From assembly GCA_030835305.1 (NCBI GenBank), contig JAURPJ010000092.1:1-64000 (forward strand): DNA of 64,000 bases, in the 5' to 3' direction. The stretch's first letter is position 1; each line of letters starts with the position of its first letter. The position numbers were made by a program, and so were the translations under genes. This DNA is from Verrucomicrobiota bacterium. GTDB lineage: Bacteria; Verrucomicrobiota; Verrucomicrobiia; Verrucomicrobiales; Akkermansiaceae. Below the pieces are notes generated by a model. It had not been told where the DNA came from. It searched no databases and was given only the letters and a program-made list of their open reading frames with translations. Positions 1-64,000 of this stretch are shown here, piece by piece.

Positions 1-329
1 AGATCCTTCCCCTCAACCATCACGAGAAGATCATATCCCCCGCTAATCAGGTAACAGCTGGTAACTTGTTCGAAGCGGGCAATTCGGCGCGCAAGACGAT
101 CAAATCCACCACCACGTTCCGGAGTGAGACGCACCTCAATAAAAGCGGTGACATCATCATCACCATCCAGGGCCGGATCGATCATGGCCTGATAGCCACG
201 AATGGTTCCGTCCTCTTCCCAGGCCGCGATCTGGGCCGCTACCGCCTCTTCCGAAAAAGACGTTCGCGCTGCCAATTCTGCATTGGAATGTCGGGCATTG
301 CGTCTGAGAAGGTCAAGAAGTTGGTTCAT
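1..329 (-). CDS. Lrp/AsnC-family transcriptional regulator (C-terminus beyond window)
   Basis: Reading leftwards from an ATG at 329, the frame stays open to the window edge and gives about 109 residues starting MNQLLDLLRRNARHS. The first 50 residues look like the Lrp/AsnC winged helix: a helix, then NAELAART in the turn, then an EEDGTIRGYQAMIDP wing and linker. After it comes the start of the ligand-binding RAM domain, with AFIEVRLTP and later SCYLISGGYDLLVMVEG. Such proteins bind DNA as oligomers and respond to amino acids or related metabolites. The gene begins 16 bases after the phosphofructokinase stop, so the two are probably co-transcribed. The ligand cannot be told from sequence. Confidence 0.85.
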   Translation of the reverse strand, partial: MNQLLDLLRRNARHSNAELAARTSFSEEAVAAQIAAWEEDGTIRGYQAMIDPALDGDDDVTAFIEVRLTPERGGGFDRLARRIARFEQVTSCYLISGGYDLLVMVEGKD

Positions 330-345
330 ATCTGTTTTCAAAAAG

Positions 346-1419
346 TTAGTCGCCGAAGCACACGCCAACAGCGCGGGCCGCTTTCACGACTTCGGAGTTC
401 GTTTCGACAAGACGAAGCTCCTCCACAGCCTCTTTGATGGAAACCGAGCCAACGTGATAACTATGGTAACTCACCATCTGGCCAAACTCGCCCTCACTGG
501 CAAGATGCGCCGCCATCACACCAAAGCGAATCCCCAAAATCCGGTCGAGCGGAGTCGGTGCTCCTCCGCGCTGAATGTGCCCCAGAGTGGTGCAACGGGT
601 CTCCTTGCCGGTCAACTCGCCAATCTTACGGGCGACCTGCTCACCGATTCCCCCAAGGCGAACCTCGCCCCCACTATTCGGATCAATCGTCGCTAGATTT
701 CCATCCGGGTTTTTGGCCCCCTCTGCGACAACCACCAGCGAACTGGTGTATCCCAACGCTTCACGCTTCTTGAGGTGCTCCGCCACTTTTTCATAAGTGA
801 AGGGAATCTCAGGAAGAAGAATGACATTGGCCGCACCAGCCATACCTCCCCAGAGCGCAATCCAACCGGCGTGACGCCCCATGACCTCTAGCACCATGAC
901 CCGCTTGTGGCTTTGCGCCGTGGTATAAAGCCTGTCCAGTCCGTCAACCACCGTGCTCACCGCACTATCGAAACCGAAGGTCATCGAGGTCGCCTTGAGA
1001 TCATTATCGATCGTCTTGGGCACTCCGATGATCGGCCAGCCTTGTTCGTAAAGTTGATGCGCCGTCGTCAATGACCCGTCCCCACCGACCACCACGAGAG
1101 CTCCGATTTCAAGCTGGTCCAGGGTCTTCTTGGCCCGGTCGACAATTTCCTGGGGCACACGGGCAATATCCCCCTCGCCGATCTTGGCGGCGAAGTTTCC
1201 CTTGTTCGTGGTTCCCAGAATCGTGCCACCCTGCTTGAGGATGCCTTCGGTGTCTTTGGGCGTCAGGAAAGTGAAATCCCCCGGAGGCAGAAGCCCCTCA
1301 AATCCATCCCGAAAGCCGATGGTTTCCCAGCCTTTTGAAGCCGCCGCTCCGACAACTCCGTGAATAACCGCATTCAGCCCCGGGCAATCGCCCCCGCAAT
1401 TAAGAATTCCAATTCTCAT
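346..1419 (-). CDS. pfkA: 6-phosphofructokinase, group III-like
   Basis: A 357-residue phosphofructokinase, which phosphorylates fructose 6-phosphate to the 1,6-bisphosphate in glycolysis. Visible motifs are the N-terminal GGDCPG loop (residues 9-14), GGDG (112-115), PKTIDND (134-140, with the catalytic Asp) and MGRHAGW (about 180-186), plus a late GHIQRGGAPTPLDR segment. Gly in GGDG is the usual mark of ATP-users, while Lys in PKTIDND is usual in pyrophosphate-dependent and group III enzymes. The phosphoryl donor is therefore not certain; ATP is favoured by the Gly. The length fits the family. The Lrp-type regulator follows directly downstream. Confidence 0.95.
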   Translation of the reverse strand: MRIGILNCGGDCPGLNAVIHGVVGAAASKGWETIGFRDGFEGLLPPGDFTFLTPKDTEGILKQGGTILGTTNKGNFAAKIGEGDIARVPQEIVDRAKKTLDQLEIGALVVVGGDGSLTTAHQLYEQGWPIIGVPKTIDNDLKATSMTFGFDSAVSTVVDGLDRLYTTAQSHKRVMVLEVMGRHAGWIALWGGMAGAANVILLPEIPFTYEKVAEHLKKREALGYTSSLVVVAEGAKNPDGNLATIDPNSGGEVRLGGIGEQVARKIGELTGKETRCTTLGHIQRGGAPTPLDRILGIRFGVMAAHLASEGEFGQMVSYHSYHVGSVSIKEAVEELRLVETNSEVVKAARAVGVCFGD

Positions 1420-1447
1420 GATTCAGTGTGTGTAAAAGTTTTTCGTT

Positions 1448-2467
1448 TTATTTCGGTTTGGGAACGGTGAGCAGCTCGCGTGCCTCCTTTACAGGTTGCC
1501 CTTGCCGCAGCCAGTAATCATAGGCAGCCCATCCCTGGTTGATCAAGGTTTGTGTGATCCCCCATCGGTCGGGACTCCCCAGCGCGATGATAATCAACCT
1601 ACGCCCCGTCAGCTGGGTCGCACCGGTAGGCAGCTTGCGCACGATCGACTTCTTCTCCGAACTGGTGGCCGCACACGGACCGGCCAGCACCGTGCTTCCG
1701 CTCTTGATCCCGTTGACTGTTCCACGACCAATCATCGCGTGGGTGTTTCGCACCTTAAAAGACCGCTTCTCATTCACCCGAAACGAGGAAATCGTCCGCT
1801 CGGCCTGCTTCACATAAAACTGAAAACCTGGATCACGCATCGCATAAATTGCCAGCCGCGCCATATCGCGGGCGGTCGAACTCCCCTGCGCTTGCACCAT
1901 GTCCATCCCATGCGGATTCACAAAGCGTGTCCGGTTCATGCCAATCCCCCGGGCCAGATTGTTCATCTCCGTCACAAAAGCCACCTCCGGCGAAGGTCCG
2001 CCGGAACGGTTTTGAATCGAGCGCCCCGCATGATCCGCCAGCGTAAAAGCAGCCACATTATCGGATCCTAAAAGCATGGAATACATCGCCTCGCGCAGCG
2101 AAATCCGATCTCCCGGAATGAGCCCCATCGGATTGGAGCCACCCAGCAACAAGGCTCCCTGCGGTACAATTGCCATCTCTGCCATACTCGCACCGCTCAA
2201 TTCAGCCCAATCCAGAACCACCATCGCAGTGGCAATCTTGGTCAAACTGGCCACCGGCCGCTTCTGATCGGCATCCAGCTCCAACAAAATCTTCCCACTA
2301 TAGGACTCCACTGCAATGTAGCTTTCCCTGCCATGCGCTGCCCCGATCAAAAAATACAGAACAGCTGGCAGATGCCTCAAAAAGCGGGATATCTGGGATC
2401 GAACTCTCGTCACAACGGGCAGGACTCTAGGGAATTGCCCTTCCAAGACAACCCCGAATCCCCTCAA
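1448..2467 (-). CDS. D-alanyl-D-alanine carboxypeptidase (peptidase S11)
   Basis: A penicillin-binding serine peptidase that trims the terminal D-Ala from peptidoglycan stem peptides in the periplasm. All three active-site motifs are visible: SLTK (residues 74-77 from the ATG used here), SDN (135-137) and KSG (255-257). A hydrophobic stretch around LPAVLYFLIGAAHG (33-46) is the signal peptide or anchor. The ATG at 2467 puts about 30 residues before it, so the in-frame GTG at 2413 (residue 19) is a likely alternative start. There is no PBP5-type C-terminal domain. The gene starts 79 bases from the broken integrase gene and is read in the same direction. Confidence 0.9.
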   Translation of the reverse strand: MRGFGVVLEGQFPRVLPVVTRVRSQISRFLRHLPAVLYFLIGAAHGRESYIAVESYSGKILLELDADQKRPVASLTKIATAMVVLDWAELSGASMAEMAIVPQGALLLGGSNPMGLIPGDRISLREAMYSMLLGSDNVAAFTLADHAGRSIQNRSGGPSPEVAFVTEMNNLARGIGMNRTRFVNPHGMDMVQAQGSSTARDMARLAIYAMRDPGFQFYVKQAERTISSFRVNEKRSFKVRNTHAMIGRGTVNGIKSGSTVLAGPCAATSSEKKSIVRKLPTGATQLTGRRLIIIALGSPDRWGITQTLINQGWAAYDYWLRQGQPVKEARELLTVPKPK

Positions 2468-2546
2468 CCTACGACAACTAGCGCAGCTCTAGCGCTTCTA
2501 TGCTGCATACTTCACGCTTCGGGTTGATGTCTCAACTTTCAAGCGG

Positions 2547-3119
2547 CTAAAGATCCAGCGGACCGGTCACCCCCATCCCATTTGCTCCCAACGCCACGTG
2601 CAGATAAATTTCGGTCGTCGTAATCTCCTCCTGCCCCAGTCGTCTCTGGATCGTCCGGAGATCGGCAGCGTCTTTCAGGAGATGAGTCGCGAAGGAATGG
2701 CGCAATGCGAGGCTCGTGACCCGCTTGTTTATTCCCAACCGGTTCACCGCTCGTTTCAGAGTTTTGCCGTAAACTCCTCCCAGCAGATGGTGCCGACGCT
2801 CGATGCTGGTTCGTGAATCGACAATGACTTGTTTGGCCGGAAGCAAATACTACCAGGCAAATCCCTTGGCGGCAGCCCGAAACTTCAGGGTCAAGGCACC
2901 CGGCAGATAAACTCCGGCCACGTCATTTTCCCCGTCCCTTTTCCAGATATAACGCGCTTTCTCGATCTGCCCTGCCTGTGAATCCACCAGCGAGCGCGGA
3001 ATCACCATTACACGGTCCTTGCCTCCCCGATCGGTGAGTGTTTTCCGGTCCAGATCAACATCTTGGATTCGCAGCCTCAAGAGCTCCAAATGCCGCAAAC
3101 CCGTTCCATATTGATGCTG
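2547..3119 (-). pseudogene. Decayed integron integrase (IntI-type tyrosine recombinase)
   Basis: One minus-strand frame holds the C-terminal two thirds of an integron integrase, cut by a TAG at 2850-2852 where relatives have Gln after GFAW. Upstream of the stop are QYGTGLRHLELLRLRIQDVD (with the first catalytic Arg) and GGKDRVMVIP (the beta-hairpin Lys). Downstream are [20 protein letters not shown], the extra segment diagnostic of IntI, then [10 protein letters not shown] and EIYLHV with the nucleophile Tyr. Two active-site positions are also lost: the His three residues before the Arg of LRHSF is Leu, and LGH is LGQ. The N-terminal domain is missing or scrambled; weak traces run to about 3230 in other frames. 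No attI or attC sites were recognised nearby. The protein cannot be functional. Confidence 0.88.
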
Positions 3120-3252
3120 GGCCGGGGGAACCTTACCACTGCTTGTGGCTTCCTGGAAGGAACTGCCCTACCCCTTCTTATCCGGTGAATGTTGCGGAGA
3201 ATTTTGCCAAGTCTTCATTTTGCCATTGCCAAGGATCAAGATCTCCGGTGGA

Positions 3253-3693
3253 ATGAACAGCGTAATGAAAAAGCTCCTACTGATCACACTCGCACTCGGC
3301 TTTGCCGTACCCGCACAGGCGGACATCCAGGCTGCTCCGGGAACCAAATACACTTCTTCACGCAAGCTCGGACGGGCTGTTGCAAACATTCTTTACGGAG
3401 TCATCGAGATTCCCGAGCAAATGGTCCGAAAATCCGAAACCGAAGGCCGTAAGTCCGGATGGTCCCACGGGGTTGTTGACGGTTCACGCCGTGCGCTCAA
3501 GCGTATCGGCTATGGAGTCTTCGAACTCGTCACATTCCACTGCCCTACTTATCACGGCACCTTCAAGCCGCCATACACCCGCTGTGGTGCTGATGACCGG
3601 ATTGAAATGAATCCTCGTGACGGCCTTTCCGAATTCCCACCCGAGCTTGGTTTTGAGACCTACTTCAGCCACTCGCGCTCCCAGAAGTGGTAA
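3253..3693 (+). CDS. Exported TIGR04073-type (exosortase system-associated) protein
   Basis: A 146-residue protein with a clear signal peptide (MKKLLLITLALGFAVPAQA from the second Met). The mature part has the pattern I know from the TIGR04073 family of Verrucomicrobia and relatives: SRKLGRAVANILYGVIEIPEQ, then a Gly-rich helical hairpin, then RIGYGVFELVTFHCP. Function is unknown; the family was named for co-occurrence with exosortase sorting. The ATG at 3253 has GGTGGA just upstream and was chosen; ATG 3265 is equally possible. A strong hairpin terminator follows the stop. The decayed integrase lies divergently upstream. Confidence 0.75.
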   Translation: MNSVMKKLLLITLALGFAVPAQADIQAAPGTKYTSSRKLGRAVANILYGVIEIPEQMVRKSETEGRKSGWSHGVVDGSRRALKRIGYGVFELVTFHCPTYHGTFKPPYTRCGADDRIEMNPRDGLSEFPPELGFETYFSHSRSQKW

Positions 3694-3716
3694 AAACCGC
3701 TCCTACATCGTTTCCC

Positions 3717-3748
3717 AAAAGCCGCCTCCTTCGGGATGCGGCTTTTTT
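3717..3748 (+). terminator. Rho-independent terminator
   Basis: Stem AAAGCCGC/GCGGCTTT with a 12-base loop, followed by a run of T residues, 24 bases after the TIGR04073-type gene. The A-run before the stem makes it usable also for the convergent phospholipase D-type gene that ends at 3771. Confidence 0.85.
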
Positions 3749-3770
3749 CATCCACTTTTGCCAGTATTCA

Positions 3771-4940
3771 TTACAGCTTTCGGATCATTGCCGCGCCTAT
3801 CCAAGCCAGGCTCCGACGCCACCATGGACGACTTTTCACCCAGTCCCAGTGCACCAGATCACTCTGCTCCAAGTCTTTTTCATACTGATTCATGAGCTGA
3901 CGAACGATCTCAGGATCATTGATGACCAGACCAAGCTCCCAGTTCATTGAGATCGAGAGGTAGTCAAAGTTCGCGCTCCCCACCACTGCGAGCCGATTGT
4001 CGAAGAAAATCGTCTTGGCGTGAAGCACCCTTCCCAAATATTCGTGAATTTCAATCCCATCATCTATTAAGGAGGGATAGAGCCCCTCGCGGATCCAGTC
4101 GGCAAAGACCACATCGGAGTTTCTGGGAACCTGAACCCTGACCTGGAGCCCTTCGCGAGAGCGCTTTCTCATGCCATTGAGCACTCGTCTTGGCGGAACA
4201 AAGTAAGGCACGGTCATCACGACATCGCAGGTCGCATTGGCAAACGCCTTGGAATAAAGCCGACGAATCGCGCGTCGTTTGCAAAATCCACTTCCACCCA
4301 CCACCACACAATCACTCACACCCGGACCAGTCTTTCCGAGAGGGTATTCGAAAGATTCCTCCACCGCATCTCGACAAACCTTCTGCCATGATTCCTTGAA
4401 AAAATACTGACACGCCGCCGCCGCAGGCCCCTCCACCTTCATATGGGTGTCCCGCCAGGCATCAGAACGATGCTTTCGAGACCAGACCTCCCCTAAATTC
4501 ATTCCCCCGGTAAAAGCCACCCGCCCGTCAACAATGAGGTTCTTGCGATGATTCCTGCCCAAAATCCCACTTCGCTTGCGCCAAGGGGCCACCGGCGGGA
4601 AAACCTCTACCTGCACACCGGCCTCCCCCATCTCCTCAAACATCCCCTCATCGGCCGATAACGAACCAATGGCATCATAAACAACCCTGACTCGAACGCC
4701 CTCCCTCGCCTTCACCGAAAGGGCTCCTGCAACCATCCGACCAACGCCGTCGGACAGAAACATATACATCTCCAGATTCACAAAGCGTTTCGCCGTTGCG
4801 ATCTCGCGGCACATTTCCTCAAAGACATCATCTCCCTCAAAATAGAGTGTCACCGAATTCCCCTTCGGGAGCAAAGCAGAGCCGTCCTGCGCCAGCACCT
4901 CGGTCCAGCAGGGTTTTGTTTCCATCTCGCTCTTGTTCAT
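3771..4940 (-). CDS. Phospholipase D-superfamily protein, cardiolipin synthase-like
   Basis: A 389-residue protein with two HKD motifs: HRKNLIVD (His131, Lys133, Asp138) followed by a FTGG strand, and HAKTIFFD (His307, Lys309, Asp314) followed by VVGSANFD. This duplicated layout is that of bacterial cardiolipin synthases, which join two phosphatidylglycerols at the membrane. The N-terminal membrane segments of ClsA are absent, so it resembles ClsB/ClsC-like enzymes more. The open frame extends to an ATG at 4985, but ATG 4940 is preferred because GAGG lies 7 bases upstream and it leaves room for the divergent gene at 5008. Another phosphatidyltransferase role is possible. Confidence 0.85.
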   Translation of the reverse strand: MNKSEMETKPCWTEVLAQDGSALLPKGNSVTLYFEGDDVFEEMCREIATAKRFVNLEMYMFLSDGVGRMVAGALSVKAREGVRVRVVYDAIGSLSADEGMFEEMGEAGVQVEVFPPVAPWRKRSGILGRNHRKNLIVDGRVAFTGGMNLGEVWSRKHRSDAWRDTHMKVEGPAAAACQYFFKESWQKVCRDAVEESFEYPLGKTGPGVSDCVVVGGSGFCKRRAIRRLYSKAFANATCDVVMTVPYFVPPRRVLNGMRKRSREGLQVRVQVPRNSDVVFADWIREGLYPSLIDDGIEIHEYLGRVLHAKTIFFDNRLAVVGSANFDYLSISMNWELGLVINDPEIVRQLMNQYEKDLEQSDLVHWDWVKSRPWWRRSLAWIGAAMIRKL

Positions 4941-5007
4941 TTCGAATCCTCGTGACATTTCTTCACTAAGAAACCAGTTTTCCAAATCCTTCCGCTATCG
5001 CCTTATC

Positions 5008-5766
5008 ATGCGCTTTTTCATTCTTCTCACCACTCTCCTTTTTTCAGCAGCCTCTCTTTCCGCTCGCACGTGGAAAAATGCCTCCGGTGATAAATCGTTC
5101 GAAGCCACCTATGTTTCCAACGACGGCAAGTTGGTTACGCTCAGGAAAGGTGTTCGGATCCTCACTTTTGCAATCGAGAAACTTCATGCCGATGACCAGA
5201 TGTGGCTGAAGGCGAATCACCCGCCCAAGAAGAAGGAAAAGGGCGACAACAAACCTGCTGGTCCTGCGCCCAAAGGAGCTGCTTTCGACACTCTGGAATT
5301 TGGCGACACCCGCAAGGAAGTGGTCGAAAAGCTCAGTAACAGCCCAAATGTCGAATCTTCGGTCCCGGCAGCCATGATTGCCCGAGTCGGGCTGAATGGT
5401 ACCTTCAAAACCAAGCAGACCATTGGAGGTCTGCACTGCCACCTCTATTTTGACTGGGACGATAACGCAAAGCTCAAGGAGGTCACGCTGAGGACCAAGG
5501 GAAAATCACTGGATGCCTATAGCGGCACCCTCCGCAGCAACTGGACCGAGCTTATCAATCTTCTCACTATTCTGCACGGTGATGCCGTCCAAGGAGCCCT
5601 TTATCCCAATTCAGCCGACCTGCAGGACGGGCTCATTCTGGGATCCCACCTCTGGCGCACCGAAGACGGACACTCGGTTCTCCTCGGCACGGGACAAGAA
5701 GGTAATTCTTATTCCGTTGTCGTTCGTATCACCAGCGACCGCATCGAAGCTAATCCCACCGAGTGA
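5008..5766 (+). CDS. Exported protein with an SHD1-like domain
   Basis: A 252-residue exported protein. The start at 5008 gives MRFFILLTTLLFSAASLSA as signal peptide; an upstream in-frame ATG (4933) would add 25 unlikely residues overlapping the divergent gene. Mature residues 20-70 (RTWKNASGDKSFEA, then VTLRKGVRILTFAIEKLHADDQMWL) fit the SHD1 (Sla1 homology 1) pattern common in exported proteins of Planctomycetes and Verrucomicrobia. A Lys-rich linker leads to a second domain of about 150 residues that I do not recognise. Binding of short peptides or polysaccharide is only a guess. Its end overlaps the convergent miaA end by 17 bases. Confidence 0.7.
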   Translation: MRFFILLTTLLFSAASLSARTWKNASGDKSFEATYVSNDGKLVTLRKGVRILTFAIEKLHADDQMWLKANHPPKKKEKGDNKPAGPAPKGAAFDTLEFGDTRKEVVEKLSNSPNVESSVPAAMIARVGLNGTFKTKQTIGGLHCHLYFDWDDNAKLKEVTLRTKGKSLDAYSGTLRSNWTELINLLTILHGDAVQGALYPNSADLQDGLILGSHLWRTEDGHSVLLGTGQEGNSYSVVVRITSDRIEANPTE

Positions 5767-6640
5767 GTCCGGCAACTTGCCTCGCAAGCGGCAAACTTCC
5801 GTCAATCGGACGCAACCAACTTTCCCGACGAAACCAATTGCGTTGGCGCTTTGCGTATTGTCGCGTCGAAATCGTGATTCGCTCCTCGCATTCACTGATT
5901 GTCATGTTCCCATTAAGGTAGGACTCGATTTCCCGAACTCCGATCGCCTGGCGAATCGTTCCCGCTTCAGGAGGAAGAGCCTTTACCTCTTCAATCGCTC
6001 CGGAACCCAGCATGATCCGTGTTCTCAAGGCGATTCGTTCAGCCAGAATGTCGCGGGGCCAAGTCAGGGCAATTCCCTTTAACCCCTCGACCAATGCAGG
6101 GTCCTCGAAGTTTTGGCGAAGCTCGGAAGCCTTCCCTCCGGTCACGAGGCAAATCTCAAGTGCGCGCAGAAGATGGCGGCGGTTTTGGGAATTCTGGCGG
6201 GCGGCCTCGTCCGGATCCAGCTCCTGCAGGCGAGAGAAAATCCGCTCCACCGACCACTCTTCAAGCTCCGCCCGGATCCCCCCGTCTCCGGGTGGCGCCT
6301 TGGCCACCCCATGAGTGAGAAACTTGAGATATAAGCCCGAACCACCCACCACGATCGCGGTCTTGCCCCGGCTTTCGATCTCTTCAATCACGGGATTTGC
6401 CAGCGAGGCATACCGGGCTGCATCCATCGATTCTTCAGCGCCTATGATCCCAAAGAGATGGTGCGGACAAATCACTTTCTCCTCTTCTGAAGGCGCGGCA
6501 CTTAAAACTTCAAGCCCACGATAGACCTGGAATGCATCTCCATTGACAATCTCTCCGTCCCAGACGTCCGCGAGCGCGAGTGCAAGCGCCGTCTTGCCTG
6601 AAGCAGTCGGCCCGCAAAGAAACAATCGCGAGGGAGTCAC
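5750..6640 (-). CDS. miaA: tRNA dimethylallyltransferase
   Basis: MiaA adds a dimethylallyl group to N6 of A37 in tRNAs reading UNN codons. The P-loop GPTASGKT follows directly after the N-terminus. Then come NGDAFQVYRGL (family DSxQVYR region, with the substrate-binding Asp), VVGGSGLYLKFLTHG, and near the C-terminus QAIGVREIESYL and TRQYAKRQRNWFR, all typical. The open frame reaches a TTG at 6658, but that codon lies inside the T-run of the upstream gene's terminator, so the GTG at 6640 (296 residues) is preferred. The tail overlaps the convergent SHD1 gene by 17 bases. Confidence 0.93.
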   Translation of the reverse strand: MTPSRLFLCGPTASGKTALALALADVWDGEIVNGDAFQVYRGLEVLSAAPSEEEKVICPHHLFGIIGAEESMDAARYASLANPVIEEIESRGKTAIVVGGSGLYLKFLTHGVAKAPPGDGGIRAELEEWSVERIFSRLQELDPDEAARQNSQNRRHLLRALEICLVTGGKASELRQNFEDPALVEGLKGIALTWPRDILAERIALRTRIMLGSGAIEEVKALPPEAGTIRQAIGVREIESYLNGNMTISECEERITISTRQYAKRQRNWFRRESWLRPIDGSLPLARQVAGLTRWD

Positions 6641-6656
6641 AGACCGAGTTTGGGAC

Positions 6657-6688
6657 AAAAAGCCCGCCCGGCAAACACCGAACGGGCT
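6657..6688 (-). terminator. Rho-independent terminator of the RRM protein gene
   Basis: On the minus strand AGCCCG ... CGGGCT closes a hairpin (with an inner CGG/CCG pairing) followed by five T residues, 22 bases after the RRM gene stop. The T-run includes the TTG that would otherwise be read as the miaA start. Confidence 0.75.
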
Positions 6689-6709
6689 GAAGTTTGATCG
6701 GAAGGAAAA

Positions 6710-7495
6710 TTACTCCTCGTTTTCGGGAAGATTGGGCGGAGGATTTTCCTGTGGCGCGGGATCACCATCGGCATCGACAGGCCCCTTTGATTTGGCTCCA
6801 TTCACAATAAGAGTGCGACCCATAAAAGGCTGATCATGAAGGACTTCGACCGCGCGCTTGGCTTCATCAACTCTCGCCATTTCCACAAAACCGTAGCCCT
6901 TCGAGCGGTGTGTGTTGCGATTGTAAACGATCTCAATTTTGCGGACGGCGCCGACTCCTTTGAGAAGATCTTCAAGGTCGTGCTCGGCCGCATCGTAGGA
7001 AAGGTTTCCCACGTAAAGACGCTTCCCTTCGACCTGCGAGCTGTCCGGAGTTGGACGCGGCTTCTGACGGGCCCGGGCAGTCTTGCCTCCTGACGAGGAA
7101 ACCTTGGAACCAGTCCGACCCGAGGCGTCACGAACATTCTCCTTGGGAGCACGGGCATTTTTCCGGGCTGCCTTTTTAGCCGGCTGGCTACCGGTTGGCT
7201 CTTTGTAGAGTCCGAAGAATTTCTTAATCTTCTCGAACAAGGTGAGTGGTTTTGGCTTGGAAGCGCGACGACGTGAAGCGTTTCCACCATTCCCTCCACT
7301 ATTGCTGCGGCGGCGCTGGTTGTTACGATTCCCGACTCCTCCTTCACGATCTCTATCACCTTGCCTCTGGGGGTTGCGGCTACGATTTCGATTTCGGTTG
7401 CGGTTGCGATTTCTGTTCCGGTTGCGATTGCCGGACTGATTCCCGGAGCCCTGTGAGGACTGGTCGGATGATGTGTTTCTATTTGATTCTGACAT
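6710..7495 (-). CDS. RNA-binding protein: RRM domain behind a long basic disordered region
   Basis: A 261-residue protein with one RNA recognition motif near its C-terminus: RNP2 RLYVGNL (159-165) and RNP1 KGYGFVEM (199-206). Bacterial RRM proteins are usually 80-100 residues. Here the domain is preceded by about 155 residues of low complexity: Ser/Gln/Asn-rich, then a pure Asn-Arg alternation (about 22-40), then Arg-rich and Lys-rich stretches around a short helix LTLFEKIKKFFGLYK (84-98). The tail after the RRM is acidic and Pro-rich. An RNA chaperone or condensate-forming role is an inference from this layout. It has its own terminator. Confidence 0.9.
   Translation of the reverse strand: MSESNRNTSSDQSSQGSGNQSGNRNRNRNRNRNRNRNRSRNPQRQGDRDREGGVGNRNNQRRRSNSGGNGGNASRRRASKPKPLTLFEKIKKFFGLYKEPTGSQPAKKAARKNARAPKENVRDASGRTGSKVSSSGGKTARARQKPRPTPDSSQVEGKRLYVGNLSYDAAEHDLEDLLKGVGAVRKIEIVYNRNTHRSKGYGFVEMARVDEAKRAVEVLHDQPFMGRTLIVNGAKSKGPVDADGDPAPQENPPPNLPENEE
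7376..7432 (-). repeat. Asn-Arg codon repeat inside the RRM protein gene
   Basis: A run of about nine imperfect six-base units (AAC/AAT plus CGN) encodes the alternating Asn-Arg tract at residues 22-40. Codons vary between units, so the peptide repeat appears to be maintained beyond simple DNA slippage. Confidence 0.8.
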
Positions 7496-7799
7496 TTTTC
7501 AGATTGGGCACTGAGACCCGTTATGTGTCGAAAAGCTCCGGTCCGCGAAATCAAATGATTCGGAGTTACCAAAACGAACAAAACGGTGTTCGAAGATTGG
7601 CTGAGAAGGTCTCCGGTTCATAAAAGTTGATTTGAAAACGACCGAAAAGCGGACTTCCCGACGATTTTTTGGCTGAAATTCCGAGCGATCCCGAAAGGTT
7701 CCAGCTAAAGCAAGGATAGGTTTCCGGTAATTTTAGGCAAGCGGTAATCCCACGTCGCTCTTTGACTCGGTCGGAAATCACTTTACTTTCAGTGACCGC
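7496..7799. other. Intergenic stretch with a possible promoter
   Basis: No convincing gene on either strand in these 304 bases. On the plus strand TTGACT (7762-7767) and TACTTT (7784-7789) are separated by 16 bases and could be a promoter. It would start transcripts a few bases before the ATG at 7800 of the broken lipoprotein gene. Confidence 0.35.
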
Positions 7800-8402
7800 A
7801 TGAACAGAAACCAGCTCATGACTCTCGCGCTTAGCGGATTTTTCCTACAGAGTTGTCCATTCCGTGATGAAGGATAACAGCTTCAAGAAAACCGAAGAGG
7901 TCGAAATCAGCGGAGCCAAAGTCAAAAGTGCGCTCAAGCCATTAGGCGGGAAGGGCGGAATCTCCCTCTCCGCGATGTTTTATGCCACCGGGACCGGAAC
8001 CCTGGACGGCCCGCTCCGCTGGAGCGTCGAAGCAGAAGGAGAAGAAGGTTAACACGAGTGGATCCGCGTCAACCAGGCCCCGGTTCACCACCGAAAAAAC
8101 CAACCGAAGCGAGCCCTACCCGAGGAAGTATCTTGGGTCACAGGCCAATTCGTCCCCGTTCACAGAGAAGAAAGGAAAATTTTCGCCAAGTTCGAGATTC
8201 CCGGAAAGCTCACCGTATTCCCTCGAGACGATGGAAAAACAAAATCCACCTCAATGTAAGCGTCCGTGCCAAGGGACAAACCGAATCAAAGTGGATCCCT
8301 TTCGAGCTGGAACCCGCATCAAAATGGAAAACTAAAAGCATTTTTCTACGAGCGGAAATCGTCAAAAACCTCCGTGGAAATCCGCGCGAGTGGGACTGGT
8401 AA
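7800..8402 (+). pseudogene. Broken lipoprotein gene (two frameshifts and one stop)
   Basis: Pieces of one protein of about 200 residues run in order through two frames. From ATG 7800, MNRNQLMTLALSGFFLQSC gives a lipoprotein signal with lipobox Cys, then stops at 7877. From about 7864 the next frame continues with KKTEEVEISGAKVKSALKP and stops at TAA 8050-8052. The same frame then resumes with HEWIRVNQAPVHHRKNQPK and VTGQFVPVHREERKIFAKFE up to about 8259. The original frame finishes with HLNVSVRAKGQTESKWIPF and ends at 8402. The fragments have ordinary gene-like composition, which argues for a recently broken gene or for sequence errors. I do not recognise the family. PBP2 starts 21 bases downstream. 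Confidence 0.7.
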
Positions 8403-8423
8403 ATCCTCAAATTCCAACCTAAA

Positions 8424-10841
8424 ATGGCTACCATGCTTCAAAAGCTAATCCTCATCGGCCTCTCGTTGTCCTTGTTCGCCAGTGCACAGAAATCCACCGA
8501 GGCTCCCCTCCTGGTGAAGCCAAACCTTCCCCCACCCAATGCTCCCCTCGAGGAAAAGAAGGAAGAAGGATCAGCCGCTTCCAATGCCTCGGTTTTCAAC
8601 CAAGGCCTCGCTAGAACGATGACCATCGCCATTCCAGCCCCCCGCGGACTGATTCTTGATCGAGAAGGCCGTCCGCTGGCCCAAACCAAGATGGCCTATC
8701 ATCTCGCCCTTGATTTCACTGCTTACAAGGGTCCCGTTGACCCAAAGGTCGCGGTCGCCTGGGCACAGAATAAAATCGCTCAAGCCAACGCTCTCCTGAA
8801 GGGTGACGAAACCTACAGCGACGCAAAACTCGCAAACTACTACAGGCACCGCCGCTGGCTTCCCCGGAAGATTTCCCAAATCATCACTGAGTCCAAAGCC
8901 AGGAGCCTTGAAGGTAAGATTCCCGACGGCCTCACCCTCCTTCCGGTTTACCAGCGCTATTACCCTGAAAAAAGCCTCGCTGCCCACCTCATTGGATATG
9001 TCGGGGCCAAGACGGTTTTGCCTTCCGGCCCCATCAACGACGGCGACCCACTCTTTCAATCTGTCATGGGAAAATCCGGGTTTGAGCAAATCTTTGACCA
9101 AAAACTCAGTGGGGAGCCTGGGCTCAAAAAGATGATCTTTGATAAGAACGCGGACAAGATCCTCGATGAGCTCGTCAAGCGCCCCCGCCCGGGTGGCAAC
9201 GTGGTGACCACACTGGATCTTGATTGGCAAAGATATGCCGAAGGGGTTCTCCGGGAAGGCTGCAAGCGCGGCGCGTTTGTGGTCATCGACATCCAGTCAG
9301 GCGAAGTTCTAGTGATGGCCTCCCGCCCGACCTTCGACCTCAACGAGTTTGTTCCTTACATCACCACGGAGAGATACAAGGAACTTGAAGAAGATCCCGC
9401 CGCGCCTTTGTTCGGCCGGGCTTTCCAGTCAAACTATCCACCTGCCTCGACCTTCAAGCCGGTCGTTACTCTCGCTGCCATTAACAGCGGCTCGATTCGA
9501 CCGGAGCAGGAATTCGATTGCCCCTATAAAATCAAAATTGGGAGGAAATGGTTTCACAACCACTCCGTGGGCCACCAGGGCTGGGTCGAAGCCCGTCGCG
9601 CTCTCGCGAAATCAATCAACCCGTGGTTCTATCAGGTTGGAATCAAGACCGGCCCCCAGGGATTCATGTCCGTTGCCCGCCGACTCGGATACGGATCAAA
9701 GACCGGCCTTCCTCTCGTCGGGGAAGCAACCGGCAATGCTCCCACCGCAGATTACATCATGACTAAAATGGGGCGCTCGACCACCGACGGAGACACGGCC
9801 AACCTTTCAATCGGCCAAGGGTTCATGCTCGCTTCCCCACTGCAGGTCGCTCAATCCATGGCAGCCATCGGCAACGGAAATGTGCTCATGGAACTTCAAT
9901 TGATCCGGCAGATTCAAGACTTCCACGGTCGGGTCATGGAAGCCCCTACCTTCAAAAAAAGAAACGACCTCAATCTCTCGCCGACTGCTCTTAAGATCAC
10001 CCACGAGGGCATGCGTGACGTTGTCCATGCCAGCTACGGGACAGGAAGACGCGGCGATCTTGGTTTCACCACGATGTGCGGTAAGACCGGAACAGCCCAG
10101 TGGAAAGACAGCCCGGAACAAGGTCTGGCTTGGTTCTCAGGGTTTTTCCCTTATGACAATCCTCGCTATGCCTTTGCCGTCGTTTACGAAGGTTCGCCCG
10201 GAGAAAATGTCAGCGGTGGCCGCAAAGCCGCACCCATGGTCCAGCGGTTCTTCAGTAACTTCCGGACTGAGATCGAAGAAAATCTCAAACCTGCCGCACG
10301 CGCTTTGATCGTCAGCGAAGAGGACGGACAACCAATCGTCCATGAAAACATAATTCCAAAGGCCATCATCGTTGAAGATGAAGAAGCTCTGATGAACGGG
10401 CCCGAAGTTCCCGTGCCCATGCCGGAGAGCACGGAAATTCCCGCAGACATCCCCAAGGCGATTCCCGTCGTTCCGGCAGATGACCCCAACAACAAGCCTC
10501 CACTCCCAACCGTCCCCTGTGAAGAAGTGATTCCAAAGGCCATTATCGTTGAAGACGAAGAAGCTCTGATAAACGAGCCCGAAGTTCCCATACCCATGCC
10601 AGAGAGCACGGAAATTCCCACAGACATCCCCAAGGCGATTCCCGTCGTTCCGGCAGATGACCCCAACAACAAGCCTCCACTCCCAACCGTCCCCGGTGAA
10701 GACGCGATTCCAAAGGCCATTATCGTTGAAGACGAAGAAGCTCTGATAAACGAGCCCGAAGTTCTCGCGCCCATGCCGGAGAGCACGCAAATCCCCGCCG
10801 ACACACCGAGGGAGGCCCCTGAAATTGTGGGCAATCGCTAA
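8424..10841 (+). CDS. mrdA: Penicillin-binding protein 2 (transpeptidase) with a repeated acidic tail
   Basis: An 805-residue class B penicillin-binding protein, which cross-links peptidoglycan during elongation. A signal or anchor segment (residues 5-21) is followed by the dimerisation domain (PRGLILDREGRPLA at 73-86, ESKARSLEGKIPDG later). The transpeptidase has STFK (342-345, nucleophile Ser), SIN (397-399) and KTG (554-556). The domain ends near residue 625. The last 160 residues or so are unusual: a 59-residue Pro/Glu-rich repeat present about 2.6 times. PBP2 of other bacteria is about 600-650 residues and lacks this. No rodA gene is adjacent. Confidence 0.93.
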   Translation: MATMLQKLILIGLSLSLFASAQKSTEAPLLVKPNLPPPNAPLEEKKEEGSAASNASVFNQGLARTMTIAIPAPRGLILDREGRPLAQTKMAYHLALDFTAYKGPVDPKVAVAWAQNKIAQANALLKGDETYSDAKLANYYRHRRWLPRKISQIITESKARSLEGKIPDGLTLLPVYQRYYPEKSLAAHLIGYVGAKTVLPSGPINDGDPLFQSVMGKSGFEQIFDQKLSGEPGLKKMIFDKNADKILDELVKRPRPGGNVVTTLDLDWQRYAEGVLREGCKRGAFVVIDIQSGEVLVMASRPTFDLNEFVPYITTERYKELEEDPAAPLFGRAFQSNYPPASTFKPVVTLAAINSGSIRPEQEFDCPYKIKIGRKWFHNHSVGHQGWVEARRALAKSINPWFYQVGIKTGPQGFMSVARRLGYGSKTGLPLVGEATGNAPTADYIMTKMGRSTTDGDTANLSIGQGFMLASPLQVAQSMAAIGNGNVLMELQLIRQIQDFHGRVMEAPTFKKRNDLNLSPTALKITHEGMRDVVHASYGTGRRGDLGFTTMCGKTGTAQWKDSPEQGLAWFSGFFPYDNPRYAFAVVYEGSPGENVSGGRKAAPMVQRFFSNFRTEIEENLKPAARALIVSEEDGQPIVHENIIPKAIIVEDEEALMNGPEVPVPMPESTEIPADIPKAIPVVPADDPNNKPPLPTVPCEEVIPKAIIVEDEEALINEPEVPIPMPESTEIPTDIPKAIPVVPADDPNNKPPLPTVPGEDAIPKAIIVEDEEALINEPEVLAPMPESTQIPADTPREAPEIVGNR
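10353..10806 (+). repeat. 177-bp tandem repeat (2.6 copies) in the PBP2 tail
   Basis: Three copies start at 10353, 10530 and 10707, exactly 177 bases apart and in frame. Each encodes 59 residues starting IPKAIIVEDEEALxNxPEV and ending around PADDPNNKPPLPTVP. Copies one and two are full length; the third diverges after about 100 bases. Near identity at DNA level implies recent duplication or gene conversion. Confidence 0.92.
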
Positions 10842-10888
10842 TTTGCGGCTTTGCCCTTTACCTCGGCGACCGGACAAGGCACGTAAAG

Positions 10889-10915
10889 GGAGTGCTACCT
10901 CCGGCACTCTCTTCT
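10889..10915 (+). terminator. Possible weak terminator hairpin
   Basis: GAGTGC and GCACTC pair across a short loop about 50 bases after the PBP2 stop, followed by CTTCT rather than a true T-run. It may end or attenuate transcription before the next gene, which starts at 10926. Confidence 0.35.
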
Positions 10916-10925
10916 AAAAACAATT

Positions 10926-11354
10926 ATGGACTTACAAGTAGCAACCCTGTGCGATTTCGCCGCCGAATACCAAGGTAAGATGGTCATCTCCGGCACCTTC
11001 GATGCCCTCGCAGCCAAAGCCACCCCAATCGTGCACCCCCAGTGCTCACTCGCGATGCGCTTTTGCTTCACTCCCGAGGACGATGGCGACCACGAACTCC
11101 AGATCTCGGTGATCGATGAAGATGGTAAACCCATCAACGAGAAGATGCCCATCAAAGGCGCCATGCCCGTCCAGATGTCTGACAACGTTGCCTTCATGAC
11201 CCGTCACCTCATCGTCGGATTTCAAGGACTCACCTTTCCTCGCCCCGGAGTTTATTCTGTCGATATCCTCGTCGATACCGAGCTCATCCAACGCCTCCCG
11301 CTGCGAATCATCAAGGTGAACGAAAACCAACAGGGCCAGCCGCCCCAGGGCTAG
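10926..11354 (+). CDS. Conserved small protein, DUF6941-like
   Basis: A 142-residue soluble protein without signal peptide. The pattern LQVATLCDFAAEYQGKMVISGTFD, then HPQCSLAMRFCFTPEDDGDHELQI, then DEDGKPI and a late PRPGVYSVDILVD strand suggests a compact beta-sandwich. I associate this with the uncharacterised DUF6941-type family from memory; a profile search should decide. It lies between PBP2 and a short-chain dehydrogenase whose start is only 11 bases downstream, so it is probably co-transcribed with the latter. Function is unknown. Confidence 0.75.
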   Translation: MDLQVATLCDFAAEYQGKMVISGTFDALAAKATPIVHPQCSLAMRFCFTPEDDGDHELQISVIDEDGKPINEKMPIKGAMPVQMSDNVAFMTRHLIVGFQGLTFPRPGVYSVDILVDTELIQRLPLRIIKVNENQQGQPPQG

Positions 11355-11365
11355 TCATCAGGGCC

Positions 11366-12178
11366 ATGTTAACTTCCGGTTCCACCCCTGATTTCCGCTG
11401 CGCTCTCGTTACCGGAGCAAGTTCAGGGCTGGGTCTGGAATATGCCCGCCAACTTGCGCCTCGCGCCGAGACCTTGATTCTCGTCGCCAGGCGCGAACAA
11501 CTTCTTGAGGAAATCGCTGCCGACCTTGTCGGTGAATTCTCCCACCTTCGCGTCAGGGTCTTTGCCTCCGACCTCGTTGATGACGCAGGCCGAAACCATC
11601 TCATAAACGCACTATCTCGAGCGGATCTCTATCCCGATTGCCTTGTCAACAATGCCGGAATGGGAGACTACGGAGAATTCCGCTCCTCCGATTGGGCCAA
11701 GATCGAACAAATGATCCGCCTCAACATGGTGGCGCTCACTCATCTCACTCATGCCCTTTTGCCGGGACTCATGGCACGTCGGGGAGCGATTCTCAATGTC
11801 AGCTCGCTTGCCAGCGTGCTACCCATTCCCGATTTCGCGGTTTATGCCGCCACTAAAGCTTACGTTACCAGTTTCAGCGAAGCCCTGCGCCTTGAACTTC
11901 GTGATATAGGAGTTCGTGTTCTTGCCGTTTGCCCGGGCCCGGTGAAAACTGGATTTGGTGAAGTGGCCCGGCGCGGAAGTGATGCTGAACTCCCGGTGCA
12001 GGAATCCTTTTACGTTCCTGCCGACAAGGTCGTGAAGGACTCGATACAAGCTCTCCTACGGGACCGAGCTCGCCTTTATCCAGGCCTTAAAGTTGCCGCC
12101 GCCGCTACGATCATCGGCCTAGTCCCCATTGCCGCCATCCGGCTCATCATGAGCTCCCGGCCGCGGCGGAGTGACTGA
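11366..12178 (+). CDS. Short-chain dehydrogenase/reductase
   Basis: A 270-residue classical SDR. The NAD(P)-binding loop TGASSGLG lies at residues 16-23, NNAG at 95-98, catalytic Ser at about 146-147 (NVSSLAS), and the Tyr/Lys pair in YAATK (160-164). ARR after the second strand suggests NADP preference. The C-terminus has a hydrophobic stretch (AAAATIIGLVPIAAIRLIM), seen in SDRs related to DltE/YqjQ-like membrane-associated reductases. The substrate cannot be assigned. It starts 11 bases after the preceding small gene. Confidence 0.9.
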   Translation: MLTSGSTPDFRCALVTGASSGLGLEYARQLAPRAETLILVARREQLLEEIAADLVGEFSHLRVRVFASDLVDDAGRNHLINALSRADLYPDCLVNNAGMGDYGEFRSSDWAKIEQMIRLNMVALTHLTHALLPGLMARRGAILNVSSLASVLPIPDFAVYAATKAYVTSFSEALRLELRDIGVRVLAVCPGPVKTGFGEVARRGSDAELPVQESFYVPADKVVKDSIQALLRDRARLYPGLKVAAAATIIGLVPIAAIRLIMSSRPRRSD

Positions 12179-12277
12179 TGAACTGCTGATGTCCCGCTTG
12201 AAAACGGATCGTCAAGTAGTCTGCACACCGCCTGTTCGGGCTGAAAACAGCGGCGTTTGCTTCAATCCCAAGAGAGT

Positions 12278-13186
12278 CTATCGGCGTCCTCCGGCAGGCT
12301 TGCCGTTTGTGGTGAGGACATGGATCTCGTGAACTCCTCTGAACTTGGGCACCTTGAATTCCCAGACAACTTCCTTGGTGGGATTGATCTCGATCGCATC
12401 AGGCATCGTGTCTCCGCGGGAGCCATACTGGCAAGCGACCACATTCCCGTTTGCAAGAAACTGTCCGCCACAGGGGTCGGCACACTGGGCGTTTGCGAAG
12501 ATCCAATTGACCTTGCCGTCCTTATCGAAGATCACCGTCTTATTTCCATTTGTAAGGTTTGCCATAATCCGGCCATCTTCGAGAAGGATTGCGGTGAAGG
12601 GCCAGTTCCGCTTCGGCCGCCCTCCCAATTCTGGCAAATCTGTTTTGATCGTTCTCACAATCTCTCCATTCGGAGAGTATTCCTTGATCGCAAACGCGAG
12701 AAGATGTGGCACAAGATAATTCCCATTGGGGAGCTTGCGAACCATACGAATCTGCATGTGGGTGTTGTCAGTCTCCGGCTTGACCGGAACTTCAACTGCC
12801 ACTTTCCCTTCGGGCGTGATTTCAAGAATTCGCGGTTTGGCCCCCATCTCGGCAATCAAGGTGTTGCCGCCCTTCAATCGTTTGGCGGTGCTAATCTCCT
12901 TGTTGCCATCGGCCAGCTTATAGTGAAACACCACTTTATTGTCGCGGGTGAACTCCTTCACGTCGTTTGCAAAAGCTACCAGAACATTTCCATTCGAAAG
13001 TACCTCTCCATCCCGTGACTTGGCTTTGACCTCCCAAACAATTTCGCAATTCTCATCAACAATCGCGGTCTTGGTTCCGGTGATCAGAAAGGAGTGCTTG
13101 ATCCCTGATTTGCTGATCTGCTCACCAAAGGGAGCTGCAAAAACTGACTGTATTACACACAGGAATACTAGGAATAAACGTCTCAT
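12278..13186 (-). CDS. Secreted beta-propeller protein
   Basis: A 302-residue exported protein. The signal peptide is MRRLFLVFLCVIQSVFA. The mature protein repeats a blade of about 45 residues with the hallmark L-x-N-G-N-x-L/V: EVLSNGNVLVAF, RLKGGNTLIAEM, KLPNGNYLVPHL, LLEDGRIMANL and FLANGNVVACQY. These alternate with strands such as EIVWEVKA, KVVFHYKL and EVVWEFKV. This matches PQQ-like or arylsulfotransferase-like six-bladed propellers, without the catalytic histidines that I could identify. It probably acts as a periplasmic or surface binding scaffold. The gene stands alone, convergent with the dehydrogenase gene. Confidence 0.8.
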   Translation of the reverse strand: MRRLFLVFLCVIQSVFAAPFGEQISKSGIKHSFLITGTKTAIVDENCEIVWEVKAKSRDGEVLSNGNVLVAFANDVKEFTRDNKVVFHYKLADGNKEISTAKRLKGGNTLIAEMGAKPRILEITPEGKVAVEVPVKPETDNTHMQIRMVRKLPNGNYLVPHLLAFAIKEYSPNGEIVRTIKTDLPELGGRPKRNWPFTAILLEDGRIMANLTNGNKTVIFDKDGKVNWIFANAQCADPCGGQFLANGNVVACQYGSRGDTMPDAIEINPTKEVVWEFKVPKFRGVHEIHVLTTNGKPAGGRR

Positions 13187-13225
13187 TGAGGCAGCATACC
13201 GCCCGAGAATCTGCTTGGCGAGCTC

Positions 13226-14098
13226 CTAAAACGGAGTTCCTTCCCTACGCACTTTTTGTCGGTAGGCCTCGATCAACCTCAGGCTGATTGGCCCGGGCTT
13301 GCCGTCACCGATTTCACGTTCATCCAGCTTCACCATCGGGATCGTCTCGGCGGCAGTTCCCGTCAAGAATGACTCATCAGCGGTGTAAACATCGTAACGG
13401 GCCATGGAGGCCTCCCGGATGGTAATCCCCAGTTCGGCACATAGCTCAAAAATCACCTGCCGGGTAATACCATCCAGACTGCCATCTGAAACCGGCGGCG
13501 TAATCACCTCTCCCTTCTTCACAATAAAGACGTTGTCACCGGTGCACTCGGCAACATAACCTTGTTCGTTAAGCATGAGACCTTCTTTCGCTCCCGCCTT
13601 CAAGGCCTCCAGCTTGGCCATCACATTGTTCAGGTAGTTCAGCGACTTGACTTGAGGACTGAGGCTCGCAGGGGTTGGGCGGCGTGTCGAACAAGTAACA
13701 ACTTCAAGCCCGTTCTCGTATAGTTCAACAGGATACAGGGTGATCCCCGACGCGATAATAAACATCGATGGCTTCGGGCACAAATAAGGATTCAATCCGA
13801 GATCGCCGATTCCCCGCGTAACCACCAACCGGACGTAGCCATCGGTCAAGCCATTGGCCCGAACGGTCTCCAGTGTGGCATTGCAAACCTCCTCGAGAGT
13901 CCATGGCATTTTAAGTAGGAGAGCTTTGGCCGAAAGATAAAGGCGCTCGATATGTTCGGTCAACCGGAAGACCCTCCCGTTGTAAAAACGAATCCCTTCA
14001 AAGATTCCATCACCATAAAGCAAGCCATGATCAAAGACCGAGATCTTCGCATCTGCTTCATCCACGATAGTTCCATCCAACCAAATTTTACGACTCAT
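13226..14098 (-). CDS. ilvE: Branched-chain amino acid aminotransferase (class IV)
   Basis: A 290-residue PLP enzyme that transfers the amino group in the last step of Val, Leu and Ile synthesis. Visible are IWLDGTIVDEADAKISVFDHGLLYGDGIFEGIR-type N-terminal strands, the PLP-lysine region QVKSLNYLNNVMAK, and ECTGDNVFIV plus LDGITRQ and FLTGTAAETIP, which hold the cofactor phosphate. The start at 14098 (MSRKIWLDG) is preferred over the upstream ATG 14149 because it matches the family N-terminus and has AGGA upstream. D-amino acid transaminase is a less likely alternative because the motifs fit IlvE better. Confidence 0.9.
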   Translation of the reverse strand: MSRKIWLDGTIVDEADAKISVFDHGLLYGDGIFEGIRFYNGRVFRLTEHIERLYLSAKALLLKMPWTLEEVCNATLETVRANGLTDGYVRLVVTRGIGDLGLNPYLCPKPSMFIIASGITLYPVELYENGLEVVTCSTRRPTPASLSPQVKSLNYLNNVMAKLEALKAGAKEGLMLNEQGYVAECTGDNVFIVKKGEVITPPVSDGSLDGITRQVIFELCAELGITIREASMARYDVYTADESFLTGTAAETIPMVKLDEREIGDGKPGPISLRLIEAYRQKVRREGTPF

Positions 14099-14163
14099 AA
14101 TTCTCTGTTTCCTGATGTCCCGCGCATCCTGCCTTTCCGGCTCCGTCATGCAATCCTTATCAA

Positions 14164-14847
14164 CTAGGAATTTAACTCCTCCATCCTGGCCAAAATTGCC
14201 GCCTTCGCCTCAATGGCATTCGCATCTTCGGGATGATCCACCAGCACCTGTTCAAAGCATTCGAGGGCCGCTTGCAACTCCCCCATTTCGGCGAGAATCA
14301 TGCCACATTCGTAACGAGCCAACACTAAAGTCCCTTGAAGCTCGATCGCTTTTTGTAAACTGGTAAGCGCCTCGGTTTTATTTCCCCGCAGTCTTTGAAT
14401 CCGCCCCTGCGCGTACCACGCCGAAGCATCGCCCGGAGCCATCTCCACTGCCTTCTTTGCGGCCTCTTCGGCATCCGAAGGATAATTGCCGTGCATCAGG
14501 GCCAGGGCGTAACTGACATAAACTTCCGGCCGGTTGGGATCGAGCTCAAGCGCATCCTCATAACAGGTGATCGCAACGCCAAACTTGCTCTGACCGATCG
14601 CATCCGCCGCCTTCATGATCAGCTCATCAACCTCACTCAGGCCCAGCTCTTTGACTTTCGCCACCGCTTTCTCCGCTTTCTCGGTCTCGCCGAGCGCATT
14701 TAAAATCACTCCGTAAAGTTGCCAACTTTGGACATCATTGGGGTCTTCGGTCAGAGCCGATTCGATCGCGGAACGGGCTGCCGCGATATCACCGGACTGA
14801 GCCGCCTCAATGGCAGCGTTGTAATACTTCACATTCGGAGTGCTCAT
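14164..14847 (-). CDS. TPR-repeat protein
   Basis: A 227-residue soluble protein made almost wholly of tetratricopeptide repeats. Units of about 34 residues carry the A/G-A-P pattern, for example YYNAAIEAAQSGDIAAARSA, then WQLYGVILNALGETEKAEKA, CYEDALELDPNRPEV and CFEQVLVDHPEDANA. TPRs act as protein-protein scaffolds; the partner is unknown. The ATG at 14847 was chosen over 14910 because the latter adds an atypical leader and crowds the divergent polX start (14929). The gene ends 65 bases before ilvE begins and may share its transcript. Confidence 0.85.
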   Translation of the reverse strand: MSTPNVKYYNAAIEAAQSGDIAAARSAIESALTEDPNDVQSWQLYGVILNALGETEKAEKAVAKVKELGLSEVDELIMKAADAIGQSKFGVAITCYEDALELDPNRPEVYVSYALALMHGNYPSDAEEAAKKAVEMAPGDASAWYAQGRIQRLRGNKTEALTSLQKAIELQGTLVLARYECGMILAEMGELQAALECFEQVLVDHPEDANAIEAKAAILARMEELNS

Positions 14848-14928
14848 GGGCGAAGGGGTAGCAAATCCAGCCCCTTCCGCGAAGGCCTTAGTCTTGCAAA
14901 TCGCGGTCATCGAAGCATCTTCATCCCA

Positions 14929-16662
14929 ATGGCCGATGTTACCCGCGAATCACTGGTAAGAACGCTCGAGGAAATCGCCCTCTTGCTGGAGCTCAAAGGA
15001 GAAAATCCTTTCAAAACGAGAGCCTATCGAAATGGCGCCGAAGTGGTGCAAAATTTTGATGGCGACATCGTAACCCAAGCCGCAGAAAACGACCTAAAGG
15101 GAATCAAGGGAATTGGCGACGCCCTTCAACAGAAACTTCATGAACTGGCTTCAACGGGGAAACTGGCATACTTAGAAGACCTACGAGCTGAGTTTCCTCC
15201 CACTCTATTCGAACTTTTCGAGCTGCAGGGCCTCGGACCCAAGAAAATCAAGGCACTCTTCGACAAACTCGGGATCTCATCGGTCGCTGAACTCAAGGAG
15301 GCCTGCGAGGGAAAAGCGATCTCGGACCTCCCGGGATTCGGAGCCAAGACCGTGGAGAAGATCCTCGCCGCCATCGGGAACCGCGAAAAATTCGCCGATC
15401 GTTTCCGGCTCGGCGACGTCGCCCCGCTGGCCGAAACCCTAATCGAACGGCTTCGCGATCACCCAAAGGTCAGTCGCTCCGCCATCGCCGGTTCCTACCG
15501 TCGCTCCAAAGAAACCCTGCACGATCTCGACTTCCTCGTTGCGACCAAAGATCCTGCCGGACTTACCCGATTTTTTACTGAATTCCCCGAGGTCCACGAA
15601 GTCATTGCTCATGGCGACACCAAAGCCTCCATTCGGCTGGAGAATGGCCTCCAGTGCGACCTTCGTGCTGTCAGCAATGCCCACTTCCCTTTTGCCCTCC
15701 AGTATTTCACCGGAAGCAAAGAACACAACGTCACTCTTCGTTCACTGGCTTTGAAAAAGGGACTCTCGCTCAACGAATATGATTTTACCGGCGAAGGAGA
15801 GATTCCCGACGTCGAAGAAGAGGCCGATATTTACCGCGCCCTTGGACTCGATTGGATCGCTCCGGAACTCCGGGAAAACAGAGGCGAAATCGAAGCCGCG
15901 TGCGACGCAGAACTTCCCGACCTCGTCAATCTCACCCAACTTCGAGGAACCTTTCACAACCACACCATCGCTTCCGACGGAAAAAACACCCTGGAAGAAA
16001 TGGCGGCTGCCGCGCAGGACCACGGCCTCCAATACCTCGGGATCGCCGATCATTCAAAATCTTCTTTCCAAGCCAACGGACTCAACGAGGAACGGCTCAC
16101 CCGGCAGATCGAAGAGATCAACAAGCTGAACGAAAGCTTCGAGGACTTCGCTCTCCTTCCAGGTTCGGAGGTCGACATCCTCAAAGACGGATCACTGGAC
16201 TTCGATGATGATTTGCTCGCCAAACTTGATTACTGTGTCGCCTCCGTTCACAACGTTTTTAACCTGCCTGAAAAAGAGATGACCGAGCGGCTCATCCGGG
16301 CGATGGAGAATGAGCACGTCACTATGCTGGGTCATGTCACCGGGCGTCTCCTTCTCAAGCGTGATACTTACGAGGTGAATATGGAAAAGATCATCGATTG
16401 TGCAGCCGCGACCAGAACAGTCATCGAGCTCAACTGCAATCCGTGGCGCCTCGATATGGATTGGCGTTGGTGGCATCGCGCGCGTGACAAAAACGTCCTC
16501 ACCTCGATAAATCCTGATGCCCACGCCACCGAGCAACTTCAATTCCTGGCCTACGGCGCTAGGCTCGCCCGCAAAGGCTGGTTGCGTCGGGAAGATATTA
16601 TAAACTGCCAATCGCTTACACAGATCCGCGATTGGTTGGCCTTGCCCAAATCAAACCGATGA
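14929..16662 (+). CDS. polX: DNA polymerase X family with PHP domain
   Basis: A 577-residue bacterial/archaeal type PolX, used in base excision and gap repair. Helix-hairpin-helix segments lie near the start (GIKGIGDALQQKL, LQGLGPKKIKAL, LPGFGAKTVEKI). The nucleotidyltransferase core has GSYRRSKETLHDLDFLV (about 187-203) and the later Asp in LQCDLRAV. The C-terminal PHP domain starts near 341 and shows metal-binding motifs HNHTIASDG, ADHSKS, GSEVDIL, ASVHN, GHVTG and NPDAH, all intact, so 3'-5' exonuclease activity is likely. The ATG at 14929 fits the family start (MADVTRESLVRTLEEIA). Its stop overlaps the lipB start (ATGA). Confidence 0.93.
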   Translation: MADVTRESLVRTLEEIALLLELKGENPFKTRAYRNGAEVVQNFDGDIVTQAAENDLKGIKGIGDALQQKLHELASTGKLAYLEDLRAEFPPTLFELFELQGLGPKKIKALFDKLGISSVAELKEACEGKAISDLPGFGAKTVEKILAAIGNREKFADRFRLGDVAPLAETLIERLRDHPKVSRSAIAGSYRRSKETLHDLDFLVATKDPAGLTRFFTEFPEVHEVIAHGDTKASIRLENGLQCDLRAVSNAHFPFALQYFTGSKEHNVTLRSLALKKGLSLNEYDFTGEGEIPDVEEEADIYRALGLDWIAPELRENRGEIEAACDAELPDLVNLTQLRGTFHNHTIASDGKNTLEEMAAAAQDHGLQYLGIADHSKSSFQANGLNEERLTRQIEEINKLNESFEDFALLPGSEVDILKDGSLDFDDDLLAKLDYCVASVHNVFNLPEKEMTERLIRAMENEHVTMLGHVTGRLLLKRDTYEVNMEKIIDCAAATRTVIELNCNPWRLDMDWRWWHRARDKNVLTSINPDAHATEQLQFLAYGARLARKGWLRREDIINCQSLTQIRDWLALPKSNR

Positions 16663-17288
16663 GCTCACTGAAGTTTGAAGACCTTGGTGCGGATCTTGAT
16701 TTTAAGCAGATCTGGGACCTTCAAGAGGACCTCGTGCAACGTCGGCGTGCCCAAACGATCGAGGATACCATTCTCCTCCTCGAGCATTCTCCGGTTTACA
16801 CGATCGGACGGACCCGCGATAAAACCAGCCTCGAAGTTCATCAAAACCTCCCCCATCCCGTCGTCGAAATCAACCGCGGTGGACAAGGAACCTTCCATGG
16901 CCCCGGCCAACTCGTGGGCTATGCCATTCTCGACCTCGCCAGACGAGAGAAGGATCTCCACCTTCACCTCAGGAATTTGGAGGAAGCCATCATTATTTCT
17001 CTAAATGCTTTGGGAATCAACGCAAAGCGGCGCGACGGACTGACCGGAGTGTGGGTCGAAAATCGTAAGATCGCTTCTCTGGGAGTTGGTGTCCGCTCAT
17101 GGGTGACTCTTCACGGTTTTGCTTTGAACGTGCAGGCCATCTCTCTTCCACCATTTCAAATGATTACCCCCTGTGGTATTAATGGTGTCACTATGACAAG
17201 CGTCGAAACTGAAATCAATCGCCCGGTTTCCATGAAGGGAATGAAGCGGGTTATGACCGAAGCGCTTGGAGAAATCTTCACCAAGTAG
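16659..17288 (+). CDS. lipB: Octanoyl-[acyl carrier protein]:protein N-octanoyltransferase
   Basis: LipB moves octanoyl from acyl carrier protein to the lipoyl domains of dehydrogenase complexes, the first step of lipoate assembly. The 209-residue protein has the GGQGTFHGPGQLV loop (74-86), the catalytic Lys in ENRKIASLG (Lys137), and the catalytic Cys in ITPCGI (Cys172). The ATG overlaps the polX stop in an ATGA junction, which suggests translational coupling. lipA is not in the window. It converges with the AAA ATPase gene 12 bases downstream. Confidence 0.95.
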   Translation: MSSLKFEDLGADLDFKQIWDLQEDLVQRRRAQTIEDTILLLEHSPVYTIGRTRDKTSLEVHQNLPHPVVEINRGGQGTFHGPGQLVGYAILDLARREKDLHLHLRNLEEAIIISLNALGINAKRRDGLTGVWVENRKIASLGVGVRSWVTLHGFALNVQAISLPPFQMITPCGINGVTMTSVETEINRPVSMKGMKRVMTEALGEIFTK

Positions 17289-17300
17289 TCATTCCGACTG

Positions 17301-18869
17301 CTAGTGAGTATCCTTGGCATCATGCCTCTCGCGAAATTTGCGAAGCAAATCATCGATACTATCGCCATCTCCCCCATCGATCGCCAGCGGCGGAGGGGTC
17401 GCCCTGGCCTGATTGGCGACCTCGGCTTCCCGGGAAGGATCGGCAATCCGAAAGGGGCTCTCGATTGCGGTATTCACCAGTGGAGCAGGTGGAGCAGGTG
17501 GAGCAGGTGGAGCAGGTGGAACTCGAACCGAATCACTTTCCTGTCGAATCCGCTGCACCAAATATTTTCGCGGGATTGCGGCCCTCCTGACAGGTTTCGG
17601 CGGATACTTGATCTTCAATACAGGACTGGCAAAGGGCACGTCCGGTTTCCCGGCCTCAGTCAAATCAGTTTCAACCATCTTCTTCGCCGGGACTTCGGCG
17701 AAACCAATATCCTTGGCTTGGAGCACGCTGACATCGGGCGTCTCGGAAACTGCCGGGACCGGATCCATTGCCAGCTCTGGCGTGCCCCAGACATCCCGCG
17801 CGGCACGGAGAACGGCCCTCGGATAGAGGTCGCCCCGATCGAGTTGGATCTTCTGACGGAGATCCTCCGCCCCGTCCGGGTCACGGGTTTTCAAAAGGGC
17901 CACCATGCTCCCCTCATCAATAGCCTTCAATCGAATTACCGAGTCTTCAAAACGATCCTGCATTCCAAGTGGAATTCGTCGGGCGAAAGTAGATTCCCAC
18001 ACATCATCGTTCACTGAGAAAATCACCTTGAGCCGAGGCGCAGCCTGCCTCAAAGCCACGAGGGAATTTGCAACGCGAAGGGCCGCTTCGCTATCACCGA
18101 ACAAGCCATCCATCTCATCCATCACCAGAACCACATTCTCGGTCGTCGTGATCAACTTTAAAAAAGAGATAAGCGCCCCATGACTGCCCGTTCCTGTCTG
18201 CGGCTGGCTTTCCTCCCCGAAAACCGTATTGAGCAATTCGTGATTCCGCCTCCCTTTTCCGACCGACGTCATGGCATATCGAGACAAGACGGAAAACCAA
18301 AGCGACAGATCAGCCGACACCCCGCCACAACTCTGGCCGAGCACCGTAACCAGCCGGGGCGAGAGAGCTGCAAACTGAGCTTTCACCCATTGAGCAACAG
18401 CTGCCGATTCTTTCTGAAAATCAAAAACTTCCTCCGGGCGTTCGCGGAGGCTCCGCAGTGACTCCGTTCGATTCGGGCTGGGAACCTCACCCGATTCCAC
18501 CAATGGGATCAGGGCACTGGCCAGAATGCGGCGCACACTAAAATCCAACCCAGTCAGCTCTCTTTTACCGGGAAACGGGACTGTCAGCTGATCAAGAATT
18601 CGTCCCAAAATCTCCTTCTCGTCAATCCGGTATTCCGCCGGAAGTTCGACGGGAACCATCACGGAAGCCCCCCGGAGTTCCTCCCGCAATCGAGAAAGAA
18701 GCATCGTTTTACCATACCCCGCTCGGGGGGCACGGAGGGAAATCAAAACGCCCTCATCACCGGTTGCGAGATGTTTCAATTGCTTAAACTCCTTCCGATG
18801 CAGGCTTTCGACGAGTGGACTCATCGGGCCTTCAAATGATTCGAAGTTGGAACTAAAAGGATTTTTCAT
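17301..18869 (-). CDS. AAA-type ATPase, last gene of the secretin operon
   Basis: A 522-residue P-loop ATPase. The Walker A is a variant, APRAGYGKT (47-55), and the Walker B is VVLVMDE (246-252), followed by a sensor-like strand VIFSVNDD (about 284-291). The N-terminal 390 residues resemble STAND/ORC-like ATPases that load or remodel complexes. The C-terminal part is Pro-rich linker with a PPAP repeat and ends in a charged helix. No signal or membrane segment is seen, so it should be cytoplasmic. It lies 50 bases behind the single-pass membrane protein gene and shares its direction with the secretin. By analogy with GspA/ExeA, which power secretin assembly, it may serve the secretin; that is inference. 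Confidence 0.65.
   Translation of the reverse strand: MKNPFSSNFESFEGPMSPLVESLHRKEFKQLKHLATGDEGVLISLRAPRAGYGKTMLLSRLREELRGASVMVPVELPAEYRIDEKEILGRILDQLTVPFPGKRELTGLDFSVRRILASALIPLVESGEVPSPNRTESLRSLRERPEEVFDFQKESAAVAQWVKAQFAALSPRLVTVLGQSCGGVSADLSLWFSVLSRYAMTSVGKGRRNHELLNTVFGEESQPQTGTGSHGALISFLKLITTTENVVLVMDEMDGLFGDSEAALRVANSLVALRQAAPRLKVIFSVNDDVWESTFARRIPLGMQDRFEDSVIRLKAIDEGSMVALLKTRDPDGAEDLRQKIQLDRGDLYPRAVLRAARDVWGTPELAMDPVPAVSETPDVSVLQAKDIGFAEVPAKKMVETDLTEAGKPDVPFASPVLKIKYPPKPVRRAAIPRKYLVQRIRQESDSVRVPPAPPAPPAPPAPLVNTAIESPFRIADPSREAEVANQARATPPPLAIDGGDGDSIDDLLRKFRERHDAKDTH
17482..17520. repeat. Nine-base tandem repeat (about 4.3 copies) in the AAA ATPase gene
   Basis: GGAGCAGGT repeats in frame on the plus strand; on the coding (minus) strand it encodes repeated Pro-Pro-Ala. 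The copies are exact, so copy number may vary between strains. It lies in the disordered linker and should not disturb the ATPase fold. Confidence 0.9.
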
Positions 18870-18919
18870 CTTTTCGTGAAGTCTGGTGGGACAGATGGAT
18901 CCTGAAAGAAAAAATCAAC

Positions 18920-20548
18920 CTATTCGCCCTCAAGAGGTTTGAGTGGATCTGGAATAAGCCCTCCCTCTTCCACTGGTCTGAGAAAATTTTCCCAAATCTT
19001 ATCCTCCGTACCACCGGTCGAATTATCACTTGGGAGAGTTGTGGAATCCACGCCAATCACCTGAAGAAATGTATCCGTGGGCTGATCAAATGTGCCGCCG
19101 ACATCAAAGCTAAAATTCACAAGCCCGGTTGTATCGGATCCAACCAGATGAGGGCTATTCTTGAATCGATCCTGACTGGAAAGATAAAATCGATTGATGA
19201 AAATCTCAAAACGACCTCCAATTCTCCCATCATTCGCAACGACAAGGCTACCTTTCAAGGACACCTTCCCCTTCTCAGAGAGTTCAAAGTTTTCTAGAGC
19301 CACACCCTCCGGCCTTACTCTAACCGTCCCCACGATTGGCGAATTGGTAATCCCTTCGTGGAATTCCAGAATGTCCAAATTATGATCGGGAAACAAGGAA
19401 TGCAGGTTCGCCAAAAACGGGAGTCGCATCATCTTGGATGAGCTCGCCTGTAGATCGATTTCGACTTCGTCGAAGTAGTCATTACCAACCGTAAAATGAA
19501 CCTTTCCGCTCGAGGCCACGATCGAACCAGTGAAAAAACGTGAGAGTTGCTTGCCGACCAAAACACCCATTGGGAACTTTTCCGTGGCAATTTCCAGGGT
19601 CGATTTCCGACCCGGCTCCAACAAGATTTCCCCGCTCAACTCCAAATTCGATGCCAATGAAATTCCATCGTCGGTCGGATGCTTGAGGGACAAGGACACC
19701 AAATTCAAGACGCCATCGTTAAATCGAATTACGCCCTTGGAGACGGGAAATTCCTCCCAACCATCAACACGGAACGCTCCTTCATCCAGAGTGACCTGGT
19801 AACCGTCTCCTCCGACATAGGAAAAGATGGCACTCACATCAGAGAAGCCAATGGGGGCATCCGTTCCGAACAAAACATCAAGCGAACTACAGTAATATTG
19901 GTCGAAGCCGAACGGGAATTCGTCCTCATCCAGAGATTCACCTGATCCTCCGACAGCTGTTGGCATTGCGAGCATCAAAAGGCCTTTTTTACCCCCAATC
20001 TCCAGCCCACTTGGCCGGGCTCCCAGGTAATTTAGGAATCTCACGTCTCCTTTGATCGAATTCAACTCCAGACTACGCACAAAAGACGACTGGTCCCACT
20101 TAAAGTTTGCTTCCTTGAGCGAGACTGAAAAGGGCAATCGTTTCAACCCCTTGAGTTCGACCTCGGCTCCGCTCCACTCGGAAGCCTGTTGGGCAAGTTT
20201 GTCACGATGCCCCTTGCTGTTTTGCATCAGGATCAAAAACAGAACGGAGAGAAAAAGAACCAGAACCAGAGTTGCCGCGATCACCACCTTGACGAGGAGA
20301 CGTTTCTTCTCCCCCTCTGGGGTGAATTTGTTAGGTTGCTCGGTACGCCTTCTCCGGCGCTTCACCTTCCGTGCGATCGTCCCGTCGGAACGGGTCACCA
20401 TCTCACCCTGTGCCTCTTTCTCACGCTCCTTGTCGCGGAGCGCCTTCATCATCTCATCGAGCGAATACTGCTCCTTTTCCGGTCCCGAGGGAAAGGAGTT
20501 TAAATCATCTTCGGGAAGGCGGGAACGAGGGGGGAGATTCGTGCTCAT
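18920..20548 (-). CDS. Single-pass inner-membrane protein, AsmA-like periplasmic part
   Basis: A 542-residue protein with a charged cytoplasmic N-terminus of about 85 residues (including KVKRRRRR at 61-68), one transmembrane helix (about 87-108, VVIAATLVLVLFLSVLFLIL) and a periplasmic part of about 430 residues rich in beta strands. Segments such as SLKGSLVVANDGRIGGRFEIFIN recall AsmA/TamB-type lipid-bridging proteins, but similarity is by style only. Its ATG overlaps the secretin stop (TGATG), so the two are translationally coupled. It could be the inner-membrane partner that links the AAA ATPase to the secretin. Confidence 0.65.
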   Translation of the reverse strand: MSTNLPPRSRLPEDDLNSFPSGPEKEQYSLDEMMKALRDKEREKEAQGEMVTRSDGTIARKVKRRRRRTEQPNKFTPEGEKKRLLVKVVIAATLVLVLFLSVLFLILMQNSKGHRDKLAQQASEWSGAEVELKGLKRLPFSVSLKEANFKWDQSSFVRSLELNSIKGDVRFLNYLGARPSGLEIGGKKGLLMLAMPTAVGGSGESLDEDEFPFGFDQYYCSSLDVLFGTDAPIGFSDVSAIFSYVGGDGYQVTLDEGAFRVDGWEEFPVSKGVIRFNDGVLNLVSLSLKHPTDDGISLASNLELSGEILLEPGRKSTLEIATEKFPMGVLVGKQLSRFFTGSIVASSGKVHFTVGNDYFDEVEIDLQASSSKMMRLPFLANLHSLFPDHNLDILEFHEGITNSPIVGTVRVRPEGVALENFELSEKGKVSLKGSLVVANDGRIGGRFEIFINRFYLSSQDRFKNSPHLVGSDTTGLVNFSFDVGGTFDQPTDTFLQVIGVDSTTLPSDNSTGGTEDKIWENFLRPVEEGGLIPDPLKPLEGE

Positions 20549-22986
20549 CAGCGATCGCGGTAGGGATTTCCTGCTAGATCGGAAAGCTCGACATTTACAA
20601 AGATGATCACGGCACGCTTCTCAACCGAAATTCCGTTACTCTTAAAAATCCTTCCAACCAAAGGAAGGTCACCCAAAATGGGCACTTTGTCCTGAATTTC
20701 TTTTCGAATTTCCTGAATCAATCCCCCCATGACTACCGTCTGGCCATCCACGATCCGCACGCTGGTATTGCCCCTCGTCGTCCGGAAGAGCGGCTTGAGG
20801 ATGGCATTCGGGGTGATCTCGCCGAAAACACTTTGAGTTGCGACGGTCTGATTCACAAAATCAATGGTGGTATTGTCCGTCGAACCCACAATCGGAGTGC
20901 CATAGTTAATAAAACCCTCAAAATCGGTGACGACTGGATTTACCGACACTTCGATGATCTTGCGGTCCGGCCCGACTTGGGGAAGAACCTCAAGCGAGAC
21001 TCCGAGATTCCGATAGATAAAATTAGTAGGAGTCGCCGGAGTGACAGGAATGGTTCCGCCACCACCAACCTGATTCGGAATTTGAGGAGGCTCAAACTCC
21101 TCGGGATATGGAAATTCGACCACCGACTGAACCACCGCATTTTGACCGGAGCGAGTCACAACTTCCGGGCGCACCATCACATCTGCGCCTTTCTTTTGGG
21201 AGAGTCCCCTCATCAGGACTTCGTGAGCCGTATTGTCGATAATTCCTCGCAGACTGATCACGCCCGGAGCTCGCGTTCCTGAGGTATCCGGAGTAGATGG
21301 CAGCCGGATATTGGCAGAGGAATTCCCGAACCCGTCATTGGAAACGACTCCGGAAGTGGCAGGAGGAGAAACCCTCTTGAGCAATGCGTCAAGTCCATCG
21401 GTCGTTCCTAAAAGCTGTCCGCTGCGGTTTCCCGAAGTCACCGGACGCCCCCCGACCATATCGGCGATTGGAGAACCTGTTCCTGTAGTTCCACCCGAAA
21501 GAATCCCATGTTCACCGACATTGAACTGCCCGAGCATTACATCAAACTCCAGCTCTTCCAGTTGTTCCTGGCTGATGTCAACGATGGTCGTCCGCACTGT
21601 CACAATCAACGGCTCGTTCTTCGCCAAGTCAGCAACGATCGCCTCAACGAGCTGCATGTTCGCTACCGTATTCCGCACGATGAGCTTGTTTGTATTCGAA
21701 TTATAAACGGCGCTTGCTCCCTCGGGGAAACTCACGTCGTAAGCCTGGAGCTTCTCTTTTGCGGAAAGTTTCTTTGCAATCAATCCTCCCTCGTCGGGAT
21801 TGTCACCAAACGGATCATCGTCCTCCTCGGCCTTACCAACAGAGCCACCTGTCAAAAAGTCAGGTGGAACCGTAAATTCCCGGCGAACCAAGGTCGGATC
21901 CGAAAACCCGGCGGCATTGATCACGACCGCAAAGTCATCCACGCGGAAGGTCGTGCCCGATGCCTCGGTAATCAGCTTTAAAACCTCGGCGAGTGGAACA
22001 TTGCGAAGAGTCAAATTGATTCGGGAATCACGGATCTTCTTAACCTCTGGCATCGTTTCGTTCCCCAGCTGCACCACGAAAGGAATCCCCTTTTTGGAAT
22101 TATCCAGAGTGGTATTATCTGCCTGCACGGCAACGGCCCTTAAAAAATCAACAGCCTCATCAAGGGTCGCACCATTAAGTTGAACCTGCGGAACCATGAT
22201 CGAATTTAGCTTTGCCTGAAGATTGGCCGCTTGGGCCAGTACCTCGGGAATATCATCTCCAATCTGCCCGGGCGCATTGACCGATGGAACCTTTTGCTCC
22301 CAAGCTGCCCCAACATCTTCCAGCATCTCGGCTTTCGCTTGATCACGAGCTGCTTCTGCATAGCCGGAATTCGCCCTGTTCACACGCTCCATTCCACGAC
22401 GTGCCGCCTTGTTGTATTTGTCGATACGGAGAATGTCTTCGTAGGTCATGTAGGCCCGATCAAACTGACCCAGATCGTAGTAGCTCTGAGCCTCATGGTG
22501 GAGACGACGAACCCTGTCCACGTTTGCAGTGTGCTCCGGAGTCAAGGCCGCTTCGTAGCGAATCGGATCGTCCATCTTTGCCAGGAAGGTCTTCAATTTG
22601 GGATTGTCCGGATCAACGATCTTGGTATCAGCAACCAAGGCCCTTGCGGCCTTCACATCACCCTTGCGAATCAAGTTCTGCGCTTGCACCAAAGACGCTT
22701 GCGAAAACCGCTGTAAAGTGGTTGCACGCAATCCCACAACCGCCTTGGCCCCTTTCGGAAGCTTGGACAAGGCCTCGGCGTACTTGTCAATCGCCGCCGG
22801 GTAATCATTCTCGAGATACAAATTATCGCCCTCTTCCAAAAGAGCATAGGCGTCGCGAGCTGCCACTGATCGAGCTGAAGTCTCTTTCTCTTTCGAGAGG
22901 ATGGAATCTTGCGCAAGAGCAGGCGCTCCACAGACCAGAAGGCCGGACAAAAGACTGCGCTGAAATTTGAGTCGTAGATTACTCAT
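20548..22986 (-). CDS. Secretin (GspD/PilQ superfamily), Amuc_1098-like
   Basis: An 812-residue outer-membrane secretin. A signal peptide (about 1-25, ending GAPALA) is followed by a TPR-like helical region (about 45-220). Next come N-domains (for example LNLTLRNVPLAEVLKLITEASG-type at about 325-350, and PEGASAVYNSNTNKLIVRNT later) and the C-terminal secretin channel (about 560-805), ending with the signature VPILGDLPLVGRIFKS. The helical region plus secretin layout is that of Amuc_1098-type type IV pilus secretins of Akkermansia. No pilM/N/O/P-like genes are adjacent here. Its stop overlaps the next start, beginning a three-gene unit. Confidence 0.88.
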   Translation of the reverse strand: MSNLRLKFQRSLLSGLLVCGAPALAQDSILSKEKETSARSVAARDAYALLEEGDNLYLENDYPAAIDKYAEALSKLPKGAKAVVGLRATTLQRFSQASLVQAQNLIRKGDVKAARALVADTKIVDPDNPKLKTFLAKMDDPIRYEAALTPEHTANVDRVRRLHHEAQSYYDLGQFDRAYMTYEDILRIDKYNKAARRGMERVNRANSGYAEAARDQAKAEMLEDVGAAWEQKVPSVNAPGQIGDDIPEVLAQAANLQAKLNSIMVPQVQLNGATLDEAVDFLRAVAVQADNTTLDNSKKGIPFVVQLGNETMPEVKKIRDSRINLTLRNVPLAEVLKLITEASGTTFRVDDFAVVINAAGFSDPTLVRREFTVPPDFLTGGSVGKAEEDDDPFGDNPDEGGLIAKKLSAKEKLQAYDVSFPEGASAVYNSNTNKLIVRNTVANMQLVEAIVADLAKNEPLIVTVRTTIVDISQEQLEELEFDVMLGQFNVGEHGILSGGTTGTGSPIADMVGGRPVTSGNRSGQLLGTTDGLDALLKRVSPPATSGVVSNDGFGNSSANIRLPSTPDTSGTRAPGVISLRGIIDNTAHEVLMRGLSQKKGADVMVRPEVVTRSGQNAVVQSVVEFPYPEEFEPPQIPNQVGGGGTIPVTPATPTNFIYRNLGVSLEVLPQVGPDRKIIEVSVNPVVTDFEGFINYGTPIVGSTDNTTIDFVNQTVATQSVFGEITPNAILKPLFRTTRGNTSVRIVDGQTVVMGGLIQEIRKEIQDKVPILGDLPLVGRIFKSNGISVEKRAVIIFVNVELSDLAGNPYRDR

Positions 22987-23075
22987 ATCGTAGGGTGGAC
23001 GTTTATAGGGCCGAATCGCTCCCCCGATAAGCCGAAAATCGGGAAATATTCGCCAAATCTGAAAGATTTAAAGCC

Positions 23076-23694
23076 TCACCGCCCCTCTTTCACCGTTTCC
23101 TCGACCCTCCAGGCCGAAAAAACCGCCACCCACGCCCACCAATGCTCTCCTGCTTTTTCATGACGCCCGATCAAGAGAAGCCCGGCTTCCCCATCAATCC
23201 TTTGCTCCAGCTTCTCCAGATTCCTGCCTTTAAAAGTGAATCTGGCCTCCACGAATCCAGCATCCGTGCTCGATTACAGCTCTGATTCGGCCTCAAACTT
23301 TCCTCTGCCCAAGTCAAACATCGACGCGTGACCGGGAAGCCCCGAAGTCGAAATCTTCCCCACGATTCGAAATGCTCCCTTATTTAAATCACCGGCAGTA
23401 AATTTACGATCGGATTCAATCAATAATATCCGGCCAAAATCGGAGGAGGTTCAAATTGCCCCGCTCGCATCTGTTTGTGAAATCGAGTGCTTTGTCGAAG
23501 GTAAAGGAGAGGGAGATGGTTAAAGGGACACCCTTCTGTGAACCGAGAGGGGTGAAGCTGATGAAGGTTGAGGTCATCGTGAGGCGATGGTAGCCCCAGC
23601 CATGTTGGACTTGGGAGAGTTCGGACTCTACCGCGTTCAAGACCCCGGAACTCCGATCTGAACCACCGATCTTGACCACAACAACCCCGCTCAA
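23076..23694 (-). pseudogene. Gene debris, unrecognised minus-strand protein
   Basis: Two minus-strand frames together look like the end of a beta-rich protein. From 23694 a frame with HGWGYHRLTMTSTFISFTP and KGVPLTISLSFTFDKALDF runs to a stop at 23416. A shifted frame carries FGRILLIESDRKFTAGDLNK and GAFRIVGKISTSGLPGHAS, is cut by TAA at 23274-23276, and continues with VEARFTFKGRNLEKLEQRI to a final TGA at 23076. At least one frameshift and one stop are needed. I do not recognise the family. Plus-strand frames here are also fairly gene-like, including a 60-codon stretch ending at 23851, so strand assignment is uncertain. Confidence 0.35.
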
Positions 23695-23966
23695 CGCAGG
23701 AAAACCAACACCTTTACCAATTTCCCAAAATTCGAAGCAAACACCACCTGCTTCCTGCTCTCAGAAAGAGGCTGGGCCTGTGATGGCGGCAAACTATTGC
23801 CACAACTTAACGATGGCGCCTACTGCTTCCGATTCCGAAGAGCTGCGGAGTAAACAGGGTTTTCCTTTTGTTTTAAGTTATTTCATTCATCTTAGCGATT
23901 ATAAGAATTCTTACTTTTACTTTCCTTACCCGACTTTTCCGTTCAGTTGCCCTGAGCGGAATCGCG

Positions 23967-26900
23967 ATGATTTTGCTTTCGCCTCTCCACGCCCAGATCA
24001 CCTCCGGCCCATGTTCACGCCGTACCAGTATCGTTCTTTCCGAGATGCACTACCACCCTCCGGGCGAAGCCGTCGCAAATCGCGAGTTCATTGAACTCTA
24101 TAATTCCAGCCCCATCAGCGTCGATCTCTCCGGCTGGAAACTCCGGGGCGACGCCGACTTTGATTTCCCGGAAGGGATCAGACTTGAAGGAGGACAATTC
24201 CTCATCGTCGCTGCCGACCCCTCGCTTTTTGAGGAAGATGACATCACCGCCCTCGGCCCCTGGAGCGGCACCCTTTCCAATGGCGGAGGACGCGTCCGTT
24301 TGCGAAAGGCGTCCGGAGGAATCGTTCTCGAAACAAATTACAACGACAACACCAGCTGGCCTGCCGCCGCCGATGGTGCCGGGCATTCCCTCATTCTAAA
24401 AACTCCTTCGTACGGCGAATCCCGGAGAGAAGCGTGGGCCGCCAGTTACAACCACGGAGGATCACCCGGACGCTTTGATCCAATTTCCAGCGAGGCCCTC
24501 GACCAAATCGTCATCAGCGAAATACGCTCCAATAGCAACGCCGGTGAAGAAGACTTCGTAGAGTTTCACAATCCCGGTCAGAGCCCTGCCGACCTCTCGG
24601 GCTGTTTTTTATCACAAAAACCATCCTCCGCGGGTTACACTATTCCCCCCGGCACCATCATCGCACCCGGAGGGTATTTAGCCTTTCAGGGAAACGTTGC
24701 GGGATTTGAATTCGATTCGACCGGAGACAGCATCATCTTGCGAGCTCCCGATGGCCTCCGCGTCATTGCCTTCAGGCGTTTTACCGGACAAGCCGAAGAC
24801 CGCCCGTGGGGAGGCCTGACCCGTTGGCGCGAACTCTCCAGCCCAACACCGGGATCTTCCAACGCTCAAGAGTTTCAAGACAATCTGGTCATTAATGAAA
24901 TACACTACCATCCGATAGGTGGGACAAAAAAGGGAGAATTTATCGAACTCTTGAACCAAGGCTCTTTCCCTGTCAATCTGACTGGTTGGGAAATTAAGGG
25001 AGGAATCGGTTTCGAATTCGCCGACGGCACGAGCATCCCATCGGGAGGATTCCTGGTCATCGCCAAGGATCGAGAGGCGCTTCTAAATCTTTATCCCGGT
25101 CTCGCTCCTGAAAAGGTCTTGCGAAGCTTCTCAGGGAGCCTTTCGAATCAATCCGACCGGATTGAACTCGAGGACTCAAATAATCGGACAGTTGATGAAG
25201 TGACTTACTTTGACAGCGGGCGTTGGCCCTCACTCGCAGATGGCAGAGGCAGTTCACTCCAACTCATCGATCCAAGATCAGACAACAACGCCCCATCAAA
25301 CTGGCTCGCCCCAGATGAATCCGCAGGCGCTCGGACGGTCGTGATTGAACACACCGGCGTTCTTGACTTTGGACACCGTGCCACTCCGCAAGCCACCCGG
25401 TTCTTCGTCATGCTTCACGGCGCAGGTGAAGCCATCATCGACGACATCGAAGTCCTTGTGAACGGCAGCAACCTGGTCAGCAACGCCAGCTTTGATTCCG
25501 GCCTCAGTGGCTGGAGTCGCTTCGGAACCCACGCCCCGACATTTGCCGAAAACGGATCCATGCACTTGCTTGCGACCAATGGGGGCGACCTCGCCAATCT
25601 GGTCGAAACAACCCTGACCGCCCCGATCCTGCCCGGCACTACCGTCACCCTTCGCGCCTCCTGCCGCTGGGTCTCGGGAACTCCCGATATTCTTCTGGGT
25701 CTCAATGGGGGCTACCTTGAGGCACCGGGGAAAATGCCCGTGCCCACATCGACCGGTACACCTGGCTCGCCAAATGACGTCATCGGCAACACCGGCCCTA
25801 TCATCACCGGAGTTTCTCATTCCCCGCTTCTTCCCCAACCCGGAGAGCCGATTGCCATCCGCGCCCGTATCATTGATCCCGACAACGTTCTGAGCGCGCG
25901 GGTTCGCTACCGAATCGATCCCAATTCCTCTCTTTCCCAGATCGTGATGACCCATGAAGGAGACGGCATTTACTCCGCTACCATTCCAGCCCAACCCGCA
26001 GGAACGCTCGTCGCATTTCATATTGTCACCATCGATGACGCATCACCACGGGTGATCTCAAACTTCCCGGCAGAGGCCCCAGAAAGCGAATGTCTGATCC
26101 GGGTTGGCTCGCAGGACGAAGCCGGAGCTTTTAGCACGATGCACCTTTGGGCAACCAACGAAACCCTAACCGAGTGGCGAAATCGACCTCGGTCCAGCAA
26201 GCTTGAACTGGATGTCACTTTTGTTTCCGAAGGTCGCGTCTTTTACAATGTTGGAGCCTACTACGCGGGCAGTCAAAATGGCGTTTCAATCTACGATTCG
26301 CCCGTCGGGAATCCCACCGGCTACAACATTAAAATTCCCGGCGATGAGGTTTTTTTGAATGTCCAAAACCTGACCATTGATCGTGAGACCACCCGGGACC
26401 CAACCCGTCAACGCGAGCGTCTTCTCTTTTGGTTTTTGGAGAAACTCAAACTCCCCAATCTTCACCGGCGCTATGTTCATTTCTATTTCAACGGCTTTGA
26501 GCGAGACCAACTCATCATGGAGTCAGTTCAAAAGCCCAATCGCGAAATCATGTACCAGTGGTTTGAGGGCGACGGGCGACTCACCAAAACCGCGCCATGG
26601 TGGGAGTTCGATGGAAACAGCAACGTTATTCTGAGTGCGGGGACTGAGAGAAATCTCCTCCGACACCTGGTTTCGGAAGATGGCTCGATCAAACTCCCCC
26701 ATCATCGCTGGACGTGGACCCATGGCGCCGGACACGACGACGGCAACGACTTCTCCGGTATCATCGAGCTCATTGACGCGGCCCAATCACCACCTGATCA
26801 ACTGGTCCGCCGCATGAACGAGAAGGCGGAAATGCGCCAATGGATGCGCACCTTCGCCATGAATGATCTCGGTTCGTATTGGGACACCTTCGGCAATCAG

Positions 26901-28214
26901 GCCAACAAGAATGCTTACCTGTTTGAGTCACTCGAAACCGGAAAATCAAGTATCGTCACTTGGGACATGGACGTCGGCCTGGGAGTTTTTAACGACCCTG
27001 TGACCTATCCCCTTTTTCACCCAAACACTGAACCCAATGTCCAACGACTCTTCGACCAACCCGGGCTCGTTCGTGATTACTGGCAAGCCCTTGATGAATC
27101 GCTGAATACGTTCTTCACGGCTTCCGCAGGATCAGAGATCAGGGCAATTCTCCGGGAGACTTACGAAGCACTGACCACCAATGACGCAGCGGTCACTTCA
27201 CCTTTTGTTCCCAGCGGGCGAGCCGGACTGGCCGTCGACGACTGGATCAACCAACGCCGGGCCTTCATTCAAAATGAATTGAATGGAAAGGATTCCAGCT
27301 TCTCCGTTTCCGCACCCGCGAGTTCAGCGTCGCAAGTCGTCGAAATCACCGGAACCCTTCCATTGGCCACCACCAGGATCACCGCCAACGGACTTCCTCT
27401 CGCTCCAAACTACTCTACCATCACTAACTTTTCTGCAGAGCTGGCTCTCCAACCAGGCCCAAGTGAGATTCTCATTGAAGCTCTGAATCAAGACGGCATT
27501 TCCCTCGGATCTGAAATCCTCCACATTACCTTCACCGGCACCAGCCAGTGGGCTGATTTAAAAATCAATGAATGGATGGCCGCCAATCCCACCACCACCG
27601 GGATCGTGGATCCGGCCGATCAAGAGGCCGAAGACTGGATCGAAATCTTCAATCCAAGCTCCTCGCCCGTTTCGCTTGATGGCTGGTATCTCAGCGATGA
27701 TCCTGCCAATCCACTTAAGTTTGCGATTCCCGATGGCTTTATAATTCCCGCCAATGGATTCATTTTAATTTGGGCGGACGGTGAGCCGCGCCAAAACACC
27801 CCGGCTGTTCGCCAGGATATCCACACCAACTTCAGACTCTCCGCTGGCGGAGAGGACATCATCCTGACCGCTCCCGATGCAAGCGAGATCGATGCCGTCA
27901 CCTTCCCGGAACAAGCATCAGGAATTGCCCGCTTGCGTGCAATCGATGGCTCGGATCTCTTTACCTACTCGATCGCTCCAACCCCGCGACTCTCCAATGG
28001 ATCACCCCCGACCCGCGAAGCCGTTGAAGTCACGATAACAAAAAACGTTATCAACTTCTCCTCAAACCCGGGCGAAGTCTACGAAATGCAAACCTCCCGC
28101 AATCTTGCACATTGGGAAAGTTCAGACGCCCCCGTCGTGGGAAATGGCAGCACGGTTGAGTTTCCCATTCCGGCAGATCGAGGCCCCCTCTTTTTCCGAA
28201 TCATCACCCACTAA
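23967..28214 (+). CDS. Large exported lamin-tail/CotH-type protein
   Basis: A 1415-residue exported protein. Four lamin-tail-like domains begin at about residues 21 (IVLSEMHYHP), 180 (IVISEIRSN), 306 (LVINEIHYHP) and 1196 (LKINEWMAANP), each with a D/NLSGWxL-type core. Between 746 and 1090 is a CotH kinase-like region, with YLFESLETGKSSIVTWDMD carrying the WDxD metal-binding motif at about 994. A beta-sandwich (440-580) and an Ig-like domain (600-690) lie between. Such proteins are typical of Verrucomicrobia and are taken to be surface or extracellular. The N-terminus is odd: the signal peptide seems to begin upstream of the first ATG. The next gene follows after 18 bases. Confidence 0.85.
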   Translation: MILLSPLHAQITSGPCSRRTSIVLSEMHYHPPGEAVANREFIELYNSSPISVDLSGWKLRGDADFDFPEGIRLEGGQFLIVAADPSLFEEDDITALGPWSGTLSNGGGRVRLRKASGGIVLETNYNDNTSWPAAADGAGHSLILKTPSYGESRREAWAASYNHGGSPGRFDPISSEALDQIVISEIRSNSNAGEEDFVEFHNPGQSPADLSGCFLSQKPSSAGYTIPPGTIIAPGGYLAFQGNVAGFEFDSTGDSIILRAPDGLRVIAFRRFTGQAEDRPWGGLTRWRELSSPTPGSSNAQEFQDNLVINEIHYHPIGGTKKGEFIELLNQGSFPVNLTGWEIKGGIGFEFADGTSIPSGGFLVIAKDREALLNLYPGLAPEKVLRSFSGSLSNQSDRIELEDSNNRTVDEVTYFDSGRWPSLADGRGSSLQLIDPRSDNNAPSNWLAPDESAGARTVVIEHTGVLDFGHRATPQATRFFVMLHGAGEAIIDDIEVLVNGSNLVSNASFDSGLSGWSRFGTHAPTFAENGSMHLLATNGGDLANLVETTLTAPILPGTTVTLRASCRWVSGTPDILLGLNGGYLEAPGKMPVPTSTGTPGSPNDVIGNTGPIITGVSHSPLLPQPGEPIAIRARIIDPDNVLSARVRYRIDPNSSLSQIVMTHEGDGIYSATIPAQPAGTLVAFHIVTIDDASPRVISNFPAEAPESECLIRVGSQDEAGAFSTMHLWATNETLTEWRNRPRSSKLELDVTFVSEGRVFYNVGAYYAGSQNGVSIYDSPVGNPTGYNIKIPGDEVFLNVQNLTIDRETTRDPTRQRERLLFWFLEKLKLPNLHRRYVHFYFNGFERDQLIMESVQKPNREIMYQWFEGDGRLTKTAPWWEFDGNSNVILSAGTERNLLRHLVSEDGSIKLPHHRWTWTHGAGHDDGNDFSGIIELIDAAQSPPDQLVRRMNEKAEMRQWMRTFAMNDLGSYWDTFGNQANKNAYLFESLETGKSSIVTWDMDVGLGVFNDPVTYPLFHPNTEPNVQRLFDQPGLVRDYWQALDESLNTFFTASAGSEIRAILRETYEALTTNDAAVTSPFVPSGRAGLAVDDWINQRRAFIQNELNGKDSSFSVSAPASSASQVVEITGTLPLATTRITANGLPLAPNYSTITNFSAELALQPGPSEILIEALNQDGISLGSEILHITFTGTSQWADLKINEWMAANPTTTGIVDPADQEAEDWIEIFNPSSSPVSLDGWYLSDDPANPLKFAIPDGFIIPANGFILIWADGEPRQNTPAVRQDIHTNFRLSAGGEDIILTAPDASEIDAVTFPEQASGIARLRAIDGSDLFTYSIAPTPRLSNGSPPTREAVEVTITKNVINFSSNPGEVYEMQTSRNLAHWESSDAPVVGNGSTVEFPIPADRGPLFFRIITH

Positions 28215-28232
28215 CCATCGACCCCTGTAAAA

Positions 28233-30635
28233 ATGAAACAAACAATTCGAGTTAGCGCTCTCGCAACACTGTTGAGCATAAACGCAGATGCGCAGAGTCG
28301 CGTCGTCATTGACCCCATCGACCCGCTCACCGATTTCACTTCGCTTGCGGAATGGAATACCGAAGGCGATGCCGAGGGCTGGACCACAAACCAGCTAACA
28401 CCAAACATTGCCGGAGGAAGCCTCAGTGGAACAACCAATGGCGGCGACACCCAGCTCATCAACAACCCATTCGCCGCCCCCATTGCCAAAGGAACTCCCG
28501 GCATCGTCACTGTTGAATTTCGATTGACTCGCGCCGCGACCGACACTTCCCGGATCGACCTTTTTTGGAACGATGCCTCGGGTGGCTTTGCCGCAGCACG
28601 GAGGCTCACGCTCCCCGGCACCGAAATCCCCGCTGATGGGAGCCCCCACGTCTATCAATTCATTCTGGAGAACGTAAATACCGAACTCCGCGGACTGCGT
28701 CTGGATGGATCCGTCCAAAACGGGACCTTCCTCGAATTTGACTACGTGCGCCTGGGAATCGAAAACCTGGGTCCATCCGTCGACCCGACCCAAACAATCA
28801 ACCTCTTTACGTCGCTGGGTGAATTCAACACCGATGGAGATCTTGAAGGATGGAACGGCGTCAATATCGCCCCGACATCGGTCGCCGGTGGGAACCTAAC
28901 CGGCCTTACCAACGGTAGAGACCCCCAGTTTGCAAACACCACCCTCAACATCGACCCCACGACGACTGATGCCGACATCGTTGAAATTCGACTTCGTCGC
29001 GAGATCGGAGACACCTCGCGAATCGATCTCTTCTGGGGAGATGACAACGGCGGTTTTGCAGCCGTCCGACGAACCTCGCTTCCAGATGGTGCCCTTCCGG
29101 ACGATGGTCAGTTTCACATTATTCAATCTCCCATCGGGTCGTTCATCAACGGCACCCTGACCTCCTTAAGAATTGACCCGTCCGCAGATCAAGCCAACTC
29201 CATCGGCGTGGATATTGACTACATCCGCATCGGCTCGATCGTTGCAGACGATGACAACGATGGACTTGCAAACGACGTCGAAACCAATACCGGAGTTTTT
29301 GTCGACGCCGGAAATACCGGAACTGATCCAAACAACGATGACTCTGACAACGACACCTATCTTGACGGAGACGAAGTTACCGCAGGAACCGACCCCAACA
29401 ATCCCGATGACTTCCCAGCTCCAATGATCACCGGCTACTCTGAAGAGATTGCCAATTACCTCATTAACGAGCCGATCACGGACAATGCAGCGATGGTGGC
29501 ATTTGGAACTCCGGTGGGATTCTCGGTCACGCCGCTATTACCATCGGGGCTTTCACTCAATCCCGCTAACGGAACCATTTCCGGAACACCGGAAATTGCA
29601 AGTGAGGAAACTGTTTACAGCATCACTGCGGACTTCGGCGGCGGAGTGACCGATGACTTCGAATTGACCCTTGCCACTGTATATCCCGGCATTGTCCGCT
29701 ATGGAACCAACAATTCAATCTACCGGATCGGTGCCGAGATCAATCTCAACGAACCTATTCTGACAGGAGGAGATCCTACTGCTTTTGCAATCACCCCTCC
29801 TCTCCCGACAGGACTTCTTTTCAACACCACAACCGGTGCTATTTCAGGGACACCCTCCGAGGTCACTCCTGCAACCACCTATACCGTCACTGCGACTTAT
29901 GCCGACACCCCCGACGCAGGATTCACTCTCAACATCCGAACGCGGGCCATCCCGGTCTACCTGGGTCGCGACAATGATCCTCTCACGAACTTTACGAGCC
30001 TCGGCGAGTGGGAAACCGACGGAATGTTTGACGGTTGGACCTTTGCCCGGCTCAATGCCAACGTCGCCGCTGGTATTTTTACCGCCAACACAACCGGAGG
30101 CGACCCCATCATGAATCGCCCCGGGCTCATCGACACCACCCCTGGGCTGACGATCGAAATTCGCCTCCGCCAAAACGACAACGAATTTGTCCAATTTTTC
30201 TGGGCTGATGACACCGGCGGACCGGCCCCAAGCCGACAAACCAGTATCCCCGGAGATCAAATCCTGAATGATGGAGACTTCCACACCTATCAAGTGACAT
30301 TCGAAGACGTCTTCGTTGGAGACTTCGACCTCCTCCGGGTGGATCCGGGCAACACAGCGAACCGGACCGTCGAAATTGACTACATTCGGATCGGCACCCC
30401 GGCTCCTCCCACCGCGCCAGAGATCAGCGCCTTCAACTTCGACACCACCTTTGGCGATATTGAAATCACATGGAATTCCACCCAAGGCGCGACCTACCGG
30501 GTCGAATCAGCCTTGGATTTAAATCAATTGACGTGGAATGAAGTCACAACCGTTAAGGGAGACGCCGACTCCACGACATTTTTGGGTGCTATTCTGAATT
30601 CGGACCGTTTCTTCCGCGTCGTCCGCGAAAACTAA
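28233..30635 (+). CDS. Exported modular beta-sandwich protein with thrombospondin-3-like repeats
   Basis: An 800-residue exported protein (signal peptide about 1-20, ending NADA). A module of about 140 residues occurs three times, starting near 31, 188 and 580 with DPLTDFTSLAEW-like sequences and continuing with a TNGGDPQ-type loop, an RLDLFW-type strand (SRIDLFWxD) and a terminal FDYxRLG strand, like lectin or carbohydrate-binding jelly rolls. Calcium-binding TSP3-like repeats (DDDNDGL, DPNNDDSDNDTYLDGDE) occupy 339-395. Two Ig-like PIG domains follow (GLSLNPANGTISGTP and GLLFNTTTGAISGTP). A C-terminal 60-residue module (about 739-800, ATYRVESALDLN) is common in exported Verrucomicrobia proteins. 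It is probably co-transcribed with the upstream gene. Confidence 0.8.
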   Translation: MKQTIRVSALATLLSINADAQSRVVIDPIDPLTDFTSLAEWNTEGDAEGWTTNQLTPNIAGGSLSGTTNGGDTQLINNPFAAPIAKGTPGIVTVEFRLTRAATDTSRIDLFWNDASGGFAAARRLTLPGTEIPADGSPHVYQFILENVNTELRGLRLDGSVQNGTFLEFDYVRLGIENLGPSVDPTQTINLFTSLGEFNTDGDLEGWNGVNIAPTSVAGGNLTGLTNGRDPQFANTTLNIDPTTTDADIVEIRLRREIGDTSRIDLFWGDDNGGFAAVRRTSLPDGALPDDGQFHIIQSPIGSFINGTLTSLRIDPSADQANSIGVDIDYIRIGSIVADDDNDGLANDVETNTGVFVDAGNTGTDPNNDDSDNDTYLDGDEVTAGTDPNNPDDFPAPMITGYSEEIANYLINEPITDNAAMVAFGTPVGFSVTPLLPSGLSLNPANGTISGTPEIASEETVYSITADFGGGVTDDFELTLATVYPGIVRYGTNNSIYRIGAEINLNEPILTGGDPTAFAITPPLPTGLLFNTTTGAISGTPSEVTPATTYTVTATYADTPDAGFTLNIRTRAIPVYLGRDNDPLTNFTSLGEWETDGMFDGWTFARLNANVAAGIFTANTTGGDPIMNRPGLIDTTPGLTIEIRLRQNDNEFVQFFWADDTGGPAPSRQTSIPGDQILNDGDFHTYQVTFEDVFVGDFDLLRVDPGNTANRTVEIDYIRIGTPAPPTAPEISAFNFDTTFGDIEITWNSTQGATYRVESALDLNQLTWNEVTTVKGDADSTTFLGAILNSDRFFRVVREN

Positions 30636-30656
30636 TCAATCTCAAGCAGTCGACTC

Positions 30657-30707
30657 AGCCCCGGTTTTCCCTACGCTTCCCGGCGCGCAAGAGGAGGCGG
30701 GGCTTTT
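30657..30707 (+). terminator. Terminator after the modular exported protein
   Basis: AGCCCCG and CGGGGCT form a 7-bp stem across a long loop, followed by TTTT, 22 bases after the stop. The loop may fold further through its GC-rich middle. Confidence 0.6.
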
Positions 30708-30787
30708 CCGTATCAAAACCAGCCCAAAAACAATTTTTCAGACATCTTTCATTTGGCGATATTGCTTTTATCTTCTCCTCGAACCCA

Positions 30788-33700
30788 ATGTTTAGGTATT
30801 TCCTCACTCTTATCCTTGCAGCCACCGCGACCGGAGAAACCATAGGCTTCAACAGTCACATCAGACCTTTGCTGTCAGACCATTGCTTTTCCTGCCACGG
30901 CTTCGACCCCAACTCAAGGGAAGCCGACCTCCGTCTCGACACACCGGAAGGAGCATTTGGCGACCGCAAATCTGGGCCCGGCATCGTTCCCGGAAACCCT
31001 GAGAAATCTCTCATCTGGAAGCGCATCATTTCCAAGGACCCGGACGATGTGATGCCCCCGCCCGACCACCTTCTCAAGCTGGATTCCGAAGAGAAAAAAC
31101 TCATCTACCGCTGGATCAAGGAAGGAGCGAAGTATGAGGAACACTGGACGTTTCTCCCTGTTAAAAGGCCAATCGTTTCGGACCTGGCCCCTCATCCTGT
31201 CGATGCTCTGGTAAAGCAAAAGCTGATGCCGCTTGAGCTGGACCTTTCACCACGAGCCTCAAAAGAAACACTCATCCGGCGGCTTTCCTTTGATCTTCGC
31301 GGGCTACCTCCAACGCTCGAAGAAGTTTCGGACTTTCTCAACGATACATCCCCCAACGCCTGGGAACGCCTTGTTGACCGATTTCTCGACGACAAGGCAT
31401 TTGGAGAACGCTTTGCCTGGCCTTGGCTTGATGCCGCCCGCTACGCCGATTCCAATGGTTTTCAGGGCGACGCCGAACGAACCATGTGGCCTTGGCGTGA
31501 CTGGGTCATCGAGGCCCTCAACCGTAATCTTCCCTACGATGACTTTACCGTATGGCAAATCGCCGGCGACCTGCTCCCCGAGGGAACCTTCGAACAAAAA
31601 ATCGCCACCGGCTTCCTCCGCAACCACGCCATCAACGGGGAAGGCGGATCCATCCCCGAGGAAAACCGCGTCAACTATGTCTTCGACATGGCCGAAACCG
31701 TCGGCACTGTTTGGATGGGCCTGACCTTTAATTGCTGCCGTTGTCACGATCATAAATACGACCCTCTCAGCCAAAAGGACTATTATTCGCTCACCGCGTT
31801 TTTCAATCAAACACCCGTCACTGGAGCCGGCGGCAACCCGCGAACCCCACCCGTCCTCGAAGTCCCCACCAAAGAACAGGTTGGGAAGGAAAACGAGCTT
31901 CGAAGCAAGCTCGCGAAAGCCCGGGATCAGCGACAGACCCTCACCGCGAGCCTAGCTCCACAGCAAAAGGCCTGGGAAGAAGAACGCCGCCAGCAGAACT
32001 CGCAATGGACCAGTCTCAAAGCGTCTTCAATCACCGCAAGCGACCAAGAGCTAAAGTTCGAAGAACTTCCCGACCTATCGATCCTTACTTCCGGGCGTAA
32101 TCCCGAAAAAGTAACTTTCCAATTTGTTGCCCCCCTGCCCGGTGGAAAAATCACCGCAATTCGCTTGGAAGCGCTTCGCCACGCCACAATGACCAAAGGA
32201 GGAATCGCACGTTCTGATAGCGGGAACTTCGTCATGACCGGATTTGAAGCCCACCTCATTCGCAACGGTGAACCCGCTCAACGGCTGGATCTCGTACGGC
32301 CGCTGGCAACCTTCGAACAAGGAGACTACACGCTGGCGAGCGCCCTAGAGAAAGGAAGCAACCGGGGTTGGGCCGTCTTCAATGGAACTTCAATTGATCG
32401 CGACCATGCTGCCCTCTTCCACCTTGGCAAAACTATAACAGCCCAGGAAGGTGACCAAATTCAGATTGCCCTTCGCCACGATTCCCAACATGCCAAACAC
32501 TACCTCGGACGCTTTAGAATCTCCGTCACTGGCATCGGATCACCGTCCCTCGAGGAAGCTGAGCGGGGCCTCAATCAACTCCTCGCCATTGCACCCGGGA
32601 AAAGAACCCCTGAAGAAGAAAAACGGGTGGCTGAAACCTTTCTCGAGAGTCGCCCTGAATATCAAAAGCTCTCAAAACAACTGACTGAACTCGAAGCTCA
32701 GATTAAAGCCGTCAAAAAGGGATCTCCACTCGTCATGGTGATGGAAGATCGCCGGGAACTGCGAAAGACTTATGTTCTGGCGGTTGGTTCCTACCAAGCA
32801 CGGGGAGAGGAAGTGGATGCCGCTACCCCGGAAATTCTCCCCCCGCTTCCACAAAAAGAAAATCCCAACCGGCTCGATCTTGCCCGCTGGCTCGTTTCCC
32901 AAAAACACCCGCTTACCTCCAGAGTAGCCGTCAATCGGATCTGGCAGGAACTCTTTGGCGTCGGGCTGATCAAATCGCCGGAAGATCTTGGCGTGCAGTC
33001 CGAGATTCCAGTCCATCCCGAACTCCTGGACTGGCTTTCCGCCGACTTCATGGAATCAGGCTGGGATTTTAAAAACCTCATAAAGACCATTGTCACCAGT
33101 GATGTTTATCAACAGTCCTCCAAAGTCGATTCACTCGCCCTGGAACATGACCCCGAGAATCGCCTTCTGGCACGCGCCCCTCGATATCGACTTCCTTCCT
33201 GGATGATTCGCGATCAAGCTCTGGCGCTTTCCGGACGCCTCGTCCGCCAAGTTGGCGGAGAACCGGTCAAGCCCTGGCAGCCCGAGGGACTATGGGCTGA
33301 AGTGACTTTTGGTGGAGGAAAGAAACGCTACGTCCCCGACACCGGCGAAAAGCTGCGCCGCCGGAGCATCTACACCTTCTGGCGGCGAATCTCCGCACCG
33401 CCCATGATCTTTGACAACGCCAAGCGGGAAGGTTGTGAGGTCGGCACTTACCGGACCAATTCCCCTCTTCACGCTTTGGCAATTCTGAACGACCCTCTCT
33501 ATGTCGAAGCTGCGCGCAGCATTGCCTATCGAGCTCACGCCATCGACTCAAAATCGGTTCTCAACCTCGCCTTCAAACTCGTAACAGCCCGCGAACCGAG
33601 CGCGGCCGAACTGACAATCATCAAGCAAATGTACGGGACATCCCTTAGTCACTACAAAGCACACCCTGAAGAAGCAAGTTCCCTGCTTTCCACTGGAGAA

Positions 33701-33799
33701 CTCGCCGTTACCGATCAAATCGATCCACTTGAGCAAGCCGCTCTTACCTCAACCATCCTCTCACTTCTCAATACGGACGAAGTCCTCACCAAGGAATAG
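30788..33799 (+). CDS. Cytochrome c/DUF1549/DUF1553 protein (PSD1 type)
   Basis: A 1003-residue exported protein. A signal peptide (about 1-16) leads to a cytochrome c-like domain with heme motif CFSCH (33-37) and a distal Met in DDVMPPPDHLLKL (about 88). DUF1549 (about 145-355: RRLSFDLRGLPPT, GEGGSIPEENRVNYV, NCCRCHDHKYDP) and DUF1553 (about 690-960: NPNRLDLARWLVS, HPLTSRVAVNRIWQ) follow. This domain set is characteristic of Planctomycetes and Verrucomicrobia. It is nearly always next to a DUF1501 gene, as here, 2 bases downstream. A role in periplasmic oxidation or polysaccharide breakdown is presumed, not shown. Confidence 0.93.
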   Translation: MFRYFLTLILAATATGETIGFNSHIRPLLSDHCFSCHGFDPNSREADLRLDTPEGAFGDRKSGPGIVPGNPEKSLIWKRIISKDPDDVMPPPDHLLKLDSEEKKLIYRWIKEGAKYEEHWTFLPVKRPIVSDLAPHPVDALVKQKLMPLELDLSPRASKETLIRRLSFDLRGLPPTLEEVSDFLNDTSPNAWERLVDRFLDDKAFGERFAWPWLDAARYADSNGFQGDAERTMWPWRDWVIEALNRNLPYDDFTVWQIAGDLLPEGTFEQKIATGFLRNHAINGEGGSIPEENRVNYVFDMAETVGTVWMGLTFNCCRCHDHKYDPLSQKDYYSLTAFFNQTPVTGAGGNPRTPPVLEVPTKEQVGKENELRSKLAKARDQRQTLTASLAPQQKAWEEERRQQNSQWTSLKASSITASDQELKFEELPDLSILTSGRNPEKVTFQFVAPLPGGKITAIRLEALRHATMTKGGIARSDSGNFVMTGFEAHLIRNGEPAQRLDLVRPLATFEQGDYTLASALEKGSNRGWAVFNGTSIDRDHAALFHLGKTITAQEGDQIQIALRHDSQHAKHYLGRFRISVTGIGSPSLEEAERGLNQLLAIAPGKRTPEEEKRVAETFLESRPEYQKLSKQLTELEAQIKAVKKGSPLVMVMEDRRELRKTYVLAVGSYQARGEEVDAATPEILPPLPQKENPNRLDLARWLVSQKHPLTSRVAVNRIWQELFGVGLIKSPEDLGVQSEIPVHPELLDWLSADFMESGWDFKNLIKTIVTSDVYQQSSKVDSLALEHDPENRLLARAPRYRLPSWMIRDQALALSGRLVRQVGGEPVKPWQPEGLWAEVTFGGGKKRYVPDTGEKLRRRSIYTFWRRISAPPMIFDNAKREGCEVGTYRTNSPLHALAILNDPLYVEAARSIAYRAHAIDSKSVLNLAFKLVTAREPSAAELTIIKQMYGTSLSHYKAHPEEASSLLSTGELAVTDQIDPLEQAALTSTILSLLNTDEVLTKE

Positions 33800-33801
33800 A
33801 T

Positions 33802-35250
33802 ATGAACCCGATTTTCGAATCCCAACTCATTTCAAACCGTCGCCACTTTTTCGGAAAGACCGCAACCGGTCTGGGCATTCCCGCCCTTGCCCATCTTCTG
33901 GGCAACAGTGCCTCGGCTTCGGAAGATCGCATTCTTGAGGCTGCCCAAGCGATTGCACCGAGAGCAAAGCGCGTTGTATATCTCTTTCAGAACGGCGCAC
34001 CGAGTCATCTCGAGCTTTTTGACTACAAGCCCAAGCTCGCAAAACTCCACGGGGAGAAGGTCCCCGAATCCTACATGGAGGGAAAACGGTTTTCGACGAT
34101 GTCCGCCGCAGCGGATCAACGACGGCTCCTCGCCCCCATCGAGCCCTTCAAGCAACACGGTGAGTCCGGAGCAACGGTCAGCGCCTTGATGCCACACACC
34201 GCAAGGATTTCTGACGATCTTTGCTTCATCAAGAGCATGCACACTGAACAGGTCAACCATGCTCCTGCGATCAACTTCTTTCTTTCCGGATTTCAACTCC
34301 CTTCGCGGCCAACTGTCGGCTCCTGGCTCTCTTACGGACTGGGATCGATGAACGAAAATCTTCCAACCTTTGTGGTCATGACTTCGGTGACCAAGGGAAC
34401 GAGTTGTGGACAAATTTTCTACGACTCTTATTGGTCCTCGGGCTTTCTTCCCTCGCGCCACCAGGGAGTAAAACTCCGCGCTGGAGCCAGCCCGGTTCTT
34501 TACCTCAACAATCCAAGTGGCGTCAGCCCGCAACTTCGCCGTCAAATGCTTGATGGAATTGCGGAGCTCAACCAAAGCAAGTACGCTGCAGTTGGCGACC
34601 CTGAAATCCAAACCCGGATCGCCCAATATGAAATGGCCTATCGCATGCAAACAAGCGTGCCCGAATTGGCCGATATCTCGGACGAGTCAAAATCGACTCT
34701 GGATCTTTATGGCCCGCAAGTTCACGAGCCTGGAAGCTTCGCGCGCAACTGCCTTCTGACCCGTCGGCTCCTCGAAAGAGGCACCCGATACGTTCAGTTG
34801 ATGCATGCAGGTTGGGACCAGCATAATTCGCTGACGACCGAACTCTACAACCAGTGTCGCGATACCGACCAACCCTCGGCGGCCCTCGTTCAAGACCTCA
34901 AACAACGGGGCCTTTTGGATGAGACTCTCGTGATCTGGGGCGGAGAGTTTGGCCGCACCCCTTTCCTCCAGGGAAATTTCGATAACCGCGCGAGATGGGG
35001 GCGGGATCATCATCCCTACACATTTACGATCTGGATGACAGGCGGCGGGGTAAAGCCGGGAATGACTTACGGCGAGTCAGACGATATTGGATTCAACGTT
35101 GCGGACAAGCCGGTTAAGGTGCACGATTTTCAAGCCACCCTTCTCCACCTCCTCGGAATCAATCACGAAAAGCTGACCTACAAGTTCCAAGGGCGTCACT
35201 ACCGCTTAACGGACGTCCACGGCCATGTCGTGAAAGGGATTCTAGCTTAG
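33802..35250 (+). CDS. DUF1501 protein with Tat-type signal
   Basis: A 482-residue protein of the DUF1501 family, a branch of the alkaline phosphatase/sulfatase fold common in Planctomycetes and Verrucomicrobia. SNRRHFFGKTATGLG (11-25) is a twin-arginine signal, implying folded export with cofactor. Conserved parts include VVYLFQNGAPSHLELFDYKP, MPHTARISDDLCFIKSMHTE, HAGWDQHN, WGGEFGRTP and a late GRDHHPYTFTIWMTGGGVK. It follows the cytochrome c/DUF1549 gene by 2 bases, the usual pairing, so the two probably work together in the periplasm. The substrate is unknown. Confidence 0.93.
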   Translation: MNPIFESQLISNRRHFFGKTATGLGIPALAHLLGNSASASEDRILEAAQAIAPRAKRVVYLFQNGAPSHLELFDYKPKLAKLHGEKVPESYMEGKRFSTMSAAADQRRLLAPIEPFKQHGESGATVSALMPHTARISDDLCFIKSMHTEQVNHAPAINFFLSGFQLPSRPTVGSWLSYGLGSMNENLPTFVVMTSVTKGTSCGQIFYDSYWSSGFLPSRHQGVKLRAGASPVLYLNNPSGVSPQLRRQMLDGIAELNQSKYAAVGDPEIQTRIAQYEMAYRMQTSVPELADISDESKSTLDLYGPQVHEPGSFARNCLLTRRLLERGTRYVQLMHAGWDQHNSLTTELYNQCRDTDQPSAALVQDLKQRGLLDETLVIWGGEFGRTPFLQGNFDNRARWGRDHHPYTFTIWMTGGGVKPGMTYGESDDIGFNVADKPVKVHDFQATLLHLLGINHEKLTYKFQGRHYRLTDVHGHVVKGILA

Positions 35251-35268
35251 TGGAATCCCGGCCTAGTT

Positions 35269-35301
35269 AAAAAAAGAGCCGTGGCAAAGCGCCATGACTC
35301 T
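35269..35301 (-). terminator. Terminator for the small lipoprotein gene
   Basis: On the minus strand AGAG...TGGC pairs with GCCA...CTCT (with an internal mismatch) and is followed by seven T residues, 25 bases after the lipoprotein stop. It also lies 18 bases after the convergent DUF1501 stop. Confidence 0.7.
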
Positions 35302-35326
35302 TCTGGAAAGTTGTTGGAGTCGCCTC

Positions 35327-35494
35327 TTACTTTTCTTGAGTAACGGGCATCTCGCTACTAACAGGAACGTCTTTGAAAACGGGAAGCGAACGAAGCTCCG
35401 GAACAGGCTGTTCACCAGTACAGCACCCGCAGGAGCTGAGACCAAGAGAACCGGCTGCGAAAGCAACGAGTGAGGTAAATTTTACGAATTTCAT
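35327..35494 (-). CDS. Small lipoprotein, 55 residues
   Basis: MKFVKFTSLVAFAAGSLGLSSC forms a lipoprotein signal with lipobox LSSC, leaving a mature peptide of 34 residues (GCCTGEQPVPELRSLP and on) that is Pro/Val/Glu-rich and has two more Cys next to the lipidated one. It has no domain and would sit as a tiny anchored peptide on the outer membrane. The start at ATG 35494 was chosen for the signal. A similar gene lies just upstream (35589-35711) and a terminator just downstream, so the pair is probably one transcript. Size and layout recall entericidins, but similarity is not demonstrated. Confidence 0.7.
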   Translation of the reverse strand: MKFVKFTSLVAFAAGSLGLSSCGCCTGEQPVPELRSLPVFKDVPVSSEMPVTQEK

Positions 35495-35528
35495 GTGATT
35501 GGGATTATGGTTGATGGCTGAAAATGGA

Positions 35529-35564
35529 GAACCGGAGGGATCCAGAAAGAATCGACTCCGGCTC
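35529..35564 (-). terminator. Inverted repeat between the two small lipoprotein genes
   Basis: GAGCCGGAG and CTCCGGTTC (one G-T pair) can form a 9-bp stem with an 18-base loop between the two genes on the minus strand. It is followed by a weak T-rich stretch. It may attenuate transcription or protect the upstream mRNA. Confidence 0.4.
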
Positions 35565-35588
35565 AAACCTTTTTATCGGCTAGAGAGA

Positions 35589-35711
35589 TTACTTGGTAGG
35601 AATCTCAATCGGAGCAGGAGCTGGTGGTGCTTCTTCAGGAGCACTTCCGCAAGAAGTGAGGGAGAAGCCAGAGAGTGCTGCGATAAGGCCGAGGACGGTA
35701 GCAATTTTCAT
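35589..35711 (-). CDS. Tiny lipoprotein, 40 residues
   Basis: ATG at 35711 opens MKIATVLGLIAALSGFSLTSC, a lipoprotein signal with lipobox LTSC, followed by a 19-residue mature peptide (GSAPEEAPPAPAPIEIPTK) rich in Pro, Ala and Glu, then TAA at 35589. AAGAAA a few bases upstream is a weak ribosome site. It lies 94 bases upstream of the similar 55-residue lipoprotein gene and points the same way. Short Pro-rich lipoproteins of this kind are usually unannotated. I cannot assign a function. Confidence 0.65.
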   Translation of the reverse strand: MKIATVLGLIAALSGFSLTSCGSAPEEAPPAPAPIEIPTK

Positions 35712-35949
35712 CGTTATTTCTTTTGGTTGGTTTTATTCTTTTTGCGGAAAAATCTAGAATCTTTCTGCGATAAGGTCGGACAGGTGCAGAGCAATTGCCC
35801 TTCCAAGCTTGCCGGAGGATAGTAAACTCACTAAGCCATGCAAGTAGTTAAGTGATCTTTTCTAACCTTTTTCCAGAAGCCAGCCCTGAAACCGCATCCA
35901 AAACTGGGATTGCATCGCTCCAAAACCCCGATACCGTCCTGCTCCTTTC

Positions 35950-36951
35950 ATGAATACCAAGCCTCATGTAGCAATCGTCGGCGTCTCCGGCGCAGTCGGT
36001 CGGGAAATGCTCGTCTGCCTCGAAGAGCGTAATTTCCCCCTCTCCAAAATCACTTTGCTTGCTTCCGCCCGCTCTGCGGGGAAAAAGCTGAATTTTAGGG
36101 GCGAGGAACTCACGATTGAAGAACTTACCGCAGAGTCGTTTGACGGAATCGACATCGCCCTTTTTTCGGCGGGTGGAGAAATTTCAAAGGAATTTGCACC
36201 CATTGCGGCAAAAGCGGGATGTATCGTAATCGATAACTCATCGGCCTTCCGGATGGATCCTGATGTTCCCTTGATCGTGCCTGAAATCAACGGAAAGGAT
36301 GCCTTAAACTCCCCACGTAATATCATCGCAAATCCAAATTGTTCGACAATCATCACCCTCATGGGGCTGGCCCCTCTCCATCAGGCTTTTGGATTGAAAG
36401 GGATTATCGCTTCGACCTACCAGGCAGTCTCAGGGAGCGGAGCCCAAGGAATCATTGAATTGGACAAGCAAATGAGGGCTCTCGTCGCTGGAAACCCCGT
36501 AACACCAAGTGTTTACCCCCACCAAATCGCCCATAACGTCATTCCTCATGTTGATGTTTTTCAGAAGACGGGCTACACTAAGGAGGAACAGAAGATGCTT
36601 CATGAAGGCCGGAAAATCCTTGGCCTCCCCGAACTCAAGGTGACCTGCACGTGCGTCCGCGTCCCCGTGATGCGCTCGCATTCCATCTCAATGACTGCCA
36701 TTTTCGGACAAGACCCGTCCGTGGAGGAGGCCAGAAAGGCCTATGAAGGAAAGCCCGGCATTCGCCTGGTTGACGATCCTCAAAACGTCCTCTACCCCGT
36801 CCCACTTGGGACAACGGGGAAAGATGACTGCGAAGTCGGACGGATTAGAAAGGATCAAGTAATCCCTCATGCCCTCGCGCTCTGGGTCGTCGGCGACCAA
36901 GTCAAAAAAGGAGCAGCCCTTAATGCTGTGCAAATTGCCGAATTGTTATAA
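35950..36951 (+). CDS. asd: Aspartate-semialdehyde dehydrogenase
   Basis: A 333-residue enzyme that reduces beta-aspartyl phosphate with NADPH, the branch point to Lys, diaminopimelate, Met and Thr. Visible are the N-terminal nucleotide loop GVSGAVGREM (11-20), SAGGEISKEF, the nucleophile Cys131 in NPNCSTI, the QAVSGSGAQG loop, and the catalytic His244 in VPVMRSHS. The length is normal. A 238-base region upstream holds its promoter. It stands alone, with the kinase gene 124 bases downstream. Confidence 0.96.
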   Translation: MNTKPHVAIVGVSGAVGREMLVCLEERNFPLSKITLLASARSAGKKLNFRGEELTIEELTAESFDGIDIALFSAGGEISKEFAPIAAKAGCIVIDNSSAFRMDPDVPLIVPEINGKDALNSPRNIIANPNCSTIITLMGLAPLHQAFGLKGIIASTYQAVSGSGAQGIIELDKQMRALVAGNPVTPSVYPHQIAHNVIPHVDVFQKTGYTKEEQKMLHEGRKILGLPELKVTCTCVRVPVMRSHSISMTAIFGQDPSVEEARKAYEGKPGIRLVDDPQNVLYPVPLGTTGKDDCEVGRIRKDQVIPHALALWVVGDQVKKGAALNAVQIAELL

Positions 36952-37075
36952 GTTCCCTCTAGAATTCGGCACTAAGAATGCTGCTAGTGAAATCGTTGTG
37001 ACCAAGGGCGGTTTCGTTTTCAAAAGCTGATTACTGCTCACCAAACGACTTTTAAACCAATTTAAGAAGCGCATC

Positions 37076-39721
37076 ATGGACGACAACGAATCAAATCCCA
37101 CCGAATTTGTTGCTCCAACGCTCGAAGAGCTCAAGCCCCTCTTTCCTGCCTATGAACTGGAGGCTTTTATTGCACAGGGAGGAATGGGGGCCGTTTATAA
37201 GGCACGCCAAAAGTCTTTAGATCGGTCGGTTGCTATTAAAATCCTTCCGCGTGAGTTCGGTGACGACCCCCACTTCAGAGCATCATTTGAAGCAGAGGCC
37301 AAAGCTATGGCACGGCTGAATCACCCAAATCTCATCTCCGTTTACGACTTCGGTGATATTGACGGAATGCTCTTCATCGTGATGGAGTTTGTCCACGGGA
37401 AGGCTCTCTACTACTCCTCTCACAATAGAGCAATCGATGCTGCTGTTGCGCTTGAAATGGTCTCCACCATTTCCCGCGGGCTTGCCCACGCCCACCAAGG
37501 TGGAATCATTCACCGTGACATTAAGCCCGCCAACATCCTTCTCGATGCCGACGCAAAGCCCAAAATTGGCGATTTTGGACTCGCCCACCCCGTGGGAAGA
37601 GGAGAAGGCGAGGGCCTCGTATTCGGCACACCGGGCTACACCGCTCCCGAAATTTTTCAGAATGGAGTAGAGGTTGACCAGCGCTCTGATATATTCTCCG
37701 TCGGAGCATTACTTTACGAACTTCTCTGTGGACGCCATCCCGAAGCTAATAGCAGCAGCATGACAACCGGGATAGATCCTCGGATTGATAATATTCTAAA
37801 AAAAGCGACCAACGCTAATCCTAACCTCCGTTATTCGGATGTTGGCGACTTCGCAGACGACCTTGACGACCTCATTCCAAAGCTTGGGGGACCTCAATTC
37901 GCAACGGCTCCAGTCACTCCCCCCATCCTGAAGCCTGGCGGCAACATTGCTCTTAGTAGCAGCCAAGAAAAATCCGGAATCGCCTCTTTTATCTTTATTC
38001 TTTTTCTCCTCTTAGGAGGTGGAGCGGTTGCATTCTATGTTTTTGGAAATGGGGACTCCCCCCCCAAGCCCAGCATCCCTGAAAAAAAGGCCGAGGTAAA
38101 GGAAGAGCCTAAGCCAAAAGATGACCCAGAAAAGAAGCCAATCGAAAAAGTTGGGAAAATGGTTGATTACGAAGAGCCAACCAAGCCCAAACCCGAAGTG
38201 GTCGTTCCTCCGAAAGCTGCAGAAACACCCCTAGAGTCCTTAAACCGGCTGTCTCAGGTCCTTTTCGACGGTTTGCGAGATGAATTTCCAATCGGCACCA
38301 TCAAGCGCGAGAAATCAGCCTACTTCCTCCTTCAACAAAACATGACTTGGGACGAGGCAAACAACTTTGCTAACCGCCATGGAGCTCATCTCACCCTCCT
38401 CCCGACCTCTGCCGATCTTGTTTGGTTTCACAAAAATTTTCAAAGCGCCAGCCCCGTGTGGACGGGAGCCTCTGATTCAGGCTTCGAGGGGAAATGGTTC
38501 TGGAGCGACGGCTCTGCTGTTGATGAAAAAGTTTGGGTAGAAAACTCTCCCGACAACCGGATCAGCGACAATCCGAACGGTGAAAATTTTGGAGCAATCT
38601 CTCCCGACACTCCGCAGTTGGAGGATCACCATCGTCTCCAAAAATTCCCTGCCCTTCTGGAATGGAAACTCGACGGGAGTAATCCGGCATCGCTCGGTGC
38701 CCAACTTGCTCGCACCGGAGAAGCTCTCAATAATAAGCGCACCCCGATCTTTCCCCCAGGCACCTATAACGTGGGCGGATCGAGGTTCCTTCTCGTGAAA
38801 AAAAACGTCACCTGGGACGAAGCATCACTGATCGCGTCCAATGCCGGCGGACACCTTGCAGTCCCGTCCAACGAAAAGGAGGCGTCTTTTATGGCGCTGA
38901 GCCTTAAGTCCTCCCTCGACGATTCTGGAAGTTGTTGGATCGGGGGGAAACGCGACGAAAGCCTTCCTGAAATTTGGAAGTTCGTAACCGGTGAAGCCTT
39001 CACATTCATCACCTGGCTTGAGGACCAACCCGATAACTCTGGGGAAGACGAAAACTACCTCGTCATTAAGAAAGAAGGAACTTATTTGGGTGCTAACGAT
39101 GAAGACAAGAACGGAACCAACACCAACCATTTTCTCATTGAATGGTCAGTTCCAGCACTTCGCAACATGCCCAGGACGTCTGAAAGCGGAACCAGAGAAA
39201 ATGACCTTCTCGCCGCGCTAGAAAAAATCCGTGACAAAATTAGATACCGGCACGCTCGCGCCTATAACAAGTTTCGCAAGCAATACGACAGAGTCGTCGA
39301 GGATTTCCTGAAAGACACAATCGACACAATCAAATCTTTTCCATTCTTGAGCGAAACGATCAAGGACGACTTAATCGAGCAATACGAAGGGTATCTAGAA
39401 AGAAATGAGCTTCCAGATAGCATACCCGAAGCATCCCCCGGGCGCCTCAAACGAAAGCTCAAGGAAGCCAAGGAGGAAACCAAAGCTCTCAAGGAAGGAT
39501 ACGAGGACCAATTTGATGAGGCCATGCAGGATTATTTGGACCTCCTCACCAAGACTGCCAACTCCGTCCTAAAAAAGGGAGAAGTTGCTAAAGGAAAAAT
39601 TTTCATCCTCGAAAACAAAGTCACGACTGACAACGAGGACCGCTTTGAGAAGATCATGGACAATAAGAAGGTCCCCCTGCCGGAGAAACCCGCCGGGGAA
39701 GAAGGGAACAAGGACCAATAA
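37076..39721 (+). CDS. Transmembrane Ser/Thr protein kinase with two C-type-lectin-like domains
   Basis: An 881-residue receptor-like kinase. The kinase domain (about 28-270) has the Gly loop QGGMGAVYKA (34-43), VAIK (Lys55), the catalytic HRDIKPAN (146-153) and DFG (166-168), all intact. One transmembrane helix lies at about 302-324, followed by a Lys/Pro/Glu-rich stalk. Two C-type-lectin-like domains follow, each with a WDEA motif (AYFLLQQNMTWDEANNFANR at about 416, and FLLVKKNVTWDEASLIAS at about 577). The last 160 residues are charged and probably coiled coil. The kinase faces the cytoplasm and the lectin part the periplasm. Ligand binding (sugar or protein) controlling the kinase is an inference. 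Confidence 0.9.
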   Translation: MDDNESNPTEFVAPTLEELKPLFPAYELEAFIAQGGMGAVYKARQKSLDRSVAIKILPREFGDDPHFRASFEAEAKAMARLNHPNLISVYDFGDIDGMLFIVMEFVHGKALYYSSHNRAIDAAVALEMVSTISRGLAHAHQGGIIHRDIKPANILLDADAKPKIGDFGLAHPVGRGEGEGLVFGTPGYTAPEIFQNGVEVDQRSDIFSVGALLYELLCGRHPEANSSSMTTGIDPRIDNILKKATNANPNLRYSDVGDFADDLDDLIPKLGGPQFATAPVTPPILKPGGNIALSSSQEKSGIASFIFILFLLLGGGAVAFYVFGNGDSPPKPSIPEKKAEVKEEPKPKDDPEKKPIEKVGKMVDYEEPTKPKPEVVVPPKAAETPLESLNRLSQVLFDGLRDEFPIGTIKREKSAYFLLQQNMTWDEANNFANRHGAHLTLLPTSADLVWFHKNFQSASPVWTGASDSGFEGKWFWSDGSAVDEKVWVENSPDNRISDNPNGENFGAISPDTPQLEDHHRLQKFPALLEWKLDGSNPASLGAQLARTGEALNNKRTPIFPPGTYNVGGSRFLLVKKNVTWDEASLIASNAGGHLAVPSNEKEASFMALSLKSSLDDSGSCWIGGKRDESLPEIWKFVTGEAFTFITWLEDQPDNSGEDENYLVIKKEGTYLGANDEDKNGTNTNHFLIEWSVPALRNMPRTSESGTRENDLLAALEKIRDKIRYRHARAYNKFRKQYDRVVEDFLKDTIDTIKSFPFLSETIKDDLIEQYEGYLERNELPDSIPEASPGRLKRKLKEAKEETKALKEGYEDQFDEAMQDYLDLLTKTANSVLKKGEVAKGKIFILENKVTTDNEDRFEKIMDNKKVPLPEKPAGEEGNKDQ

Positions 39722-39769
39722 ATCTCTTCCCCCTGCTTGCGCTCCACTCTTCCGGCGCTAGCCTCGCGC

Positions 39770-45246
<5,477 letters not shown>

Positions 45247-45250
<4 letters not shown>

Positions 45251-46119
45251 TCGACGACCTCGTAGGCATCCTTGTCATTGAAATTGATTACGACACGGTC
45301 CTTCTCTTCCTGCTTTTTATAACCGAGCTTCCCTTTCAACTTAATCGTTTTCCCGATCAACTCTTTAAGCGACTCTTCGGTGACCTCAAACTCCTTAAGC
45401 TTCTTGATGTCGCCACTGCCAAAGAACTCGTGACTCTCTCCTTCGAAGATGAGATAGAGATTTTTCTTATCACCGGAAACCCTGACGCTTTTCACCTTCC
45501 CTTTGAAGGTCGCCCGAGTATTTCTGAGAGAAATCAACTGCTCAGCATCTGCAATGGTATAGACATCTTTCTTCGGAAGCAGATCCACCGGATTAATCGT
45601 TGTGATCTCAAAGATCCCCTCGACTTGGATTTTCACCTCCGAGACCATCCAGCCGATAACCTCGATAATCTGGCCTGGCAAATGGGCAGCGGATCCTCTC
45701 ACAAGCTGGCCGGTCACTCCGGCCGGCTCTTCGAATTCTATAACGCCGTCTTCACCGCCGGTTCTTACCTTGCCCTGAAGCCGAACCCACTTCCCCACGT
45801 TATCGGCAAAGTCACTCCGATTTTTGGAGGAAAGCTCCGCCATATCCGTCTCACGGTCAGGTCGCTCGGTGGTTTCCACTTTCTTGCGGGGCTTGGGTCT
45901 GGGCTTTGGCTTGGGCGGCTCTTCCTGCTTCTTTTCAACAACCTCCCCTTCATCATTGCCGCCCATCGTCGAGGCCAGGAAAAGCCCCCCACCGATCAAA
46001 AGCACCAGAATTCCAATAATAATAAGAGGCTTTTTATTTCCGCCCGGAGTTGGGACCAATGACTGAACAGGAATCTGTTGCGATGGATTGGAAGGCGGGG
46101 ATTGCTGATCATTATTCAT
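45247..46119 (-). CDS. Membrane-anchored protein with two OB-like domains
   Basis: A 290-residue protein with a Pro/Gln-rich N-terminus, one transmembrane helix (about 31-50, PLIIIGILVLLIGGGLFLAS) and a charged Pro/Lys linker (KPKPRPKPRKK). Two similar soluble domains follow: GKWVRLQGKVRTGGEDGVIEFE (from about 108) and RATFKGKVKSVRVSGDKKNLYLIFE (from about 203), which look like OB folds, perhaps binding nucleic acid or sugar. The soluble part should be periplasmic. I do not recognise a named family. It lies divergently from a sulfatase gene and its end overlaps the uvrA end. Confidence 0.7.
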
Positions 46120-46226
46120 GGATTTGGTTTAAGGGCCCTTGGACTAAAACGCCAGTATCGTTTTAGGTCTCTTCCGAACTCGTTCCGAATTGCATTTCGT
46201 CAGCGGCCATCAATGATCCCGTAACC

Positions 46227-47681
46227 ATGTTTCGCCTTCTTCCAATTCTCGTATGCGCAGCGCTGGGTTCTGAAAAACCCAACCTCATCGTCATTCTGGC
46301 CGACGACCATCGTTACGACTTTCTCTCGTGCCACCCGGATGCCCCCGACTTCCTCGAAACACCCAATCTGGATCGCATGGCCCGGAATGGTGCCCACTTG
46401 AGAAATGCCTTCGTCACAACCTCGCTCTGCTCGCCCAGTCGCGCCTCCATTCTCACCGGTCAATACATGCACCACCATCGCGTTGTGGACAATCAACGCG
46501 CTGTTCCCAAAGACACCCGCTTCTATCCGGAATACCTCCAAACAGCAGGCTATCGCACTGCCATGATCGGGAAATGGCACATGGGCCACGACAATGACGA
46601 ACCCCGCAAAGGATTCCATCACTGGGTTTCGTTTCAGGGTCAGGGCTCGTATTACGATCAAACACTCAATATCAACGGAGAGCGTCACGAGCAGGAAGGT
46701 TACACCGCCGACCGACTCACCGATCAGGCGATCACATGGCTCAAGAGCGACCGAGGTGATAAAGATGCGCCCTTTATGCTGCACCTTGCCTTCAAGTCGG
46801 TCCACTACCCCTTCCAACCTGCCAAGCGCCACCACGGAAGATATCAGGGTGAAAAAATCGACTATCCCGAAACGATGGCGAACTCGGAGGAAAACTACGC
46901 CACCCAGTCCCGCTGGATCCGCGAGCGGCGTTATGGTATCCACGGCATTGATCACATGGAAACCGGCGCTTTTGACAAGGATCCGGTACCTTCTTTTGAT
47001 GAACTTTACTGGCGATTCTGCGAAACGGTTCACGGGCTTGATGAAAGCGTAGGCCGCGTCCTCGACTACCTCGACGAATCCGGCCTCTCAAAAAACACCA
47101 TCGTCCTCTTCCTTGGCGACAACGGCTTTCACCTCGGAGAACACGGCTTCTACGACAAGCGCGACGCGTTTGAACATTCCATCCGAGTCCCTCTTTTGGT
47201 CTACGCTCCCGGGCACGTTAAGGCAGGCACTCGGCTTGAGAAAATGATTCTCAACATCGACCTCGCCCCAACCCTCCTCGAATTCGCCGGCGTCGAAAAA
47301 CCTGTAAACACTCCGGCCTTTGATGGTCGTTCGTTCAAACATCTTCTCGACGGGAGCGGATCGGACAAGCCATGGCGCGACCATCTTCTTTACGAATATC
47401 ACTGGGAATGGAACTTCCCCGCCACGCCCACGCTCTTCGCCATTCGAACCGATCATTACAAGTATATCTACTATCACGGTCTATGGGATAAAAACGGACT
47501 CTACGATTTACAGACAGATCCTCACGAACGACACAACCTCATCGACGTTCCGGCTTTCGCTAAAAAGAAAGAAGCGCTCAAAAAACAACTCTTTACCGAG
47601 CTCGAGGCCTCAGGCGCCCTGGACATTCCCATCCGTCCGCCAAAAGGCGAACCACTTCATGACCGTAAACTCCCTCGGTAA
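46227..47681 (+). CDS. Sulfatase (type I, formylglycine-dependent)
   Basis: A 484-residue sulfatase that removes sulfate esters, probably from polysaccharides. CSPSR (68-72) with SLCSPSRASILTG is the motif whose Cys is converted to formylglycine. ADDHR (25-29) and the pair DLAPTLLEFAGV/GDNGFHLGEHGFYDKRD supply metal ligands. The N-terminus is a short signal-like stretch (MFRLLPILVCAALGSE). The closest style is iduronate-2-sulfatase or choline-sulfatase-like members; the substrate is not decided. The anaerobic or aerobic maturase is not in the window. A second sulfatase lies 277 bases downstream on the same strand. Confidence 0.93.
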   Translation: MFRLLPILVCAALGSEKPNLIVILADDHRYDFLSCHPDAPDFLETPNLDRMARNGAHLRNAFVTTSLCSPSRASILTGQYMHHHRVVDNQRAVPKDTRFYPEYLQTAGYRTAMIGKWHMGHDNDEPRKGFHHWVSFQGQGSYYDQTLNINGERHEQEGYTADRLTDQAITWLKSDRGDKDAPFMLHLAFKSVHYPFQPAKRHHGRYQGEKIDYPETMANSEENYATQSRWIRERRYGIHGIDHMETGAFDKDPVPSFDELYWRFCETVHGLDESVGRVLDYLDESGLSKNTIVLFLGDNGFHLGEHGFYDKRDAFEHSIRVPLLVYAPGHVKAGTRLEKMILNIDLAPTLLEFAGVEKPVNTPAFDGRSFKHLLDGSGSDKPWRDHLLYEYHWEWNFPATPTLFAIRTDHYKYIYYHGLWDKNGLYDLQTDPHERHNLIDVPAFAKKKEALKKQLFTELEASGALDIPIRPPKGEPLHDRKLPR

Positions 47682-47708
47682 AACTGAAATTACCAATTGG
47701 GAATACCG

Positions 47709-47903
47709 CTACTTTTTGAAAGTAGTTGATGAGGTGGGTTTGGATGCCGGAACCTCGAGGACCTTGCCTGCCAACTTAATATCACCGGAATACCTGTCCC
47801 ACCGATCACCAGGTTTGTTCAGAACCTTGTTGGCGGGTAACTTCATCACAGCCGGGCGACAGTCGGGACACAAAAAAACACGGTTAAACTTCGCAATACC
47901 CAC
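47709..47903 (-). CDS. Possible small zinc-ribbon-like protein
   Basis: An open frame of 64 codons (GTG start) in the gap between the two sulfatases, on the opposite strand. It encodes MGIAKFNRVFLCPDCRPAV and then a basic stretch (PANKVLNKPGDRW). One CxxC pair is present, half of a zinc ribbon. Composition is gene-like, but no homologue is recalled, the start is not ATG and no terminator or ribosome site is clear. It may be a relic or chance frame. Confidence 0.3.
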   Translation of the reverse strand: MGIAKFNRVFLCPDCRPAVMKLPANKVLNKPGDRWDRYSGDIKLAGKVLEVPASKPTSSTTFKK

Positions 47904-47958
47904 CCCTGAGCATTCTGGTTACGATCTCCCATTTGATCTAACTTTCTAAAATACAACC

Positions 47959-49854
47959 ATGAATCTGAATCGTTTTTCAATCCTTCTTCTTTTTTTCACA
48001 GCCAGCGTCTCATCGGCCAGCAAACCAAACGTCATTTTTATTCTCGCCGATGACTTGGGCTGGGCCGACACCACTCTATTTGGTCACACTAGGTTATATC
48101 AGACACCTAACATTGAGCGCCTGGCAAAGCGTGGAATGACTTTCACCCGCGCCTATTCCGCGAGCCCTCTTTGTTCACCGACGCGCGCCAGTATTCTCAC
48201 CGGACAAAACCCCGCCCGCATTGGCCTCACTGCTCCCAATTGCCACCTACCTCCCGTTCACCTGAAGGCCCGCCCCGGCAAAAATGCGACCCCTGGACAA
48301 AAATCCATTCAACCCAAATCTGCGACCCGCCTCCGCACCAACCTCCCAACTCTGGGAAAAACTCTTCAATCCGCGGGCTACAAAACCGCACACTTCGGAA
48401 AGTGGCACCTTGGCCCCGAACCTTTCTCGCCCCTCGAACAGGGATTCGAAATCGATATCCCACACTGGCATGGCCCCGGACCGAAAGGTTCATTCGTGGC
48501 GCCTTGGAGCTACCCGGATTTCGACCCAAATCATCCCAAAGAACACATCGAAGACCGTATGGCCGAAGAAGCCGTAGCTTTTATGGAGAATAACAAAGAA
48601 TCCTCCTTCTTTCTCAACTACTGGATGTTCAGCGTTCATGCTCCCTTTAACGCCAAGGAAGCACTCATTGAAAAATACCGCTCTCTCATCGACCCACAAG
48701 ATCCGCAGCACAGTCCAACCTACGCAGCCATGGTGGAATCCATGGACGACGCCGTGGGCACCCTTCTCGACACCCTCGACCGTCTCAAGATCGCCGACAA
48801 CACCATCATCTTCTTCTTCTCCGACAACGGAGGCAACATGTATGATGTGGTCGATGACACTTCGCCCACCAGCAACGCCCCATTGAGAGGTGGCAAAGCC
48901 TCCCAATTCGAAGGAGGCATCCGCGTCCCCCTGATCGTGGCCTGGCCCGGGGAAATTAAACCCGCAAGCCGGAGTGACGCCTTGGTTCAATCCACCGACT
49001 TCTATCCTACAATCCTCAGTATCCTCCAACAAGCTCCAGGCGAAGGTCAGATCTTCGACGGAGTGGACTTTCTCCCTGCCCTCAAAGGAGCCGAATTTTC
49101 CCGCCCCCCCATCTTCACCTACTTCCCCCACAACCCGCCAGTTCCCGATTGGATTCCGCCCTCAATTTCCATTCATCATAAAAACTGGAAGCTCATTCGC
49201 GAGTTCCATCAAGGTGAGAACGGCGCACATCGGCACCGCCTATTCGACCTTTCGAAAGACATCGGCGAAACGAAAAACCTCGCCCCCCAGAAACCCCAAC
49301 TTGTCAAATCACTCGACGCCAAAATCGAGGCCTTTCTGAGAGAGACCAAAGCAGTCGTCCCGCTTCCCAATCCCAAGTTTGATCCAGCCAAATACCAGCC
49401 CGAACTCGAAGGGAAAAACCGCGTTGGCCGAAGCAAGAAGAAGCCTGTGAAAAAACCAGCCAAAGACGATGCTTTCGATCCCAAACTCCAAGGCTGGAAA
49501 GCAAGAAACGCAAAATACATCGTCAAAGAGGGCGTCGTAACCCTTACCGGCACCGCGCCCAATCCCTTCCTTGGCATCGGAGCGAAGCAATTTAAACAAG
49601 AGACATCGATAATTCTGCGCGTCAAATCACCAGCAGGAGGCCCGGCGAAAATCACTTGGGGAAACGGGTCGCCAAAGATCAGCACCATCCCCTTTCCTCT
49701 CAAAAAAGGAGATTGGACCGAACTCACTCTCACCATCCAACCTGAAACCGACCTCGGAATCCTCCGCATCCACCTCCCCGCCAACAAAGCCCCCGTTCAA
49801 GTAGATCGCCTCGAACTCCGCTCCGGTAGGACCAAGGTCATTAGTAGATTCTGA
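47959..49854 (+). CDS. Sulfatase with a C-terminal extra domain
   Basis: A 631-residue exported sulfatase. Residues 1-20 are a signal peptide. ADDLGW (30-35) and CSPTR (72-76, in [14 protein letters not shown]) give the metal and formylglycine sites. [16 protein letters not shown] and FFFSDNGGN follow the arylsulfatase pattern. After the sulfatase domain (to about 475) a Lys/Pro-rich linker ([11 protein letters not shown]) leads to a C-terminal beta domain of about 140 residues with [19 protein letters not shown], which may bind carbohydrate. Its target is not known. It is 277 bases downstream of the first sulfatase. Confidence 0.92.
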
Positions 49855-49957
49855 GACAAAATTGCGGCCGCCATTTTTTCTGCGCGCGCCAGACGCTATA
49901 TTTCCAACGATCTCTCTTCCTCGGAGAAACAATCACCCACCCTTCTCTGATTTCACC

Positions 49958-50180
49958 GTGAATCACGACTTGGTTTTTGATTTTGAATCGGAGAGAAATT
50001 TCACCGAAATTGTTACTCGCTTAAGGAGGTCAACCGCCTTCAAGGGCCCTTTTGACTGGCGCGAAACTCCCATATTTTCCCGATGGAGTCTTCACACAAA
50101 AAGGTCCACTCCCCCAGCTGTACATCATCCTTCCCATCCTTTGTGACATACACGGAGAGAAACTACTCCTCATCTGGTGA
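49958..50180 (+). pseudogene. Small conserved-looking gene with a homopolymer frameshift
   Basis: From GTG 49958 one frame encodes NHDLVFDFESERNFTEIVTR and AFKGPFDWRETPIF, then derails. If one base of the TTTT run at about 50075 is skipped, the reading continues PDGVFTQKGPLPQLYIILPI and ILCDIHGEKLLLIW to TGA at 50178-50180. The two parts join into a convincing 73-residue protein. Either the gene is broken, or the run is a sequencing error or a slippery site. I do not recognise the family. Confidence 0.45.
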
Positions 50181-50182
50181 CG

Positions 50183-50665
50183 TCAAATTGTAGCACGACC
50201 AGACCTTCGGACCCGAGAACTAATAATTATCGTGGTCGCAGGTTGAATCGTCCCTCGAAAGAGCCATGAGCCGTCGGATTTTTTTCTGAAACTCCTTCCA
50301 ACCAATAGCGCTGTATCCAGCACAGCTCTCCCAATCCACTTTAAAGCCCTAGTTTTTTCCAAAACGAGGGAACGTACGCTAAAATCGTCACACAATATAT
50401 TCACCGAACGTAAGCCGTCTAAAGAGAAGAGGCTGTAGTTATGAACTTCTTCGATTCCTATTTTGCTCAGCTCAAAACGGTTTTAAAAAATGACTTAACG
50501 AGGTGGCCCACTCTTTCCGATTCACTAATCATCTTCACGAGATCATCTGTTTTCTCAGCAGATAGAAATGAGCGGGCTACGAGTTTGGCATCCTCTATTT
50601 CCGAGTCGACCTTCTTAATCTGCCCGGCAATCTCGATTGGGTCCTGCCTAACCCCGATATGAAAA
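50183..50665 (-). pseudogene. Truncated and frameshifted relic downstream of rpoC
   Basis: Behind the rpoC terminator, minus-strand frames read DPIEIAGQIKKVDSEIEDAK and LVARSFLSAEKTDDLVKMIS, ending at TGA 50467. A shift in the T/A run at about 50480-50490 then continues ELSKIGIEEVHNYSLFSLDG and ALKWIGRAVLDTALLVGRSF, to TGA at 50183. Composition is strongly gene-like. There is no ATG, GTG or TTG before the first piece, so the 5' part is lost. No family was recognised. With the preceding small gene it fills most of the 880-base gap between the second sulfatase and rpoC. Confidence 0.5.
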
Positions 50666-50672
50666 ATCGAAA

Positions 50673-50710
50673 TAATAAAGCCCCGACCAGCCTTAGCGAA
50701 TCGGGGCTTT
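50673..50710 (-). terminator. Rho-independent terminator after rpoC
   Basis: AAAGCCCCGA (50677-50686) pairs perfectly with TCGGGGCTTT (50701-50710) across a 14-base loop, 26 bases after the rpoC stop. It is T-rich on both sides, so it may act in both directions. It closes the whole ribosomal/RNA polymerase block. Confidence 0.9.
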
Positions 50711-50736
50711 GAATTTTTTATTTGTTCAGTCGGAGC

Positions 50737-54912
<4,176 letters not shown>

Positions 54913-54951
54913 AATAAGTTGTAGGTAGTAGTTTGGGTTTTGTGTTGAGGT

Positions 54952-58821
<3,870 letters not shown>

Positions 58822-58958
58822 AATATTAGGATCCGGATGAGATTTTACGCCAAGCTCACGCGGCCAACTCGACCGTTTGAGACATGGCGTGATTTCTGGG
58901 TCTGGAATTGCAATTCCGTCTATGACTACGTATGATGGTGGGCACGAACGGAGGAAAA

Positions 58959-58988
58959 ATACTATCTACGAAAAATCCCAAATGTAAA
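58959..58988 (-). promoter_or_regulatory. Possible internal promoter for rpoBC
   Basis: On the minus strand TTTACA (58988-58983) and TAGTAT (58964-58959) are separated by 18 bases and lie about 140 bases before rpoB. Such internal promoters between rplL and rpoB are known in other bacteria. Only the sequence match supports it. Confidence 0.35.
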
Positions 58989-59032
58989 ATTTGGGTCGGA
59001 ACGTGGGCGATTTTACTTTTCCTCCGGCCGGG

Positions 59033-59063
59033 CCCAGCTTCGGCCAAATTAACCGAAGCCGGG
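59033..59063 (-). promoter_or_regulatory. Hairpin just after rplL (attenuator or processing site)
   Basis: GCTTCGG and CCGAAGC, extended by CCC/GGG, form a strong stem 18 bases after the rplL stop, with no T-run after it. In E. coli an attenuator and an RNase III site lie at the same place and set the ratio of L7/L12 to polymerase; the same use here is inference. Confidence 0.6.
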
Positions 59064-59080
59064 TGAAATCCGGGGAATTA

Positions 59081-59458
59081 TTACTTGAGCTCGACTTTGG
59101 CGCCGGCCTCCTCGAGAGCGGTCTTGGCTGCCTCTGCGGCCTCCTTGTTGGCCCCTTCGAGCACAGCTACGGGAGCGCCTTCAACAAGCTTCTTGGCATC
59201 AGCAAGTCCGAGTCCGGAAGCAACTCCACGCACAGCCTTAATGACGGCGATCTTGTTGCCACCAGCTTCAGCGAGGACCACATCAAATTCGGTCTTCTCT
59301 TCAGCGGGTGCTGCGTCAGCGGCTGGGCCAGCTGCGACGGCTGCGACAGGTGCGGCGGCGCTTACGCCCCACTCCTCTTCAAGGTGTTTAACCAATTCGG
59401 CGGCCTCCAGGACGGTAAGCTTGCCGAGCTCTTCTGCAATTTTTGTAATGTCTGACAT
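59081..59458 (-). CDS. rplL: Ribosomal protein L7/L12
   Basis: A 125-residue stalk protein that recruits elongation factors. The N-terminal dimerisation helix ([20 protein letters not shown]), an Ala/Pro-rich hinge ([18 protein letters not shown]) and the C-terminal domain ([20 protein letters not shown], then [15 protein letters not shown]) are in normal order and length. The gene follows rplJ after 146 bases that include a short hairpin. Confidence 0.98.
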
Positions 59459-59563
59459 TGTTTTAGTTTTGTCGGTATCGTCGCGACCGGGGCTTTCCGA
59501 TCATTTAAGGGCAACTGCCGTCGTCCCGACGAGGAACCAGTTTTGTTTTCCAAGCCCTCTCAA

Positions 59564-59578
59564 GTTCGCGAAGCGAAC
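59564..59578 (-). promoter_or_regulatory. Short perfect hairpin between rplJ and rplL
   Basis: GTTCGC, a three-base loop and GCGAAC form a tight hairpin 26 bases after the rplJ stop. It may be an mRNA processing or translation-control element of the L10-L12 unit; there is no T-run. Confidence 0.4.
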
Positions 59579-59604
59579 CCGGCAGGGCCATCCGTTCAAA
59601 TTAT

Positions 59605-60117
59605 TTATTCCCCTTCGTTGAATTTCGCCTTAATGACACGGGCGAGGCTTGCGCCTGGCTCGTTGAGCGTGCGCACCAGCTTGGAGGCCGGGGCGTTGAT
59701 GGTGGAGAGAAGCTGGGCGAGGAGCACTTCGCGTGGTGGAAGAGCAGCCAGCCCCTTGACTTGGTCGGCGTTCAGAACGTCACCGTCGAGAATCCCGGCC
59801 TTGATTTCAGGTTTCTCAAATTCCTTTTGAAAGTTGGCAACCACCTTGGCGACAGCGCACACATCGGAAGCGCCGGTGACAAAGGCGGTCTGACCGGTAA
59901 GCTCTTCACTGAGATCGGGAAGGCCGGCGTCAGAAAGAACGCGCTTCATGAAGGAGTTTTTAGCAACGTGGCACTCGGCACCCTGCTCGAGAAGGCGGGC
60001 GCGAAGCTCGTTGAAGGACGGAACCGTCGTGCCGGTGTAGTCCACCACGAGAACGAAGTCGGACTCGTCAACGCGTCCCTTGATTTCGTCGAGAATGAAT
60101 TTCTTATCTGGGTTCAT
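59605..60117 (-). CDS. rplJ: Ribosomal protein L10
   Basis: A 170-residue L10, the stalk base that carries L7/L12 dimers. The start MNPDKKFILDEIKGRVDESDF, the rRNA-binding part FNELRARLLEQGAECHVAKN, and the C-terminal helix (RTLNEPGASLARVIKAKFNE) that holds L7/L12 are visible. It begins 15 bases after the rplA stop, so there is no long L10 leader. Confidence 0.98.
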   Translation of the reverse strand: MNPDKKFILDEIKGRVDESDFVLVVDYTGTTVPSFNELRARLLEQGAECHVAKNSFMKRVLSDAGLPDLSEELTGQTAFVTGASDVCAVAKVVANFQKEFEKPEIKAGILDGDVLNADQVKGLAALPPREVLLAQLLSTINAPASKLVRTLNEPGASLARVIKAKFNEGE

Positions 60118-60132
60118 GGTCTGCGTATCGGG

Positions 60133-60831
60133 TTAAGCGGTGTAAGAAGAGATATCGAGCGAGATTCCTGGAAGCATGGAGGCCGCAACGGTAAAGCTTT
60201 GGAGGTAATTCCCTTTGGCGGAGGCAGGCTTGGCTTTCACAACACTGTCAATTAGTGCACCAAGATTCTCCTGAAGCTGCTCTTCCGAGAAGGAAAGCTT
60301 TCCACAAGCAGCAGCGATGTTGGCGCTTTTGTCGACCTTGTAGTCGATCCGACCTGCCTGGACTGCGTTCACCGCAGCAGCAGTGTCGTCGGTGACGGTC
60401 CCGGTCTTGGGGTTTGGCATAAGGCCACGGGGCCCGAGGACGCGAGCGATCTTACGGACCTCGGTCATAGCATCCGGGGTCGCAATGGCAGCATCGAAAT
60501 CGGTGTAACCACCTTGAACTTTCTTGATCAGGTCTTCAAAACCAACCTCGTCGGCTCCAGCATCAGCGGCAGCCTTGGCCGCATCACCGGAGGCAAAGAC
60601 AATGACTTTTACCTTCTTGCCGGTTCCGTGAGGAAGGGCAACCGAACCACGCACCATCTGATCGCTCTTGCGGGGATCCACACCAAGGTGGGCCGAGAGG
60701 GTGACAGTGGCGTCAAATTTCGGTGCGGGGAATTTTTTCAGAAGAGCAATGGCGTCGTTCAGGGAATAGGTCTGCCCTTCTTCGACGAGTGCCGCGGCCT
60801 TCTCGTATCTTTTGCTTCGTTTGCTACTCAT
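60133..60831 (-). CDS. rplA: Ribosomal protein L1
   Basis: A 232-residue L1 of the mobile stalk around the exit site. Typical parts are MSSKRSKRYEKAAALVEEGQ, VALPHGTGKKVKVIVFASGD, a GPRGLMPNPKTGTV loop and the closing GNYLQSFTVAASMLPGISLD. In other bacteria L1 represses its own mRNA; no leader site was identified here. It lies 63 bases after rplK. Confidence 0.98.
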   Translation of the reverse strand: MSSKRSKRYEKAAALVEEGQTYSLNDAIALLKKFPAPKFDATVTLSAHLGVDPRKSDQMVRGSVALPHGTGKKVKVIVFASGDAAKAAADAGADEVGFEDLIKKVQGGYTDFDAAIATPDAMTEVRKIARVLGPRGLMPNPKTGTVTDDTAAAVNAVQAGRIDYKVDKSANIAAACGKLSFSEEQLQENLGALIDSVVKAKPASAKGNYLQSFTVAASMLPGISLDISSYTA

Positions 60832-60894
60832 CGTTTTGTTTGCAGTGCGGTCGGAAAAGCAAAAAATCGCCTTCCCTCCTGCGGTTTAAAATTT

Positions 60895-61320
60895 TTACCA
60901 CTCGATCTCGAGGCCCATCTGCATGGCCGTGCCGGCGAGAATCTTGGCGGCCTGCTCGGGATCATTGGTGTTTAGATCGGGAATCTTGCGCTCGACTACC
61001 TCCATCAGCTTGGCCTTGGTAATTTTACCAATCTTCACCTTGTTGGGCTCTCCGGAACCAGAAGCGATGCCGGCAGCCTTTTTGAGAAGAACAGCAGCAG
61101 GAGGCTGCTTGGTGACGAAGTCAAAACTGGCATCCTTGTAGACCGTGATGACAGTGGGAAGAAGATCTCCGGCAGCCGCTTGGGTCTGGGCATTGAATTC
61201 CTTACAGAAACCCATGATGTTCACACCCGCCTGACCAAGAGCGGGTCCGACTGGTGGAGATGGGTTGGCTTGTCCAGCTTGAATCTGAAGTTTGAGGACT
61301 TGTTTTACTTCCTTGGCCAT
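60895..61320 (-). CDS. rplK: Ribosomal protein L11
   Basis: A 141-residue L11 at the GTPase-associated centre. The N-terminal [20 protein letters not shown] with the Pro pair contacted by thiopeptides, and the C-terminal RNA-binding domain ([20 protein letters not shown], then [18 protein letters not shown]) are visible. The length is exactly typical. It follows nusG by 108 bases. Confidence 0.98.
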
Positions 61321-61428
61321 GATTTTAGAATTGTAAGTGAGAGTTGCCGCAAGCGACGGAGGGATGTGTGGTAATGTTCATCGAAAAAAGTCAAGATCAA
61401 ACCGCTTCGATCTGACAAATATTGTGAT

Positions 61429-61998
61429 TTAGCCCTTCTCAACCTGCCAGTATTCGAGTTCGACTGGAGTCGAGCGTCCAAAAATAGTAACGGCGACGCG
61501 CATCTTGCCGCGCTCTGGGTCGATTTCCTCAACGATCCCGTTCTGGGACTCGAACGGACCGTCAGAGACTTTGACACTGTCCCCGACCTCAAATTCGATG
61601 GATGGTCGAACGCTTCCTTCACGCTCCTCGATCTGACTGAGCATACTGGCGACCTCCTTGGGACGCATAGGGATGGGCTTGTTGCGGGCGCCAGCAAACC
61701 CGATCGCCCCGTCAAGCTGTTGCATGAAGGACCAAGTGTCCTCCACGACGTCATTGGACTCGTCGAGGAGATGCATATTGATAATGACGTAGCCCGGGAA
61801 GAATTTCTTCTTCTGCTCGGTCTTCTTGCCCGCACGCACCTCGGAAACCAACTCGGTAGGCACAAGAACGTTAAAGATCTTGTCTCCAAGCTCTTCTGCT
61901 TCCACGAGTCGCGCAATGCGGTCCTTCACCTTGTTTTCCTGGCCGGAAAGAACATGAACGACATACCACTGGTCTTTTGGTGCTGGGATGGTGGGCAT
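61429..61998 (-). CDS. nusG: Transcription termination/antitermination factor NusG
   Basis: A 189-residue NusG, which binds RNA polymerase and couples it to ribosomes or Rho. The NGN domain (WYVVHVLSGQENKVKDRIAR, then FFPGYVIINMHL) and the C-terminal KOW domain (VGDSVKVSDGPFESQNGIVE) are visible. It lies between secE and rplK, the usual place. Confidence 0.98.
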   Translation of the reverse strand: MPTIPAPKDQWYVVHVLSGQENKVKDRIARLVEAEELGDKIFNVLVPTELVSEVRAGKKTEQKKKFFPGYVIINMHLLDESNDVVEDTWSFMQQLDGAIGFAGARNKPIPMRPKEVASMLSQIEEREGSVRPSIEFEVGDSVKVSDGPFESQNGIVEEIDPERGKMRVAVTIFGRSTPVELEYWQVEKG

Positions 61999-62057
61999 TT
62001 TTTAAAAAGTTTGTTTCGAAGCTGGGTTGAAACGGAAAATCAACGGAGAAAAGACTC

Positions 62058-62285
62058 CTACTTGGCCAATCCACCGAGGAATGTCACCGCCTGGGTGTGA
62101 ATGAGATCCCATAGCGCCACATAGGCCGCAAGAAGGATAATGGCAATGAGAACAACGATTGTTGAATCGATGAGTTCCTTGTATTTCTTAAACCCACGAA
62201 CCTTGGGATCGGATTCCCAGGGCCAAGATGCTTTGCGGAGTTCGGTTTTAACCTCACCGATGAATTTGAAGAGTTTTTGGAACAT
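62058..62285 (-). CDS. secE: Preprotein translocase subunit SecE
   Basis: A 75-residue SecE with a single membrane segment (STIVVLIAIILLAAYVALWD) after an amphipathic helix (VKTELRKASWPWESDPKV), the short form that clamps SecY. ATG 62285 (MFQKLFKFIGEVKTEL) was chosen over an upstream ORF start because the upstream part would run towards the tRNA-Trp gene. nusG follows after 59 bases. Confidence 0.95.
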   Translation of the reverse strand: MFQKLFKFIGEVKTELRKASWPWESDPKVRGFKKYKELIDSTIVVLIAIILLAAYVALWDLIHTQAVTFLGGLAK

Positions 62286-62303
62286 TTTAGAATGTGGTGA
62301 AAA

Positions 62304-62379
62304 TGGCAGGACAGACAGGACTCGAACCTGCAACCCTCGGTTTTGGAAACCGATGCTCTACCAATTGAGCTACTGTCCT
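62304..62379 (-). tRNA. trnW: tRNA-Trp (anticodon CCA), CCA end encoded
   Basis: Acceptor stem AGGACAG/CTGTCCT, D arm GCTC...GAGC, anticodon stem TCGGT/ACCGA with loop TTCCAAA, T arm with TTCGAGT loop. The discriminator is G and the genome encodes the final CCA. It lies between tuf and secE, an arrangement common in bacteria. Confidence 0.96.
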
Positions 62380-62419
62380 GTTTATTACTTTCGAGAGAGT
62401 CTGTGTTTTGAGGCGACTG

Positions 62420-62448
62420 AGGGGCACTCCTTTTTGAGGAGTGCCCCT
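62420..62448 (-). repeat. Perfect 11-bp inverted repeat downstream of tuf
   Basis: AGGGGCACTCC and GGAGTGCCCCT flank a 7-base loop between tuf and tRNA-Trp. There is no T-run after it on the minus strand, so it looks like an mRNA processing or stability hairpin rather than a simple terminator. Confidence 0.75.
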
Positions 62449-62465
62449 GTAAAACCAGCCAACAA

Positions 62466-62492
62466 GTTGTCTTTTCCACTTGAAAAGACAAC
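62466..62492 (-). repeat. Second perfect 11-bp inverted repeat after tuf
   Basis: GTTGTCTTTTC and GAAAAGACAAC pair with a 5-base loop, 16 bases after the tuf stop. With the hairpin at 62420-62448 it makes a double stem-loop between tuf and the tRNA; partial attenuation or RNase cleavage is plausible. Confidence 0.75.
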
Positions 62493-62508
62493 CTGTCATA
62501 AATCGAGA

Positions 62509-63693
62509 TTACTCGATGATATCTCCGACGCGACCTGCACCAACAGTGCGGCCCCCTTCGCGGATCGCGAAGCGCATGGCTTTCTCCATGGCGACGGGGG
62601 TGATAAGGGTAATTGTAAGATTGACGTTATCACCAGGCATGACCATCTCGACTCCCTCGGGAAGCTCAATGGATCCAGTTACATCAGTCGTCCGGAAGTA
62701 GAACTGAGGGCGATAGTTCGAAAAGAATGGTGTGTGACGTCCACCCTCGTCCTTCGAGAGAACATAGACCTCTGCGGTGAACTTGGTGTGGGGATTCACA
62801 GAACCAGGCTTCACGATGCACTGACCACGCTCAAGATCATCCTTCTTGAGTCCGCGGACGAGAAGTCCGACATTGTCGCCTGCACGACCTTCATCAAGAA
62901 GCTTACGGAACATTTCGATGTCGGTGATAACGGTCTTCTGGGTATCGCGAATACCGACGATCTCCACCTCCTCCATTTTCTTGATGATACCACGCTCGAC
63001 GCGGCCAGTAGCCACGGTGCCACGCCCTTCGATGGAGAACACGTCCTCAATGGGCATCAGGAAATCCTGGTCAACTGGGCGCTCGGGCTCCGGGATGTAG
63101 CTGTCAACAGCTTCCATGAGCTTGAGGATTGCCTCCTTGTGAGCAGTATCCCCTTCGAGGGCCTTGAGAGCAGAGCCTTTCACAACAGGAATATCGTCAC
63201 CGGGGAATTCATACATAGAGAGAAGCTCGCGCACCTCCATCTCGACGAGCTCAAGGAGCTCTTCGTCGTCAACCTGATCGGTTTTATTCAAGAAAACTAC
63301 AAGCGCGGGCACACCAACCTGACGAGCAAGCAGGATGTGCTCACGGGTCTGGGGCATCGGACCATCTGCGGCGGAAACCACGAGAATACCGCCATCCATC
63401 TGGGCAGCTCCAGTGATCATGTTTTTCACATAGTCAGCGTGACCTGGACAGTCAACGTGGGCGTAGTGACGATTTGCGGTCTCATACTCAACGTGAGCAG
63501 TGGAGATGGTGATACCACGCTCTTTCTCCTCGGGAGCGGCGTCGATCTCATCGTAAGCCTTTGCTTCGCCACCACCTGCTTCTGCGAGGATGGTAGTAAT
63601 TGCGGCGGTGAGGGTGGTTTTACCGTGGTCAACGTGACCGATAGTGCCGACGTTGACGTGAGGTTTGTTCCGTTCGAACTGTTCTTTAGCCAT
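62509..63693 (-). CDS. tuf: Elongation factor Tu
   Basis: A 394-residue EF-Tu, which delivers aminoacyl-tRNA to the ribosome. [14 protein letters not shown] (P-loop), [13 protein letters not shown] (G3), [12 protein letters not shown] (G4) and [10 protein letters not shown] (G5) are present, and the C-terminus is [20 protein letters not shown] plus [13 protein letters not shown]. It is encoded between tRNA-Thr and tRNA-Trp, the tufB-type locus. Confidence 0.99.
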
Positions 63694-63745
63694 TGTATTG
63701 GTTAATTAGGTTTTAGCTGGTTTTGGGTCGTCTCACACATCTCTC

Positions 63746-63820
<75 letters not shown>

Positions 63821-63910
63821 AGAACCAGAGAGTTGTTTATGAGTGCGATCAGAAGTGAGTTGAGGGGAGGGAGAAACGCTGTAATTTAGTGCATCTCTCG
63901 GTCTCATCTC

Positions 63911-63932
63911 GCCCCGCTGCCGAAAGCGGGGC
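63911..63932 (-). promoter_or_regulatory. GC-rich hairpin at the start of the leader
   Basis: GCCCCGCT and AGCGGGGC pair across six bases, just downstream of the -10 box. It would sit at or near the 5' end of the transcript. No T-run follows, so it is more likely a stabilising or regulatory stem than a terminator. The leader from here to the tRNA (63821-63910) holds nothing else I recognise. Confidence 0.5.
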
Positions 63933-63934
63933 GC

Positions 63935-63962
63935 AAACTAGCAAAGTCGGTCACTCTGTCAA
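63935..63962 (-). promoter_or_regulatory. Promoter of the tRNA-tuf-secE-nusG-ribosomal block
   Basis: A perfect TTGACA (63962-63957) is followed after 16 bases by TAGTTT (63940-63935) on the minus strand, about 115 bases upstream of tRNA-Thr. An A/T-rich stretch (63963-63992) precedes it, as expected for a strong UP-element-like promoter. This is the likely main promoter for the block. Confidence 0.65.
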
Positions 63963-64000
63963 AAGTATTTTCAAAAGAAAGTTTTTTTCCTCTGGAGCCT

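Follow-up and report, generated by a model that had tools for sequence, protein, structure and literature searches.

A second Amuc_1098-family secretin gene paired with the gene for a predicted AsmA-like protein in Verrucomicrobiales

In a genome of the Verrucomicrobiota, a secretin gene (A) is followed directly by a gene (B) for a single-pass membrane protein with a predicted AsmA-like groove, and the two adjoin one another, with A sometimes cut short, in every locus retrieved with B. A third gene (C), for an active-looking AAA+ ATPase, joins them in some lineages. The A–B pair is the core of this locus and C is an optional, lineage-specific addition. Our preferred reading, held tentatively as a little short of an even chance, is that B may carry hydrophobic cargo from the inner membrane to secretin A, with C as an accessory ATPase where it occurs. 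Little work has addressed how lipids and lipoproteins reach the cell surface in the Verrucomicrobiota, and the coupling of A and B hints at a little-known envelope route for fatty or fat-anchored cargo. The idea is testable in cultured carriers of the pair such as Luteolibacter pohnpeiensis (locus L131).

Layout of the locus and conservation of the gene pair

The window, by which we mean the whole 64,000-nt stretch analysed, contains A, B and C as three ORFs on the minus strand: gene A (812 aa) at 20548..22986, gene B (542 aa) at 18920..20548 and gene C (522 aa) at 17301..18869. The A/B junction, ...CGCTGATGAGC..., contains TGATG, so that the stop codon of A and the start codon of B overlap by one base, and 50 bases separate the B stop from the C start. 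This arrangement had been described in an earlier note made from the sequence, and both the coordinates and the junction bear it out. The same note had remarked that no usual pilus or type II secretion genes lie alongside; by eye, none is present among the listed window ORFs around A–B–C. Promoter and terminator scans at the locus gave signals at or below the level of shuffled sequence. That A, B and C are real genes is supported by their conservation in relatives.

With B as the query, 63 loci were retrieved, and A lies directly upstream of B in all 63, counting contig-end fragments of A and one broken copy. Loci collected in this way show that B comes with A, and not the converse. Judged by match ends, A adjoins B in 30 of 34 relatives. 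Of the remaining four, two are contig ends that carry fragments of A, one is the broken copy, and in the last B is matched in part and a secretin lies close by. A is also found without B alongside (L272 and, by profile, L199 and L206, from another family), and B is next to none of the 30 CoaE-flanked secretins. The pair is kept in Akkermansia-type genomes that have only two secretins.

The third gene is less constant. C follows B in 25 of the 63 loci and is absent from that place in 38, a count in which four loci (L087, L116, L129 and L130) break off at B or within 0.7 kb of it, too soon to reveal C. The usual lipB and polX directly follow B in six of the 38, C lies on a different contig from B in two genomes (G032 and G265), and the phylum sample included 20 Akkermansia-type genomes, none of which yielded a C at E 1e-10. 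One genome, as assembled, has broken copies of A, B and C alike between intact flanking genes (5/5), which suggests that in lineages with C the three may function together. The earlier interpretation is partly supported: the expectation that gene order would be kept in relatives is borne out for A and B but not for C, and the three genes may work together, as had been supposed, but not as a fixed set.

The secretin and its relatives in the genome

The earlier identification of A as a secretin is sound. A matches Pfam Secretin (PF00263) over residues 595–800 (20587..21204, minus strand) with 99 bits (cut-off 27.5), and NF042912, the NCBIfam model of the Amuc_1098 family, with 819 bits, above the curated cut-off of 750. 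Sub-threshold TPR matches suggest that its N-terminal part, at about residues 46–215 (22342..22851), is TPR-like. The score against TIGR02517, the type II GspD model, is 74 bits, below the cut-off of 351.

A higher-scoring NF042912 copy (1073 bits, G000:C73) is found elsewhere in the window genome with the canonical Amuc_1098 neighbours, and sequence comparison identifies A as a paralogue, not an orthologue, of Amuc_1098. Homologues of Amuc_1099–1102 flank the canonical copy, whereas none was detected beside A in a search of 83 loci, 77 of which have an A-type secretin, at E 1e-6. In the secretin tree, from which 26 of 102 rows picked by eye were dropped for thinning, A-type and canonical sequences form separate clades in the window's family, Akkermansia-type rows excepted; the A-type rows require three changes rather than one, and the canonical rows, by label, five. 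The NCBI name 'Amuc_1098 family type IV pilus outer membrane protein' spans two paralogous secretins with differing partners.

The third secretin of the window genome is GspD-like and belongs to a type II-like operon elsewhere. It too falls below the TIGR02517 cut-off (240 bits), but scores better than A; the closest type II names in this genome (GspD, GspG, GspK and GspM) are all below their curated cut-offs, as are the GspE, GspF and LolD names, and TIGR04411 has no match there at E 1e-5. The earlier note had missed both the place of A, as the second secretin of the Amuc_1098 family in a three-secretin genome, and the predicted AsmA-like groove of B.

Motor genes lie near A in only three loci, and PilT/PilU twins near it in two lineages. 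GspE-GspF-LolD-like genes lie upstream of A–B–C in G011, the sole locus with GspE–F upstream, and A was first read on that account as the missing GspD of a GspE–GspF motor. This candidate was rejected in view of the GspD-like secretin that the window genome already has, and of the Akkermansia-type genomes, 10 of 11 of which have just two secretins, one A-type and one nearest the canonical type. In the 11 genomes, the other secretin has CoaE alongside in six, and in five is assigned only by scoring nearest the canonical profile. Among 20 genomes of the genus with GspF, A and the type II GspF share a contig in one, with a gap of 850 bases.

Predicted features of B and C

B was described earlier as having a single membrane helix and a large periplasmic part, and the same picture emerges from its KD profile (a single peak, residues 88–106) and its AlphaFold model (helix 77–109), which together place the transmembrane helix at about residues 86–108 (20225..20293, minus strand). 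Two motifs precede this helix and are taken as cytoplasmic: a helix motif, YSLDEMMxxLRDxER, at residues 28–42 (20423..20467; mean conservation 0.64 (A2)), and a basic motif at residues 48–71 (20336..20407). The basic motif is the most conserved of four stretches measured (0.78 versus 0.41 for residues 110–500), and in a scan of 959 proteins all 68 that scored at least 25 were B-profile proteins, the best other scoring 7.8.

Beyond the membrane, the strands of the AlphaFold model (mean pLDDT 79) outline a putative periplasmic β-groove domain at about residues 129–492 (19073..20164). Their amphipathic alternation is 1.91, compared with 1.28 in shuffles, of which 9 in 2000 were equally high. The top Foldseek match to the model is the lipid-transfer protein LPD-3 (E 1.1e-6, but with a TM-score of 0.30 and rmsd 16.5), followed by TamB (E 3.1e-3, also with a low TM-score). 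VIA returned Vps13 and TamB (Z 6.8) and Atg2 (Z 5.9), all at Z <8 and outranked by a phage-receptor complex and porins. Profile searches, which had been proposed as a check for both B and C, placed C near the AAA_22 cut-off and gave AsmA and GspN matches to B that are all below theirs: among 54 B sequences, the AsmA-clan families DUF748 and YhdP match 13 and 7, all weakly, and the GspN models T2SSN (PF01203, E 0.053) and TIGR04411 (E 0.011) match one each. A search of B against the sequences of solved structures gave one chance match only (E 0.65). From the modelled structure, B is predicted to resemble the lipid-groove proteins of the AsmA/TamB/Vps13 type.

One protein, in G069, is matched by both TIGR04411 and the B profile and was considered as an intermediate linking B to GspN. 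It has no secretin nearby; the link was dropped, and the protein supports superfamily kinship only. Nor did any of 11 stretches around a related groove-like protein, found elsewhere in the phylum, contain a secretin.

C scores 26.9 bits against Pfam AAA_22 (cut-off 27); with E allowed up to 1, this model matches 19 of the 21 C sequences. Its AAA+ core is modelled at residues 25–360 (17790..18797, minus strand). Foldseek with this model ranks BrxC of BREX first (E 1.9e-4), and the best VIA matches include Orc1/Cdc6 (Z 14.3, rmsd 4.6 over 228) and TnsC; sequences of solved structures gave nothing. The odd Walker A noted earlier is PRAGYGKT (residues 48–55, 18705..18728), in which Pro replaces the customary first Gly. 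Across the alignment of 21 C sequences P48, R49, A50, G51, G53 and K54 are invariant, as are D251, N287 and R306, so that the Walker A Lys, the Walker B acid and the sensor Asn are all present. Sequence and model together assign C to the AAA+ proteins as an active-looking ATPase.

The Pro–Ala run of C, also picked out in the earlier note as variable, is encoded by a perfect 9-base tandem repeat of 4.6 copies (17480..17520) and does differ in relatives. The protein is further predicted to have a low-confidence Pro-rich linker and a conserved C-terminal helix (residues 505–520, 17310..17357; DSIDDLLRKFRER in the window). A motif common to the first helix of B and the last helix of C was considered and taken no further than an idea: the window's C tail ranks high, its score being equalled by 6 of 848 unrelated proteins, but most other C tails do not, and B retains its conserved tail in genomes where C was not found. 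A defence role, raised by the BrxC fold match, was set aside when no PADLOC model matched A, B or C at E 0.01. C has no membrane helix, its only KD peak (residues 232–250, 1.55) extending over a helix of the core and the Walker B strand, and no peptidoglycan-binding Pfam domain was found at E up to 1 in the 21 sequences.

Possible roles of the locus and comparison with known systems

In our proposed mechanism, A and B would be the core of an envelope-spanning unit. A would form a secretin ring in the outer membrane with its TPR and N domains in the periplasm, and B, anchored in the inner membrane by its one helix, would extend its hydrophobic AsmA-like β-groove toward A. Along this groove a phospholipid or the acyl end of a lipoprotein could move from the inner membrane to the secretin, by analogy with the AsmA-like GspN that serves surface lipoproteins in type II secretion. 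The conserved tail of B could dock a common cytoplasmic partner, perhaps a shared pilus-type motor part, and C, added in some lineages, would act at the cytoplasmic side of the A–B unit. The A–B pairing, the fold matches and amphipathic strands of B, the joint breakage, the two-secretin genomes and the GspN precedent argue for hydrophobic cargo; the low TM-score and VIA Z values, the sub-cut-off AsmA matches, the occurrence of A without B, the scarcity of motor genes near A and the absence of C in 38 of 63 loci weaken the case. In a broader form, which we think unlikely but not far-fetched, the A–B pair of the Verrucomicrobiales, Akkermansia-type members included, would form an independent conduit that takes lipids or lipid-anchored proteins from the inner to the outer membrane, and the AAA+ ATPase added in some lineages would serve to drive or gate this conduit. 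We found a lipid-conduit function for pilus-type secretins described nowhere.

Rather unlikely, in our estimate, is that B is an assembly factor for A, its groove supplying lipid or guiding outer-membrane insertion in place of a pilotin, and A an alternative exit for a type IV pilus-like machine. The tie of B to one of two family secretins, the membership of A in a pilus secretin family and the PilT/PilU twins would suit such a role, but all 30 CoaE-flanked secretins are kept without B alongside, and A also occurs without it. We regard it as about equally unlikely that B chiefly tethers or aligns an inner-membrane platform with A, as a structural stand-in for PilN/O/P or GspC that moves no lipid. 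Its one helix, long domain beyond and very conserved tail before the helix are consistent with a tether, as is the lack of Amuc_1099–1102 homologues beside A, but its predicted fold is of the lipid-groove type with amphipathic strands, which the alignment proteins are not known to have.

The earlier proposal of a three-gene secretin-assembly unit, in which C would act on A through B in the manner of ExeA/GspA, is improbable: the 25 loci with C adjoining B, the joint breakage and the AAA_22 matches accord with it, but C has neither the membrane helix nor the peptidoglycan-binding domain, is missing after B in most loci, six of them with lipB and polX in its place, and was not detected at E 1e-10 in the 20 sampled Akkermansia-type genomes. 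It is very improbable that A and B serve as GspD and GspN in the type II system of this genome, since the gene order in G011 and the AsmA-like nature of GspN (PMC12802150) are opposed by the separate GspD-like secretin, the single contig shared with GspF and the two-secretin Akkermansia-type genomes.

In the portions of the literature available to us, no paper was found to join 'AsmA-like', 'secretin' and 'type IV pil'; the papers retrieved for Amuc_1664–1668 were glycan work, one comparative-genomics study and reviews, and the one retrieved for the mucinosome concerned another genus. Among known systems, Amuc_1098/PilQ of Akkermansia muciniphila, which has been located in the outer membrane (PMC4960237), is like A in its NF042912 family, TPR-like N-terminus and secretin domain; A differs in having no Amuc_1099–1102, CoaE or Rho around it and in being paired with B. 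GspA/ExeA resemble C as AAA+ ATPases in the AAA_22 range encoded beside a secretin gene, but C, with no membrane helix or peptidoglycan-binding domain, is not GspA/ExeA in build, and the likeness raised in the earlier note is not supported. With the AsmA-like proteins TamB, YhdP and YdbH, B may share a groove and topology, going by its model; to our knowledge these proteins are not encoded with a secretin. B is presumably about twice the length of GspN. GspN/PulN itself, AsmA-like and required for lipoprotein export in type II secretion (PMC12802150), is like B in its association with a secretin gene and in the inner-membrane helix and periplasmic β-groove predicted for B. B differs in the ~85 residues before its helix, with a strongly conserved motif there, in matching T2SSN/TIGR04411 weakly and in standing apart from type II genes except in G011. 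A genetic tie between a secretin and a lipid-groove protein that stand outside type II secretion would carry the late-2025 GspN finding over to the pilus-type secretins.

Organization and conservation of the three-gene run

The three genes lie on the minus strand, with the secretin gene A at 20548–22986, gene B, encoding a single-pass inner-membrane protein, at 18920–20548 and the AAA+ ATPase gene C at 17301–18869. They form the run described in the earlier note: the A stop and the B start share one base and B and C are separated by 50 bases. A LipB-type gene is convergent with C, its ORF ending at 17288. A gene upstream of the operon (23967–28214) encodes a predicted surface protein of 1415 aa that combines a CotH kinase domain with four lamin-tail domains. 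Elsewhere in the window, a PBP2-type gene (8424–10841; transpeptidase and dimerisation domains) carries at its C-terminus a 177-base tandem repeat (10353–10803; 2.5 copies, 92% match) that encodes an acidic Pro-rich tail.

A B-profile scan of one genome per species (84,980 species) returned 63 loci. The three genes had been proposed to act as one envelope-spanning unit, and their order holds up for the first pair, with an A-type secretin upstream of B in 63/63 loci, but not for the third gene, since C follows B in just 25. A is a contig-end fragment in a few of these loci and lies in broken pieces in L089. The outer flanking genes differ (riboflavin kinase, S30AE/hibernation factor and topoisomerase IV types, for example), and in six loci (L081, L082, L083, L085, L086 and L088) B is followed directly by LipB- and PolX-type genes, without C. 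Within a set of 58 relatives, B is present in 34 and C in 39. A adjoins B in 30 of the 34; of the other four, two are contig ends that retain a fragment of A, one is the broken copy and one is a partial B match that has a secretin close by. A without an adjoining B occurs in L272 and, by profile, in L199 and L206. Across 240 genomes of the phylum, C is found in 10 (E 1e-10) and the B profile matches 37, many of them an orphan relative of B. This relative (L261–L271; about 430–550 aa) occurs elsewhere in the phylum, in other families and classes; in 12 stretches fetched, the ORF was seen in 11 and no secretin was found near it.

One metagenome-assembled genome (L089 in genome G014, 3564–9251) has stops and frameshifts that split all of A, B and C. 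Its canonical secretin, the Amuc_1098 orthologue, is intact. Because all three genes are broken while five of five neighbours align full length, with no stop and with identity above that of A, B and C, their loss as one unit is suggested in this single genome. Assembly error may account for the breakage, though it would be odd for errors to be limited to precisely A, B and C.

Gene A and the other secretins

A matches the NCBI Amuc_1098 family at 819 bits (cut-off 750), compared with 74 bits for the GspD model and 86 for PilQ. The window's genome (4.45 Mb, 133 contigs, 97% complete) contains a stronger match on contig C73 (1073 bits), adjoined by an Amuc_1099-family gene and by genes reading as coaE and rho. 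The canonical locus of a relative (L230) has the order Amuc_1102, 1101 (PilM-like), 1100, 1099, secretin, coaE, rho, with 1099 to 1102 passing their cut-offs. A is therefore a second copy, with neighbours different from those of the canonical secretin. At E 1e-60, all 58 relatives have a match and 51 have two or more, fragments among them. In a tree of 76 secretins (quick method, midpoint root), the A–B and canonical types form separate clades within the window's family; Akkermansia-type A–B rows are placed apart and two order-level A–B rows group with canonical rows. With A and the canonical copy, the window's genome has three secretins in total. The third is GspD-like and shares an operon with genes resembling GspG, GspK and GspM; all four names fall under their cut-offs.

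Genomes of genus g3, tentatively named Akkermansia-type, have two secretins in 10 of 11 cases and three in one. The non-A secretin is closest to the canonical profile in 11/11 and has CoaE adjoining in 6/11. B exceeds 100 bits in 15 of 20 such genomes, one of which is complete (2,664,102 bases), and A is followed by B in 5/5 loci fetched. Since these genomes mostly have two secretins and yet retain A–B, a third, GspD-type secretin is unnecessary for the pair. At 11349–12925 of one such locus (L193), the same-strand genes after A–B are a DUF374 gene, acyltransferase-like by eye, and a FolD-like gene, also named by eye.

Predicted features of B and C

B matches no family model above cut-off. Its AlphaFold model, built from 54 sequences (mean pLDDT 79, pTM 0.69), has a single long helix (77–109) and an extended series of strands. 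Only one Foldseek match lies below E 0.001, LPD-3, which is a lipid-transfer protein (1.1e-6, TM 0.30); TamB comes next (3.1e-3). VIA-align returned Vps13 (Z 6.8, rmsd 6.0, 171 aligned), TamB (Z 6.8) and Atg2 (Z 5.9), interspersed with other proteins, porins among them, whose Z is comparable or higher. Scanned singly, the 54 sequences gave weak matches to DUF748 (13) and YhdP (7), and the strands of B are more amphipathic than shuffles (9/2000 as high). Together, the model, structural matches, weak family matches and amphipathicity indicate that B is probably AsmA-like.

Residues 48–71 of B, ahead of the membrane helix, are far more conserved (0.78) than residues 110–500 (0.41). A scan for this motif across 959 proteins of the fetched loci gave 68 high scorers, all B-profile proteins. 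The motif is retained, in looser form, in Akkermansia-type genomes where C was not found, and to judge from sequence its partner is thus probably not C alone.

C scores 26.9 against AAA_22, slightly below the cut-off of 27.0, and 19 of 21 C sequences match this model at E up to 1. D251, N287 and R306 are invariant in the aligned sequences and E252 almost so. The top Foldseek matches of the C model are BrxC of BREX (1.9e-4); with VIA-align, Orc1/Cdc6 is top (Z 14.3) and TnsC lower (Z 13.0). The last third is a low-confidence linker with a conserved helix at its end, and no membrane helix was found in C. Longer homologues in family f4 (L232 and L233; 721 and 931 aa) lie, by eye, between SMC-like and RodA/FtsW-like genes, with no secretin seen nearby.

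Motor genes and comparison with type II secretion

The window's genome has two motor sets, GspE-GspF-LolD-like on contig C77 and two PilB/GspE-like ATPases, one PilC/GspF-like protein and a pilin on contig C7, as well as two loci of PilT-like ATPases. In a scan of 83 loci, 77 having A, three contigs have motor genes close to A, with GspE-GspF on L091 and PilT/PilU on L204 and L272. L091 is the same contig as L303 (G011:C122), where GspE-GspF-LolD-like genes lie upstream of A-B-C at 1867–12123, in one genome. Within the genus, a LolD-like gene follows this GspF in 17 of 20 loci; by sequence similarity, the type II-like motor thus has an ABC ATPase of the lipoprotein type as its neighbour. As for the energy source, our guess is that A–B might use a shared motor encoded at a distance; any role of C would be similarly conjectural.

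Each of the three kinds of protein (secretin, AsmA-like protein, AAA+ ATPase) is already known. Among the literature matches listed, none describes a secretin with a dedicated AsmA-like partner beyond type II secretion. A guide to function is type II secretion itself, where A. baumannii requires the AsmA-like GspN to export lipoproteins and K. pneumoniae requires PulN to export PulA (PMC12802150). By analogy with GspN and PulN, the putative cargo that B, presumably in contact with A, may shield between inner membrane and secretin would be phospholipid or acyl chains.
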